DNA from: Pezizomycotina sp. ARF18
Lineage: Eukaryota; Ascomycota
Reading direction: 5' to 3'
DNA: 64,000 nucleotides
Assembly: GCA_002224055.1 (NCBI GenBank)
Contig: AZLU01000193.1
Coordinates: 1 to 64,000 of the forward strand
Below, in pieces: positions 1 through 64,000 of this stretch. The translations under genes and the position numbers were made by a program. The notes beneath the pieces were generated by a model that saw nothing but the letters and a program-made list of their open reading frames with translations, searched no databases and was not told where the DNA came from. The number at the start of each line of letters is the position of its first letter. Position 1 is the stretch's first letter.

Positions 1-230
1 ACGCGATGCATCCGAGCCTCGAAGTTCAGATGTTGAGGGAGCAGCTCGCGCAGGCGTACGCGAAAATCGGCGAGCTGGAGGCGAAGGCGCCGGCGCTGAA
101 CAATGAAGTCATTAGGGACCTACTTCGCACCAGTAGCCTCTTGGGACGAGGAATGAGAAACTCGAAGAGGCTTTGAGGACTTTCCGTACCGCCGGTGCGA
201 GTTTGAATAAGTACAAGGATCTGTTCTAAA
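1..230 (+). CDS. Fragment of a coiled-coil protein, cut by the left edge
   Basis: The plus strand reads a charged, heptad-like helix from the first bases (LREQLAQAYAKIGELEAKAP), followed after one frame change near base 140 by EKLEEALRTFRTAGASLNKY and a stop at 228-230. Alternating Leu with Glu/Lys/Arg is what a coiled coil looks like; no family can be named. A possible ATG is at base 6, but the frame may equally come from outside the window. The frame change could be a sequencing indel or decay. Confidence 0.35.
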
Positions 231-816
231 GTTCTCTGAGGGTTGAGAAAGTGGTAATACACTTGGAGAAAAAGGTCGGCAACGCTTCTTATCGCTCTAA
301 GAGTTGTCGATACTGATGTAATTTATTACCTCTAGGGAACAGGATTATATACTTCATCGTTTTATAACAATAGAATCAAGTACAGGTAGATAAGGGGAGA
401 CGACGGATCTTGTACACTACTCAAGGAAATAGGCTTGTAACATCACATCATTAGTTGTTCAATATTGTCAAACCATTTTAGGAGTTTATAAACACAAATA
501 ACAATCGGTTCTTACTAATTGAGGAATGTCTTGGTGAATTGTGAAAGATCACTGTCATTATTGCGGATGTCTGATTTTTGTATACCGCTGTCTTAACGTT
601 AATAATACATGGTTTTCTGATACATTTTACAGAAAACGGGAAATATCCAGACACCTACCATTACGGGACATTTAACAGGAAAATATTGTCACAAAAAATA
701 TCGAATTCCGTTCTTTGCCGCCACCTATACGCTAAGAGTTGGGATTCCACGCGACTGCGCCGCTGTCGTCCTCGAGCCGGGAGTATTATCTAACGAATCA
801 ATCGAGACCTCCCGAA
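231..816. other. No gene seen
   Basis: AT-rich spacer with only short open frames. I see no splice pattern, tRNA or repeat in it. Confidence 0.4.
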
Positions 817-1370
817 TCATCCGATGACGCTTGAGCCGTCCCCCGTAGGAGTCGGTGTAGCGCCCGTCGTTGAAGCAATGATATCCCTCCCGTCAGAACT
901 ATCCGACACCGTAGTCGCCGTCGACAATGCCGTCCCACCCTCGGACAGCTGCGGCACATTATTAATAAACGCCTGCGCGCCCGGCTTATTCCAGCCCGGC
1001 AAATACTGCAAATCAGCTCCCTCAACCCGTTGCACGCATTAACGCCGCACCCAACCTGCGTCGTTATCCCTCCACACCATCTGCGTGAACATCATCGAAT
1101 CCTTCGACGGGTCGTCACCTCTACGACTCCCGCTTCGACCAGTCGTAGTACTGTGCCTGGTCTACCCACTTCTGCGCTAGATCCGTTAGCGCGTAGGATC
1201 CCATAGAAGCGCGATGTTTTCGCCGTACGCGCCATTGTTATTTGATGCTGCGCGAGGTACTGCAGTCGTTGATCCATGTTTGCGCTCCGCCTTGGAGGTC
1301 TGTGGACCATTTTAGCGGGGGAGTACCGTACTTCGCGCGAACTGTAATTATGAATGTTTAATAAGGTGCT
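817..1370 (-). pseudogene. CAP/PR-1-like domain, second (downstream) copy, frame-broken
   Basis: Read on the minus strand, CAP (CRISP, antigen 5, PR-1) landmarks appear in the family order. They are LNIHN, then YGTPPLKWSTDLQG, YGENIAL, LAQKWVDQAQYYDW, FTQMVWR, TQVGCGVNACNG and LICQYLPGWN. They fall in several frames, so at least four indels separate them. A Ser/Thr-rich tail of about 40 residues (STATTVSDSSDGRDIIAS) follows and ends at 817. No signal peptide precedes this copy. It directly follows another CAP domain on the same strand, so it may be the second domain of one two-domain protein or a tandem duplicate. Fungal CAP proteins are secreted and some (yeast Pry) bind sterols; no function is shown here. 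Confidence 0.6.
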
Positions 1371-1439
1371 GATATCACCCGACGATAAATTATCCCCGCG
1401 GGCAGCGAACCGCCGCCGAACGCAGCGCCAGATTGCGAC

Positions 1440-2006
1440 GGGGGTGCGGGACCGACGCCGAGGTACGGTTATATTAGCCAAAAAGTCCGCCGCGCCACAG
1501 CACCCACCTGGCGGGATATACTGGCACACCAGAAACTTTTCCGTCCCGTTGCAGGTGGTCCAGCCGCACCCGACCTGCGTCACGCCTTTCCAGACTATGG
1601 CGACGAAATGGCCGGCGGAGCTGGCGTCGGTTGGATTTGACCAGTCATAGCGGCTTTCTTCGGCGGCCCATCCGCTGGCTAGGTCCGCGGGACTATCGTT
1701 ACCGCGCCGGATGCGATATTTTCGCCGTACGGAGAAGCGGGTGCGGAGAGACCTAGTGCTTGTTGGACGGCGGTATCGGTTGAGTGTCCCAATAGCACCT
1801 GTTGGACCAGTCTTGCGCTATCTGCTCTTGAGAGTTCGACCAGGTGAGGGCTGGGTTACCGTATTTTGACCGAAGGTCATGTGAACTTTGAGGATGGCTT
1901 GCATGTCGGCCCATCCGAGGGAGTTGTCGCGCGGTACGATTGGCGTTCCTGAGACAGAAGTAAGCAGAAAGAGAACAGAGAGAATGCGTCGGAAGTCAAG
2001 AAACAT
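1440..2006 (-). pseudogene. Secreted CAP/PR-1-like protein, first copy, frame-broken
   Basis: The start at 2006 opens a clean signal peptide (MFLDFRRILSVLFLLTSVSG) with predicted cleavage just before TPIVPRD. CAP landmarks follow in order: ILKVH, KYGNPALTWSNSQEQIAQDW, SPYGENIASGAV, DLASGWAAEESRYDW, GHFVAIVWKGVTQVGCGW and KFLVCQYIPPGG. These are the conserved helices and the C-terminal signatures of the family. Three or four frame changes separate them, with no splice signals at the joints. The motifs themselves are intact, so this is either a young pseudogene or a gene damaged by indel errors in the assembly. An 11-base T run (A on the coding strand) sits just upstream of the ATG. Confidence 0.7.
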
Positions 2007-2209
2007 TTTTTTTTTTTTTGCAATTTGTAAACGAAAATAAACGAAAGTATGATAAGGAAAAGTAGCAGTAAAATAGTTACGAAGGGCGAGCATGCATGAA
2101 GGTCGAAAAAACCACAAAAAAAATTGATTTATTCTCCATCGCTCCTTAAATACACCCGTGCGCAAGATCGCCAGATACGCCGTTTCTATGAACACCCCTC
2201 AACGATGAA

Positions 2210-3405
2210 AAAAGCTTCCGGAGGCTCCTATTCCATTTCGATTTGTTTCAAAAAAGCTTATCAAGCTCAGTCACGACCTAAGCAAGCTTAGAGATCGAGA
2301 CGATGTAACGTCGCTAAACGTCCGACGTCAGCCGCACCATCGATCTCATCAAGGAGCTGAACGCCACGAACTTGGAAACGAAACAAAAATTGAGAACCCT
2401 CAATTGTTTTTTCAAGCGTTGTCGTCGGCAGGGAAGCTTTCCGATTGATGCATGCTCGTACGAATTGCATTCGGAGGGAGCTGATGTACCGCAAAAAACC
2501 TTTCTTCAATAGATCAGTCCGTGAAGCAAGGTCCTAAAAGCTCAATAAAACTAGAAAGAATAGGTGGATTCTGAGTTGGAAATGTTATCCAAATATTAAC
2601 CCACAAAGTTACAGTAACCGCGATCGCGAGCAGGTTTTATCCAAGTTAAAGAAAATATCCACATACAACTTATTTGTGTCCCGTTATTGTATGCGCTCTT
2701 AAGTATTTCTCTGGGAGTTAGTACTAGTATACGCCTCTGTCCACATATTAGCAAAAGCGTTCGTGGTCTAGAAGATACTCCCGAAGAATCCGAAAATTTT
2801 ATACGTTTGAATGTGATTTTGATTCTATTCTGCTTGAGAGTAGCCCTTAGTCGCAGTGCTCGTACCCAAATAGTGATCTACAAGTGGAAAAAAGACATGG
2901 TGCGTTCGATATGTACAGAGATTACAGCAATAGTTCAATGACTGAAGCTTATATTTCTTTTAAATGAGCTGAGGGATCCCCGGAGAAGGGACTCCGCACT
3001 CATCTGCACTAGCGCGGTACTAAAAAGCAAGAGAAAAAACCGGGCTGTCTGGTAATATAGTTTTTCAGTTTAACGGGCTCTAGAAACGGCAAGGGTTTGA
3101 TCTCAAGTCGCTAGCTAGTCGCACACGTCATGAAACGGAAACATACTTATACTAGAATCACCAAAAAGGTCCACGAGAAGAATTATGGCAAAGGAGCCGC
3201 AATGGATGTGGGAAATAGGAACTACTTAAACAGGGAACTCGATGATACAGTATCTATTCAGGTATAAATATACTTCATTCAACAGAAAGTTCCACGACAT
3301 TCGGTGTTCTTTCTACTTCTGCCGCTTTTAAAACAGAGTCTACGAAAAGCTAGACTTTGTTTGATATAAGCTATCATTTCTGCTTGCGATTATATATACT
3401 TAGTC
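2210..3405. other. No gene seen
   Basis: Short open frames only. A 74-residue and an 84-residue frame here have no recognisable composition or motif. I see no repeat. Confidence 0.35.
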
Positions 3406-3408
3406 TAA

Positions 3409-4795
3409 CTACGCTATGTTAAGGAGCCTGCTCGACTTGCCGCGATTCACCAACTCAACCTCCACGTCCACCGCACTCTTCGTCCTCTCGCTCCTCGTTA
3501 TAGTCGCGTACGTCCCACCGGTGCCACCCAATCGCGACGCCGCACCTCTCGTCGAGCTCCCCGTAGGCCGAAAATGGATCGTCCCGAACTCGTCGCTCCG
3601 ACCTTCACCATCCCCATTTCTCCGCTTATCCGTCATAGCGACCGTGCTACCTCTTTCTTCCGACGACGTCGGCGAAGAATATTTGTACGACTGGTGCAGC
3701 CACTTTAACGGCGGACAGCAGGCGAAGACGATCGCGATGCTCTGCTCGAGCGCTAAGGAGACGGCGGAGATGACGAAGTCGGAGCTCCGCTGCATGGTGA
3801 TTATGCGCGCGATGGAGGCGAGTATGCAGAGCAGGCCGAGGCCGAACACGAGCGCGACGGGGATTTTGCTTCGGGCGGAGAGCGTGAGGGCGGGGAGAAT
3901 AACGAAGGGTAAGTTGTAAACTATATCTGTTAGATTATTGTTAAGAAGTTCCGGGGATATGAACTTACTTAGGAGGTCGGTGAGGAGGTATAGAGTGCAT
4001 ATCTGAAATAATAAGTTAGCAATCCGAACAGATGTAGCATATAATTTTCAAGACTTACGACGTAGTACAGCTTCAGCGCCACGTAAGAGTTGCAAATGTG
4101 AGCCGGGTCGCCGACGCCCCTACAGCGCATCAGCAGGCAGTCATAAAATTCATTTAAACGTTTCATACCAATTCCTCGATATAGGCTGGCACCAGAATAA
4201 GTCCAGCAGCATAGATATCACGTAGCTCAGTATCAAGAACGCGGTCGTGAAGTGCAGGCCCATCCGGCAGCCGCGGCATCATCGGCGGGGATAGCTGGTA
4301 GTAACACAGCTAAAACGACCCTTTGATCGCGAATATCCCCGTTACGAACAGCGGGCCGCCGCGTACGTCAGCTGCGCAAAGTTAGCGCTGTTAACTCGAG
4401 AAACACTACGGATTCAGACCTTATATGCCGTGACCGTCTTCCTCATCTGCTCCCGCAGGTTTTGCACTGTCGTAATGCTAACTATCCCGGAATTAAAGTT
4501 CGAGCTCACGGCCGCTGCCTGGATTTGCGGATCCACCGCGGGTTTCCACCATAGCCTGACCAGGACAAACGTCCCTACCGCGTCGTTGAACGTGAAGCAC
4601 AGCAGCGCAAGGATGAAGAACCCGTCGCTGAGAGAGAGTTGGTTTTGGATGAACCAGCGCACCCATAGTCGGAGGATGATGAAAATCAGCGCGGCGAGCC
4701 ATATTATCCACTCTGCGATCTTCAAGACGTTAGCATAATGTGACTGGGAGGCAGCAGGTACAACGTGCGATAGCTCCGAGGGGTGTTACGGCCAT
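3409..4795 (-). CDS. Fungal rhodopsin-domain (Pth11/SAT4-type) integral membrane protein
   Basis: Minus-strand multi-exon gene. The likely start is ATG at 4795 (MAVTP), followed after one frame change by an N-terminal stretch ending QSHYANVLKIAEW. Membrane segments follow: IIWLAALIFIILRLWVRWF, then SLSDGFFILALLCFTF, GPLFVTGIFAIKGSF, FTTAFLILSYVISMLLDLFW and LPFVILPALTLSARS. The last is LEQSIAIVFACCPPLKWL. The family hallmark CQPISRNW plus GDPAHICNSYVALKLYYV is spliced across an intron at about 4116-4168. A second clear intron lies near 4004-4059 with GTAAGT and GCTAAC. Members are seven-helix proteins related to the Pth11 sensor group; ligand and role are unknown. Three or four frame changes plus a stop near 4310 interrupt it. 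The C-terminus is a hydrophilic Ser/Arg-rich tail. Confidence 0.75.
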
Positions 4796-4799
4796 GATT

Positions 4800-6030
4800 G
4801 CTGGGAGGATACTCGCGAATTCACATAAATGATAGGTGCAATTCTTCAGAGAGCTCGAACGGAGGAAACGGGAATGTAATAGATTTCGAGGTAATTTATT
4901 TCTTTTCCATGTTTTATAAGTTTGGTACGTTTTTCAATCATCGTTCACGAATACGAGAACCTGATCATCAGTGGCGTTCAGTACCCTCGCGTATCATTTG
5001 CTCGCTTGAACCTTAACGCCACGTTAGCCTGGATAGCGGGTCCCACTTTTTGTAACCTTCTGGATATTTAGCTTACCGAATTCCGATGCGATATTTGAAC
5101 TTTTCGATGGACTGTGAGTAGTAGGAGTGCCTACCTATAAAACCCTTTACGGAGATATTAAACTAGAGCTTAGAGAGTTCATTATGTGCTGCTTTTCCTA
5201 ACTGGCTGCGGAGAAATCTTCCGAGCTAGCTTATATCTCTGCATTTCCATATTCTTGGCAACAGCGTTGGTGATAGCCTTGTTGGGAGTAGTAAGAAACA
5301 GGAAGGAAGATATTTTGTTTAACGAGCTTATTATCGAAAACGCCGGAGCATCGAGACTACCGCACTAACAAACGACCGGAACATTTTGAAAAAAAAAAAA
5401 AAAAAAAAAAAAATCCTTTGAAAGATCCGTTCTCGAGCTTGTTGGACTAGTCATTAATAATAATATCAATTACAATAATATCAATAAGCCCAGCTAGCGA
5501 TAGGATTATATTGGTACTTCAAATAGAAGGAAAGCAAGCTAACTTGGTGATATAAATTGGGAAACTATTTCTATACTTCTAAAAGGACTAAGATTTTGGA
5601 GAGACTTGTGGGTGGAAGCACCGACAGCGTTAGAAATCAGATGCTGGGTAATCTGCAACGATAAAGGGCGAGCATCTGAGAAGTTTCCGCGTTATCAAAG
5701 AAGCCATCCATCCCGTGCACAATGGGATAGCCCATTCGTTCGGGGTGATTTGAGAGAAGGATATAAATGTAGGCTTCGAGCTCGAGATTGTCTGTCGAGA
5801 CTTTTGATCCCCTCGAGAAGGAAGGCGGTAGTACGGTAACGACTCCTAGGCAGATAAAGGTTGGCAAATACATGCCCCTTAAATACCGCCAATTGAAGAG
5901 CTTTAATTACTACTTCGTTGCTCGTTGTTGTCGTGGGCATCGTCGACTTTGCTGGTCTCGCTTGGCTTCTTCCTGGTTCCTATATTGGAATAACGCATGG
6001 GGCCATAGATATCCCAGTCGTAATCCTCTT
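4800..6030. other. No confident gene; poly-A tract
   Basis: Only short, overlapping open frames on both strands. A 23-base A run lies near 5391-5413. Frames at 5600-5940 are mutually exclusive on the two strands and show no family motif. Confidence 0.3.
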
Positions 6031-6035
6031 AATAT

Positions 6036-6368
6036 TTACTTCCTGGTCCTGAGACCGGGACGCCTGGTGGTGACCGGTTGAAGACATTCATTGTCGCCGT
6101 CGCTGGTTTGAGGAACGGCCTTCTTGGTGGCCCTCTGCTTCTTGGGTTTCGGCTCGTTGTCCTCTGAAGCCTTGCGCTTCTGGGCGGGAGCGAGCTTTGT
6201 AGCAGCTTTGGTTGGCTTGGACTCCGTCTTCGTCTTGAACTTCTTCGGCGGATCTGCAGGATTAGGCTTCAGCCCATTCTATTCGCCGAACGAGGAGATC
6301 TTCGTTGGTGCCGACGCTTTAGGCTTGGCCGCCTTAGTCTTTGTCTTCGTCGCGCCTCGTAGTGTGTT
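6036..6368 (-). CDS. Lys/Ala/Pro-rich protein, last exon
   Basis: Minus strand. A splice acceptor (TTTCAG) immediately precedes the exon at 6368, and the frame runs to TAA at 6036. The product is basic and low in complexity: RGATKTKTKAAKPKASAP, then FKTKTESKPTKAATKLAPAQ, KRKASEDNEPKPKKQRATKK. Repeated KPK/TKA motifs and bipartite KRK/PKKQR stretches suggest nuclear localisation and nucleic-acid or chromatin binding, as in histone H1-like tails, but no globular domain is visible. One in-frame stop occurs near 6280. Upstream exons were not found. Confidence 0.4.
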
Positions 6369-6499
6369 CTGAAAGTGATTTACGGCCACCGCTGTCGGTA
6401 CCACCTTGCGAAACAATACCAAAGATTCCACAACAACTCGAATTTTATCGATGTGAAACGTAAATTGAAAATATATATATCCGTAAATCGAGCTTTAAC

Positions 6500-6615
6500 C
6501 ACAATACGCACACTTCATTCACATTGTTATAATTCAACCAGAACGCAACAAAAAATCTTCCAGTCTTTCTCAGTCGTTTGAACATGGTTTTGGCATTCTT
6601 TAGAAATCCTTAACA
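6500..6615 (-). repeat. Dispersed repeat, copy 1 (inverted relative to 16985-17100)
   Basis: The reverse complement shares long runs with the plus strand at 16985-17100, including CTGAGAAAGACTGGAAGATT and GGTTGAA. Flanking stretches match with mainly G-to-A or C-to-T differences. The copies are about 110 bp and roughly 80-85 percent identical by eye. No terminal inverted repeats or coding capacity are evident. Confidence 0.55.
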
Positions 6616-6772
6616 ACCGGTTAAAAAAAATGTATTAATACCGAGAGATCAAAAAAAAAAAAAAAAAAAAAAGGAAGAAAAAAAAAGATCGAGAATCGAA
6701 GCTATATAGCCCAACTATTAAACTGTTAGTTAGGTGTTTCAGATGAATTCTGAAGTCCAAAGGAAGGGATTT

Positions 6773-6885
6773 CACATACTGCGGGGCTCGAACCGCAGCC
6801 TTGAGATATCTTAAGATGACTGCGTGCACGAAGCGTGTGTACTACAATTAAGAGTCTCACGCTCTACCGATTGAGCTAACCGGGC
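6773..6885 (-). tRNA. tRNA-Lys(CTT) with intron, probably degenerate
   Basis: The minus strand begins GCCCGGTTAGCTCAATCGG, a normal acceptor and D arm. The anticodon arm TGAGA-CTCTTAA-TCTCA gives anticodon CTT. A 41-nt intron (6808-6848) sits after position 37, the canonical place. The B box GGTTCGAGCC is present. Two things are wrong: the T loop is one base too long relative to its stem, and the 3' acceptor strand does not pair with the 5' strand. It is therefore likely a pseudogene, a tRNA-derived repeat head or an error-damaged gene. T-rich stretches that could end Pol III transcription lie downstream. Confidence 0.7.
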
Positions 6886-9800
6886 ATTGGCTTTGCTTTT
6901 TGGTTGATGTCGACTGTCCAATTACATCCTATAACCTATAAACAGACTTCTCGGAATCTTATTTGCGGATGAATGAGCGATTTTTCATTGGCTGGTGTGA
7001 AAGGGGTGGGTTTAGCCCGCATTTAGCCGGATACATGAAGTCAGAGAGTTAGAGTTACTGACTTGGCGCTGAAGGTAAAAACTTTCTATGAAAATTATAA
7101 TAGTAGAAGGATTAGTTAACTTTCCAAAAAATATATATTCGAAGGAAAGAAAGAAAGAAAACTAAATACAATGAAATGAACTTTTAAAGCGTATGCAGAG
7201 CATTTTGGATATATATATACATATATATATATTTTTTTTTAAAAAAAAAGGTGTAAAGCCAAAAGAGGAAGATATCTTGGTACTGTTTATTTACCTACAC
7301 TCTCGTACCAAGCCACGAAGGACAAGGGCAATAAAAATTTTGTATTCTGGAGAGCTTGCTTGAATGGCGGAAGTGAATGAAGCTTGAAGGGGAGAAAAAA
7401 AATTTTTTTCTTTTTTTTTTGCAACTTGGACCGTTTTGAAATGGAACACCCCGAAAGGGCTATAGCCTATAGCTTCGTTTCGAATTAAGTTGTTCCGAGG
7501 AATCCGATCGTCGATACTAAAGATAGGTTGAGAGGAGGATGCCTGCAAAGTTTCTAGACGATGGGCGGCTCCGCAGACGTGCCCTTACAGGAAGATAATG
7601 CTGCTAGGATCGCCGACCGTATCGGATAAGCGGGGTGCTTCCACGAGGGACTTGGAAGCAGGTTATGTGCCGTATAATCTTACGGAAGAAAAAGTTCTGC
7701 AGTATATTCCCTTTTCTTTTTCTTTCTTTCTTTCTTTCTTTTTTTTTTTTTTTTCCTCTTTTTTCTTTTTGCAGAGTTATCCTATTTGCTGAGGAATTTG
7801 TACGTCATAAAGTGAAGAAATACAATAGATTTTAATATTGTTATTAGCATATTGTTATTCAAACAATTAAATTTCGAAGAATTATATTCCTTTCTGTAGA
7901 AGTACGTACCTCCTACTGTAGACAGTGAGAGAATAATAGCGTACAAAAGCATGCGTGCTTAAGCGCTTGTAAGCGGCGTTGACGTTAGATTATAGAAGCA
8001 AGCGTGTTTGTCCGCCAGGTTGTGCTGTATAGCAGTGGGATGACCTGTGCCAGCGATCTTCAAACAAAAATCCATACACGCGGTGGTATAAAACACGGTT
8101 TGCGATTGAAACGGATACTTTTGTCCTTCAGAAAATCCTATCTGTTAACGACTTCCATATCCATAAAATTGACCAGTTCATGTCAGTTATTTGGGGGACT
8201 TATTTTTTTTTTATTACTCTCCTTCGCTCTTCTCCCAAGCAAACAGATGATCGATAACCAAAGGGAGAGGACAAAAGTGAAGTGAATTCAAAAGAGTAAA
8301 AAATGGGTTATATAGAGGAGTACTTTCCCTCTTTGGGGAGTGGGGAGGTGGACGGTGGTCCTAACGGGAGAAATTTGCAGCGCCAGATAGTATCCAGGAG
8401 AGGTAGTCGAGATTCGAGACTGATATTTTCTGAACCGCAAGCCGATGCCCATCTCAACGCCCACGCTGTCCGTCGAAGGGCTTAAATACACTACATACGA
8501 AAGCGAAGTAAAAAAAAAAATTTCTTTTATAGAAAGAGAAAGAAAAGGAGATAGAGAACATATAAATAACCAATGATAAGGAAGAAAAGTAAATCGATCA
8601 ATAAGAAGTGAATCAGGCCTTATCAGGCCTTTGATGTGTAGGTATAGCCAGAGGGGATCGTTGTCAGACGAGGTTATTTGGGCTAAGTGATTTCATTATT
8701 ATTATTTTTATTAACTATTGAACTTGTGAATAATCCCTTTCCTCTACGAGATTAATAAATTTATTTATTTATTTATTAAAGTTTGAGCTTTCCTGTTCTT
8801 TGCTTTTTGGGAAGGAAAAATTTGAAAAAAAAAGGGAAGCGATAATATTTCATATCGACGCAAGTGTTCTGGGTCTAAGAAAAAGCATGTTATTTACAAT
8901 ATAAAATAGCAAGGTAGTTTCTTTATCGAACGTTTCCGAGCAAACAAAGTAAAACTAAATTAGGAGAGTATATCGTACATTCCTAGTATAAACATTTTCG
9001 TATCTTCGTCTTCGCTAACCTGTTTACCATTTTAGATGTTACTTTTGCCGGTATCGTGGAGGACGTCGTTTACTCCCCAATTATGAGAATTGTGCAAATG
9101 CGTTTTTTTCCTCGCTCGATTTCTCAGAGGGCGGCAAAGGGCGCCTTTTTTTTTTTTTTTTTTTGTGGAGCAAATTCGTGCTTTCCGCTTGCTCATCCTA
9201 CTAGCTTCTCAGGAACGATTGAAGTTATACATGGCAAAAGGAGAGAAGAAAATTCGAAAAGTTTTCTTCGTCGCAAATTTGTTTGTTGTTACTTTAGCTT
9301 GCATTCCGAATTTAGCTAATATCGCTTCAAATATCTTTCATATTCTAGTTTCTTAATATTGCCGCCGATACCGTCGTCAAATTTTTTTTTTTCCCCTTTC
9401 TCTCTTCCCTTGTTTCCCTTTCTCTTTCTTCTTTTATTTTGCTTGTTTTGTTTGAGAAAGGCTTTCGCCTTTTCTCTCAGCCTGTATAACGCAGCTACTG
9501 TTGCCGTGTGTTGGAACACTGGGAAGATGTGAGAGTTCGATGTGTAGATTGATGTATGTAGATGTCCATGGAGATGGATGGGGGAACAAGGTCCCTTATA
9601 TACACGGTGCTCTGACACCGTGTACCACTTATCATGGGTATGGGTGAGGGACGCGGTTCAAGGCTACCACCGTCAAGCGATGGGTTAAATACTGGAAATA
9701 GTAATGCCGATCTCGCGACTGGGGGGAGGGAGGCAATTGGACTTGTTCCTTGCCTAGAATCGTGCGTTTGGTGAAAGCTCGAGCAATATTAGCACACAAA

Positions 9801-10400
9801 GGTTATGAAGACAGGAAAAATCATTCGAAAATTAGAAATAAATATTTAAAATCAAGACGCGTAAAGGCTTTAGTGAAGTGATATATATAAAGAGGTTAAT
9901 TAGAATGAAAGAAATATTTTCTTTTTCGCCTCCAAAGATGCTGGTCAAGCTGGCCTTGGTTCTTTGTAATCGAGCTTGTTACATGCGCTAGGAGAATAGG
10001 GACACGTTTGGTGAAGAATGGCATGCGCCGTGATATCCCCCCTCCTAAATAGAGTACGCGTGAAAGAAAAAAGGGTTGATTTTCAAAAGCCGCAAAGGTT
10101 ACAGATTGAAATCGGGCTACCAACGTAGAACTTCTACGCCTGATCAAAATTATTGACCTCGAAGCGGACATACAGGCCTTTTCTTCCTGTAGGTTGAACA
10201 GAAACGTTTGCTTGGAGAACCGCGATTTGATCTAAAAAGTGTATGTGAGAGCAGCAGCGAAGGATCACGTAGCGGATATATACGGACGACATGTGGATAC
10301 GCGAGCTAATTACCATTCTTCCCTTGAAGTGCTTGCTCTTTTTGACAATGTTCCTTCTTTATATATATATCTCTCTCTTTTTTTTTTTTTTTTTTTTTTT
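6886..10400. other. Gene-poor stretch with poly-T/CT tracts
   Basis: No recognisable gene. It holds several long pyrimidine runs: a TTTC tetranucleotide tract passing into T at about 7716-7755, an 18-base T run near 9148-9165, and CT-rich DNA at 9380-9440. A Lys-rich 100-residue frame on the minus strand at 9316-9618 is most likely composition-driven. Confidence 0.35.
7716..7755. repeat. (TTTC)n microsatellite passing into poly-T
   Basis: Repeated TTTC units directly followed by an uninterrupted T run. Confidence 0.8.
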
Positions 10401-10416
10401 TTTGTGCTTTATTTCT

Positions 10417-10806
10417 TTACTTTTTACAAATCTCGAACGGAGCAACCGATATCCCATCCGCGCTCCACCTTCTCAGCAGAGGGTCTTTTTTCTTCTCTTC
10501 CTTCAGCGTCGCCCTTTTCCGTCCAGAACTGATTTTGGCGATTATGGCGCGGAAGCTGTCTTGTATAGCTGTCGGGTCAAGGACTTCGCGAAATCTTTGA
10601 TCGGTGCTATGATGCCCAGGTTCCATATCTTCAAAGAATGGAGTCAGTTCTTCTGGCCAATCAACGGGCATAGAAGCAACATTGGCTTGATCAGAAATGC
10701 CGAGGGATGTTACCAGAGGGGCATGTGACGGCGGGGACGTTGAGGAGCAGGTACAGAAGGCGAGGAGTATGAGAGGAAGGTGGAAGAGTTCATCAACCCG
10801 GAGCAA
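10417..10806 (-). CDS. Possible hypothetical protein, antisense-overlapping
   Basis: A 129-residue minus-strand frame with a hydrophobic N-terminus (LPLILLAFCTCSS) and a plausible globular composition (MPVDWPEELTPFFEDMEPGH). The first 20 codons overlap the start of the plus-strand gene at 10747. A long T run (10380-10403) lies just beyond its end. No family is recognised. It could be a small secreted protein or a chance frame. Confidence 0.25.
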   Translation of the reverse strand: MLRVDELFHLPLILLAFCTCSSTSPPSHAPLVTSLGISDQANVASMPVDWPEELTPFFEDMEPGHHSTDQRFREVLDPTAIQDSFRAIIAKISSGRKRATLKEEKKKDPLLRRWSADGISVAPFEICKK

Positions 10807-11846
10807 TACGCCCCTCTAATTGAACCTCTAGCGAAAAATCTTGTTCGGAACGTTATTGAGCTTTCCAAACCTCCGATCGCTGTAGATTTACACCTTCGGG
10901 CGGCAGACGTCAGCGAACTGAAAGAGATCGTTACGTACGTCTCTTATAAGCGGCTGTACAACTCTCGCCAATCTCGCATGATTGCAAGTTATATGTTTTG
11001 CTTCGACGTTTCGCAACTGTCGTTTATCGATAAGTTGACTCCACCGCCAGTCCAAAAGATTCCTAGAGAGCAGATTAACGCTTCGCTCAGTGTGCGGGAC
11101 AAAGAGCTCTATGAGCGGACTGCCGCGGATGCGAAGTTGAAGTACGCAAGTAGGAATTGGGACAAGATGTACAACATCAGAAATCCTAACGGTGTATCGC
11201 TCGAGGAGCTGAAGCTGGCCGAGCAAAAAAGGCTCGACAATCTCAAGACGAACGAGAAAACCAGGATAGAGAAGGCTGATGCAGACAAACGCTCCCCTGG
11301 TATTCCCTGCGAGGCACCGGAACGGAAATGGCCCGAAAAACCAGCCTACACTGATAAGGTTTGGCTAGGAAACAAAATCCTCGTCAGAAGGCCAACAATG
11401 GCATCGACCTGAGGAAAGGAGACTTCGCGTGGTTGGTAGGAGAGTATCTCCGATACTGCCTCGAAAACACGCAGAACGACTCCGCGAGCCTTTCCGAAAC
11501 CGATCAAGACCAGATCTGGAATTCGATCATAGAGTTCTTGAAGCCCGGTCATCATGTTAACCATCCATGGGTTTGGGCGCCTTTGGGCGATGGCAAAGGA
11601 TCCGAAACAGCTAGATATTTAAGACTTGCTCCGCACTGTCCAAGCTGTTACTCGGGTACCGCTATTTTCAAAAAGAATCAACCATATCGAGTCACGTTCA
11701 ATCGGTCATCGACCTCCCCGTTGTTACCGATGGAGCAAATGACGATGAGAAGAAGGAGCAGGACGATGCTGACGAGGCGGATGGCACAGCTTCGAGTCCG
11801 AGCCTCCGAAGAAAAGATTAAGGTTGAAGCAGCTTCAGATAACTAG
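10747..11846 (+). CDS. Unrecognised helical Lys/Glu-rich protein
   Basis: The frame runs from about 10747 (EEYERKVEEFINPEQYAPL) to 11412 and, after one frame change at about 11360-11400, continues as NNGIDLRKGDFAWLVGEYL and WNSIIEFLKPGHHVNHPWVW. A second change leads to an acidic stretch, VTDGANDDEKKEQDDADEAD, and then a basic PPKKRLRLKQLQ, a possible nuclear signal. Total length would be about 360 residues. The composition is strongly protein-like (Trp, Asn and Pro spread evenly), with helical charged stretches (LEELKLAEQKRLDNLK). No ATG is obvious at the 5' end, so an upstream exon is likely. No family is recognised. Confidence 0.5.
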
Positions 11847-11959
11847 TTTTTCTCTGAACTTGCTTCCTCCGCTGCGTCGTCTTTCCGTGCTGTATCTTCA
11901 AAATTGGTCTTGACTTTATCGATTCGTATCTGGATCTCTGCTCTTGTTTCCGTTACTCG

Positions 11960-12500
11960 TCTTCCGTTTCTTTCTCGTTCTTCTCAATCCTATCGATTTT
12001 CATTATCTTGCGCTGAGCTTTGTTGTTTTGATTGTGGGTATTACGTTTAGCTGGGGAGTAAATCGCTCTGGCTGCGACGCTTGCTCGAGCCGTTAAGTGA
12101 CCTGTAAGTTGGCGCGCTGGACGTTCGAAACCTTTTTAAATATGTTAGAGCTACTTGAGGCCACGTAAAGTGACTGAAAGACAGATCTATATTAATCTCA
12201 GAATCGGACGCAAAGGTCGTTGAAATAACGGTACAAAGACTTCCTTCACGTTCTTACTTCTTTTTTACTTATCTAATCCGTCGCCTTGTGCTAGAAGCTC
12301 GCCATCTGGTTATAGATATCATGTTTGACTAGAGGGAGATCGGTCTGGCTGCGACACATTCCTGATCCGTCAAGGGACCTGGAAGTCGGCGCGCGGAACG
12401 TTTGAAATCTTTTTAAACATATTAGAGCTACTTAAGGCCACGCAAAGTGACTGAGATACAGATCTTATCGATATTAGAATCAGATGGAAACTCGCCGAGG
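11960..12500. repeat. Diverged direct repeat, two units of about 280 bp
   Basis: The stretch at about 12050-12225 is repeated at about 12328-12500. Shared blocks include TCTGGCTGCGAC, GTTAGAGCTACTTGAGGCCA (with small changes) and AAAGTGACTGA. Weaker similarity extends upstream of both. The units differ by many transitions plus small indels. No coding capacity or termini were found. Confidence 0.6.
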
Positions 12501-12509
12501 AGGGGAGAA

Positions 12510-13380
12510 AGAATATCGGGCAATCGACAGTTGCTATTTGAAGCTAGCTTGAGGCCCTTAAAAAAGGACCGAGATGTGCTTGTTAAGTACATAGCTCAAT
12601 GCCCCTGAAAAATATCAAACCACTCAATACATTTATTTGGCTATGATAACAGCGAGACACAAAAACATCAAAAAAATCTTTTTTTTTTTTTTGCTATATG
12701 CACTTCTTCCATTTTCTAATTTCAAGGGTCTACCTACTTTCCTTTTTATTTATCCGAAAACACACGCACGCACACAAAAACATATCCTCTCCCTCTCTCT
12801 CTCTCTCTCTTTCGTCGAGCGGCCTCGCATCGTATACGTCCTAGGAGGCAAGGAAGCCATGAGTCTTCTCCCGACTAGAAAAGAAAGGAAACCAAAACGA
12901 TATCATCTTCAAATAGTTTTTTCCCCTTTCTTTTTGCTATTTAACTAATATCACTAATTGTGTTCGAGGATTCAAGCTTCGATACCGTAGAGCGGACGAA
13001 GAGGCTGCTCGATCTCTTCCTGCCGTCAATTGTCCTTGACGCCGGGCTGGTACCAAGTGGCCACACAAGTCTAAGGGAAGCGGAACGATTTATTCGCGCA
13101 GTGAGGGCCTAGCCGTCGCTAGTTTAGAAATGTTCAAAGACGGAGTGTTCTCTAGTGACTCCAATACATCTCATCAGTGTACGATCTCTCCTACTGGAAA
13201 CTGCTGCAACTGGAGGTTTCACAGGTCCTCATCTCGAATGCGGCTATGTGTTCTAGAAGGTTCGCGCCGTGAACCGTTGCAGGAAAGTGTAACCCTTTGC
13301 CAATTTGTCACACTCGGAATACCCTTCCCGATTCATCTAAACATTCTCCCACTACCCGGCTTATACTAACTCCGGGGTTT
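12510..13380. other. No gene seen; CT microsatellite
   Basis: Holds a short (CT)n tract near 12788-12811 and a 14-base T run near 12680. The GC-richer DNA at 12970-13120 gives no recognisable product. Confidence 0.3.
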
Positions 13381-13439
13381 CTCTAATTTAGATCATTGAG
13401 GTCACTCGGTGTTCAATCATCCGAAGCCCCCCAGCTTCG

Positions 13440-13790
13440 TTCCTCAGTACCGCTAAACACCGCTGAATAACCGCGCGCGCATTCTTCACCCCAAAGTCCT
13501 CGGTCGCTGCTGCGCCGCCTGATAGACTTCGCCGCTTCCCGCCCGAGATCGCTAACAACCCCGTCATCCAGCTCGTCAAGAAGAACTCCGAGATCGCTCC
13601 CCAGGTCCTCACCGAACACGGCAAGGCAAAGAACCCCTACCCCAACGTCGATTCCGGTAGCGGTGTCCTTTTCTACTACTACGGCGTTACGGAGACGCTT
13701 TACATCGCTACTTTCGTGCGTTCGCATTTATACGAGAGGAGAGACCGATGCAAAGAAGACTGTCAAGATCGTGCTGATTCAGAGTGGTTG
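13440..13790 (+). pseudogene. Isolated C-terminal fragment of mitochondrial-type citrate synthase
   Basis: The plus strand reads LIDFAASRP, then after a frame change [40 protein letters not shown] and [14 protein letters not shown]. This is the C-terminal region of fungal citrate synthase, whose counterpart has [20 protein letters not shown] and LTEHGK-KNP-PNVD. After LY the family sequence (the YTVTFGVSRA stretch) is lost. The preceding 400 residues, with the catalytic His and Asp, are absent from the DNA upstream. It is therefore a detached fragment, not a working enzyme. The functional mitochondrial enzyme condenses acetyl-CoA with oxaloacetate. Confidence 0.75.
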
Positions 13791-13799
13791 CTAGACGAT

Positions 13800-14640
13800 T
13801 TGGCTCATTTAACGTCACTCTTTCTTTCCTTCTTCTACAGCGGCTATACAAACAATCATTCTTCCTCTTATATTTTAATATGAATACAATCGTTGCTCTA
13901 TATTCATGAATTCAAGTAAATTACTGTCCTTCAATATATATTGTGAGATATAAATTTGGTATACTTGTAAATATGTGAATCGCTAAACTTCCTCTGTTGA
14001 AAAGCATCGACAAGGATTTTTTTTAGTTCATATATCCATTTGGAGTTCCTGATAAAAGTTTCGAAACTTTGTCTCTGTATACCGTCCTTGCTACAAATAC
14101 TCATTGAGAATGCAAAAAAAAAAGAAAAAAATTAGCGTACATAAGCTCGAGACATCCCTCGAGGGGAACACAGAAAGCCATCTGTAGTTTTTAGTAATTC
14201 CTGCTTGCATTAATTCAAAACCGAGCCCCACTGCATTTATTTCTGAGATTTATAAATACCACCGAAAGAGTGTCATTCAACGAGTTAGAGTTCCTCTGTA
14301 GCTGTAACTGAAGGCGTTAGTATACATACCCTTTATTTCGGCGTGGAACATGTCAAGGAATAATATCAAGAAGAAATACGGGGACAGGCCATAAAATGTT
14401 AGGATCTTCACCTGCGTTTGCGGCATTTTCCTTAATCATTTCATCTTGCTCTTTCCTTATCCTTTTTCAAAGTTCATTATGTGCTTTTCCATCGAATATG
14501 ATTGGTAATTGAAGTCTTCTCTGTCGATACATGTGGAGAAATAAATAAATAAAATAAAAGGGAAAAAAAAGCGTACTCGACGAAAACCAGCTATTTTCTT
14601 TTTGATTCTGCTCCAGGTTCGTGAAATGGCCACCTCTGAG
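13800..14640. other. No gene seen
   Basis: AT-rich spacer without a motif, repeat or splice pattern that I can support. Confidence 0.4.
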
Positions 14641-14684
14641 TATCACTTTTGCAAAGTTAAAGCCTAAAATCCGAGATAATCCCC

Positions 14685-15117
14685 TCCTTTATTCATCTTG
14701 GGGGGGATTGTGAAAGAGATACCGCACGGTTCGAGCAGGACGTCAAGAGCATTATGTCTAGCATCAGGACAATGGTGGACGACATCAAGCAAGGACCGGA
14801 CAAGACCGACAAATTCCTGTGGATCTGGTGGGAGCGGCTGAAGCATTTTGGTAGGATCACCCACATCTGATACGCCAATACAACTTACCCTAACGCGAAT
14901 TATAATAGGCAAATTTGAAGGGGATGAAGGCTACGACGCGGCCGCGCCCGGACCCGGACCCATCAAGCTCCCACGCTACGAAGAAGGCAGCAGGAAACCG
15001 AAACCGAAACGTCCGCCCCCTGGCGACGATGAAGAGGACAACGATGACGACGACGGTGGCGGTGTTGGCGGTGGAAAGGTGTTCGAGAGGACGGCGAAGA
15101 AGGCGAGGGGGGGTTAG
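14685..15117 (+). CDS. Small gene with acidic low-complexity tail, 3' end
   Basis: The exon reads ERDTARFEQDVKSIMSSIRT, then MVDDIKQGPDKTDKFLWIWW and ERLKHF. It joins across a canonical intron (GTAGGATC at about 14851, CTAAC branch, ATAATAG acceptor at about 14909) in frame to GKFEGDEGYDAAAPGPGPIK. The tail is basic/Pro-rich (RKPKPKRPPPGDD), then a run of Asp and Gly, ending KVFERTAKKARGG at 15117. The splice restores the frame exactly, which supports a real gene. A 7-base G run at 14700 may hide an indel at the 5' side; the start was not found. The family is unknown and the tail suggests a nuclear protein. Confidence 0.5.
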
Positions 15118-15254
15118 AAATTCCTTCCTCGTATGCCTTTGTATTATAGAAAATGGCTGAGGGTCTTGTGGGAAAAGGTGTGGTTTTTGTTTCTTGAAGG
15201 GGTTTTCTTTTAATAATAAAGTCTTTTTTACGCACTACTTCGATCCAAAAAGTT

Positions 15255-15259
15255 TTATT

Positions 15260-15322
<63 letters not shown>
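15255..15322. repeat. (ATT)n microsatellite, about 18 units
   Basis: Near-perfect ATT/TTA repeat following three TTTA units. Confidence 0.95.
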
Positions 15323-15619
15323 TAATAATGAACTTCTGTCGCACGTTCACGTCCTGCAGCATCCCATTTACGTTTTCCCATCGTATCTGTGGCGCAGGAA
15401 TTGAATCAGCCAAGTCACAGAATGAGAGCTAACACCCTAAAGCAGCGTTTACCTCCATTAGATTGGTCACTGATATGACATCGGATCAATCAATCCTATC
15501 GAAGATCGTGTTACACAGAGAGGCACCATGGACACAACGAAAACGCTCCTTCCTTTTGCGGACGAAATTTTAAAAAGGTCCAGAGTTTTATTCCGGTACC
15601 CGCTGACGGATTTCGGGGT

Positions 15620-17000
15620 TTAAAAACAAGAACCGCCGAAAAAGAATATCGGTACAAAAATACACCTCAAGAGATTTGAGTTTTGAACAAGCCAGTCCGC
15701 CGCTTTGATTCCCAGCCCGATGTTACCACCAGCGGCGACTATTAACATATCCATTTGCCGTAGTTCAAAGCATGACTTGGTACTAAATACTCGGAGGATA
15801 CTAACACAATCTTTATAGTGAAGACGCCAATTTTCCCCCAGCCGACCCTTCTTATCGATCGCAAATCGATAGCCTTCTCCCAACCATGGTTGCCTTAGAA
15901 TTGGTGCTATTTTCTGACGTCGCCGACGAAGTCACAAATGTACGCAGCAGAGATATAAAGGACGTTGCCACTATAGTTCTTCGTAATACTGCTGCAAACC
16001 CGAATAACCTGATCTCGAGAGACGATGCCCACGTCAGTAAGCTTCAGGTGCGAAAAGTTCAATCCATGTAGACCTCGTCATCATCCTCCGAGAGGCAGTT
16101 CAGATAGAGATGTCGTCAGCGAACTCACAACCATGCGCAGCAGAGCCATAAAAGGCACTGTCGTCATAATTCTTTCAGGATACAGCTGCAAACCCGAATA
16201 GCCTGATATTGAAGGGATGGTCCACATCAGTGAGCCTTAGGTGACTCGGGCATATGGCAGTAGGGCGAAAAGCTCTGTCCATGTAGATCTTGTCATCGTC
16301 ATCTGATTTGTAGTTCAGATGAGACTGATGTTCTCCGAGCAACAGCCCTTCACCGTTGACGTCAACATGCTTTAGCGATACTATTCCCTTGCTTTTTGCT
16401 GGTGTCAGTCCCTGCATTGGTAACAGTATATTGCTTATATGAGTATTTGAAGACAGGAGCGGAAGTGCACGACCTCCATCAAGCTGTTGGTTACCTTTGC
16501 ATAGGTGTAACAAGAGTTGCAAATAAGAGTCTGGAACATGTCCACAGGCATCTTGTTCTCGTCGTGGGTAATCGAATAGCGGTCGCGCGAGCAGAACCCA
16601 TGAGAACACAAGAAACAGTCGAACTCGGTTAGGTGAGTAATATCACGTTCAATGATAGTACCAGGGACAACATTGCTGTTCCTGTCGAAAGTAGACCAGT
16701 CGATATGAAAAACCGTAAATTATACCTCTTGGTACAAACAATGACGTGATAAAAGGAATGTAGTCACTCTGGAGAGTGTGGCAAGCCCGTTTAAGGTCCT
16801 CAAGCTCTTGTTCGATGATCTGTGCATATTGGCTCTCGGAAGACCCGCATCGGGCTCTAGAATCAATTTTTTTTTTAATTCCTGTATCAATATATATATT
16901 TTTTTTGAATACGTCGTCGTGAAGTTCGTGATACTCGATTTTGGTGTTGAAATTTTCTTGCCATTTTGTTCGATTTTCTGAGCGCCAAGGCTTTCTGGAG
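15620..17000 (-). CDS. Unrecognised protein with putative zinc-binding cysteines and an internal repeat
   Basis: The minus-strand frames from 17000 to 15620 read as one protein with several frame changes. The N-terminal part has IIEQELEDLKRACHTLQSDY and IPFITSLFVPRGIIYGFSYR. A cysteine cluster, DCFLCSHGFCSRDRYS plus LICNSCY, has a C-x2-C pairing that could hold zinc. Two repeat units of about 65 residues follow, each with LN-x2-S-[DE]DDD-x-[VI]YMD, a later HL[KR]LTDV, then IRVCS, KNY and SAA. The C-terminal part is WLGEGYRFAIDKKGRLGENW and MDMLIVAAGGNIGLGIKAAD. The 5' end overlaps the dispersed repeat at 16985-17100, so the true start may lie inside. No known family is recognised. Confidence 0.45.
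15905..16335. repeat. Imperfect tandem duplication, period about 195 bp
   Basis: The stretch starting GACGTCGCCGACGAAGTCAC near 15915 is repeated as GATGTCGTCAGCGAACTCAC near 16109. Further matches continue through CTGCTGCAAACCCGAATAAC and CAATCCATGTAGACCTCGTC. It encodes the two repeat units of the minus-strand protein. Confidence 0.8.
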
Positions 17001-17100
17001 GATGCCAAGACCCTATTCAAACGTCTGAGAAAGACTGGAAGATTTTTTGTTAGGTTTTGGTTGAACTATAGCAATATAAAGAATGCGCATATTTTGTTAG
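16985..17100 (+). repeat. Dispersed repeat, copy 2
   Basis: Matches the reverse complement of 6500-6615; see that entry. This copy keeps more C and G at the differing positions. Confidence 0.55.
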
Positions 17101-17129
17101 AGATATATAAGAGTATAGTATAGACTGAT

Positions 17130-17990
17130 ATATTAACCTTTTTACAACCACAACACAGCACCCGCCACCTCTTAACGCTCCTCTGAAGGTGAGTAGGGTA
17201 CTATTATCATATAGAGGAATTTTACTCGTTATTGGGGCGGCATAGTTTGAGCCCTTCGAATTTTCTAGGCGGCATATAGGTTTTATAGACTACAGTCTGC
17301 ACCGCTTAGTCATAGAATACGAACTAAAAAAGGTAGCTTTTAAGGAGCACATAATCTACCTCTGCTTGCGAAAGCAATTTTTCACTGGTACAGGATGATG
17401 GCGGCTTCTAGGTCTTGTCGGTTGGTGGTATATATATATATATATAGCTTACTACAAGAATCAATATAGAACAACAATGCGTGCCACACAAAATTTACCT
17501 ATATTTCTATGAAACCTTCCTTCAACTCCCTAGCCATTTCTCATGTTCTATGGACTACCTAAGTTCGGTCTCACCGGCTCCACAAGAAAGAGTTTATATT
17601 TCTCGGGCTCTATTCTATCAATTTTGCGAAGTGACCCTTTGCTTCAAACATGTGATTTCTGAGTTCGATTTTAATCCTGTGCATAGTCCATTTGTATACA
17701 TTTATTGCATTTACTTTTTTTCATAGTCATCGAAGGTTAGGGCGGCGAAAGAAAACTATCTATTGTTAAGTAAATTTTCTAACGGACAAATTTATCAAAC
17801 GTATCAAAGTATGAACCAAAAGTTTTCTGCTCGCCTTATTTTTATTTTTTATTCTTTTCAGAGGGGGATGGTACGAACTGCAACAAATGTCAAAAAAAAA
17901 CTTTTTTTTTTGAAATACTGGAGGATCAAGGGGGAAATGTAGCGGCTGCTTCTAAGTAGGTAACTGTAGATTGTTCGGGTTCGGCGAACC
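17130..17990. other. No gene seen
   Basis: AT-rich spacer with a (TA)n run near 17429-17446 and no supported feature. Confidence 0.35.
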
Positions 17991-17995
17991 CAAAC

Positions 17996-19101
17996 TCAAG
18001 TCTGCCCGCAGCACTTAATAACCCAGAAGTCCCACGTCATAGGCTCATCGCCGACGATGCTGTACATCCATTCGTAAGGCATCCAAAATCGGCCCTGCAT
18101 AAGCTTGTTATCGGTTTTCGTGGGCCATTGCTCGCCCCAAGAATTCTGAACCAGGAACCGCCTCTTGACCGAGTCAAAGCCTACTGCAATCATCACGTGC
18201 CTGAACTGCGTTTTGAGAGTTGGGTCTTTCGGATCCGGCGCATCGTGAAAACGCCTTCGGCATTGATGGTTTCATTAGCCTGCTTCGCGCTATAACCATC
18301 GTAGAACTGAATGCCGAAGATGAACGGAAAACCGTCCGCCAGCGTCTTCTCGAGCAAGGGTATGGAGGCTGATTGCCGTACATGTTCCAATCGGCGTCTG
18401 TCAGATTGCCGCTGGGATCGAGGCCCTTCGGATCGACGATGCGGTAGTACCTGATGTCCTGCGGGATCATGGTGGCCGCCTGCGACCTTGCGAGCGCCCA
18501 GTCTACGGGCTCGCTGGGGTTCGGTTTGACGTCAAGGCCGTCAAAATCATCGTAACGTTATCCGCGGTAGGTATTCCGTAGGGCTCGTAGGGCCAGAGCT
18601 CTTCCTTGCAGACTCCTGGGTGCGGAGGCTGTGGATAGCTGTTCGGATCTTCGTGTTCTCGTTCTTTTTGATAGCGTCGGTGTCAGGCTGTGGAGGTGGA
18701 ACGAGTAAGAAGTCCGCTGGGTCTGGGTTCACGCGGGCGTTGTACCAGAGGAACATCCTCGAGGGCTCAAAATCCGTGTAATTCTCGGGAGAATGCTTGT
18801 TGTGGACGTAGCGAAGAGCGCCGAGCGCCGCGTTAGCAACGCAGCTGTTCATGTCATACTGCTGGTAGACCGGCGGGAGGTTGGGCAGAACATAATAATC
18901 TGGAACCTGCTGAGGTGCAGATTGGATTGTGGCCAATTGACTAGAATTGTAAAGCACATAGTCTGTGGGGCAGTAATGTATCGATGCTGTGTCTTTCCAC
19001 CAGGAGGAGGGAACTGGACCTCTATTTAAGCCCGATGACTCTTGGAACTTCGTTCTAGGAGACTTCTCAAGAGCTACGCACGGTGGCTTCATCTCTTCCA
19101 T
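17996..19101 (-). CDS. Papain-like cysteine peptidase (family C1A), frame-disrupted
   Basis: Starts at ATG 19101 (MEEMKPPCVALEK). The catalytic cysteine region is YQQYDMNSCVANAALGALRY, with Gln and Cys in the usual spacing, followed by FEPSRMFLWYNARV. An IRTAIHSLRTQ helix comes next, then a GFPFIFGIQFYDGYSAKQAN segment. The catalytic histidine lies in RHVMIAVGFDSVKRRFLVQN, which also carries the asparagine (VQNSWGEQW). The order Cys-His-Asn and NSWG define the papain fold, and the propeptide is short. At about 340 residues it resembles the compact C1 peptidases of bacteria and some fungi more than lysosomal cathepsins. At least three frame changes fall between 18180 and 18610. No signal peptide is evident, so the location is uncertain. 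Confidence 0.75.
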
Positions 19102-19109
19102 CACGACTC

Positions 19110-21544
19110 AATATCCATCACGACCAGATCTGAATCCTCTAACACAAGAGCAATATCAACAGTGAGCTCTCGAAGTTGCGCAACTCTGTCATTCATCAAT
19201 TGAGTAAATTGTCATATACGAGGCTTCTGTAAGATCGCCCACGCCCTAACGGCATTATCCTTGTTTCAGTATCACGGAATGGACCGAAGCAAAAGGGTCA
19301 ATACGGTTTGTAAATGTATAAGTCCAACACGTTCACCAGGTTATTCGGAAAATAGACGACAAAAACGTTAAAAAAAAATACCCCCTTATAGGGCTGGCAA
19401 GGAAGAACGACCTAATATTTCGCTATACTTCCAGCCGCATCAATGAAAAGACTCGACAGCGGCGATCTTCCTTGTAGAACAAACGTGAACTAATCGTGGA
19501 ATAGTAAAAGTCGGTGGTATACGGTAGGGCCTTGGATTTTAACAACAACCGCGCCTCGCTCGCAGGACGGCTATGTAACAAGAAAAGGATTCGGTCTTCC
19601 CGAACTCCGGTCGAGCTCCGGCCGCAGCCGCGGAATACCCCTCCGGAGGGAGACGCACAGGCCACACCTGCTAGACACTCATTCCACACACCAAGAATCA
19701 ATATATACTCAGGTAACATATTGAAAATTAAAAATGTAAAAATTCGCATTTCACTATTCTTATCTAGCATTATTAGACTTTTTTACTACTAATAGCGTAA
19801 AGCGAAGTACTTATTAGCAGTACAGTGTCATATACCAACAAGCAGGCTTAGCAGATTTTGAAAAATCTGCCAATTATTATAAAGCGAGCACGGTGCTCCG
19901 GCGAACAATATGGTAGCAGCGTACAGTAATTGCGGCGCAGGGAACATCCAGCGGCTAGTTTGCCTCTCAGCGGCAACAATGACCCCCGGTGACTTCCGAA
20001 AATGCTATTCGGCGCCGGACTAAGGTACAAGGTATCCCGGACCAGTCACAAAAGCCACTGCCTAAGATCTAAAGAACGCTGGGACACACTCAGCCCTACC
20101 GTTAAATTCGCGTATGAACGGCATACGTACCTGTCGGAACCTCAGTCACGGTCCGAACTACTGGATAGCGTTATACGCCTGAATCGGCCCCCTTGTCTTT
20201 TTCTCAAATTATTTATTAGGCCCTCTCCTAAGTCCGGAAGTAGAGCGAAGCCCTAAATTGAAGTATCTTGCACCATGGTGTTATGCGTCATGATAACCCT
20301 TTACTCTCTTTATATAAATATATTGGATGTATCCAATTAATTTTTAAAACTCTCAGCCTTATGCTCCTAAATTCTTCAAGAATAACCGTCGACAATATGT
20401 GAAAAATTACGTCTACTCGTTCGGAATTTTGACCGAACAGGGTCCTTCTGTGCAACGATGTTGGTGTATGTCAGCTCCGTGCCTTGCAGAACGAGATGGA
20501 GCATTTCGCACGCATGTTCGGCAAAGAAGCGTTTTGAGATCAAAATTTACGCGATTGCCTACGAAAAGCTAGCGAACCCGATATCTAATCCAAAGAATTA
20601 CTACTAAAGAAAGTACCCCAAAAAATCTTTTTTTTTTTTTTTACAAAGCATAAATCGTGGAGCTGTACTAATGGGTAGATGACGAGATTTTTGTGGCTGA
20701 AGCTATTTCATTTGCTTGGAAGAACGAGCGCACCGAAAAAGCGGTATATACATATAGAATTCAAATGAATCCTGGTAATAACTTAGCATCTGATATTTCT
20801 GCACAGAGGAAGTAAGTTGCATATTTCTAGCGGCGCTGTTCTAATGATGTCACATTGGGTTTATCTTTGAGCCCGATATCGGTCCCAAGCCGCAGATACG
20901 TACTAGTAATATACGTATTTTCAGCCATACTAGTATGCAAAGAATTACTTCCAATTCTTCAGCTTCAGAATTTCATCAAAGAGGGAAATATTCGGTGACT
21001 CGGTGAGTCAATATTGGTTTATGCCAGCGTGCAGAAGCAACCGGAAATTTTAATGTACGGGTTCGGTCAGGTGCCTTAAGCTGTATCGGCATTCCGCGCA
21101 ATTACCTACATCAAGTTACTTGGCGCCGAATATAGCAAAAAAAAAAAAATACTATGGTAATCCTAGCAGAACCGGGTTTTCTTGTCGCTGAGCAGCTACC
21201 TTCAAGGATTTGAAAAGGAGCCAAATTTATTTCGTTCTTTGCAGGAACTCAATTTCAGAACGCAGAAATAATGGGTTAGCGCTAGCTAATGAGCCTGAGT
21301 AACCACCTTGATATCCAACTTTTCCGCAGAATAGTGCATTCAATTCTAGACTTATATCGAAGCTAGATTTAATTCTGGTTCCGACACCGGCTATGACCCG
21401 ATGTAAAGAACTGCCGCATAAATATTCTTTCATTTTTGGACAACCCAGGCAGTGTCATCCATGATTGCGCGATTTGGCAAGGTACTCAGATCTATTATAG
21501 CAAAAGCGATAGTTCTGCACAGCCGCTCCTGAACTAATCTGCCC

Positions 21545-21577
<33 letters not shown>

Positions 21578-22880
21578 TTATAGCCTGCGAAATCCTTGTG
21601 GCTGGGGTTGCCAGATACCGGAGCTCATCTTTTCATTTTCTAGGCTTTATGCTCCTTCGAACATGGAGGCTGCCCCAGCAGATGTAGCTACCACACGAGA
21701 GGATATTCATTGATTAATGTATGAGTTGTAGACCAAAAGTTATAGATTAAAAGGGAGCACTATGTGCAATGAATTGAGCTTAGATGCTACTCAAATCGCT
21801 CCCGTTAGAATGTCGTCTTCCCCTTTTTCTTTGAAAACGGATACCAATAGCAAAAATTGTGTTTAGAGATCTAATGTCTAAATTAGAAATTCTCCAAGCG
21901 TGGGAACCAAATTTTGAACTTTGAATTCAAACTTGTGTGGAGGATTATTGAGTGTATTCGCAAATAGATGCGCGATCCTCGCATCGTGAGGGAGATTACC
22001 TCGCGGTATGCGCCCGGGTCTCCACGCTCCGCAACTGCACTTGGCGCGATCCGTATAGCTATGAGGGACTTAATGAAATGCGTGTCTGTAGTTAGTAACG
22101 GATGACGATATGCAAACCCCTCTATTTCTTTATTTCAGGTATTTTTCTTCTTTTTCCTGATCTTATCCCTTTTCCAGGATCTTATCCCTTTTCCAATACA
22201 AAGTCTCATCTTGCAGTTCGAGCATTATTTCAGAGTACTTAAATTGACCCCTATTTCCCTTTCCTCCGCTCGAATAAAAAAGTCCCTGGTAGTAAGAGAT
22301 TACGGCCTCTCGGCGCAGTGTTCTCAGTATTAATAACAAAATCCGTTTTTAGAAGACTGGAAATAAATTTGGATAGCCCAGTTTCGGTCGAGAATGAACT
22401 GGATTCGAACAAAGTTCATGAGATCGCCTATGTAACGACAATACTCGAACATGCCACCAAGTATGACGTAGTCGTTGATAGTCAACTGTCCAATTACCGC
22501 TCTCTTCTATGTTCTACCCAACTGCGTCAGATTATCAGAGGCGGGAGCATAGTTTCTATTGTTGGCGCGGCTGAACCCGCGGGATTTCGAATGCTTGTTT
22601 TTCGGCATTTCATTTTCTCTTGTAAGTAGTTCCTGGTAGATGCATAAATAAAGGTTGCATTCCAAAGCCTTCTCCGCCGGATGCTTCGCGATCGGTGGGG
22701 CGTTCAATTTTATGTTTATTCTGGTAATTTGTAACATGCTGTAGATCGCCTACCAATAAGATCACAAAGATTGATAGAGAATTCCAACTTCCCTCCCGGT
22801 AGTAATAGCTCGAGTTATAGAATCCTTAGCATTTCATTTCGTCTGGTTTTCTCATTGGCTACTCGGACTCTTCCTTAAAC
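19110..22880. other. Gene-poor spacer with long poly-T
   Basis: No recognisable gene in 3.7 kb. It contains a 30-base T run (21547-21576), a 16-base T run near 20627-20642, and a short tandem copy of GATCTTATCCCTTTTCC at about 22159-22195. A 103-residue plus-strand frame at 22318-22629 has protein-like composition but no ATG and no motif. Confidence 0.35.
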
Positions 22881-22887
22881 CGTTTCG

Positions 22888-23830
22888 TCATGCGCTCGTA
22901 TAACTACCCTTCCTTTTCTTCTGTACATGTTTCTTCCCTTCATCTTTGCCATATGCATTTGCCTGAAGACCTCGATCTCTATCGGTTGCCTCCTTCAGTC
23001 GCTTCGGGATACCCTTCAAGTTATCTCCCTTCCTCTTCAACGCCGCTGTATCATCCTTCACATTGCCGCCATACTCATAATCCGCCTCTTTCTTCAACCG
23101 CTTCGGCGTATCCTCCACCTCTTCTACCTTTATCTTCTTCCCCATCCCGACCTCGAAGCGGCCGTTATTACCATCCTTCGAATCCTGGTTGTCTGTAGCC
23201 TCATCGGCTCTGAAGATTGTCATAACGGTGGGCATCTGCGGCTTTAGCTTTTCTCTTTTCTTCGTCGCATTCTCGTCGGACATCTTGCTCCAAATTTTCG
23301 AATGAAGAATCCACCGTCTTACCCTCCGGAGGGAAATTAAATATCCGAGCAGTGCTTCGTGGTCCTTGTCAATCTCCTCGTAGTCCACCGACTCACCAGC
23401 TACCCCAATACTAAACGATAGCGGGTACTAAGAGTCCATAGAAAGAAACAAGGGAGAAAACAAGAAACTGTCATTAGCTCTTTTTTGTTTTTACGTATTG
23501 TTCCAATTTTCGAGGGAAAAAAATGCAGGCGGTTCTTACCCCCTGTGACAAATCAGCCGCGACGACGACATCAGCATGCTCAAGTAGATAGCCATGTAGC
23601 TCCCCGGGGTCGTTCCATCGCTCTTTAACCCACGCAATCTTGCTCTTGGTAATGTCAAAATGAATTTGCACTTGAGGTTGTTCGCGGCGTCGAAGAGGAT
23701 GGTGATGCGGAAAAAAGGTTCAAGGTGAGCGACGTCAGCGTTTCTGTATTCGATGGTGACATTCCTGAAGGTGATGAATCTGCCGATTTGGACGGAGAAT
23801 GCTCAGATTTTGGTGTACTTTTACATCATT
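22888..23830 (-). CDS. EYR-family paralogue E, with Lys-rich tail
   Basis: Exon 1 contains RFITFRNVTIEYRNADVAHL and EPFFRITILFDAANNLKCKF, the family core (hydrophobic-EYR, then an FFRI-type strand). After a frame change it reads IHFDITKSKIAWVKERWNDP and VVVAADLSQG. A canonical intron follows (GTAAGA at about 23543; AGCTAATGA branch; acceptor near 23431) at the position also seen in copies A, B and C. Exon 2 opens FSIGVAGESVDYEEI, matching the exon-2 starts of the other copies, and runs through ALLGYLISLRRVRRWILHSK into a basic tail of about 110 residues (DTPKRLKKEADYEYG, KKRKGSYTSA). The tail carries PKRLK and KKRK nuclear-signal-like motifs and is unique to this copy. The start codon is not clear. 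Confidence 0.5.
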
Positions 23831-24369
23831 TTGACGATGAGAGAGAGGAAGGAGACGAGACTTGGTGAGGGGTAGCAGTGCGTTTTATTCGTTTTGTTGC
23901 GAGCGTAATGAAGTTTTGGAAGGGAGAAAAAAAATCTCTTTTTTTTTGGTACCAATTATAGAAAAAAAACAAAATTTCCCTGATTCCTCATTCTTGAGTC
24001 TACTATTGTTATTATATAGTTTATGCATGCGAGCTCCCAACGAGATTGACCGAGAGTGGAAAAATCATACTCCTCGATCTCTCATCAAACTGACAGCCTA
24101 TATATAGCAACGGTGGGTGAGTTAAGTGAAGCTTCTAAGCTTCACAGAAGGGGACACTAAAGCATCACAGCCGCACAGGGAAAATCCTAATAGATGCCGA
24201 TCGTAAACAATGTTATACTCTCAGTTTGATGACCTACTTAAGGGGTTTCTATCTTATGTCCTCTAGTGTAATTCTATCGCCGAAAAGAAGAAATGAGAAG
24301 AAAAATGACAAGAGCAAAGCCCTTCCCGAAGCTGAATACACGAGCATGAAAACATCAGCGCACTACGTT

Positions 24370-24600
24370 TCATACCAATAACAGACGAGCTCTAGCTGTC
24401 GAACTTAAAAGGCCCCAAATTTTGGGTTTGTCTTCTACGTCCTGTGCCAAAAGACTAATCCATCTTCGTACAGTATCTTTCAGAGTATTGCAGCAAAGAC
24501 GATGGAATGTGATATCTAGATGATTTTCAGGCGGACAGAAGACGTCTTGGAGGACAATGTAGTTGTACATAATTGGAGTATAGTTGATAAGAATACTGCG
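24370..24600 (-). CDS. EYR-family fragment F (C-terminal part only)
   Basis: The minus-strand frame reads VFCPPENHLDITFHRLCCNT and VRRWISLLAQDVEDKPKIW. It aligns with the C-terminal part of copy D (ILCPLPNQLELKFTHICCNT, RKWIRTFKEDMEAKIEI): same CP-x2-N-x-L, CCNT and a basic-W-I motif at equal spacing. No N-terminal EYR part was found upstream, so it appears truncated, or its first exon is too diverged to see. An open plus-strand frame overlaps it. Confidence 0.4.
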   Translation of the reverse strand, partial: RSILINYTPIMYNYIVLQDVFCPPENHLDITFHRLCCNTLKDTVRRWISLLAQDVEDKPKIWGLLSSTARARLLLV

Positions 24601-24929
24601 GGCTCCACTCCTGATCCCTCACTTGATCGAGGAAAGATGTTTCGACATCTCCAAGCTAAAATGGAAACTTTAGAAGAATCAGTAGCCGGAGAAAGCACCA
24701 GACTGACCGTAGCTTTCTTGGAGCAGCTAGACGAAAAAGAATAATTGGGTGATGAAGTCTAGGGCTTACAAGATGTAGGGGAGAAGGAGAGGAGAAAAAC
24801 AACTTTGTACAGTAGATCGCTGGGAAGGATTTCAAGACGAGAAAATCTTCTCGGTGTGTAGAGGAAGATATCATAAGGAAATCTAGGGCAGTATGAAGTA
24901 AATCTCTAGACAAGAACATCAGCTGTTTT

Positions 24930-25661
24930 GTACAGTCTTAGAATGAAAAGGGATCCACATCCATGAACACAATTTCAATTTTCGCTTCCATATCTTCCTT
25001 GAAAGTCCTGATCCACTTTCGTGACCCTTCCTCCGTCGTATTACAGCAAATATGTGTGAACTTGAGCTCAAGTTGATTTGGCAGAGGGCAGAGTATATAC
25101 GGACGGCAATATTGTCGTATGTGATCGGGACATAAACAACGCGCACACTACCGCCCTTGCCACTTTTTGCTCGCTGGGTAGCCGGTAGCTTGATGAAGAA
25201 CCGAGGTCTCTAAGCAGTCTAGCAGAAAGGGAAACTTCGCGGAAAGATTAGTTTAAACGGATTAAACGGCCGGCTGGAAGATACATTGGAAATAGAAATC
25301 AACCGTGGAAGCAATATTTAAGACAACGCAAAGATACGCATCTTGTAGTACCGAACCAGTCACCACTTGAGCGTTGCACTACACAATTTACGTCTTGCTT
25401 AGTTCCAAGTTTGATATTAAGATCTAGCGGTGCGACTTCTATGTCTTCTTCCTCGTCACCCATGTTGCAAATCACAGTGACGTCTTCCCTCGGCAGCATG
25501 CACTTTCCTTTTACCGTCAAATCATCTATCTTAAAACGAACTTTGATATACACCTCATCTGATTTCCCTTGGTCGTGTCTATACTCGAGCCCGGCGTGAC
25601 TAAGAATTTGGTTGTTGATTGTGACGGATGTGGCCTTGGTGTTTGACCCGCTTTTACCCAT
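24930..25661 (-). CDS. EYR-family paralogue D
   Basis: Starts at ATG 25661 (MGKSGSNTKATSVTINNQIL). The family core is AGLEYRHDQGKSDEVYIKVR, then FKIDDLTVKGKCMLPREDVT and an acidic DEEEDIEVAPLDLNIKLG. The C-terminal part is ILCPLPNQLELKFTHICCNT plus GSRKWIRTFKEDMEAKIEIV, ending FMDVDPFSF with a stop near 24940. Between the halves (about 25150-25300) the frame is lost; an intron and at least one frame change are likely. The CCNT region aligns in position with the GFVFK region of copies A-C, but with a different motif. The function is unknown. Confidence 0.5.
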
Positions 25662-25669
25662 TTCGATGC

Positions 25670-26275
25670 GTAAACGTGTATAGGAATAGGAATACTGAGG
25701 GTCTGTGGCTGCTTGGTGGTACTTTTTCGCTAAAGGAGGAAGTTAGTGCTGTGAATTATTATTTGGATCTACGTTTAGCTGCTTGAACAGATGTTGGAGA
25801 TAACTTTTAGTGGTGGCAGCGAGTTTGGATAAATGCTTAAGTTTAGTGTCCAAATCTACTTTAAACTATCCGCAGTGAGGCGTGTCACTAGATTACTAGC
25901 GCTTAATGAGAAGTGATATCTAAGAGACTTATTATTGTATGGTCAAGTAACTACGGAGTTAGGAGCGCTAGCATTGCAATTTGGATTCCTTCTGACCTCT
26001 TCTGGTGTAAATAGTCTTTGCATTTATACCGTTGATAGAGGTATGTTTCTCTCTATGCGTCGCACTGAGAAACCGAGCGAGATACTTCAAGCAGTTCGGA
26101 GGTAAGAAGATAATCTCATTGGAATCATGCTGCCTTAAAGTCTATTTCATTGATCCTGGCTATCATTGATCTTTCCGCAAGCCTCCCAATGTTCTATTCT
26201 GTTCCGACTTCTAGCTTCTTCCATCTCGGCTCCTAATATACTTTGACGAGGCAACTATATGCTCTTAATTACAAA
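25670..26275. other. No gene seen
   Basis: Intergenic, likely holding the promoter of copy D; no motif is supported. Confidence 0.35.
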
Positions 26276-26281
26276 AAAATA

Positions 26282-26633
26282 TCATGAAGTATCAAAAGTT
26301 CCCCGATTATCAAAAGCCCCCTGATAGTATTCCAGATGCTCCCTATTATATCGTTCCAAAGACTTCCTGCCATAGTAACAAGGTGGGATTCGATTACTGT
26401 TGAGCTTTTTGGCTCTCTCTAGGATTTCCACTTCTCTGCGTTCGTAAAGCCTGCTCCAAGCCTTACAATGCGCGCAGCCCTGTACACCTTTATCGCAGCA
26501 GGAAAAGTCGAAAAGGGCGCCCTTGGCGGTACAAAAGCACCCATTCCACATATCGTGCTCTGTCACTGAGGGCTCCTCACGCCACCCGCTTCCGCCCAGC
26601 GACTGATTCGAGTGATGTCTGCTCGTTTTAATC
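26282..26633 (-). CDS. Cys-rich unrecognised protein, likely final exon
   Basis: The minus-strand frame is open from about 26633 to a stop at 26282 with GCFCTAKGALFDFSCCDKGV and QGCAHCKAWSRLYERREVEI, then a charged Tyr-rich end (YNREHLEYYQGAF). The CxC, CC and CxxC cysteines in 26 residues suggest zinc binding or disulfides. An in-frame ATG exists just before WNGCFC, but the open frame extends upstream without ATG, so an upstream exon is possible. It lies inside the EYR array, on the same strand. No family is recognised. Confidence 0.35.
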
Positions 26634-26639
26634 TAATTC

Positions 26640-27650
26640 GACACATTCCGTCCGCTTTATTCGTCTTTATAATGAATCTTTCGATTTAGTTCTCCGTCCA
26701 GGATTATGGTTCTTTAGGAAATAAATGGCTGTAAGATTTGAGTCTGTAATTATTAGGGCATTCTTCGGAACTTAGTCAACAACCCTGGTCTAATATAGTG
26801 ATGAACCTCACTCAACCTGAATACATAGATGATAAACTTATACCCCGACAATATGGAGCTTGGGGCATTGTGACATAAAGAGTAGATAGATCCCGTGCTT
26901 TTGAAACCACTTCCTTTTCGCACTCGAACTTGAAAAATCCGCCATCCTTAACCTAAGTGTATAATACGCAGACATTACTAGTCCAGTCAATACTCTCGGT
27001 TAATTGACGCGACGCTCTCCTTCATGAATACCCGTAATCGTTCACCTTGGAGAATGGAAATGTCCAATACCGTCCTCAAATTATTTTATACAAAATAACG
27101 CATAGAAATAAATAAACGTCGTTATAATTCTCTTCCCTCTCGAGATCACTTACTAGAAACCTCTTAAGCCTAATATCGCCTTCTTGTATAAACCTGAGAT
27201 ACAAAATAACAGAGATTTTCTCGAATTTAAAAACATACTTTAGCTCAAAATTTGAAGCATTCGGATCGTCTCTCCGCGTTTATTTTCGGTACCACAATAG
27301 AAAATGATTAAATGGAAAAAATCACCGGATTAACACCACACTGGACGGATCTCTATCCCCGAAAGTGTTCGTTAGTAGAAAAAATTGCTCTATTCACCTT
27401 AACATGACAGGCTTATCTGAGATTTAAATGTTTCAGAACAAAACATTTCAATTAGAACGCGATCTTTTCGCGGCGGTCTAGCCTGGAAATGAGACAAATT
27501 AAGTCCTGCTATTTCATTTGATTATCCCTATTTTCCTTATAAATAAAGTCACAAGTCGTCTATCGGCCGAGATTCTCTTACCAACCCCGCTGGCTGATTT
27601 TTTTAGTATCCTTAATAAAATCTGCACAGAATCTAACACAAAACTACAGC
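26640..27650. other. No gene seen
   Basis: AT-rich spacer of about 1 kb with no supported feature. Confidence 0.35.
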
Positions 27651-27657
27651 CCGGAAA

Positions 27658-28337
27658 ATGCATAGCTCACGATACTCGCTGTCGGTGTGAGTCTGTTGGC
27701 TACCTCCATTGCCACGCCCACACCAACGCCACCGCCAAAACTCGAAGACAAAGCCGCAAACAGCTTCGGAATTGTCGATTGGTTTAAAAGCAAAATTCCC
27801 TATTGTAAATCACTGCAATATTTACAAGAAAAAGAATTCCACGCCTTCAACGACGATAAGCCATCGCACGGCAGCAACCAACATCACAGCCTCGGGAACA
27901 CAGACAAGAAACCGTTCGTGATCAATCTAGACACCCTAGCCGATCACAACCGCATTCCTTCAGATACGCCTATCTTTTCCAAATCGCAGAGGGAATATAC
28001 ATTCGGCGGCGACGAGAGCTCCGCCCGGGACCTCGATGCATACGGTTTTACTCAGAGGAAACTAGCAAATGATTTACAGGGAGAAATAACAGAAACGGAC
28101 GCGGACGAGCAGATAGAATCGACGGGAAACTCAGGGTTACACGTTCACAGTAGGAGGACCGGAAGTGCGAGGTCCAGAAGCAATTCGTATGCTGCTTCAC
28201 AAAACTCTCCACAACCGAAGCATATGAACTTGGAGCCTGGATACGTGCAAAGCTTCGGCACGTTGGACAAGGAGAAGATAATAAATAAGCTGCCCAGTAT
28301 TGCTAGTGTTGGGCATATAGAAGAACACGAGGCGTGA
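27658..28337 (+). CDS. Secreted-protein candidate, hydrophilic low-complexity
   Basis: The ATG at 27658 (MHS) is one base out of frame with a textbook signal peptide, LTILAVGVSLLATSIA, which continues into TPTPTPPPKLEDKAANSFGI and an open frame of 216 residues to TGA at 28337. The mature part is hydrophilic, with one Cys, Ser/His/Asp-rich stretches and blocks such as TGSARSRSNSYAASQNS and NLEPGYVQSFGTLDKEKIIN. A one-base indel within the first codons explains the lack of an in-frame ATG. The only plus-strand gene inside the minus-strand EYR array. No known domain; an extracellular effector-like role is only inference. Confidence 0.5.
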
Positions 28338-28339
28338 AG

Positions 28340-28810
28340 CGGTATAATGGGAGCGAAACGAATTAAGGTGGTCAAACAGCCGACATTTGCATGGAGCTAT
28401 TAATTTTTATGGTAATTCGTAATTATGTCTATGTAGATAATTAGATAATGATATAATTAGGGCTGTAAAGGAACGATATAGAACGAGCTCGCTTGACCAA
28501 AGAGAGCTCTTATTCGCAAACTTTTTTCTTTTTCTAGAGACTAAGCTCCGAAAGAAAGTATAGAACAGGCTGTATTAACAGACTCAATACCATATCTAGA
28601 GCATAAAGCTAACTTATCGCATTCTCCAACTGATCCGTCTCAAACTCTAATATGCATAGCCATGCATCCTAATAATGCTTAAAATTAAGTACCTCATTTG
28701 TTGTACAGGTCGTTGCATAGAATCGGCAGCTTTGTTCCTTCCTCGGTCTTCTTTTCCCAAATTTTCATCCCTCTTGCTCTCCTCCATCTACCTTTGTCCT
28801 TTACTTGTTC
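28340..28810. other. No gene seen
   Basis: Convergent 3' ends of the plus-strand gene and copy A; AT-rich. Confidence 0.35.
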
Positions 28811-28817
28811 TCTGGTT

Positions 28818-29548
28818 TTACTCCCGCCTCATTCTCTTCTGTTTATCTGCATTCTCATCTGACTGGTTGATCAAATATGCACCTTCGTTGGAGAAATTCG
28901 TCGGGGTAGATGTCTTTCGCGTTCCTGTTCGCTGCCATATCATCAATGACTCTATGAACGGCCTCACGGCAGTTCGCAAGGAATAGGATTGCGGATCCCA
29001 TGCAAGTCTCTTAAATACGAAACCCCTGAGCTTTCTGTTTTTTCTCGTCAATCGCGCCATTGATGAGTGTCTTGGAAATCGAAGAGATGGTCGAATAGCG
29101 GATTAGTATAGTCAATAGTTGAGAATTCTCCCGGCCTTCTGAACGCAATATTGCGCGCGATTTCGATTTCGACCTGGAAGGGCTATAAGACCATTAACAA
29201 AAAACACTCCAGGCATATTATTGTCACAAAACTATCCCGTTGAGGAGCGATAGTTGTTCAAGGTCATCGTCCATGGACTTACGTTGTGATCTTCATCTAT
29301 CCTCACTGCAGTCCTCTGGTAGCAAAGCCGAACACCTTGAGGGAGCTCGGAAGAGTTGAAAACCAAGGTAGCGGGTGATCCTTCAGAAGAAGGGTAATCT
29401 TGATCGTGTAGTCCTCTAAGTAACGGAAATTGAATCGGAAAAATGCCTCGTCATCATCGAAGCGATATTCTAAAGAGGGTTTCATGAAAGTCTGCTCGTT
29501 TATTTTCACGAAACGAGCTTGATTAGATTTGAACCTTTTTAGCGCCAT
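28818..29548 (-). CDS. EYR-family paralogue A
   Basis: Starts at ATG 29548: MALKRFKSNQARFVKINEQT, then FMKPSLEYRFDDDEAFFRFN and YTIKITLLLKDHPLPWF. A frame change leads to VRIDEDHN, directly followed by a GTAAGT donor near 29274. Exon 2 begins VEIEIARNIAFRRPGEFSTI with YTNPLFDHLFDFQDTHQW. After a further change comes KNRKLRGFVFKRLAWDPQSY. The order (KRFK start, EYR, FFRF, intron, VEIA, LFxxLF, GFVFK) matches B and C. Alternating hydrophobic residues suggest a beta-rich fold. Role unknown. Confidence 0.55.
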
Positions 29549-29689
29549 TCTCGTCGGACAGAAAAATATTGAGTTCGAGTAGAGGTGAGAAGGTTGCGAT
29601 TATTGCAGCGTTAGCCTGACATTGACAGAGAAACAAGGACCTTCACTTTATTTCATTCGAGCTCATACGTACAGAGAGGCTTGCAAAAG

Positions 29690-30301
29690 TGAAAGATGTT
29701 ATTCTCGTCTCGGAGCGTCTTGAGAGGCTCGCAGGAATGCCTCGGGATTTACATCAACGTAGCCGACATTGTTGCCTCGTCCCCGCATATCTTATCAATT
29801 GTGTCGGTTGCTTTTTCAGGTGTCCAGGTGTTGCTCCATGCGATGTCTCGGAAAACGAAGCCTTTGAAGGTTTTTTCATTGAAGTAGAAGAGATTGTTGA
29901 AGAGGTTGTGGGCGTCCACTGAAGAAGACTTGTGGGGCTGTTAGATTTACGAGCAATCTCTACGTTGAAAGCCTTGAGGTAATTTTTTTAACGAACCCAT
30001 CCACGTACCCATCCACGTACATCACCAGCCTCTCCAAAGACGTCCCAAATAAAAAGTTGCCTTTCTAATTTTGAGCTTACATTATCGCCCTCATCCACCG
30101 CCTACGGTGGTCAAGACGGAATTTATTTTGCGTTCGTCAAGTTTTGAATACGAATTTTACGCGATAAGTATCGCCAAAGTCGAAGGCAAACCTGATGAAC
30201 TTTTCGTCTTCCACGTGGCGATATTCAATTGTCAGATTTGGAAATAATCTTTTCTTGATCTTGAGGAACCGGGAAGACGTGTATTTGAAGCGTTTCGGCA
30301 T
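29690..30301 (-). CDS. EYR-family paralogue B
   Basis: Starts at ATG 30301: MPKRFKYTSSRFLKIKKRLF, then PNLTIEYRHVEDEKFIRFAF and YRVKFVFKT. After a frame change it reads VDEGDN followed by a GTAAGC donor, the same residues and phase as in copy A. Exon 2 is FNVEIARKSNSPTSLL, then after a change DAHNLFNNLFYFNEKTFKGF and VFRDIAWSNTWTPEKATDTI. It lies head-to-tail just upstream of A, 140 bp apart, consistent with tandem duplication. Function unknown. Confidence 0.55.
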
Positions 30302-30309
30302 CGCGAAGT

Positions 30310-30620
30310 AAATCTCGGTACTGACAATTGCAAATTGGGCATTTCTACCTTATCATTCTGAGGGTGTTTCCTATTGGAGACTGCGTGAAAATTAGCGAAG
30401 GAAGGAGACGTACAAAATACTAGACATTTTGATTTATATACCAGTCCTGTCATTAGAGACGAAGGCGTGGGAGGTGCTCAAATGCCGGAGTATTATAACG
30501 GAAATTGCCATTACCTTTTTTTTTGTCCTTTTCTTATTGTTGATACAAGTTTGATGATGGTTATAAAAGAAAGACTTTAGAAAAAAAAATTATAATAAGC
30601 AATACTTAAGTTAATGCATA
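30310..30620. other. No gene seen
   Basis: Spacer between copy B and the solo LTR; promoter region of B by position only. Confidence 0.3.
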
Positions 30621-30626
30621 ATAAGT

Positions 30627-30747
30627 TTTAGGAACACTATTACCATATACCATGTAGATGCCTTATTGTATATAAATGGGGGAGCTTTCCTCCCATCTTC
30701 TCCATCAATCAACCCAATGATCGGCCCCTCCTCACGGTGCTCCAACA
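30627..30747 (+). mobile_element. Solo LTR of the same Copia family (121 bp)
   Basis: Matches the two LTRs of the 32-39 kb element over its whole length, sharing AGGAACAC, ATGCCTTATTGTA, GGGGAGCTTTCCTCCCATC, ATCAATCAAC and the CCAACA end. It is in the same orientation. Flanking 5-bp sequences are TAAGT and TAAAT, a near-perfect target duplication. No internal region accompanies it, so it is a solo LTR left by recombination. Confidence 0.8.
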
Positions 30748-30754
30748 TAAATGA

Positions 30755-31190
30755 ATAATACTAACAAATTACTGAAATGAACAGCTGGAATTATCAATCC
30801 CTTCACAGATACGATTATACCGTATGGTGCCTCGCGCCAGGACATGTTCAGAATCGTGTTGGGAAGTTCCAGTAAAATAATCCTGATTTGAATCCGAAAT
30901 AAACGGCATGCGGCGGTACTTGTCAGTACCCTTATCAGGTCATCCAGCAATCTACAAGGCTTAGAGCTCCGCGGTGATAGTTGGTGGGCTTTTATTATAC
31001 ACGTAATGGATATCTAGCCAAGCAGGCAAGGAGCTATTGGTAGATATGTAGATATAGAGGTCATTAAGCTAAGAGGCGCATTGGGAGATAAAGCTTTCTA
31101 GTAGAACTCAGGGGACCAAAAAAAATGTGAGAAATTGAAAAAGAGGTAGGAAAAAGGAAAAAAAAGAAAAAAAAAAAAAAAGAGAGAGAA
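30755..31190. other. No gene; long poly-A tract near the tRNA
   Basis: Spacer ending in A-rich DNA (31150-31195), which on the minus strand is the T-rich terminator of the tRNA-like gene. Confidence 0.4.
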
Positions 31191-31197
31191 AAAAATT

Positions 31198-31321
31198 TGG
31201 TCACTAAGGGACTCGAACCCTTACCGCTTGCCAGGTACAGGAAAACTTTCGTTACTCGCTGCGGTTTGTCAACTTTGGTTACTTCAGCCAGCAAGAGTTC
31301 TACCAGTTAAACTAAATGACC
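31198..31321 (-). tRNA. Intron-containing tRNA or tRNA pseudogene, isotype unresolved
   Basis: The minus strand starts GGTCATTTAGTTTAACTGG (acceptor strand and A box) and ends AAGGGTTCGAGTCCCTT-AGTGACC-A. This is a perfect T arm with B box and an acceptor strand pairing over 7 bp with one G-T wobble. An anticodon stem CTTGC/GCAAG is possible, with about 50 extra bases between its strands, implying an intron. The 7-base loop next to the stem does not give the invariant U33, so I cannot assign the anticodon; a small indel is likely. A strong T run follows the 3' end, as for a Pol III terminator. Confidence 0.7.
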
Positions 31322-31329
31322 TTCTGATT

Positions 31330-32030
31330 TGTTGAATACTCAGGCTGCAAATGAACCATATAAGGTATTAAGTCTCTTAAACGTCGACATAGCCATTTTT
31401 CATTCATTACATAAAAACCGAAAAGATTATTTCCTTGACACTCACCCACTCCTCTGATGTCAAAATATTCATTGACGACACAAGAGCTACAATCCTTGAC
31501 CACTCTATCGATATTCAAACGGCTACTTGGGCTAACGGATTTCAATCTATTCGTCCGCTACGATCTCTTAGTCTATCTATTAGACCTCTTATAGTCTTGC
31601 CTAGGATGCTCATATAGCCTTGAACCCCTGAATTTACACCAGCTTCAAGCATTGATAGCCGAACAAAATGCATAGCTATATGTGGGATATATTTCGCTGT
31701 TGCTTTATATCCCTGAATTTCACGACACAGTAACAAAACGCCCTAAGCAATAGCGGGATACCTTCCCTTTTGCAGGATATCACTGATAAATCACAAAGCG
31801 CGATAAAGCCTAAAGATGAATACCAAATTACATTGCTTATCTCCATGCATCGCTGAGTAGACCGGTGGACGAGCCTTAACATATTAATTCCAAACTCCAG
31901 AGAGAGAGGGGAGAGAGGGAGAGAGAGAGGCCATGAAGAATAAAAATCGGGAAGGAAACAATCTTTTGCTCTTTGCGAATGTTCTTTGCGAATGTAATTG
32001 AGACGAAATTGCGAAATCTAGCGAATTTTA
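31330..32030. other. No gene seen; short (GA)n tract
   Basis: Spacer before the Copia element with a GA-rich stretch at 31899-31930. Confidence 0.35.
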
Positions 32031-32038
32031 TAAGGATT

Positions 32039-32157
32039 TGTAGGAACACCATTACCATACATCATGTATATGCCTTATTGTACATAATAGGGGAGCTTTC
32101 CTCCCATCATGTCTATCAATCAACTCAAGGATCGATCCCTCTTCACGGTATTCCAAC
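32039..32157 (+). repeat. Left LTR of the Copia element
   Basis: 119 bp, TGTAGG to CCAACA. Nearly the same sequence as 39072-39187. It is much less RIP-altered than the interior. Confidence 0.9.
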
Positions 32158-32171
32158 AGGTTATAAGCCCG
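32158..32171 (+). other. Primer-binding site of half-tRNA (initiator Met) type
   Basis: GGTTATAAGCCCGG, starting at the first base after the LTR, closely matches the complement of the anticodon arm of initiator tRNA-Met (whose arm contains CTCATAACC). Drosophila copia and yeast Ty5 are known to prime from such an internally cut tRNA-iMet rather than from the tRNA 3' end. Confidence 0.65.
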
Positions 32172-35100
32172 GTAGATCTTCTACTAGCCAACTATAACGT
32201 TATAATGTTACGATATATTTATTCTTTTTTTTTTTAATTTTAATCTTATTTTATTTTATTAAACGGAGCACCGTCATCATAAAAGCGTAACGGTAAAGAC
32301 GCATATATATATCGATAGCAACTAACGCCCGAACGTTATAAAAGCGTAGCGCTAAAAGCGTATATATACGTTAAAGATATATAGCATTAAGACGTATATC
32401 GATAATAGCTAAACGCTTAAAGCTTAATAATAATATATAATACTCGGGTAAAGCGCTCCGATAGCGCGAGCGTATACTAGATTTAATAATTAACTAACGA
32501 TATCGAACGAAAATAACCTTAAGTATACGATAAAATATATAAAAAGTATATAATATATATAAGATACTATATAATATATATAAATCGCTTTATTATAATA
32601 TTTTAGCGAAGATTATAAGAATTATTATAAGCTTCTATCGATACTAATATAAAATAAAAAATTATATACGCCGATAGCTACTCTTAATAAAAATAATAAA
32701 AAAAATAACCGCCGGTATTAGACGATATTATATAATATAATTATTTATATTAATTAATAGCTAAAGATAATAAGGCTTAAAGAAGTATAAATTAGCTAAG
32801 TAGTACCTATATAAAAAAGAACTTAATAATAAGAAAAATATTAATCTATAGCTTATCTTTACCTTTACCTATAGACTATATCTATTAATTATTTTATATC
32901 GTTTTAATCGTCTATATACGCGATAATATTTTCTTAATCTAATAATTCTTTACCTATTATAAGTATAGGACTATTAAACGTTTTATTACCTAAACTACCT
33001 ACGTTAGCTCTTAGATATTAAAGGCTATACTTCGGTTTATAAATATCTAAAAATACTTTATAGGTACTACCGTCGAGCCTAAACGATATATCGTCGAATA
33101 TAGGCCGGTCTATATCCGCTTTAATAATAACGTTAAAGGCGCGTTTTAGCCGGTTAAAGATTAATTTAATTATATTAAGGTCGATTAACCCGCGTAGACG
33201 ATATAAAAATAAAAAGGTAATAAGGCGTAGGGCTTACTTAATAATTCTTTATCTACCGACTATTAATAATTAATTAATTAAGATATATTAACGGTTAAAA
33301 CCGCTACCGCTATTAAAAATAAATTTAATACTAATATTAATAATAGATATATATATATAATTAATAAATCTACGCTATATAAATATAAAAAAACGAGGAT
33401 ATTACTATTTACTATTTTTAATTATAACTTACTCGTTAATAGCTTTACAAAACTACTTTAAAACTAACTAACGATAATATTTAATTAAAACTTTTTAATA
33501 GCGTTACCTTAGCGTTTAGCGTATAATTATTAGAATATTCTTAATTTACCTAACCGATTATTTAAGAATATACTATAATAGCTTTTATATATAGAGGCCT
33601 AGTATAAAAATAATTAATTAGTCGGTTAATAATCGTTATCTATTAACGCTAAATTAACTATATCGCGAGATATAATAGTAAAAATCTTAACTTTTATAAC
33701 CCTCGCTATCTAGCCTATTTCCGCGTAAAAAACGTTTTTTTAGAGGATTAACCGATCTTTATTAATTATATAGACTTAACGGTTAACGTAACTACTAATA
33801 CTATAGTAGGTATAGATATATTAGAAGATATTATATAAACTAAGATATATAGTAATAGGCGGAGGTAGAAGTTTTATAAATAAATAAGCGTTATATCGTA
33901 ATAATTAATAATCGAGTAAAGAAGACGATTATAAGGTAAAGGACTTATAAAATAAGTTAATAATTTTAAAATTAATAATTTACCGATATACTCTATCGAT
34001 TAAAAAGATTTTTATAAGGTCGAGCTCGATAGGGTCTTTTTTTTAGAGATCTTAATAAGAAGTATAATTAATACCTAATTAATAATAATTCTTTAGATTA
34101 TTAATTTTAGCGCGTTAGTATATTTTACTATATATAAAAATAACTTTTAGAACTATTAATAGTTTTTAAAGCCTTATAAAATTCTATTAAATAACGGTTA
34201 CTCTCTATTATTACCTAGCTATAATAACGTATAGCTTATACTAATATTACGTCTTAAACGCGTCTAGTAGATACTAGGTTTATCTAGACGTCTAGTTTTT
34301 ACCGATAGCTTATATTAATTAGGCTATAAAATTATAATAAGCGATAAGATAGAAATAATTAAAGGTATAATAGTCGTTATAATAGCGTAATATTAAATCG
34401 ATAATAGACTATAAGCCGTCGTTTATAAGAAATTATATTTTACCGTTATAAATTAGACTAGATTATTAATAACTTTTAATTAAATACCCGCTATAATCGA
34501 TTACTATTACTAATTATAAAAACCTATACCTATAATATTTAGAGCTATAAGCCTATAGAACTAGTATAATATCTTAAATATCTTTATTACCGAACTATTT
34601 TATTATTTCTAATCGATTATAGATATTAATATAAGGACTAAGATCTAATAAAATTTATCTTAGTATAAAATCTATTAATAATTAAAAGTATATACCGCTT
34701 ATAAAAATAATTATAAGAACGAGTATTATTTTCGCTAAAACTTATTTACTTTAATATCTATAGTCTAATTAATTCTTAATAATCGATAAAGGCGCTTAAT
34801 ACTTTATTACCTTTATTAATAACTATATTTAATAAATAAGTAAATACTATATAACTAAAGACTAAGGTTAAGACTTACTTTAAATCTATCGATAAAAATA
34901 ACGGTATTATAAGTAAATAAAGTTAATAGTAAGAATTTAACGATTCCGCGTAGATAATAGACGTAAAGAATATATTAATAAAAAATTTAAGAATTATTAA
35001 TCGATAATAGTATACGATAGAACTAAGTCCGCTATATTACGTATTATTAAATAGCGTCGCTAAGCAAATAGGTAAAACGTTATATAAAATAGTAATAGCG

Positions 35101-38100
35101 ATACTTATATAGTTTAACTTTAGGCTAGATTTTTAGAGTAAAGCTATTAAAATAGCGGTATATATTTAAAATTAATTACCGATAAGAAGTAACGATAATT
35201 ATAAATCCTCGTATAAATTACTCTATTATTATAAGCCGACGATTATATATCTAAGACTTTTTAGTTATAAGGCGTACTTTTACCTATTAAAGAAACGCTA
35301 ATATAATAGAAAATTTAGTAATTAAGTACGTATAGCGATTATAATTAGTTACGTTAAATAATTAACGTTATTATATAAACTATATAATAGATAAGAATTT
35401 ATTATTTTTATAATATAAGATTTAATAAACGATTATTTCTTAATATAGCTACTAGATAAGCGACCCTATATTAGGTTTTATAAGATACTAATAATTATTA
35501 TTAATTAGAGTAAATATTATTAATATAAGTTACCGATAAAGTCTTAGGTATTAGATTATAAGAAATAGTAATAGCTATAGGTTTTAATAAATAAAACGTA
35601 GAATACTAAATAGTAGGTAATAGTAGAATAAAATTATTACTTCGCTTTAATATCTATTATTATCGATAAAAAGTAAAAATCTATATATCTTAAGCGGTCG
35701 CGGCGGTATAAAGGCTTTTACCGCTAATAAAAAGAGCTATAATCTATTTATTAATAAGATCTAGTTAGTTAGTAGAAATCGCGCCTACTTAGATATAGAT
35801 TATAACGAAGTTATTAATAAACGTTATTAGTTAAACTCTTAATAAATTATATATAGTCGTCGATTAATTAAATTATTTATAAGTAGGCTATATATACTAA
35901 ATAGTTATATAGTTACTATAAGATTTAATCGCTAAAAAAAGCGATAAGTTAAGATAATACTAATTAATAGTTTTTAGCGATAATCGATAAATATAATTAA
36001 TTTAAGATAATAGTTATTATAGTATTTAAAGCCTTCTAACGTATTATAGCGTTAAAATATAAATAGATATATATAATTAAATTAGGCGTAACCGATATAA
36101 GCTTTTATATAAAGTATAGTTAATTATACGCGGGGATTTATAGAAAAATATAGGTTTTAAGACCTATATCCTCGTCGTTAAGTTAGTTACCTTTCGTATA
36201 TTATTATCGATAGTAGCCGCTAATAATATAGAACTTAATAATATATAGAATAACGATAGCCTTTTTATATACGCTAACGTCTAAAGATTAAGAAATTTAT
36301 ATAGAAATTCTATTACTACTACCGATACTTATAATTAGTAATATTTTTTAATTATACTATTAAAACGCGTTGTTAGTTAGTACGAGAATAGTAGAAGTAT
36401 ATAGCGTTTTTATAAGGCTCTATATAGTCTTAAGTAGGTATTAAAGGTATAGAACGATAAAATTTAATAATATCTAATTACCGTAGGCTTTAAATAATTA
36501 AATCTAAATAAAGGTTTATATATTAATTAATAACTATTAACGATATTTACTATATATTATTATATATAGATGATTTTTTTATCGTAGCTAAATAATAGTT
36601 AGTTATTTAAAAAGTAAAGAAGCTTTTATAGAGAAATATTAAAAGATCTTAGTAAGGTATAGTTTTTTAGGGTATATAAATTTAACGTTATTAATAAAGT
36701 AAATAATTATATTATATTAATTAAACCGCTATACTCGCTACTCTTAGATAATTTAATATAAGCGATATCAATTCTATATTAATATTAATATAACGGGTAC
36801 GCCGTTTACTACTAACGATAATAAATATTAGATATAAAGAGTAGCCTCTAGTTCTATTAGCTATTAGACGTATTATTATAGTTTATAATAGCTACGCGAC
36901 CGGATATCGCGTACGCTATAATATATCTTTTAAAATTTACTATTTTACTATACTATATACGCTCTTATATTAAAGATCGTCTTATATTATCTATTGGTAT
37001 ACCTCGCCTAGGTATTATTATTACCGCTTAATAATCGAGACTTTAACGGTATAGTAATATAGACCTTATATAGACCTAGCGACGTAAAAAATGTAGAAAT
37101 ATACTATTTTATACTTAGGGATTAATAAGTAAGATCGATAGTCTACTAAGCTAGCGCTTAAAGTAATAATTATTTATAATATTAACGATAAAATTTAAAT
37201 ATATTACCGTAAAAGAGGCTACGAGAAGCTATCTTTCTTTACGTCTAATTAGCGCGTTAACTATTATCTATTTTTAACTATATTATATATCGATAATATA
37301 GCCGCTATTATACTAACCGATACGATAAGAATTACGATCGAGCTAAGTATATTAATATAAAATTTACTTTCTCTACTTTCTTATTAATTAAAAGCTATTA
37401 TCGATTATATATATCGTCTTAAAAGAATATCCCGATATTTTTACTAAAGTATTACCGTTACCTTAATTTAGTTATCTATATATTAAGTTAGAAATAATTA
37501 TCGCTAATATTTAACGATAATACTCTTTTTTTCTACTAGTAAACTTTTTTATAGGGTTTTATATATATATAGAGTTATAGGTTATTTAACGAGATTAATA
37601 TTAATATATAAATATAGCGTAGCGATAGTTAATATATATAAACGAAGATATATAACGATAACGATAATAATAATCGATAACTATAAACGATTAAAAGGTA
37701 ACTTAATATAAGTAGATAGATAAAAACGATAAAAATAAGCTCTAATCGAGATAGACATACGATTATAAGCGATAAAAACGTACGAATATCTTAGGTTATA
37801 CTATACTAAAAGAAGAAAGATAGATTAATATATATAAAATTTATATAAGTAGTAATAATATTAAAAGGACTAAATTATTAAAATTAAGAACTACCGTATA
37901 GTATTAATAACTTATATTAATTATACTATCGATAATACGATTTAATTAAGCGACTTAAATAGAAGGGACTATACTAGTATTTAGGTCTAGATTAGAACTA
38001 TCTTTTTTATTATTACTTATCGTTATTTAGCGGTTTAAAATCTAAGTACTTAACCTTAGAATCTTCGTCTAAACTCTTATTATCGTTTATTAATTTTTAA

Positions 38101-39062
38101 TCGTCTCTACTTTTATAGGCTTATTACCTCGACGAGTACGCGTAAGATTTAGCGCGCGAATAAACGAAAACTCGCCTCCTCTATAATTTTAACTATTAAA
38201 TATATAATTTTATATTTATTAATAGTATTATTATTCACTAGATCGGTACGTATATACGATAACGGAATATAATAATACCGTTTAAAAGGGCCCTCTCTTA
38301 TTTTAGTAATAGTTATATAAACGGGAAGCGCGATACCTAATAGATTACGTATATATATCGATCCTAGTACAAAAATAAGATTAGTATATTAAATTAGATA
38401 ACGATAAAAAAATCGATAAACGGTTTATTTATACTAAGACTATTTAGTACTTTAATTATAATATTAACTACGTATAAATAATCGATAATACTCTTTACGT
38501 AACGTATAAAAATCTAAATTATCGTTTTATTATAACGATAAGGATACTTACTAAATATAACGCGGGATTATAAAAATATAACCCGGTTTCGCGGTACTCG
38601 GTATTCTACTTATCGTTATTATATACCGGTCCTCTTTTATTATTTAATAAACCTTTTTTAAGACGCTTAATAGGGCGCTTAGAAGCCTTTACAGGACGTT
38701 TATTAGACTTTTTAAGAGGTATTAATACGTATAATTATAGAAGTATATAAACGAGATATATATATAATTACTTAGAACTATCGACTATAGATATCGATAA
38801 CTAAAGACTTATAGAAAGAAAGATATAATTAAGGGAAAGGAGAGAATAAAGCTCTAAATATAGAAGACTCTTTCTTTACTATAATCGTTTATTAGTATCG
38901 ATAGTTCTTTATTTACTATTTTCTAAGCTATTACTTATATATCTTAAAATTATCGATATTTATATTTTCTTTATTCCGTTTTAATAACCGCGCATACGGT
39001 CGATAAACGCGTTTTTTTTATTAATACGCGCTTACGATTATAGTATTAGTAATACTGCGCTC

Positions 39063-39071
39063 GAGTGGGAG
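39063..39071 (+). other. Polypurine tract
   Basis: GAGTGGGAG directly before the TG of the right LTR, the place and composition expected for the plus-strand primer. Confidence 0.65.
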
Positions 39072-39187
39072 TGTAGGAATACTATTACCATACATTATAT
39101 ATATGCCTTATTATACATAATAGGGGAGCTTTCCTCCATCATATCTATCAATCAACTTAGATCGATCCTCTTCACGGTGTTCCAACA
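39072..39187 (+). repeat. Right LTR of the Copia element
   Basis: 116 bp, starting TGTAGG and ending CCAACA, aligned along its length with 32039-32157; differences are mostly transitions of the RIP type plus a few small indels. Confidence 0.9.
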
Positions 39188-39269
39188 GAATTCGTGGTAC
39201 GGTATAATCTCCGGCGGTGCAAATCATTGTGCTTCTTACTCCGCCATTTACATATTGGATAGTAATCTT

Positions 39270-39877
39270 TTAAAGGTTCTTAAGATACTTTTCAGGGCTG
39301 ATATCCACGAATCCAAGGTTATTCTTCATCTCCTCCATCATCCTATCGCCGACGTCAATGGCTAGCTGAGGGGACCAACTTTGATGCTCACGCCATTGTT
39401 TGAAGATGAAGCCGGAAAAGGAATTCGCGTCGAAATGGAAGAGACCTCCGAAGATGTTGTGCTGGAGTCGATTGGAGTCCAGTCGGCCGACCTGCGCGAT
39501 GAGTTTGTCTTCATCGCGACCTCGACCTTGAAGAAGTATCAACATATGTCAAAATAAAAAGTAGCGTCCTTAAATATCACTCGACAGACTGCTCTTTAGA
39601 CAAACTCATGCATCATTCAACTTACGTCGTTGCCCGCTCAGCTCGAAGAGCTAGATCTTCCGGGAAGATCTGCGAGTGCCCCAAGGGATTTCGGAGGAGG
39701 TGTGGACGAAATTGGTTTTATGTTCTTCGAGCAAAAACGTTACGCGCACGTAGAACATGTTGTCTAGGTCAAAGTCGGCTCGTCATTGCCAAATCGATAT
39801 TCGATGGAAGGATTGGCAAACGTCCTTTTATTGATGATGAGAAACCTGGAGCACGTTGACTTGAATCTTTTCGGCAT
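39270..39877 (-). CDS. EYR-family paralogue C, next to the Copia element
   Basis: Starts at ATG 39877: MPKRFKSTCSRFLIINKRTF, then ANPSIEYRFGNDEPT, and after a frame change FDLDNMFYVRVTFLLEEHKT. An intron with a GTAAGTTG donor near 39626 ends near 39541. Exon 2 reads RGRDEDKLIAQVGRLD, then LQHNIFGGLFHFDANSFSGF and IFKQWREHQSWSPQLAIDVG, ending KYLKNL at 39270. This is the best preserved exon 2 of the family. The stop lies only 83 bp from the right LTR, so the insertion may have cut its 3' region. It is separated from copies A and B by the retroelement. Confidence 0.55.
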
Positions 39878-39889
39878 ATTTTGAAGAAA

Positions 39890-42400
39890 AGAGGAATCGA
39901 AGGAATTCAAATAGTAAATAAAACGGGAGGGAAAAGAGATTTTAATCTAAATAACACGCCTTATTAGTTCAAGTGACAAGACCCGTGAGACTGTTTGGCT
40001 AACGGTTATTGATAATATCGGAATGGTGCAGGATCTTACACGCGTTTGTTTGGGGTGGTACTTTGTTTCATCTGCGCAGGTTTAGTTGAAAAACAAAGGT
40101 AGGTAGAATAAATCCATTAATAGTATTGAAGAAATTATTTACAGTGCTAATTACTATAAAAACGGCCAGGCTAATACCTTTAACTTCGGACTAGGGGAAG
40201 ATACTGCGTGGAACGCGTCTCACGATTCAAAAAGCGTCTTAAAACATGCATTCGCCTCAACTTCATTCACTTGATAATTGAAATTCTTTTAACTACTTAA
40301 GTACCTAGTAGATTAAGAACAACCCGTAAACTTACTTCGAAGTAGATGGCATCACCCTTTTCGATCTTTCCGAGTCTTCTGCTTTTTTCTTTTCCTTTCC
40401 TTTTTTTTTCCCCGTCCTGTCTTCCATATCCCTCTACTATAGTGTTTACATCCGAGGTCGACCCATGTTTCTTGCTTATATTGAAGAATGAACCAATTCT
40501 GTGAAATAAGGAGTCTGGACGAGGCCTGTGCCTATGAGCACCCTAAATACTGAAGCATAACTATATAAGCCGTTATTTTACATATCTCCCTCACTACAGC
40601 TTAGCCGGAGGGTTACATGAAGATAGAATCTCCAAAAGCTTTCACTGAGACATTCCGTAACGCTCGAGGTATTTAAATATTCGAACGGTATCTCAAGAAC
40701 TAATCTACTCCTGCTCTTCGCGGGTGCAATCGGCAATCGCCTGGGAGAAATATAAAATAAGGCATGTAGTAAGGCGTATCTACGATAAGCCATTTTCTGC
40801 ATCTCCAATAGATTCTAGGGGCCATGGAAAGGCTTCATACTTTAACTCTCAGTGTCCTCTTCCTATCGACGTGTCCTTTGTCTTTGGAAAAAATGTGTGT
40901 CCGGCCAATATCTAGTATTTCTCCGTCTTCACCTCAATCCTACTGCAGAGGGGAAACGTCTCTCCATGTGATAACTATACGGCGCGGGTTACTTGTCTTC
41001 TAAGACTGGCTAAATACTGTCAGCGGGGGCGTGCAATAGGGATGACTAAGCTATCATTTTTATTTTTATTAGATTAGGCAGGGATTGGCCCTAGTTATTT
41101 TTAGTAGTCACTGTATTTATTATAAGCCACAGCTAGTTGCTTTTCTTTTTTTACATACGCTAGGCAGACTTATTATACAGCTAAATAGACATCACGGTTT
41201 CGGTTATTATCTCATATTATCTCATCACTACAGGCGTACGCTAAGGACCTAGGACGGGTGACGCGTGCCGTAGTTTGGTTTCTTTTCTTTTTTCTCAGGG
41301 CGGTGTTGACAGTACGTTCTAGCCTTTGGATCTAGCTTCTTCTCGTAGCCCTGGCGAGATTTCCGAAACTTAACTTCAGTTACGAGACAACAGCTCGAAC
41401 TCCGGGGCAAATCGGAATATCTGACTCGTACTTTTTAAGAATCTAAATAATAATGGCTAGGTAGCCGTCGCTTTTATCTTGCAGCTTTCCGTTAATTTGG
41501 CGACTACAGTCATACGGAATCCCTTGTTCTTCACCCTCATCCCCGGGTAACCGAATATCTCGCATCATGCTAGTTTTCTCCCTCGAAGCTCTGCTTCTCT
41601 GTATAACGAATGTTCATGAATAACAAGCGGTGTAAATTCGATTTATTTTATGAGATTTCGCGTATTTCTCGGAGATTTATCCAAAATCCTCCTTTGAGAC
41701 TACTGGCTGCATGCGGGTGGAATCAACTTCATATTCCGTTGCTTTTTTATACGATGGCAGTTTTCAATACTTCGTATCAGTTATGTCTACAGTTCTCAGG
41801 TGCTAGTTATCTATTCTCCGTAGACTAACACATTTGATACATCGCCAGTGTTTGAGCACTAAAATCTTCAAATCCCCTCGCGCTACCTTTTATGCGATCT
41901 TTATCATACGTTATAGCAGCCATCCCCCACGATAGGTTAAGCCTCAGTCTCCGATATCAGACTGCTTCCCTCCGCCTACGTTAGGGGGAGGTTTACTCTT
42001 CTATATAAACCTCTTGAAATCTTCAAGTATTATCAAAAGACGCAGCTTTTAGTGCGTTACAGCGCTGGAAATGATGGGATCTGCATTCTATAGGAGGTAA
42101 AATTGGCTTATTCCCAAATAGACGTTCGCCACCTGCTATTCCTAGTCGCAACGCCCAATCAGAAAGCTGGTGAAAAATATAACAAGGTATTGTGGGGTAA
42201 ATTGCACGTGGACGTAAAAGGGTTGTGCGATCCGACGGAAAGGAAGCTATATGACTATCCGCGTATTCACAGAACCGACTATATAGACCGCCCTATGTGT
42301 TACTAGGGTTACATTCTAGACGTGCAACCATGATAAAAGGCCCTGCGGCTCTCGTAGACAAACCTATGCTTCGAGATCAACAATTTTGTGCGGTGAAACC
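39890..42400. other. No confident gene
   Basis: 2.5 kb of short frames. The part at 41050-41260 is TA-rich with CTA/TAG-type runs and could be a RIP-eroded relic, but no family is recognisable. A 67-residue plus-strand frame at 42103-42306 is unsupported. Confidence 0.3.
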
Positions 42401-42412
42401 TCCCACAATGCG

Positions 42413-42628
42413 ATGAAATTTCTTGGTCTTCAAACTGGTTTTGCACTAGAAGTGTGTGTGGCATTCTGCTGGATTTTCAATGTAACTGCTTATTCAAGTG
42501 TCTATAACGAGGATTGTTTGATCCGGAAGCGAAAGGGAGTTTATGAATCCTTTATGGACGTTTTGGATGTTGAGAACGTATGTATGAAACATAGCCTCTA
42601 TGCGTGCAATCAGACTGATAGTTATTGA
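42413..42628 (+). CDS. Small secreted Cys-containing protein candidate
   Basis: 71 residues from ATG 42413. MKFLGLQTGFALEVCVAFCW and IFNVTAYS form a plausible, slightly long signal peptide. The mature part has three cysteines (NEDCLIRKRKG, ENVCMKHSLYACNQTDSY) and is short and polar. The profile fits small secreted proteins of plant- or animal-associated fungi, but length and AT-rich context allow a chance frame. There is no homologue I recognise. Confidence 0.3.
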   Translation: MKFLGLQTGFALEVCVAFCWIFNVTAYSSVYNEDCLIRKRKGVYESFMDVLDVENVCMKHSLYACNQTDSY

Positions 42629-42639
42629 TATAATATCTG

Positions 42640-44080
42640 TGTTTAAGGTGTTAGTGTGTGGTGTTATGTATCAATGTAAGTTCGATGCATATTCTGATAT
42701 CTACTAGCACAATAGAGATATAAAAAACGTTTATCATTAGCAAAGCGTTAGAAATGATATACGCGCGTTGTGTAAACAGGTCGTTTAAGCGATGACTCTC
42801 GTGAATTGTGCACCGAAGAACTCGAAACTGTTTAGTAGAACTTATCTCGTATCGATCCTCCGCTCTACGTTCTAGTGCTTTCTATATTTCGGCGTGAGGC
42901 AAAACAAGTGAAGCGCAACGCTTACCCGAAATGTATGAAACGCTCAAATGCCCGGCGTTTAACATTAATACGATACGAAGGAATTCTCGTTGCAGGATGT
43001 TCTCAAGTATGCATACTCTCCTTAAGCGTGTCACTGGTAGTTATAGCAATTGCTCTTCGCTTAAGTTTGTAATAATATGCGGTCTACGATATAGAGATTT
43101 ATAATTTGAACCTTCAGCGAGTCGTTGATACCGAAATATATGGTAGAAATAGAAGTTAACAAATATTCTGACAGAGTCAAAATGGGTATGATCGTGATAC
43201 CGAGAACGAAGCATTTAGATAAGTAGCTATAATAAGTAGTTCTATCGTATGTTTGGTGGATGGGAGGTTAAAATATAAAATGTTTAATGGGCCTTTATTT
43301 GCGCTTTCAGAGGAGGGTTGAAGAAAAAAAAAAAAAAGAAAAGAAAAGAAACGCCGGAAGGCATGCCAAAGTGAAAGCGTTGAAGAGCCAAAAGACTTCC
43401 CAAAAGCGTATAAATTAAAGAATTCTCATGTCAAACAGCCCCCAGCTTCATGGGGCCTCTTACTTCAAGAAGTTCTTCTAAACTACCTTGATTCATAGAT
43501 ATAGATGGACTTGGCGTAATTAACATCTTTTCCTTAATTTTGAAACGTCTTTAATTGTTGACTATCGAAAGTAGCAGCAAGAAGAAATATCGAAGTGCCT
43601 TCTGGGAGATGGAATGAGTTTACGTCCTTATTACATCAGTCCACCATCTAATCAGGCGTCTCGCTTAATTCAAGTCTCCAGAAGATGTTAAAGAATACCA
43701 GAAACCAGACTAATTTTTTGATACATATCGAGAGCAATTGAAATGTGGACATCATCCCATCGACACGGGGTTTGAAGTGTTATAAAACGAATATTATATT
43801 ATACGATGAAGAGCTTACAAAAATAGAGAGATGCAAATTTAGACAGGCGCATTCGCGTTTCGGGCCAATCTTATTCACACTTGCGATCGCTGTCCTTGGG
43901 TGATGATACCTTGCTTAAAAAAACTGCAATGAAGAATGAAAAGTGAGAAGGGTAATAATGATTGAAAAAAAGAACGCCGTATCGCTCTGCACTTTTTGTT
44001 TGGAAGTATTCAAAAAAAAAAAAAGCAAATTCGCCTCCCACCCCTAATTCTCCTATTAAATCAATCTTAATGCATTCAAA
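42640..44080. other. No gene seen
   Basis: AT-rich spacer downstream of SGT1 with A runs near 43324-43337 and 44011-44022; nothing is supported. Confidence 0.35.
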
Positions 44081-44086
44081 AGTCCC

Positions 44087-45628
44087 TTACTCTCCCCACT
44101 TCTTTGCAACCATGCCCTCCGGTGGCGAAGTCTCGACGGGCGCCTTGCCGACTTCACTCCAGTTAGTGCTCAGCGCTGTCCCGTTGCTCTCCTGTAACTC
44201 TTCATCATCGCCCTCCTCGTATCGTCGTCGGCGCCTTTGTACAGCTTCTTGAAGAAGCCGTTGACGGGATCGCTACCGAACTCGTCCTCGTCGATATCGG
44301 CATAGTCGATTTCGTCATCGTCGTCGGCGGCGGGGCGGCACCGTCTTTCTTCTCACCGTCGGCGCCGTTTTCGCCGTCTTTCTTCTTCTTGGCTTTGGAT
44401 TTAGCTTGCAGGTCATTGACGATCTTGTCCAGTTCTTCGGCCGGACTTGGCGGAAGTAGGGTAGACGGGGCCCTTGGCTAGTTCTGGAGCTGGGGCGGTG
44501 GTGGTCTTCGTGCGTCGTCGGAGACGGGTTCGGTGGCTTCGAGGGTGGCCCACTTACGTCCCTCTTCGGCTTTGGGGAGGGTGATCTCGATCTTTGTGGA
44601 GAGGATCCTGTAAGTTGCTTTGGAAGCGTTGACTTTGTGGCAGAGGGGTCCAGGTCGAAGGTGAAGTCGGATCCGGAGGGAGAGGGAACACGATTGAGAC
44701 CTAGAATAGAAGGCCTCATTAGCTTGCTGCTTTGAAGAAATGAAACTACAGAAATTCAAAAGAGCTCGGAGGAGGAACGAAGAAGTGTGAAGTTATACTT
44801 ACAGACTGCTCGTTGATTTCAACCGTAGCCTGATCCTTCGGAACACCCTTGACGAACAGCGAGACGACAACCTGCGCGTTCGTCTGGTACCACTCGTGGC
44901 GGATCTTGCTAGCGGGAGTCGTAACGCCCTGCGGCTGTGGCGGCGGTGGCGGCGGAGCATCGGCCCTCGCCTTTCCTTTATCCTTCGCTTACTATCCTCA
45001 TCATCCGAACCAATCTCCTCGATCTTATTTCCAATAACCTCCGTCTGCAACTTCTTAACATTCTCCTCCTTCGCTTCCTTCTTAGTGGCAGCAGCGGGCT
45101 TCGGAATAGCAACGTCGGGAATCTCCTTCACCGAAACCTCCCTCGAAGGATCGTCCTCGTCGCGTTTCTCCAGCGCCATCCCAGCTTCTTCTGCCAGACG
45201 GCGATGGATTTATCACCCGGATTCTTGTCCAAGCTCCACTTGAAGCACGCCCCCGCGTCGCCGTACTCGCCGAGCATGAACAGGCCGATCGCGCGGCGCA
45301 GCTGCGCCTGGCCGATCAGCTCGCGCTTCCCGCGCTTGTGGGCGAGGTTGAGGCCGATCTCAGCGTCGCTCAGAGCTTCCTTGATCTTCGACGAGCGCTG
45401 GTACGCCGTGGAGCGCTTGATGTAGTAGTCGGCGGAAGTGGGGAGCCGTTGAGGGCCCTGGTGTACAGGTCGATGGCTTCATCGTACTTCTGGAGTTGAG
45501 GCGATCTGGGCCTGGGCTGCGAGGTTGGCGGGGTCGTTGGAATTCTTGGGCACCGTCGAGCCGAGCGTCGACTTGGCGGGCTTGTTGAACTCGATGGTGT
45601 AGCCCTTGTCCGTTTCCTTGACGCTCAT
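44087..45628 (-). CDS. SGT1: SGT1-type co-chaperone (TPR, CS and SGS domains)
   Basis: Starts at ATG 45628 (MSVKETDKGYTIEFNKPAKS) and ends KKWGE-stop at 44087. The TPR part reads LQKYDEAIDLYTRALNG, ADYYIKRSTAYQRSSKIKEA and RAIGLFMLGEYGDAGACFKW. An acidic linker precedes the CS domain (KIRHEWYQTNAQVVVSLFVK, GVPKDQATVEINEQS). A clean 102-nt intron (44701-44802, AGCTAATGA branch) follows and rejoins as VSIVFPLPSGSDFTFDLDP, then YRILSTKIEITLPKAEEGRK. The SGS end is DPVNGFFKKLYKGADDDTRR and LSTNWSEVGKAPVETSPPEG. SGT1 links Hsp90 with Skp1/SCF complexes and kinetochore assembly. About seven frame changes occur, although motifs and the splice are perfect. In a normally essential gene this suggests assembly indels. 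Confidence 0.9.
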
Positions 45629-45639
45629 GGTGGGCAGCG

Positions 45640-46215
45640 AGCTTCGTTAAGTGATACGATCAGTAGATAAGAAGAGATACTGCTTGTACTTCCGTCTCCT
45701 AGATGAGGGGTTTGGTTGTAGAGGGAGTTGAAACTTCAGGATGGCGATGTTGAAGATGGAAGAAAGGAAAAGTGACGTGGTGGGGGCGGTTTTTTTTTTT
45801 TTTAATAAAAGGTGGATGAATGTAGTGGTAGCTGTACTAAAGAAAAATTGGCTGCGGCTTAAATTGCCTGCCCTTTATATTGCTGGGAGTCACAAGAGGA
45901 ACAAAGGAGTAACAGCTGAGGGTGAAAAAAAAAAAAAAAAAAAAAAGGAAAAATCACGCGAGGCTCACTCAAAGGAACCTTCCAGAGCATCCAGCAATCC
46001 CTCCTCCGAAATCTTGCATGGGCAGCCGAAACCGGGCATCCACAGGCCCATCTTCATTCAGCATCGCGATCTCCATTCATCTCCCCATCTCACGCCGCCA
46101 AATCGAGTCAGAGAATCCTCCTGTAACCAGTCTACAGCTACGGAGGAGGTCAAAGAATCTTGACACGTCATCTCTCGTACCGTATCACGACTAGCTATAC
46201 AGCTTCAACACCCCC
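45640..46215. other. Divergent promoter region of SGT1 and the gene at 46223
   Basis: Intergenic between two divergently read genes; carries T11-12 and A20-22 tracts (45791, 45924) that are common in fungal promoters. No specific site is claimed. Confidence 0.35.
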
Positions 46216-46222
46216 GACAGCC

Positions 46223-46861
46223 ATGCATGATCATATCGGTGAGTCCCCCTACCGCCTCCTCCATTATCCATCGTAATCTACTGTATCGTCAGTCACTAAC
46301 ACCCATCACTACAGCGCACAACCTCCTCTCCCAACTCCCCCTCACCGTCTCCCCCTTCATCAACCTCCCCGCCGCCGTAACGCTACCGTACACCTACACC
46401 ATCCCCCCTCCCACCTTCCCCCATCCTCCGCACCATACGCCATAACCTCCCCTCCGGCCAATCCTCCATGTCCCCGCAAGAACTCATCGACCGCCTCTCA
46501 GCGCTAAACGACCACTTACTCTCCGAAACAACAAAAGCGAAAGAAAAAATTGCTAAATGGGAAGAGGATATTAAGGAGAGGGAACTGGCGGAGAAGAGGA
46601 GGGTCGCGCCGGGGTATTTGGATACGGGCGTGGTTATGCTGGAGCCGAAGAGGGTTAGTAAGGGAAGGAGAAGGTGGAGTCGAGCGGGGAGCGGGGGAGG
46701 GGCCAGGTGGAGAGTATGAGCGCGGAGGATGCGATGGCGGAGACTGGAGTGCAGAAGAAGAGGGAGAGGGGACCGAGCTTGGGGAGGAACTTAATAAGGC
46801 CTTCGAGGGATGGGGCTGTGACGAGTGGCGCTATTTGGGCGCCTTTGCTGGCCGCTTATGA
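46223..46861 (+). CDS. Unrecognised small fungal protein
   Basis: Exon 1 is MHDHI (ATG 46223), split by a 75-nt intron (GTGAGT donor; CACTAAC branch; CTACAG acceptor at about 46314) that rejoins in frame as AHNLLSQLPLTVSPFINLPA and AVTLPYTYTIPPPTF. After one frame change it reads LRTIRHNLPSGQSSMSPQEL, IDRLSALNDHLLSETTKAKE, a coiled-coil-like KIAKWEEDIKERELAEKRRV and APGYLDTGVVMLEP. A second change leads to an acidic Gly/Glu end with GEELNKAFEG. A helical heptad region next to an APGYLD-type motif suggests a small complex subunit, but I cannot name it. Divergent from SGT1. Confidence 0.6.
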
Positions 46862-47047
46862 GCGAGGTTCACGTATCATAGGGTATTTAACGGTGTGATG
46901 AATAGAATATTGTAAGATAAAACGATGGTTATATTATAATAGAACACGATACTCAAGTGCTATCTGTGCTTTTTCTAATAAAAAAACCGTACATGGATTT
47001 TGAAATGCTGGAAATGAGAGAAATAATGAAAACTCCAAAAAAAAGAA

Positions 47048-50000
47048 CTACGTGATATCATCCGCGTATGCACGAAAAATGGGCAGAAATGCACTGAAAA
47101 CAGAGAAAAAAAATACAGTGGAAAAAAAAATAAAGAGAAAAATAAAGAAGGTATGAGTCGCCCCGGTGGAAATAACACTCCTCAAAATGCCTTTACTTCT
47201 TCTCCCTTCTTTCCCCTTCTTCCTCCTCGAAGCCTTCTTCCTCTCAGGACTCTGCGTCCTGGGACTGACAGGGTTGCTGCCTGCCGGACTGGCCCCAAAG
47301 TCCCTAAACACGGCCCTGGTAGCCCAATTACTCGCTCCCTCTCCGTTGCCCGCCTGCTGCTGCGGGAACTCCACCGTCGTACCCTCGGGTAAATTCAAAT
47401 CCCCGCCGAACCTGCTAACCTGCAAAACGTCCGTTCCGCTGGGAGTATTACTCAACTCCAGCATCCCCGTCCCGCGCCTTCTCAACCCCGTAAGCCTATC
47501 CGCCATACTCAGCGTCGCCGCATCCGGCTGGCTGAGCTGTATCGCGCCATCGGTTCCTATACCTCCCAAAGCACCGCTCGGAACACCACCAGACGCGGAA
47601 GCAGCAGTCACGTCAGCATTACCCCCGGTCGGGACCAACTCGTCGTCGAAGACGCATCTTCGTCCTCAGCTTCCTCCTCCTCCTCGTTCGTTCTCTTATT
47701 AAACGTCGCAACCCTACCCAAACCACTTCTGGCAGTCTGCGGCCTCCTCCTCTCGAAATCGGCAGCGTGCGCCTGCGCGGCGGACGTGGCTACTATGCTC
47801 AGCGCCCGTATTATGGCGTCGCGCTGTCCCTCCGTCCGCGACCGGGTGGGCGTATCCGGTCCGACGCGGCGGAGTGCATGCTGATCGCGGTCTGCCTCGT
47901 GTCCGCTCTTTCCAAATTCGACGATCGGCGAATCCGGTCACGGGGGAGACGACTTCGGACGGTCGACGGGGTTTCTTCGAGCCGGCTTTCGCGCCGCCGT
48001 TTTCTTCGAGGACAGATTCGAGGGATGACATGGCGAGGGAGCGGCGGCGCTCGCCGGGAACCCCAGGGCAGGGGACATTGTACGGGAGCGGAATGTCGTC
48101 GCGATAGGCGCGGAAGCGACCGACACTAAGTAGTTACCGTCAGGACTCTTGCTCGAATTTTGTAGAGATAATAGGAAAACTTTAAGGGGTAAACTTACTT
48201 CGTGCAATGTTCGTTCTCCAATCTAAAAAAGCACCATACCCATCTCCGGAACAGTTCCGTAAGGCTAGTTATAAAACTAACAATGGCGGAGTGCTGCACG
48301 TTCTGCTGGAAGATAATGTACAGCAACCAATTGAAACGAATAATCGGATCAATGACCATGGCCGCGTAGTACACCGACGGCCGCTTGAAGCCCATTTCGG
48401 TACGGAGGAGCTTATTCGGGGCGTCCCAGTCGAGCAAACTCCAATCCATTGCGAGATCCCAGACGGTGGTGTAGCACGAGTTGAGGACGGCGAAGAAGAT
48501 GAACAGCGCACGAAGGCGGTCATTCGACTTATCCATGCGCCACAGGCTCAGAGACATGTAGAACATGACGGTGCAGAGGTACTTACCGCCGTTGACGAGG
48601 TGGGGGAACCAGTTGCGGGTATCGTGATAACGGCGGAAGCACTGGAATAGACGCCATAAGCCCGGTAGAGTCCCGAAAAACCCGAGGACTCGCGAGTTGG
48701 AGGAGTTGCATTGTACGGGGTGGTCCCAGTTTTGATGATAAAGACATACGACGAGCGGAATTGTCTAAAAAGAACAAATTAGCTGAAGACCTACGACAAG
48801 GAAATTTTTTTCAGGTGAACTTACGGTTAATGTATAGGTCATGGAGCAGAACATATCACCGATCCAGAAATCCCTAAATTCTACGGGATAAAATCCAGCC
48901 CATATCACGCGCCATATCGCGTACAGAAACCATTTCCTACTCTCATAGTAGCACACTCTTATCGATTGAACATGATGAGGAACACGACTCCAGGAATATC
49001 AGCGGGAACCATACTCGGTCAATTCCTTCGCCCCAAAATCCCGAAAATGTAAAGAACATGAGGAAGCACATTATCGAAGCTAGTAGCGCAGGTATTTCCA
49101 GCAGCTGCCGCCAATCGATGTTGTGCTTTTTGTCAAATTCGAAGATGAAAACGTAATTTATCCGGGCGAGTGACCACGCCCTGCAACATAGCGAGAATAG
49201 TATCATGAAGATAATGGGGAGGCCGAAGCCCGCCCATACTTGTAACAGGTAGCTGACCTCCGACTCGTGCCACATGCCGTAATGATCTCCGCTCGATCAT
49301 TAAATGCAAGATACAAAGCTTGTGCGAGGAACGGCACGCCAGAGCCGAGGTATACACCGACGCGGAACATCGCACCAGTCTGCTGGGACTTCTGGTCCTT
49401 CGTGCGGAGACGCTCGACGGCGTGCTTCCTCCGCCACGCTCCCAGTACGTAGCAAAGAGCTCCTCCACTTTCCCCATCAACGTATCCAGCTCGTCGGAGG
49501 TCGCGAACGACGCAGTGTGTACCTTCTCGTTCATGTACTTCGCGGAGATGCGCTGGTGCGCCGTCTTGTCGAACTTCTTCAAGATCTTGCGAAACCCTTC
49601 TCGGTTAAGAAGGCAGTACGACTTCAGCAGCTCGAGGCCACGGTAGTACTCCAAAATCGCAAGCTTGATCTTCCTCTTCGCCGTGCGATAGCCGACGTGT
49701 GGCTGCTGCTGTTGCGGTTTCCTGTTATAGTCACGTCTACCGGGGTCTAATCCGTGTAGTTCCTCCCTCGTCGATGTCGGCGCGGCGGCGACACCCGCTG
49801 CAGTAGCACCCAGCTTCGCGACCGTCGGCTTGGTATCGTCATCCGCCTTCTTCTTGCTCCCCAGAATGCCGGGCATATTCATATGGAAGCCGGTACCATT
49901 AGTCCAGCCAAATCCGCTGCCCTTAGCGGCTTGGGCGGCCTTTTCTTGCGCTTCCTGCTGCTTCTGCCACGTCCGGTTCGCCATCATAATCTCGATTTGC

Positions 50001-51219
50001 TGTTCCAGCACCATCAACCGCTCTTTCGCCTCTTGTTCCTTCAGGTTGTAGAAGTTTGTAATCTCTCCAGCTCGTCGTCCAGGAATTCAAAAAGTCCCGT
50101 TGCGCGTCTTCTGTCATCTCCAGGTATACCGTCGTGTTTCGCATCGATGGAGCCGTGTTATGTCGACCAAGGTTAAACTTCAACGCTACGTTTTGAACAA
50201 CCGCTGCAGGTACGGTCGGTGGTTAGCTGTAGACGTCACCGTTGGAGGGCCGCCGCGAGGTAAGGCGTCCCCGCCTCCGGTGCTGCCTCCGACGTGTCGA
50301 GGAAGTGCGGCTCCGACTGCGATAAGCCCGGAACGTAGAGTACGCCAACCGAAGGGTCGTCATGGTGCGCGAGGTCAGCCGAATCGAACGTGTTCGCCCG
50401 CATGCGCTGCATCGACGTCCGCTCCTCCAACGGCTTCAGCGGATCCGGAAGTATCAAACTGGGCGGTCGCTGCGGCGGCGCGTGCTCGTGTCCTTCGCCG
50501 ATGCTACCGTAGGCGCGGACGCTGTGCGACATTGGTTGCGTGAGAGGTGTCCGTTCCGGGTTAAGTTCGCCTTCCTCCGGCGTCGGCGCGAACCGCGGCG
50601 TCTTCCTCTCGAACGGCGATTTTGGCGTCTTCGGTGTCTTACGGTCCAGATCTGCCGTCCGCGGAGATTTACCCCTTCCCTCGCCGTCATCGTCCGTCCC
50701 CATGATGAAGGTCGTCCTCCTTCCGTAGATCTCGGTGCTGTCCCCGCAGACGGCACGCTAATAGGTGGTGTCCATTATTATCGTCGTCAGTCAGCCGTGG
50801 CGTGTATCCCACCGCATTTGGCGTCAAATAGGCACTCCCAGCTTGACCTGCCGTGCCATTCGTCCTCATGGAAGCCGGCGTCCGCCTCTCCAGTACCGGC
50901 AATGTGTGTCGACTGTGCGCTTCGGCATGTCGGAGTGCGCGTGCGACCTGTTTGAGTTTTTTCTTGCCTCCCTGTAGACCAAAAAAAAAAATATCGCAGA
51001 AATATGTTAGAAAAGAAGCGCCCATTTTCATCCCCCAAAATCTTCAAGATCTCACATCCTACCTTGTAGTTGATGTACTTCGCCCGCCACTCCGGCACCA
51101 GGTTATCCTCGAGGTACCTATCAACACCATCAATAATCAGTCCTGCTGTGTCGCGATTACACGTAGAAGGTCAATAAATGGGGGGTTTTTTTCCCTCTCC
51201 TTACTTTGCGAACTTCATG
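47048..51219 (-). CDS. SYG1: SPX-EXS membrane protein, SYG1/XPR1 family
   Basis: ATG 51219: MFKAK-type start (MKFAK), intron 51118-51205, then YLEDNLVPEWRAKYINYK, intron 50972-51062, then GGKKKLKQVARALRHAE: the SPX N-terminus. A Ser/Pro-rich insert follows, then FLDDELE, ITNFYNLKEQEAKERLMVLE and KIKLAILEYYRGLELLKSYC, FRKILKKFDK, closing SPX. The EXS part has many membrane spans and the family signatures FYPVEFRDFWIGDMFCSMTY, FRRYHDTRNWFPHLVNGGKY and WDLAMDWSLLDW, then RRWVWCFFRLENEHCTN and VGRFRAYRDDIPLPY. Introns at 48765-48824 and 48126-48198 restore frame exactly. XPR1 exports phosphate and SPX senses inositol pyrophosphates; yeast SYG1 was found as a suppressor of G-protein signalling. 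A C-terminal Ser/Pro/Lys tail ends near 47160-47190 (stop uncertain). Six or more frame changes. Confidence 0.9.
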
Positions 51220-54200
51220 GCTCTCTCAGGTGACGCAAAAAAAAAAGTTTTCACCTCCTGTCGTGTGACGGTTTGCCTGATTGGAGGTTGCGCCGCCTCC
51301 CGTTGGCCAAAGGGGAACTTCAGACCTGAAAAAAAAAGAACCCTTATCCTGGTTCCAAAAGCGTTTCCGATAGATTCGTCGAGGAGTTTCGATACCGTGG
51401 GAATTCATGGATCACGACAGCGGTCTGTCGAGGATCGGATTAGGGGAAGAAATGAAGGATGGTGGATTGTTTTTATTTTATGAACCTTTCTAATCTCTTT
51501 TTTTTTTTTTTTTTTGTCTTTGGCGAATACCTTTTTTCATCATACCTCTTTTTTTTTTTTTTTTTTTGGCTGGGTAAAAATTCAGGACCAATAATAACTA
51601 GGCGATCTTCAACTAATTAACGGCCAATGATAAGGAGACCTTACCTGCCCAGAAAAGCACAAAATAACAAAAAAAGACCAAACTGCTTCCCGAAGAAAAA
51701 AAAAAAAAAAAAAAAAATCCCTCGGATCGATCCAGAGCTCCCCCCTGTCGCTAATTACCTGCACGTGATCTTAAAGGGGCTTGCAGCTTCGTCCGGTTCC
51801 GCGGAAGTGTCTCGTTCGTCGGAGAGGATCCGATGAGATCAGATCAGGTTCAATTGGAGTGATGGAAATGAGTTACAAAAAGGGAGTCTTGTTTTGTTTA
51901 CACGATAGTGTTTTCACGTTTTTTAAACTCTATAAGTAAATTATTCAAATTTAAAAACGGTCTGTGAGGCAGTTAAGTAGTAACTGTAGCAAAAAATGAT
52001 GAGGGGATTTCATTTGTCAATCTGCGTCAAAAGTCTAGGCTTGCGTCAGTCCTGTTAGCTCAAGCAAGACATAGCATTTGCAAGCGATATATGCACGTAG
52101 GGAAGAAGAGAACAGAAACTTAGCGCAATCAGAACCGAGCTAGTATCAGCATGCAGGAAAAGGAAAAAAGGAATTGGCCTATTAAAACGGCCCGTGCAGT
52201 CCACGTTTTTCTTCGCCGGCGACGAATTATTAAGGCACGGATTCTCCTTGATCGAAAACGATAGAAAACTATACCGGCCGTGGGGAATTCGGATCGACTA
52301 ATTATTTCTAGAAGGCTGAGGCTCGATCCGGCGATAGAGCCCCGATAATATAAGGGATTATTTTGTTTCGGTAAAGAGTTGCGGAAGCAGTACCCGAGCT
52401 ACGAGTAAACGGAACGAAGGGCTTTTTATATTTACTTTTCTTCCATGTTTTTATGAATCCCTTTATAACGCTTATCTTCCCTTCCGGGCTGCAGACTTAG
52501 CTAGTACTATGGACATAGTACCGTTATATATTGACTCTAATAATACACGAGGTTAAGTGCCGCCTATGGTTCCTTCGCGCTGTCCGTTTTCTCAACTAGC
52601 GTTGTAAAGCCCTTGGGTCAGGTAGACTTGATAAACCTTGACTGCTCGCAAATCTAACCCTGACAACCATGAATGTCAACAAACCTTCAACTGCGAATAT
52701 CTCAACAACCGCTCAGCGAAACATCACGAAACTCAAATATATACTACACTCTTATATCCATGGTATATCAGATATCAAGTCGTTTCGCGAAGTTGTCAAA
52801 TTATAATTTTTTTCAATCGCGAATAACCCGACAATTTTACCGTCAACCACTTAATTTCAAATATATATAAATTATTTGTTTGCTGTTGAGATACCACTGA
52901 ATCACTTTCGTTGGTTTTTGTTATGTATTTGGCTGACTCGCCCAAGTTATCTGTACAAATATTTGGAATTCACTATCATTTCGATGTTCCTCCTCAGTTA
53001 ATTTTTAAACCCAACCGCCCCGCCCCCCGGATCCTCTCACGCATTGAACAACCATGCTCTGACGTGTCCACAGCCAGGTGTATCCCTATATCGGTCGACG
53101 ATCTTTCCATATGTTGAACAAGTAAACCCTCCAGATTTTTCTGTTTATACTTACCTGATTTGTGGACTGGTACTGGAACTAGACGGTATCTCGCGCTGGA
53201 AGAACAAACTTCAATTATAGTGACTGAGCAATCTCAGCGTCGTCTCGTAAGCTTAGTAGGAGCATCTTCCGCGAGAAGGGTGCTGAACTCAGATATCGCT
53301 CAGCACCAGAACCACTTAACGTTGTTATAAGGTTTTCATGATGATAGTCGTTGTATTTGGAACTCGGGAAAAGTTTGATGAGATGTGCGACCACCCTAAC
53401 AGAGAGAACTAAAATAGTTCTGAATAGTATGATAGAGCATATAGATGTTTTTGGTGACTAGCAAATCAGGCAACTATCTATCAAGTCGTGCCACATTGTT
53501 TGGCGCTGTTTTACCTTTAGTTCTTTTCCAAATATAGTATATATGCCTGTTAACAGTTACTTAAGGTATCATATCAATACTCCTCGGGATATTTTGCATG
53601 TTACTATGGCCACGGTCGAATGATCACTTAGGAGGCATTAAGAATCATTTAATGACGTATTGTAGCAAGCTCGAGCTGGAACATTACAAATTCGGGATCT
53701 GAAGCTACCATGTAGCAATTACAACACCTTTGTATACATAGTTATACGATGACCCTTTCCTGAGCGCACTAATAGCGAAATTTCAATATGTGGAGGCGGT
53801 ACGGAGATCAAATAGTTGTACCCATTCGTTTTACAATGCCACCGTTTCAGCTTATCGAGTTGTATAGTTTTGAGAAATTTGGTCGTTCAAGATGCCGATT
53901 ATAGCCAGGTTTTGTCGTTTTCAGTTTCGATTGCATATAAGGCTTGCTTTCTATAATAATGGAGATACTCCGTGTGATCCCGCTGTCGCGTTCAGCTAAG
54001 GACTTGCTGCGAACGACAAATTCCTTTCAATTGAAATATGCTATAATGACGCCCCTAATTCGCTAGATATGGCAGATTGAAGAAACATATTTTTTTTTTG
54101 GTGGGGGAGGGAAAGGTGGTTTCGAATTGAGATTGAGGGGTACTCATGGTCTGTGAGGTAATTTAGATAATCTATAAATAAGCAGAGACCTTTAGCTTAT

Positions 54201-54921
54201 TCCAGGCTATGAAGTATGGCGTCGTTCATCACTACGAGTTACGTAGGTGATCTTAGTAATCAAGCCTAGGAACGATTTGAAGCAAGATCCCAGAGTTAAG
54301 CGTAGCGAAGCTATCTTCAGCTTGGTTTCACCTTGATTCACGATTTCTTTATGTTTATATCGAGCTTCCCCTCATCGGCTGGCCCTTTAAGAAGCCAAAA
54401 AGGTCATTAAATGAACGAGCACTTTTTCGTGATAACATATTTCCAGGCTGCAATTTCTACCATCCGGTGAATGATAATGTATGTAATACATCTCTAATCC
54501 TCCTGGGAGCTTAGTCCGCATGGCTAAGACCACGTATTAAGATCTTCCGTATTGAGCGCGGTAATACTTTATATCGTGGGATGAGTGCACTTTAGCCTTC
54601 TATAGCCCTTCAAAATGGTATTTTGGGGTGGTGGGAACTGCGGAAATTCGCTATAAGTTTTTAGCGGCTCTTATCGCAGGGGTGTGAAGTCGTAAATCGG
54701 CCTTTGTAAAGAAGAATGCTCTTTGTACTCTTCTACCAGTGTAATTTTATGTTTTGACAGATGACTTGAGAAGTTGGGATCACGTCTTCGAATATAAAAA
54801 TCAAAAAAAAAAAAATATCGAACGTTGCAACTTTATCTGAGCCTGTGCATTGAAAAATGAGGTTATCATAGTCCCTCTTTTAAACCTCCATCTTCGCAAA
54901 CTCTGCGTCCAGCATTTCGCC

Positions 54922-55104
54922 TTAGAATCCCACATGCGCCTTTCTACGAAAATCTTTCTTATGGCGTGATAACCAGCACTTAGAGCAAACAGGAACCCAT
55001 GCAGCGACGGGTGCGCTCGTGATGATCACGATGGAATATGAATCGTCGTCCTTCAACTTCTTTAGCTTCGTATTTCTCGCGCGATTGAGTTCCAGGTACT
55101 CCAT
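54922..55104 (-). CDS. Possible 60-residue protein
   Basis: ATG-initiated frame MEYLELNRARNTKLKKLKDD with a later WVPVCSKCWLSRHKKDFRRK. A single CxxC and many Lys/Arg. It is short and isolated in gene-poor DNA, so chance is a real alternative. Confidence 0.15.
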   Translation of the reverse strand: MEYLELNRARNTKLKKLKDDDSYSIVIITSAPVAAWVPVCSKCWLSRHKKDFRRKAHVGF

Positions 55105-58100
55105 CTAGATTGTATATTGTGTGCCCACCAGGTTTCCCTTGGGCCTAGCTAAGAAACTATAGTTAAAGATATCCTAAGGGAAGGTTTGCGATACTGATAA
55201 ATTATGCAGTGAGTGCTTAGACTTGATAGAACCGAGAATATTACTCAGCATTTCCGATATTGTCCGATCCTGTGAAGACTTAGGACAAGAATCCGTAAAT
55301 TTTCCATTTAGGTATGACGCATGCCGAAGATGGAGCTTCTTTTCATTTTTCGCTCGCTTTTACCCATACTTTGCCATATTTCGACGTGCGAAAACACCTT
55401 GGCTCGCCAGCAGGTATGGTATCAGATTCAAGTCGGAGCAGATTTAGGATGAATCCAGATCGCATCTTTGGACGGATATTGCGAAATATGGAACAAGCAT
55501 AAGTTCAGATGAATTTAAACTGGCAGTCATGATGGATTGCTAGATACCGAACGTCTTAAACTTCTCCACCCACTATCCAGCACTTATCGCATGAGAATTA
55601 CATAGGCGATTATGTGGATTATTCCCGTACTGCAAGGTTCAACTATCTGTAAGACTGGAGGCCGAAGTTGAGGTTGTCTTTTGCTATAAGTGCGGATAGA
55701 ACATGATTCGTCTTGGACGCACATAGGTAATAAACGTATTAAATTCAGCAGCTTATACCAATGCCTTTCGTTCCTTACGCTTCTGTACCGACTGAGGTTA
55801 AAATTATGATTACGGTTTCATAGAAATGGTTTATTTGTGTCTTTTGTTTTGGAGAATTCCATATACCACATTTCCGAGTCCAAGTCAGGAATCTATGTTC
55901 CGGCGTAGTCGTAGTCTTATTTTCGTCCTGATCTAGTAGTGCTATATTATTAGACGTCGAACCCTGCATGTGGAGAGGTAGGATCTACAATATAGCGCAA
56001 TTTCTTTGCACGTGTCCACGTGGCCGTATATGGTGGCCGTAATCGTATTCTCTAATTGTGGATCAATCTTTATTAGTTCCCTTTGGTAATTTCTCGATCT
56101 AAACCTCTTGGATAATAAGAACCATATTATGCCGATGGCTAAAGACGCATAATCTTTTAAATTGGCTCTCCGCTGGACTTTTATGCTTCCTTTAGCCGTT
56201 GGACAATTATATGACATGCGAAGAAAATTCTCTTGTTGACAAGAAAATTCTTTATTACCTTTTGAAGGATCTTGGATAATTTGAAAAGTACTCCTACTCT
56301 CTTTAAGCCATAGCTTCGGGAAATAAATGTGCTTTCGTTTCTAATTTGGCTAAATTCGTCAGTCTCCTGACCAAGAACCTCCAAATTATATTATATATAT
56401 ATATGAGGTATTGCCTTTAACCTGTACACTAAAAGTAACTACTTTACCTACGGTATAGGAACTTATAAGCTATATCAGGCGTATAAGGTGTGTGTTCCGA
56501 CCGGTATTTCTATTTTGAAAAGAAGCGGTTAAATTTGCTGTGGACATGAGTTTAATAATCTACCACAAGGTTATAAGAAGTATTATTACTTTTGTGATTT
56601 CTACGCTCTACCAGTCAGTTTCTTTGCAGCTGTGTGGAGCTTCAATACAAAATAGTGGCGTTGTTTGCGTTTGTGAAGGTAGCCTATAGGCATGGAGAGA
56701 ACGTATAATGGTGGGTATAATAGTATCCCTGAATAAGAATCTATTAGCTCACATGATTATAAAGAGTGTTAATATATTCCATTTCGTAGAGTAGATAATA
56801 GGTTTAATAATTTGTAATTACTTAATTGTGAAGTAGAAATCTACGTATTTAGTTCGCGTTTTAGCTATAGGAGACGCGTCTTATTTTTATAAGAAAGAAA
56901 AAAATTGTTATTATTAATGGTTAAAAAAGTTATTAATACCTAAAACTACCCTAGCATCTTTAACAAGGCGAGCAAACTTACGCTATAATTCTTTTCAAGG
57001 TTCTTAAAGCTTTCCTCTTTTCTCTTCTTTTTAGAGAGATATTACCTTTTATCCAGCTACTCTACTAGCGAGTAAGTTGAGAGAAGGGGAGAAGGGAGAG
57101 AGGAGAGAAAGAGAGGGGAGAGAAAGAGAGAGAGAGAGAGGTTTGCTATTGTTGCCGTTCATCCTGATAGCTTTAATTTTTTATTACGACTTGATAGCGT
57201 GAATAAGCTCGTAGCCTTATAGTGTGATAGATTCTGAGATAATCTTGAACTTGCAACTAGTGGAGCTTTGAGAAATGGAGATCATTCGGCCGTATTTAAA
57301 TGTTTTTATTTCTTTAAATGCTCAAGCCTTTTTCTTTCCTCTGATATTATTATCAAGATCAGTTTAAAATTACTTTAAAAGACTTACATAATTTTTATGG
57401 CTAGTAAAGGAATATTTGTGAGTTGCATAACGGGTATGGTTAGAATTAACAGGATTGAGAGTTCTAGCACCAAATATGATTATTTATCTAGGATCTTTTG
57501 TATTGTGGATTTAAGAGTTACAAAAGCTGCGCCGTATTAATGAAGTAAACCGCTCGGGATGGAGTACATCTCGATCTTGCCTCTCTCTGGGGCTATACAG
57601 TGGCTATTGGCTGGTGTAGACTCTATAAATAATGGAAGTCTGCTATAATAACTCCGCAGGAGGTACCGCACGTGAATAATGATAAAAACTATGAGGCGCT
57701 TATGACTTCGAATGGAAGAGAGAAATGGGTCCGGACACGAAGGCATAGGCTTTAGATCCTTGTCAGAGGCTTAACAAAGCCTTGGATTTACATTTTCGAG
57801 GGGCTCGGACGTTTTCTGGCGGAGATCTAGATGGGTGGACATTTAGCTAAAAAGAGATACCATTAAGGCGGAGATTGGGAAAAGTATCAATATATATTAT
57901 TATTCTGTTGGTGTATATTGGTGTGGTGGTACAGACATGTAGGGCAAATGGCCAATAACACCACGATGCATAAAGAGCTGCAACATCTCCAAATGGCTTA
58001 ACTATCTAATAAAATGACAGCATGCGTATATTCTTCTATAAGGGAGCTTATTCCCACGTTTTTGTAGTTTTAGAAACCATGCTCGCAATTATATCCAAAC

Positions 58101-59342
58101 TCACATATATTTCTATGAAATCTGAAATCTCCTCGGGTAAAACGGACATATCTATTTCAAATTAATTAGTTAAATAAACAAGTAAAACGAGAGATAGGCG
58201 ATTTTGGTATGTAGAAGGTTGAAAATTCAGGCCGCATAAGAAGTCTATATACAAAATACTACTACTAGACGAACTGGCCGGGGCACGAAGAGCGCGGCAC
58301 GCTCCTTATATATATGTGCTTCCGGAAACTTCAAGAGGATGCTTTATTTGACGAAATTTAAAAATGTATGAGGGGGGATAGAATAGCAATAATTATCCAG
58401 GCAAAGGCCCAATTCCCCGAGGGAATATTTCCCCTACATTCGACAATCTAGCAGTTTTCGTCGACGGCCATGGAGCTAATTCTCCCCTAAACCCTGGTCT
58501 TGTTACGGTTGGAGTGGGTAATTTGGACCTCAACAACACGTTGTGATAAGCTCACAGAGCATGCCCCACGCCCGCACTCGGTAAATGAACGTCACAGAAA
58601 CTCGTTTAGCTTTGTTGAGAACGGCACTTGGATATAAGGATATGGAGGTAGAGTAGGTAGTTCCTGCACGTCCGCGAATATCGAATACTGCTGCCGCAGA
58701 ATGTGTAGAAGCTAGAGCCATGCCCAGATCAGAATCGTATCAGCCTTAGAAGTGACGGTTTGGGATAATTAAGCGAGATACATGGCGCAAAAAATTGTGT
58801 AACCTGAGAAGCGCGAAATTAATACTTCGATCCGAGATGGCGCATTTTGAGGAGAAAAGAACCGTTTGAGGGGGTCACGGAGTATAGACTAAGTTGTAAT
58901 GGCTAACTTCTATGGCGAGGTTTCAATTTTTTCTGTGGAAGAGGGAATGGTAGCACTATAAACTTTAGTCAGTGTTCGTATCATGGCAAAGTATAAGAGC
59001 GGTAGCTTGAACGACAACAGCACGTACTACCAAGATCCGTGTAAAATGGTTCTGTAAAACTCTTTGGACGTGCTTTGCGAAACGTTTAGAGCCCAGTGTC
59101 AAGGGTTGACGATGGCACGATCGAGGGCAGGCTGTTTGGCGTGTTTCTCAAAATACTCTGGTATTAGCTATTTTTCTGCTTGGGGTCGACGAAAGAAAAT
59201 GGATCAGCAATCTGTCAACTATCGCTAGGGGGTACAGGTTGAGTCGAGAAGTGGGTACCTGCCTATGGCTCGTGGCTATCCAATTAAAAATAGGTCTTAC
59301 ATCCAATGTTGTCGCGGGTAGTTAGCTGCAGTAGAATTTTCC

Positions 59343-59357
59343 GGGGGGGGGGGGGGG
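59343..59357. repeat. 15-base G homopolymer
   Basis: An uninterrupted run of 15 G, rare in a genome where the other long homopolymers are A or T. Confidence 0.95.
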
Positions 59358-60936
59358 TGTCTGAGCGAGACTAGGCTTTAATCTTCTCTTCCCTCCCCAT
59401 TTCGAGCTAGTGAAAGAGGGACAGATAGACCTGAATAGTTTACTATGTTTCCTGTTCGCATTACTTCGTGAAGGTAAGATAGAAAAAACGAGCCCTGTTA
59501 AATCCTTCTCCGAATCTAACTCGGTGAAGACGGTAGAGAGCTACTCTTACCCTTGATTTTGGGTAACGAACGATCTTCAAGAGGGCTCCCAGCTACGAAT
59601 CAGATTTGCTCTCCTTTAAGAACCGATACCTTGCCATGAGCAAAAGTCGAAACTGAGGGAGGATATGTGTTGTGACCTAGCCAGAACAACAGACTTGTAT
59701 ATTAAATTATGCCCTTGAAAGAAGATCAAAAGGGGAAAAGAAACTCGTGAAAACCTGCGCACCATACTGCTATAAGACATCCTAAGCGAAGTGAAGATGA
59801 AAGATACAGATGAAGCCAGGCGGTTTATAGAATCCTCCTAGCACAATTACATTTCCGAAACGCCTGAAAGAGATACTGAGGGTGCTGCAAGAGCAAAACA
59901 GACGGTGCTGGCAGGAGGTCAATGCCTATATAAAGTGTTCATATCCCAGAACTTCTCTGATAGTGAGTGATAGCTCGGTAATGTTTTTTAGTGCCCACTA
60001 CCTGCTCGCTAGTAAAAATAATGGCCAAGGAGCCTTTTATACCACGTGACGTCCGTATTTAGCAGCAACAGTCCAATAAATCCTTAACCGCCTTGACGCC
60101 GATCGGCGGATAAATGCGCACGTGCTGTCACAACCACTACTCACGGCCCTATTATGGAACCCTTTCGAAGGCTTCACCATTATTTATTCCGGGCTGAAGC
60201 CTAAGTGGAAAAATAAATAAATAAAAAAGACTTCGCGCAAATCGGCGGCGCACTTTATAACGAAGTTTTCCAACTTACGAATTTTCTTTTCAAAAATATC
60301 TTCACCCATCAATTTTTCTCACAAACAACATTCAAGTTCTGCAAAAAAAAGGTAAGCAAAATCCCGTCTATACTGAACATCACGATCTTTGAGATCCTCA
60401 TCATCATCTTTATGTTCGTGTGATGTTTCATGTTTCATTTGTCCTTGTTCGCTCTGTTTGCTGTTTGCTCTGTTCGTCTGTGTTGACGTACTGATTTCAC
60501 CTTTTCGTACTACGCTACCCTTCCCTACGGTCCTCTGCGTAACGATACTAACCTTTCATACCATTCCATCTCATCATACAGTCTACCCCTTTACCCTCTT
60601 TCATGTAATTTGACAGCAAAGGTCAAGCCTTCAGACCTATTCGATCCCTTTAAAGAAACAAATCAATAAACCTCAAACGAAGGTGAGTGAGCGTTTTCTT
60701 CATTTCTTCTTATAAGAGCCAGTAGCCTTTTTTCAGAATGCCCAAGAGCCCAGCTATTACCAAAGCCACCTACTTCTTGATCATCCATTTTTACACTGGT
60801 CTCCTGAACTTGATCTCCACCTGTTTTACTTTTCATTCTGGCCCTTTTTCGTCTTGAATATCCATGTCAACCGTGAAGCTCCTTTTTGTCAAGTGTTCGA
60901 GAGCTTCTCTATTCAGAGAATCAATGCGGTCCATCC

Positions 60937-60968
<32 letters not shown>

Positions 60969-61179
60969 TTTCTGTTCCTGAGGATCTTCTCCAACTTTTC
61001 CATACTTTCTGCATTTTCTTTTTATTACCTGCCCATTGTATTTCTTGTGCTGGCTTTTTACGGGCCGTATTTTTCTTTGAGCACCGTATTTAAAGGTTTC
61101 AGGCTGTCAGGGCTTTACTGCCTGTCCCATATTTGACTTATTACAAGAATCTTCACGGCCCATTTCAGGCCTTCGAACC

Positions 61180-62671
61180 TTGGAGTGGTGCGAACCAAGT
61201 ATTCAGGAAATCCTTGCTAAAAAAGTCCAATGGCGTTATTTCCCTTCCTCAGAACCATTCTTTCACGGAGAAATGGACAAAGATAATAAAGACAATACGT
61301 CCCCAGTCGATGGGTTAACTGAAGAGAAGGCCAAAGCGATTCTCGCTTTCACTGGTAACCACAACGCCCAACTTCAGACCCGGAGGAGCTTACCACCGCA
61401 AGCACTTCTACCGCTTCGGACGATAATGGCGAGATTGATCAGTTCAGGTAAGTAAAATCTCATTTATAACTACAGATTCCCTCTTCTCTACCATCTACCC
61501 TGAACTCTCCTCTTCTGTCTTCTTTTCCTTTTTTTTTTTTTTTTTTCCTTTTGTTCTTGGCTTCCTGCTATTAGCAAAATATTTCCTCTTCCAGACTGTG
61601 TCTCTGGTATCGTCGTACCAATATCTTTTTTTGTCTTGAATTTCGACTAACTTCGTCTTGAAATTCTTTAAAGCAGCCTGAGCAGGACGACCAGCCTGAA
61701 GCCGAAGCTTCCGAAGCGGCAGCTCCGCGAGTACTGTAAGTTTTTCCATCAAATCAATAATCTCTTTTTTGCCTTCAAGTCTAATATCCTCTTCTAGCTT
61801 TCTCGTGCCTTGAAGAGGGCTGCCAGGGCTCTTCGCAGTGCTTCCTTGCCAGCTGACTTTGCTCCTCCCTCTCCCTCTGCCCATGCTCCGACTGGAAACC
61901 GTAATGGCAATCATCCTGCGGTTGGGTCAATCGTTAGTCAAGATTATGGACTTAGTGGATCCGACGAGCTCACGGACTTCCTCGGAATGGGGAACTCTCA
62001 TCCCAGCTCCAATGGATCTGACTCGACTGGCTTTAAGGCTAGGCTCCTCTGGGCGCAATCACGGGGAACGCGGTAAGTCCTCTTCTCCTTCTTTCTCTTC
62101 TTTCTCTTCTTTCTCTTCTTTCTCTTCTTTCTCTTCTTTCTTCTTCTTTCTTTCTTTCTCTTCGTCCTCTCATTAAATCTCTTTATTTTCTTCTTTCCAT
62201 CTTCCATATTAATACCTTATTATCATAATAAACAGGTTACCACGGAGGTCTCTCACGATGGTGCCTTTGACATGACCACGATGCAGGAGAACCTCCCCGC
62301 TACTCCACCCGTGCATGTCCAGGTCGGTCCGCCGCCTCGTGCCAGGCGTTCTCGGGCCTTGAATTCATTGTCTTTTCTGACAATGGCTCCCGGAATTTCC
62401 CCAGGACGCCAATCCCAACGAATGTTCTAAGGGAAAGGCTATACGCGGAATCCCCAACTCCCAGGCCTCGTCGCGCCCCCGAGGCCGACAGCGAGATTTC
62501 GCCCTTGTCTCTCCTGTCCCAGAGGGTGACGGACCTCGAGGACGGGAAGGTAGAAATTGAGCTCAGTGGGTGGGATGATAGCGAGAAGGAAAACTTCCCG
62601 CCCACCCACAAGTACTACTTTCAAGTCCCTCGTCGACGCAGAAGAGGAATCCGATGCCAAGGACGACTAAT
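61180..62671 (+). CDS. Unrecognised multi-exon acidic/Ser-rich protein
   Basis: Several exons with canonical GTAAG donors. A first part (SIQEILAKKVQWRYFPSSEP, MDKDNKDNTSPVDGLTEEKA, KAILAFTGNHN) ends at 61447. Exon 61674-61735 is Glu/Ala-rich (QPEQDDQPEAEASEAAAPRV). Exon 61798-62072 carries SRALKRAARALRSASLPADF and SGSDELTDFLGMGNSHPSSN. The last exon from 62236 has VTTEVSHDGAFDMTTMQENL, ERLYAESPTPRPRRAPEADS, LLSQRVTDLEDGKVEIELSG and WDDSEKENFPPTHKYYF, ending SDAKDD at 62671. The start may be ATG 61273. Donor-like sites at 60350 and 60681 suggest 5'-UTR introns further upstream. It is largely disordered and acidic, possibly nuclear. Frame changes at about 61380 and 62380. Confidence 0.55.
62086..62165. 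repeat. Intronic CT-rich minisatellite, 10-bp unit
   Basis: About six copies of TTCTTTCTCT inside the intron 62073-62235 of the gene above. Confidence 0.85.
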
Positions 62672-62775
62672 TCCGACATCTCTCCTTCTCCTCTTCTTTA
62701 ATCAAAGCAGAAAAACTCATGACAAGAAAATTTCCTTTCTTCCTCTATGGTTACTTGGCGTTCTTTTGTTCTCTT

Positions 62776-62813
<38 letters not shown>

Positions 62814-63985
62814 GGTCTACAGCTTTTTCTACCCCTCGTTGAACAAAATAACTTCTCCTCATGGATACAGCACAACAGATTTATAAAAGACCTAATCGTT
62901 CTTATTTTTCTTTCTTCTATATGTTTCTAGCTCAGAGGTGGTTCTCAATCGGGAATCTGTGTTTGCGCAGTTTCTCCATCCAGAACCGCTGTGTACGATT
63001 TGTGGGTCTTGTACTTCAAAAGAACTATCTTGTATCGGTTGTATCATAAGATGATATTACTTCATGTCCTTTTTCTTCTTTTTTCACGTCAACGAGAATT
63101 TTTTATGGAAGACTAGTCTTGTATTTTTCTTTAACTCTTTCCCAGTATTTTTGTAGTAATAACTTCATTTGGCTCTTACTTTTTCTTCTCCTTCTTCTCT
63201 TCTTCGTCCTTTAAAGCCTCCTTTAACTTCCTTTTCTTTTCCGGATTATCTTTCTTCCCATGATCTTGTTCCTTCGTATTTCCCCCTTTACTGCATCAAT
63301 CTGGCGATAAGCCTTTGCAATAATTACTGCTTTCCATTTTTCCACCTGGTAATACTTTCACCTTCACAAAAAAAAGGTATATTACTTGATAGCAGAACCT
63401 GTCAAATGCATTATTATCCGTTTTAATTTTCAATTTTTATTTTCTGATTATTTTGTATTTTTATGGCGTACATCCTCATGGCACAACTTGGTCTTGCTCT
63501 TTTTTCCCTGTGGCCATACATCTATTTTGCACATTTTGTTCATTAATTTTGATCATGGCTGTAGCTTTTAATATCATTTTCCTGTTAGCTTTTGTCCAGC
63601 TTTTTTCTTTTCTTTTTTTTTTTTTCCTTTGCTCTTTCCCATCTTCGGCTGAGGATATAATTTCATCCACCACGGCGTTGGAGCGAACTTTTTGCTTTTG
63701 GAATGTTGAATTCCCTGCTTATGCTTTAAATATACCCCCGATCGCTTGCCTTGCAAAAATCTACCTTTCCATTTCTGATTTTTTTTTTTTTTTTTTTTTT
63801 TTTTCCTGGGAATATTTGCTACATAACTTAGAATTTTACAACCACTAGATTTACTTTCTTTTCTAAAATTCATCCCATCTATCTATCAATTTACTTGGAC
63901 CCCTCGGGCAGTTCAAGGGCAAGAATTCTTCCACTACTGCTCTACAGGGTTCGTTATTCGTTTCTCAACTCATTCTCTTCTCTCA
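62672..63985. other. Intergenic, CT-rich, with long A and T runs
   Basis: 3' flank of the preceding gene and promoter of the next. T9A27 at 62774-62809 and T runs at 63617-63626 and 63780-63804. No gene seen. Confidence 0.4.
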
Positions 63986-63987
63986 CC

Positions 63988-64000
63988 ATGGCTTCACGAA
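63988..64000 (+). CDS. Possible gene start at right edge
   Basis: CTCACCATGGCTTCACGAA has a good eukaryotic start context after a CT-rich leader, as in many fungal promoters. Only four codons (MASR) are visible. Confidence 0.3.

Follow-up and report, generated by a model that had tools for sequence, protein, structure and literature searches.

An old, unannotated tandem family of divergent genes next to a RIP-mutated block in Pezizomycotina sp. ARF18

Five minus-strand loci, designated A to E, share one core in the window (the whole 64,000-nucleotide stretch of DNA that was analysed) and, as judged from sequence comparison, constitute one real paralogous family whose N-terminal core lies above chance. 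ORF, blastp and profile comparisons within the window placed the five loci where an earlier note on this DNA had located them (Table 1), and we conclude that A–E are a real, old and unannotated tandem family of an ordinary kind. Our main reading, to which we assign a probability of about 0.6, is that the copies encode lineage-restricted, small intracellular proteins (approximately 120 to 270 residues, going by the observed frames), which arose as old tandem duplicates in a filamentous ascomycete and have been kept coding. We retain the earlier description, in which an unrecognised family forms a tandem array, for A–E, but not for the membership of a further fragment, F, nor for copy E beyond its first exon.

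Table 1. Location and structure of the array copies, the F and G pair and the intervening block (window coordinates; ~, approximate limit)
Feature	Coordinates	Strand	Description
Copy A	28855..29548	-	Exon 1 ~29283-29548; intron 29174-29282 (or to 29183); exon 2 to ~28855; frame changes within exon 1 and exon 2
Copy B	29699..30301	-	Exon 1 ~30081-30301; intron 29973-30080; exon 2 to ~29699; frame changes
Copy C	39270..39877	-	Exon 1 ~39626-39877; intron 39527-39625; exon 2 to 39270; frame changes
Copy D	25299..25661	-	One open frame of 120 aa with the N-terminal core only; no intron across its 120 residues
Copy E	22888..23802	-	Exon 1 ~23540-23802; intron 23428-23539; exon 2 22888-23427
F	24370..24618	-	Outside the A–E family by shuffle and profile tests; partner is G
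G	24941..25147	-	Diverged partner of F; CCNT motif; absent from the earlier note
AT-rich RIP-mutated block	32159..39071		Between ~120-bp LTR-like repeats; separates C from A/B

Extent of the family

Blastp comparisons, using the stop-to-stop ORFs of the whole window as input, showed that the first exons of A, B and C are 43–67% identical in pairs (E-values of 6e-8 to 5e-10). Copy D matched A (3e-5 to 5e-5) and B (0.006 to 0.013), and copy E matched B with E-values of 0.06 to 0.08. We evaluated D and E independently with a profile built from A, B and C alone and run on the 2089 window ORFs of at least 20 aa; D ranked fourth (18.9 bits, E-value 1.6e-4) and E fifth (15.5 bits, 1.9e-3), and the following ORF reached 5.8 bits. 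The top score in 100 sets of residue-shuffled ORFs was 14.9, with none of the 100 matching D or E, and a shorter, 33-column profile recovered both copies in unchanged order (0.018 and 0.027). Likewise, none of 1000 shuffles scored as high as each of the pairs D–A, D–B and E–B, and seven did so for E–A. The direct similarity of D to E is unsupported (222 of 1000 shuffles as high), so that these two copies are linked only via A and B. The EYR motif is invariant in all five copies, and the KRFK start proposed previously is present in A, B and C. Together, blastp for the first exons of A–C and the A–C profile for D and E bear out the claim of five same-strand genes with a common core.

The second exons are less uniform. 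Those of B and C show 36% identity over 42 aa (E-value 4e-9 to 6e-9 in blastp of window ORFs), and that of A shows a weaker resemblance (0.047 among 2089 ORFs). Copy E ends in a dissimilar second exon, with a Lys-rich tail containing two PKRLK repeats, and 353 and 733 of 1000 shuffles scored as high as its comparisons with exon 2 of B and C, respectively; its homology to the second exons of A–C is therefore unsupported by the shuffle tests. Consequently, the LFxxLF and GF[VI]F[KR] motifs, formerly attributed to all the copies with an intron, hold after the intron in B and C and, less firmly, in A, and find no support in E.

Fragment F had also been described as sharing the core. However, in pairwise comparisons, which covered A, B, D and E, 245, 905, 710 and 909 of 1000 shuffles, respectively, reached its scores, and the A–C and F/G profiles failed to align, so we rejected F as a member of the family. 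Two borderline pairs remain among the 36 that were shuffle-tested (F with E exon 2, 40/1000; G with C exon 2, 64/1000), on which we do not build. F matched G at 24,971-25,096 (38% over 42 aa, E-value 1.5e-8 in blastp of window ORFs) and, when used as the query against the whole source genome, its piece recovered only itself and G. From these sequence matches, the array also contains, interleaved with the family, a second diverged pair made up of F and G.

Searches for relatives

Single-sequence searches of the source genome (46.4 Mb) with the first-exon pieces of A, B, C and E, the piece of D without exon division and C exon 2 found array loci only, at E-values of up to 10. Because the single-sequence queries with A, B and C missed D and E, distant copies may exist elsewhere in the genome.

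No array piece scanned singly against Pfam, one sequence each, gave a match with an E-value below 0.03 or over the curated cut-off. We took as chance the best match of D, to SoxY (PF13501; a weak stretch, 34 residues, E-value 0.036, 14.7 bits where the cut-off is 28.4), and likewise dismissed Rotavirus VP7 for B exon 2 (0.044) and ribosomal L41 for a piece of A (2.1). Sequence searches of PDB with two family pieces, the five-row alignment of first exons and C exon 2, gave best E-values of 4.3 and 0.24, that is, nothing below 0.2. These results argue against A–E being a diverged branch of an already described fungal family, for instance a named DUF or accessory family. Nevertheless, the Pfam scans were done piece by piece with single sequences, and we consider such a kinship a possibility of some weight, if short of an even chance.

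Pattern searches yielded 41 matches among viruses (IMG/VR) and 293 among bacteria and archaea (GTDB), none of them confirmed; blank results in prokaryotic and viral collections are expected for a fungal family and say little about fungi. Among the literature matches listed, none resembled a report of the A–E family. That the family is unrecognised, as previously proposed, and that its motifs exceed chance is in agreement with the Pfam, PDB, IMG/VR and GTDB searches, which returned no known family, and with the shuffle controls.

Splice sites, reading frames and coding status

Copies A, B, C and E contain an intron at an equivalent place, with a GTAAG donor and an AG acceptor and lengths of 109 (or 100), 108, 99 and 112 bp, respectively, confirming the common position noticed before. 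The surroundings of the splice sites read IDEDHN^..VEIEIA in A, VDEGDN^..VEIAR in B, AGND^VEVAM in C and ADLSQG^YPLSFSIG in E. There are two candidate acceptor AGs in A, nine bases apart; in B only the upstream site is AG, which adds AFN ahead of VEIAR, as PFQ would be added in A. In A, B and E, the phase-0 frame at the donor is a different one from that of EYR; in C, this frame is interrupted by a stop five codons before the donor. Provisionally, then, phase 0 applies to the intron in the four copies only on condition that the exon-1 frame changes are errors of sequence.

A, B and C switch reading frame inside their exons. This, the discordance between the EYR and donor frames of E and the RIP-mutated surroundings are consistent with a pseudogene graveyard, that is, an old tandem family whose frameshifts are genuine and which is now decaying next to a retroelement. 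However, frame changes also occur elsewhere in this assembly. An RNA polymerase second-subunit gene on contig C15 has one where two of its pieces, consecutive in the profile, meet at base 326,207, loci for this subunit on contigs C82 and C236 have stops within the match, and a B-family DNA polymerase gene on contig C35 changes frame at three places between abutting or overlapping pieces; some other splits and stops in these polymerase genes may be introns. In the window itself, a SYG1/XPR1-like gene has its SPX and EXS domains in separate ORFs and, by eye, several frame changes. Since the polymerase genes change frame as well, the frame changes in A–C need not mean decay, and the earlier suspicion of sequence indels gains support. 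By eye, frame changes are somewhat denser in A–C than in the SYG1-like gene, and for this reason some copies may be decaying.

The codon positions of the core were also compared. Synonymous differences in exon 1 have reached saturation (pS 0.77-1.08, versus pN 0.21-0.36), and 18 of 32, 24 of 42 and 23 of 46 differences fall at third codon positions (one-sided binomial, 0.006, 0.001 and 0.014), in three comparisons that share sequences, cover 33 codons only and involve stretches picked by protein similarity, which biases dN downward and favours this result. In the second exons of B and C (pS 0.63, pN 0.42; dN 0.63, dS 1.35) there was no excess of third-position differences (23/61, p 0.28), and hence no clear sign of constraint. 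The saturation of synonymous sites in exon 1, with the protein motifs kept, indicates that the copies are old duplicates, probably retained as coding genes; the codon-position result lends support to coding constraint without amounting to proof. The family had been called fast-evolving and, indeed, divergence is high, but it largely reflects age, with a constrained exon-1 core. The exon-1 bias, the open frame of D and the canonical splice sites kept in A, B, C and E all speak against a graveyard, which we deem unlikely, and A–E appear, on these sequence features, to be protein-coding.

Genome setting, proposed role and comparison with known systems

The window lies in a 46.36-Mb assembly of 408 contigs. 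Fungal features in the window and assembly include a fungal-rhodopsin domain and tandem units of rDNA, whose 5.8S match scored 160 bits. Between 32 and 38 kb, the GC content drops to 22-26%, with extreme RIP indices (TpA/ApT of 1.33-1.42 and (CpA+TpG)/(ApC+GpT) of 0.01-0.18); RIP of such extent is a sign of a filamentous ascomycete. An LTR-like repeat of ~120 bp occurs in three copies (30,627-30,747; 32,039-32,158; and 39,072 to ~39,180), the last two of which flank the RIP-mutated block. The simplest reading is insertion of a short-LTR retroelement between B and C.

The copies could be effector-like host-interaction proteins, as in other accessory compartments, given that the array adjoins RIP-mutated repeats, that its paralogues are old and divergent and that, according to the earlier note, it holds a candidate secreted protein. 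Nonetheless, we find this improbable, because the KRFK starts of A–C lack, by eye, the hydrophobic leader that would form a signal-peptide core. Despite the LTR-like repeats between A/B and C, it is very improbable that the common motifs merely came along with a repeat or transposon carrying them, because the copies have an intron in common and because six family pieces, unlike a dispersed repeat, match nothing outside the array in single-sequence searches of the 46.4-Mb genome at E-values of up to 10.

In our preferred reading, old tandem duplication within a filamentous ascomycete would have given rise to A–E, the copies would have been retained as coding genes and the frameshifts would be assembly errors. 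Draft structural models were poor both for D (all strand, mean pLDDT 45.5) and for C exon 2 (two short strands plus helices, mean pLDDT 50.8); if they are right in outline, beta strands would dominate the N-terminal half, to which A–C would add a short helical part in their C-terminal half. The basic KRFK starts of A–C and the tail of E with its PKRLK repeats, motifs read by eye, might direct the proteins to the nucleus or to contact with nucleic acid or chromatin. This weakly suggests small intracellular, possibly nuclear, binding modules. We propose, tentatively and with considerable doubt, that the individual copies act as small binding modules and that the old duplicates diverged in partner specificity.

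RIP usually needs a minimum length, and the exons here are shorter; the divergence among copies and their short exons may thus have spared them while the adjoining retroelement was mutated. A far more speculative extension, which we regard as a long shot, is that the family has a new fold and that its old tandem copies form a standing, variable set of recognition modules within the cell (as in self/non-self recognition or nuclear genome defence of the fungus), preserved in a RIP-active genome because each has diverged too far for RIP to act on it.

Were the copies functional, they would exemplify the survival of tandem paralogues where RIP is strong. In practical terms, the intron and core motifs allowed a divergent family without annotation to be recovered from a noisy fungal assembly, and the A–C profile, followed by D and E, provides a query for fungal proteomes.

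Lineage-restricted (orphan) tandem families occur in repeat-rich compartments of filamentous ascomycetes. A–E resemble these in being clustered paralogues with no recognised domain, beside RIP-mutated repeats; they differ in that the copies are old, with saturated synonymous sites in exon 1, and keep the position of the intron. A further parallel is that of the bicycle genes of aphids, implicated as plant-gall effectors (PMC9168663). These belong to another kingdom and we claim no kinship of sequence with them, but they too are highly divergent paralogues, whose homology is reportedly guided by gene features independent of the coding sequence (PMC9168663).

Open frames in and around the array

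Neither the Cys-rich frame nor the putative secreted frame, the latter proposed as a secreted-protein candidate in the earlier note, returned any match at E ≤1 in a Pfam scan. Searching the source genome with the Cys-rich frame yielded a single relative elsewhere, at C106:109546-109758 (36%, E 7e-5), and one match to contig C20 at E 1.24.

Features located in the window and on two other contigs of the source assembly (G000)
Feature	Location	Strand	Remarks
CAP-domain protein gene	window 1092-1817	-	
Fungal rhodopsin-domain protein gene	window 3412-4047	-	
Cys-rich open frame	window 26285-26632	-	116 aa; inside array
Secreted-protein candidate, open frame	window 27666-28337	+	223 aa; opposite strand
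SPX/EXS (SYG1/XPR1-like) protein gene	window 48195-50086	-	
rDNA stretch (L016)	G000:C189:16800-20500		
RNA polymerase second-subunit-like gene	G000:C257 (56,537 bp), L020:975-3572		Pfam Rpb2_6, E 3.6e-17

Ribosomal DNA

The 5.8S genes are spaced 10.87 kb apart, or double that figure. Inspection of the C189 stretch by eye revealed additional sequence directly ahead of TTCCGTAGG, close to the SSU 3' end, which suggests a group I intron.

Polymerase-like genes of contig C257

In the 5.5 kb of C257 that were read, ORFs are long and unbroken, with a GC content of about 36%. The contig encodes a divergent RNA polymerase second-subunit-like protein of 865 aa and, at 31.3-32.3 kb, contains a B-family DNA polymerase match within a 759-aa open frame. 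C257 may represent a DNA virus or, alternatively, a linear plasmid.
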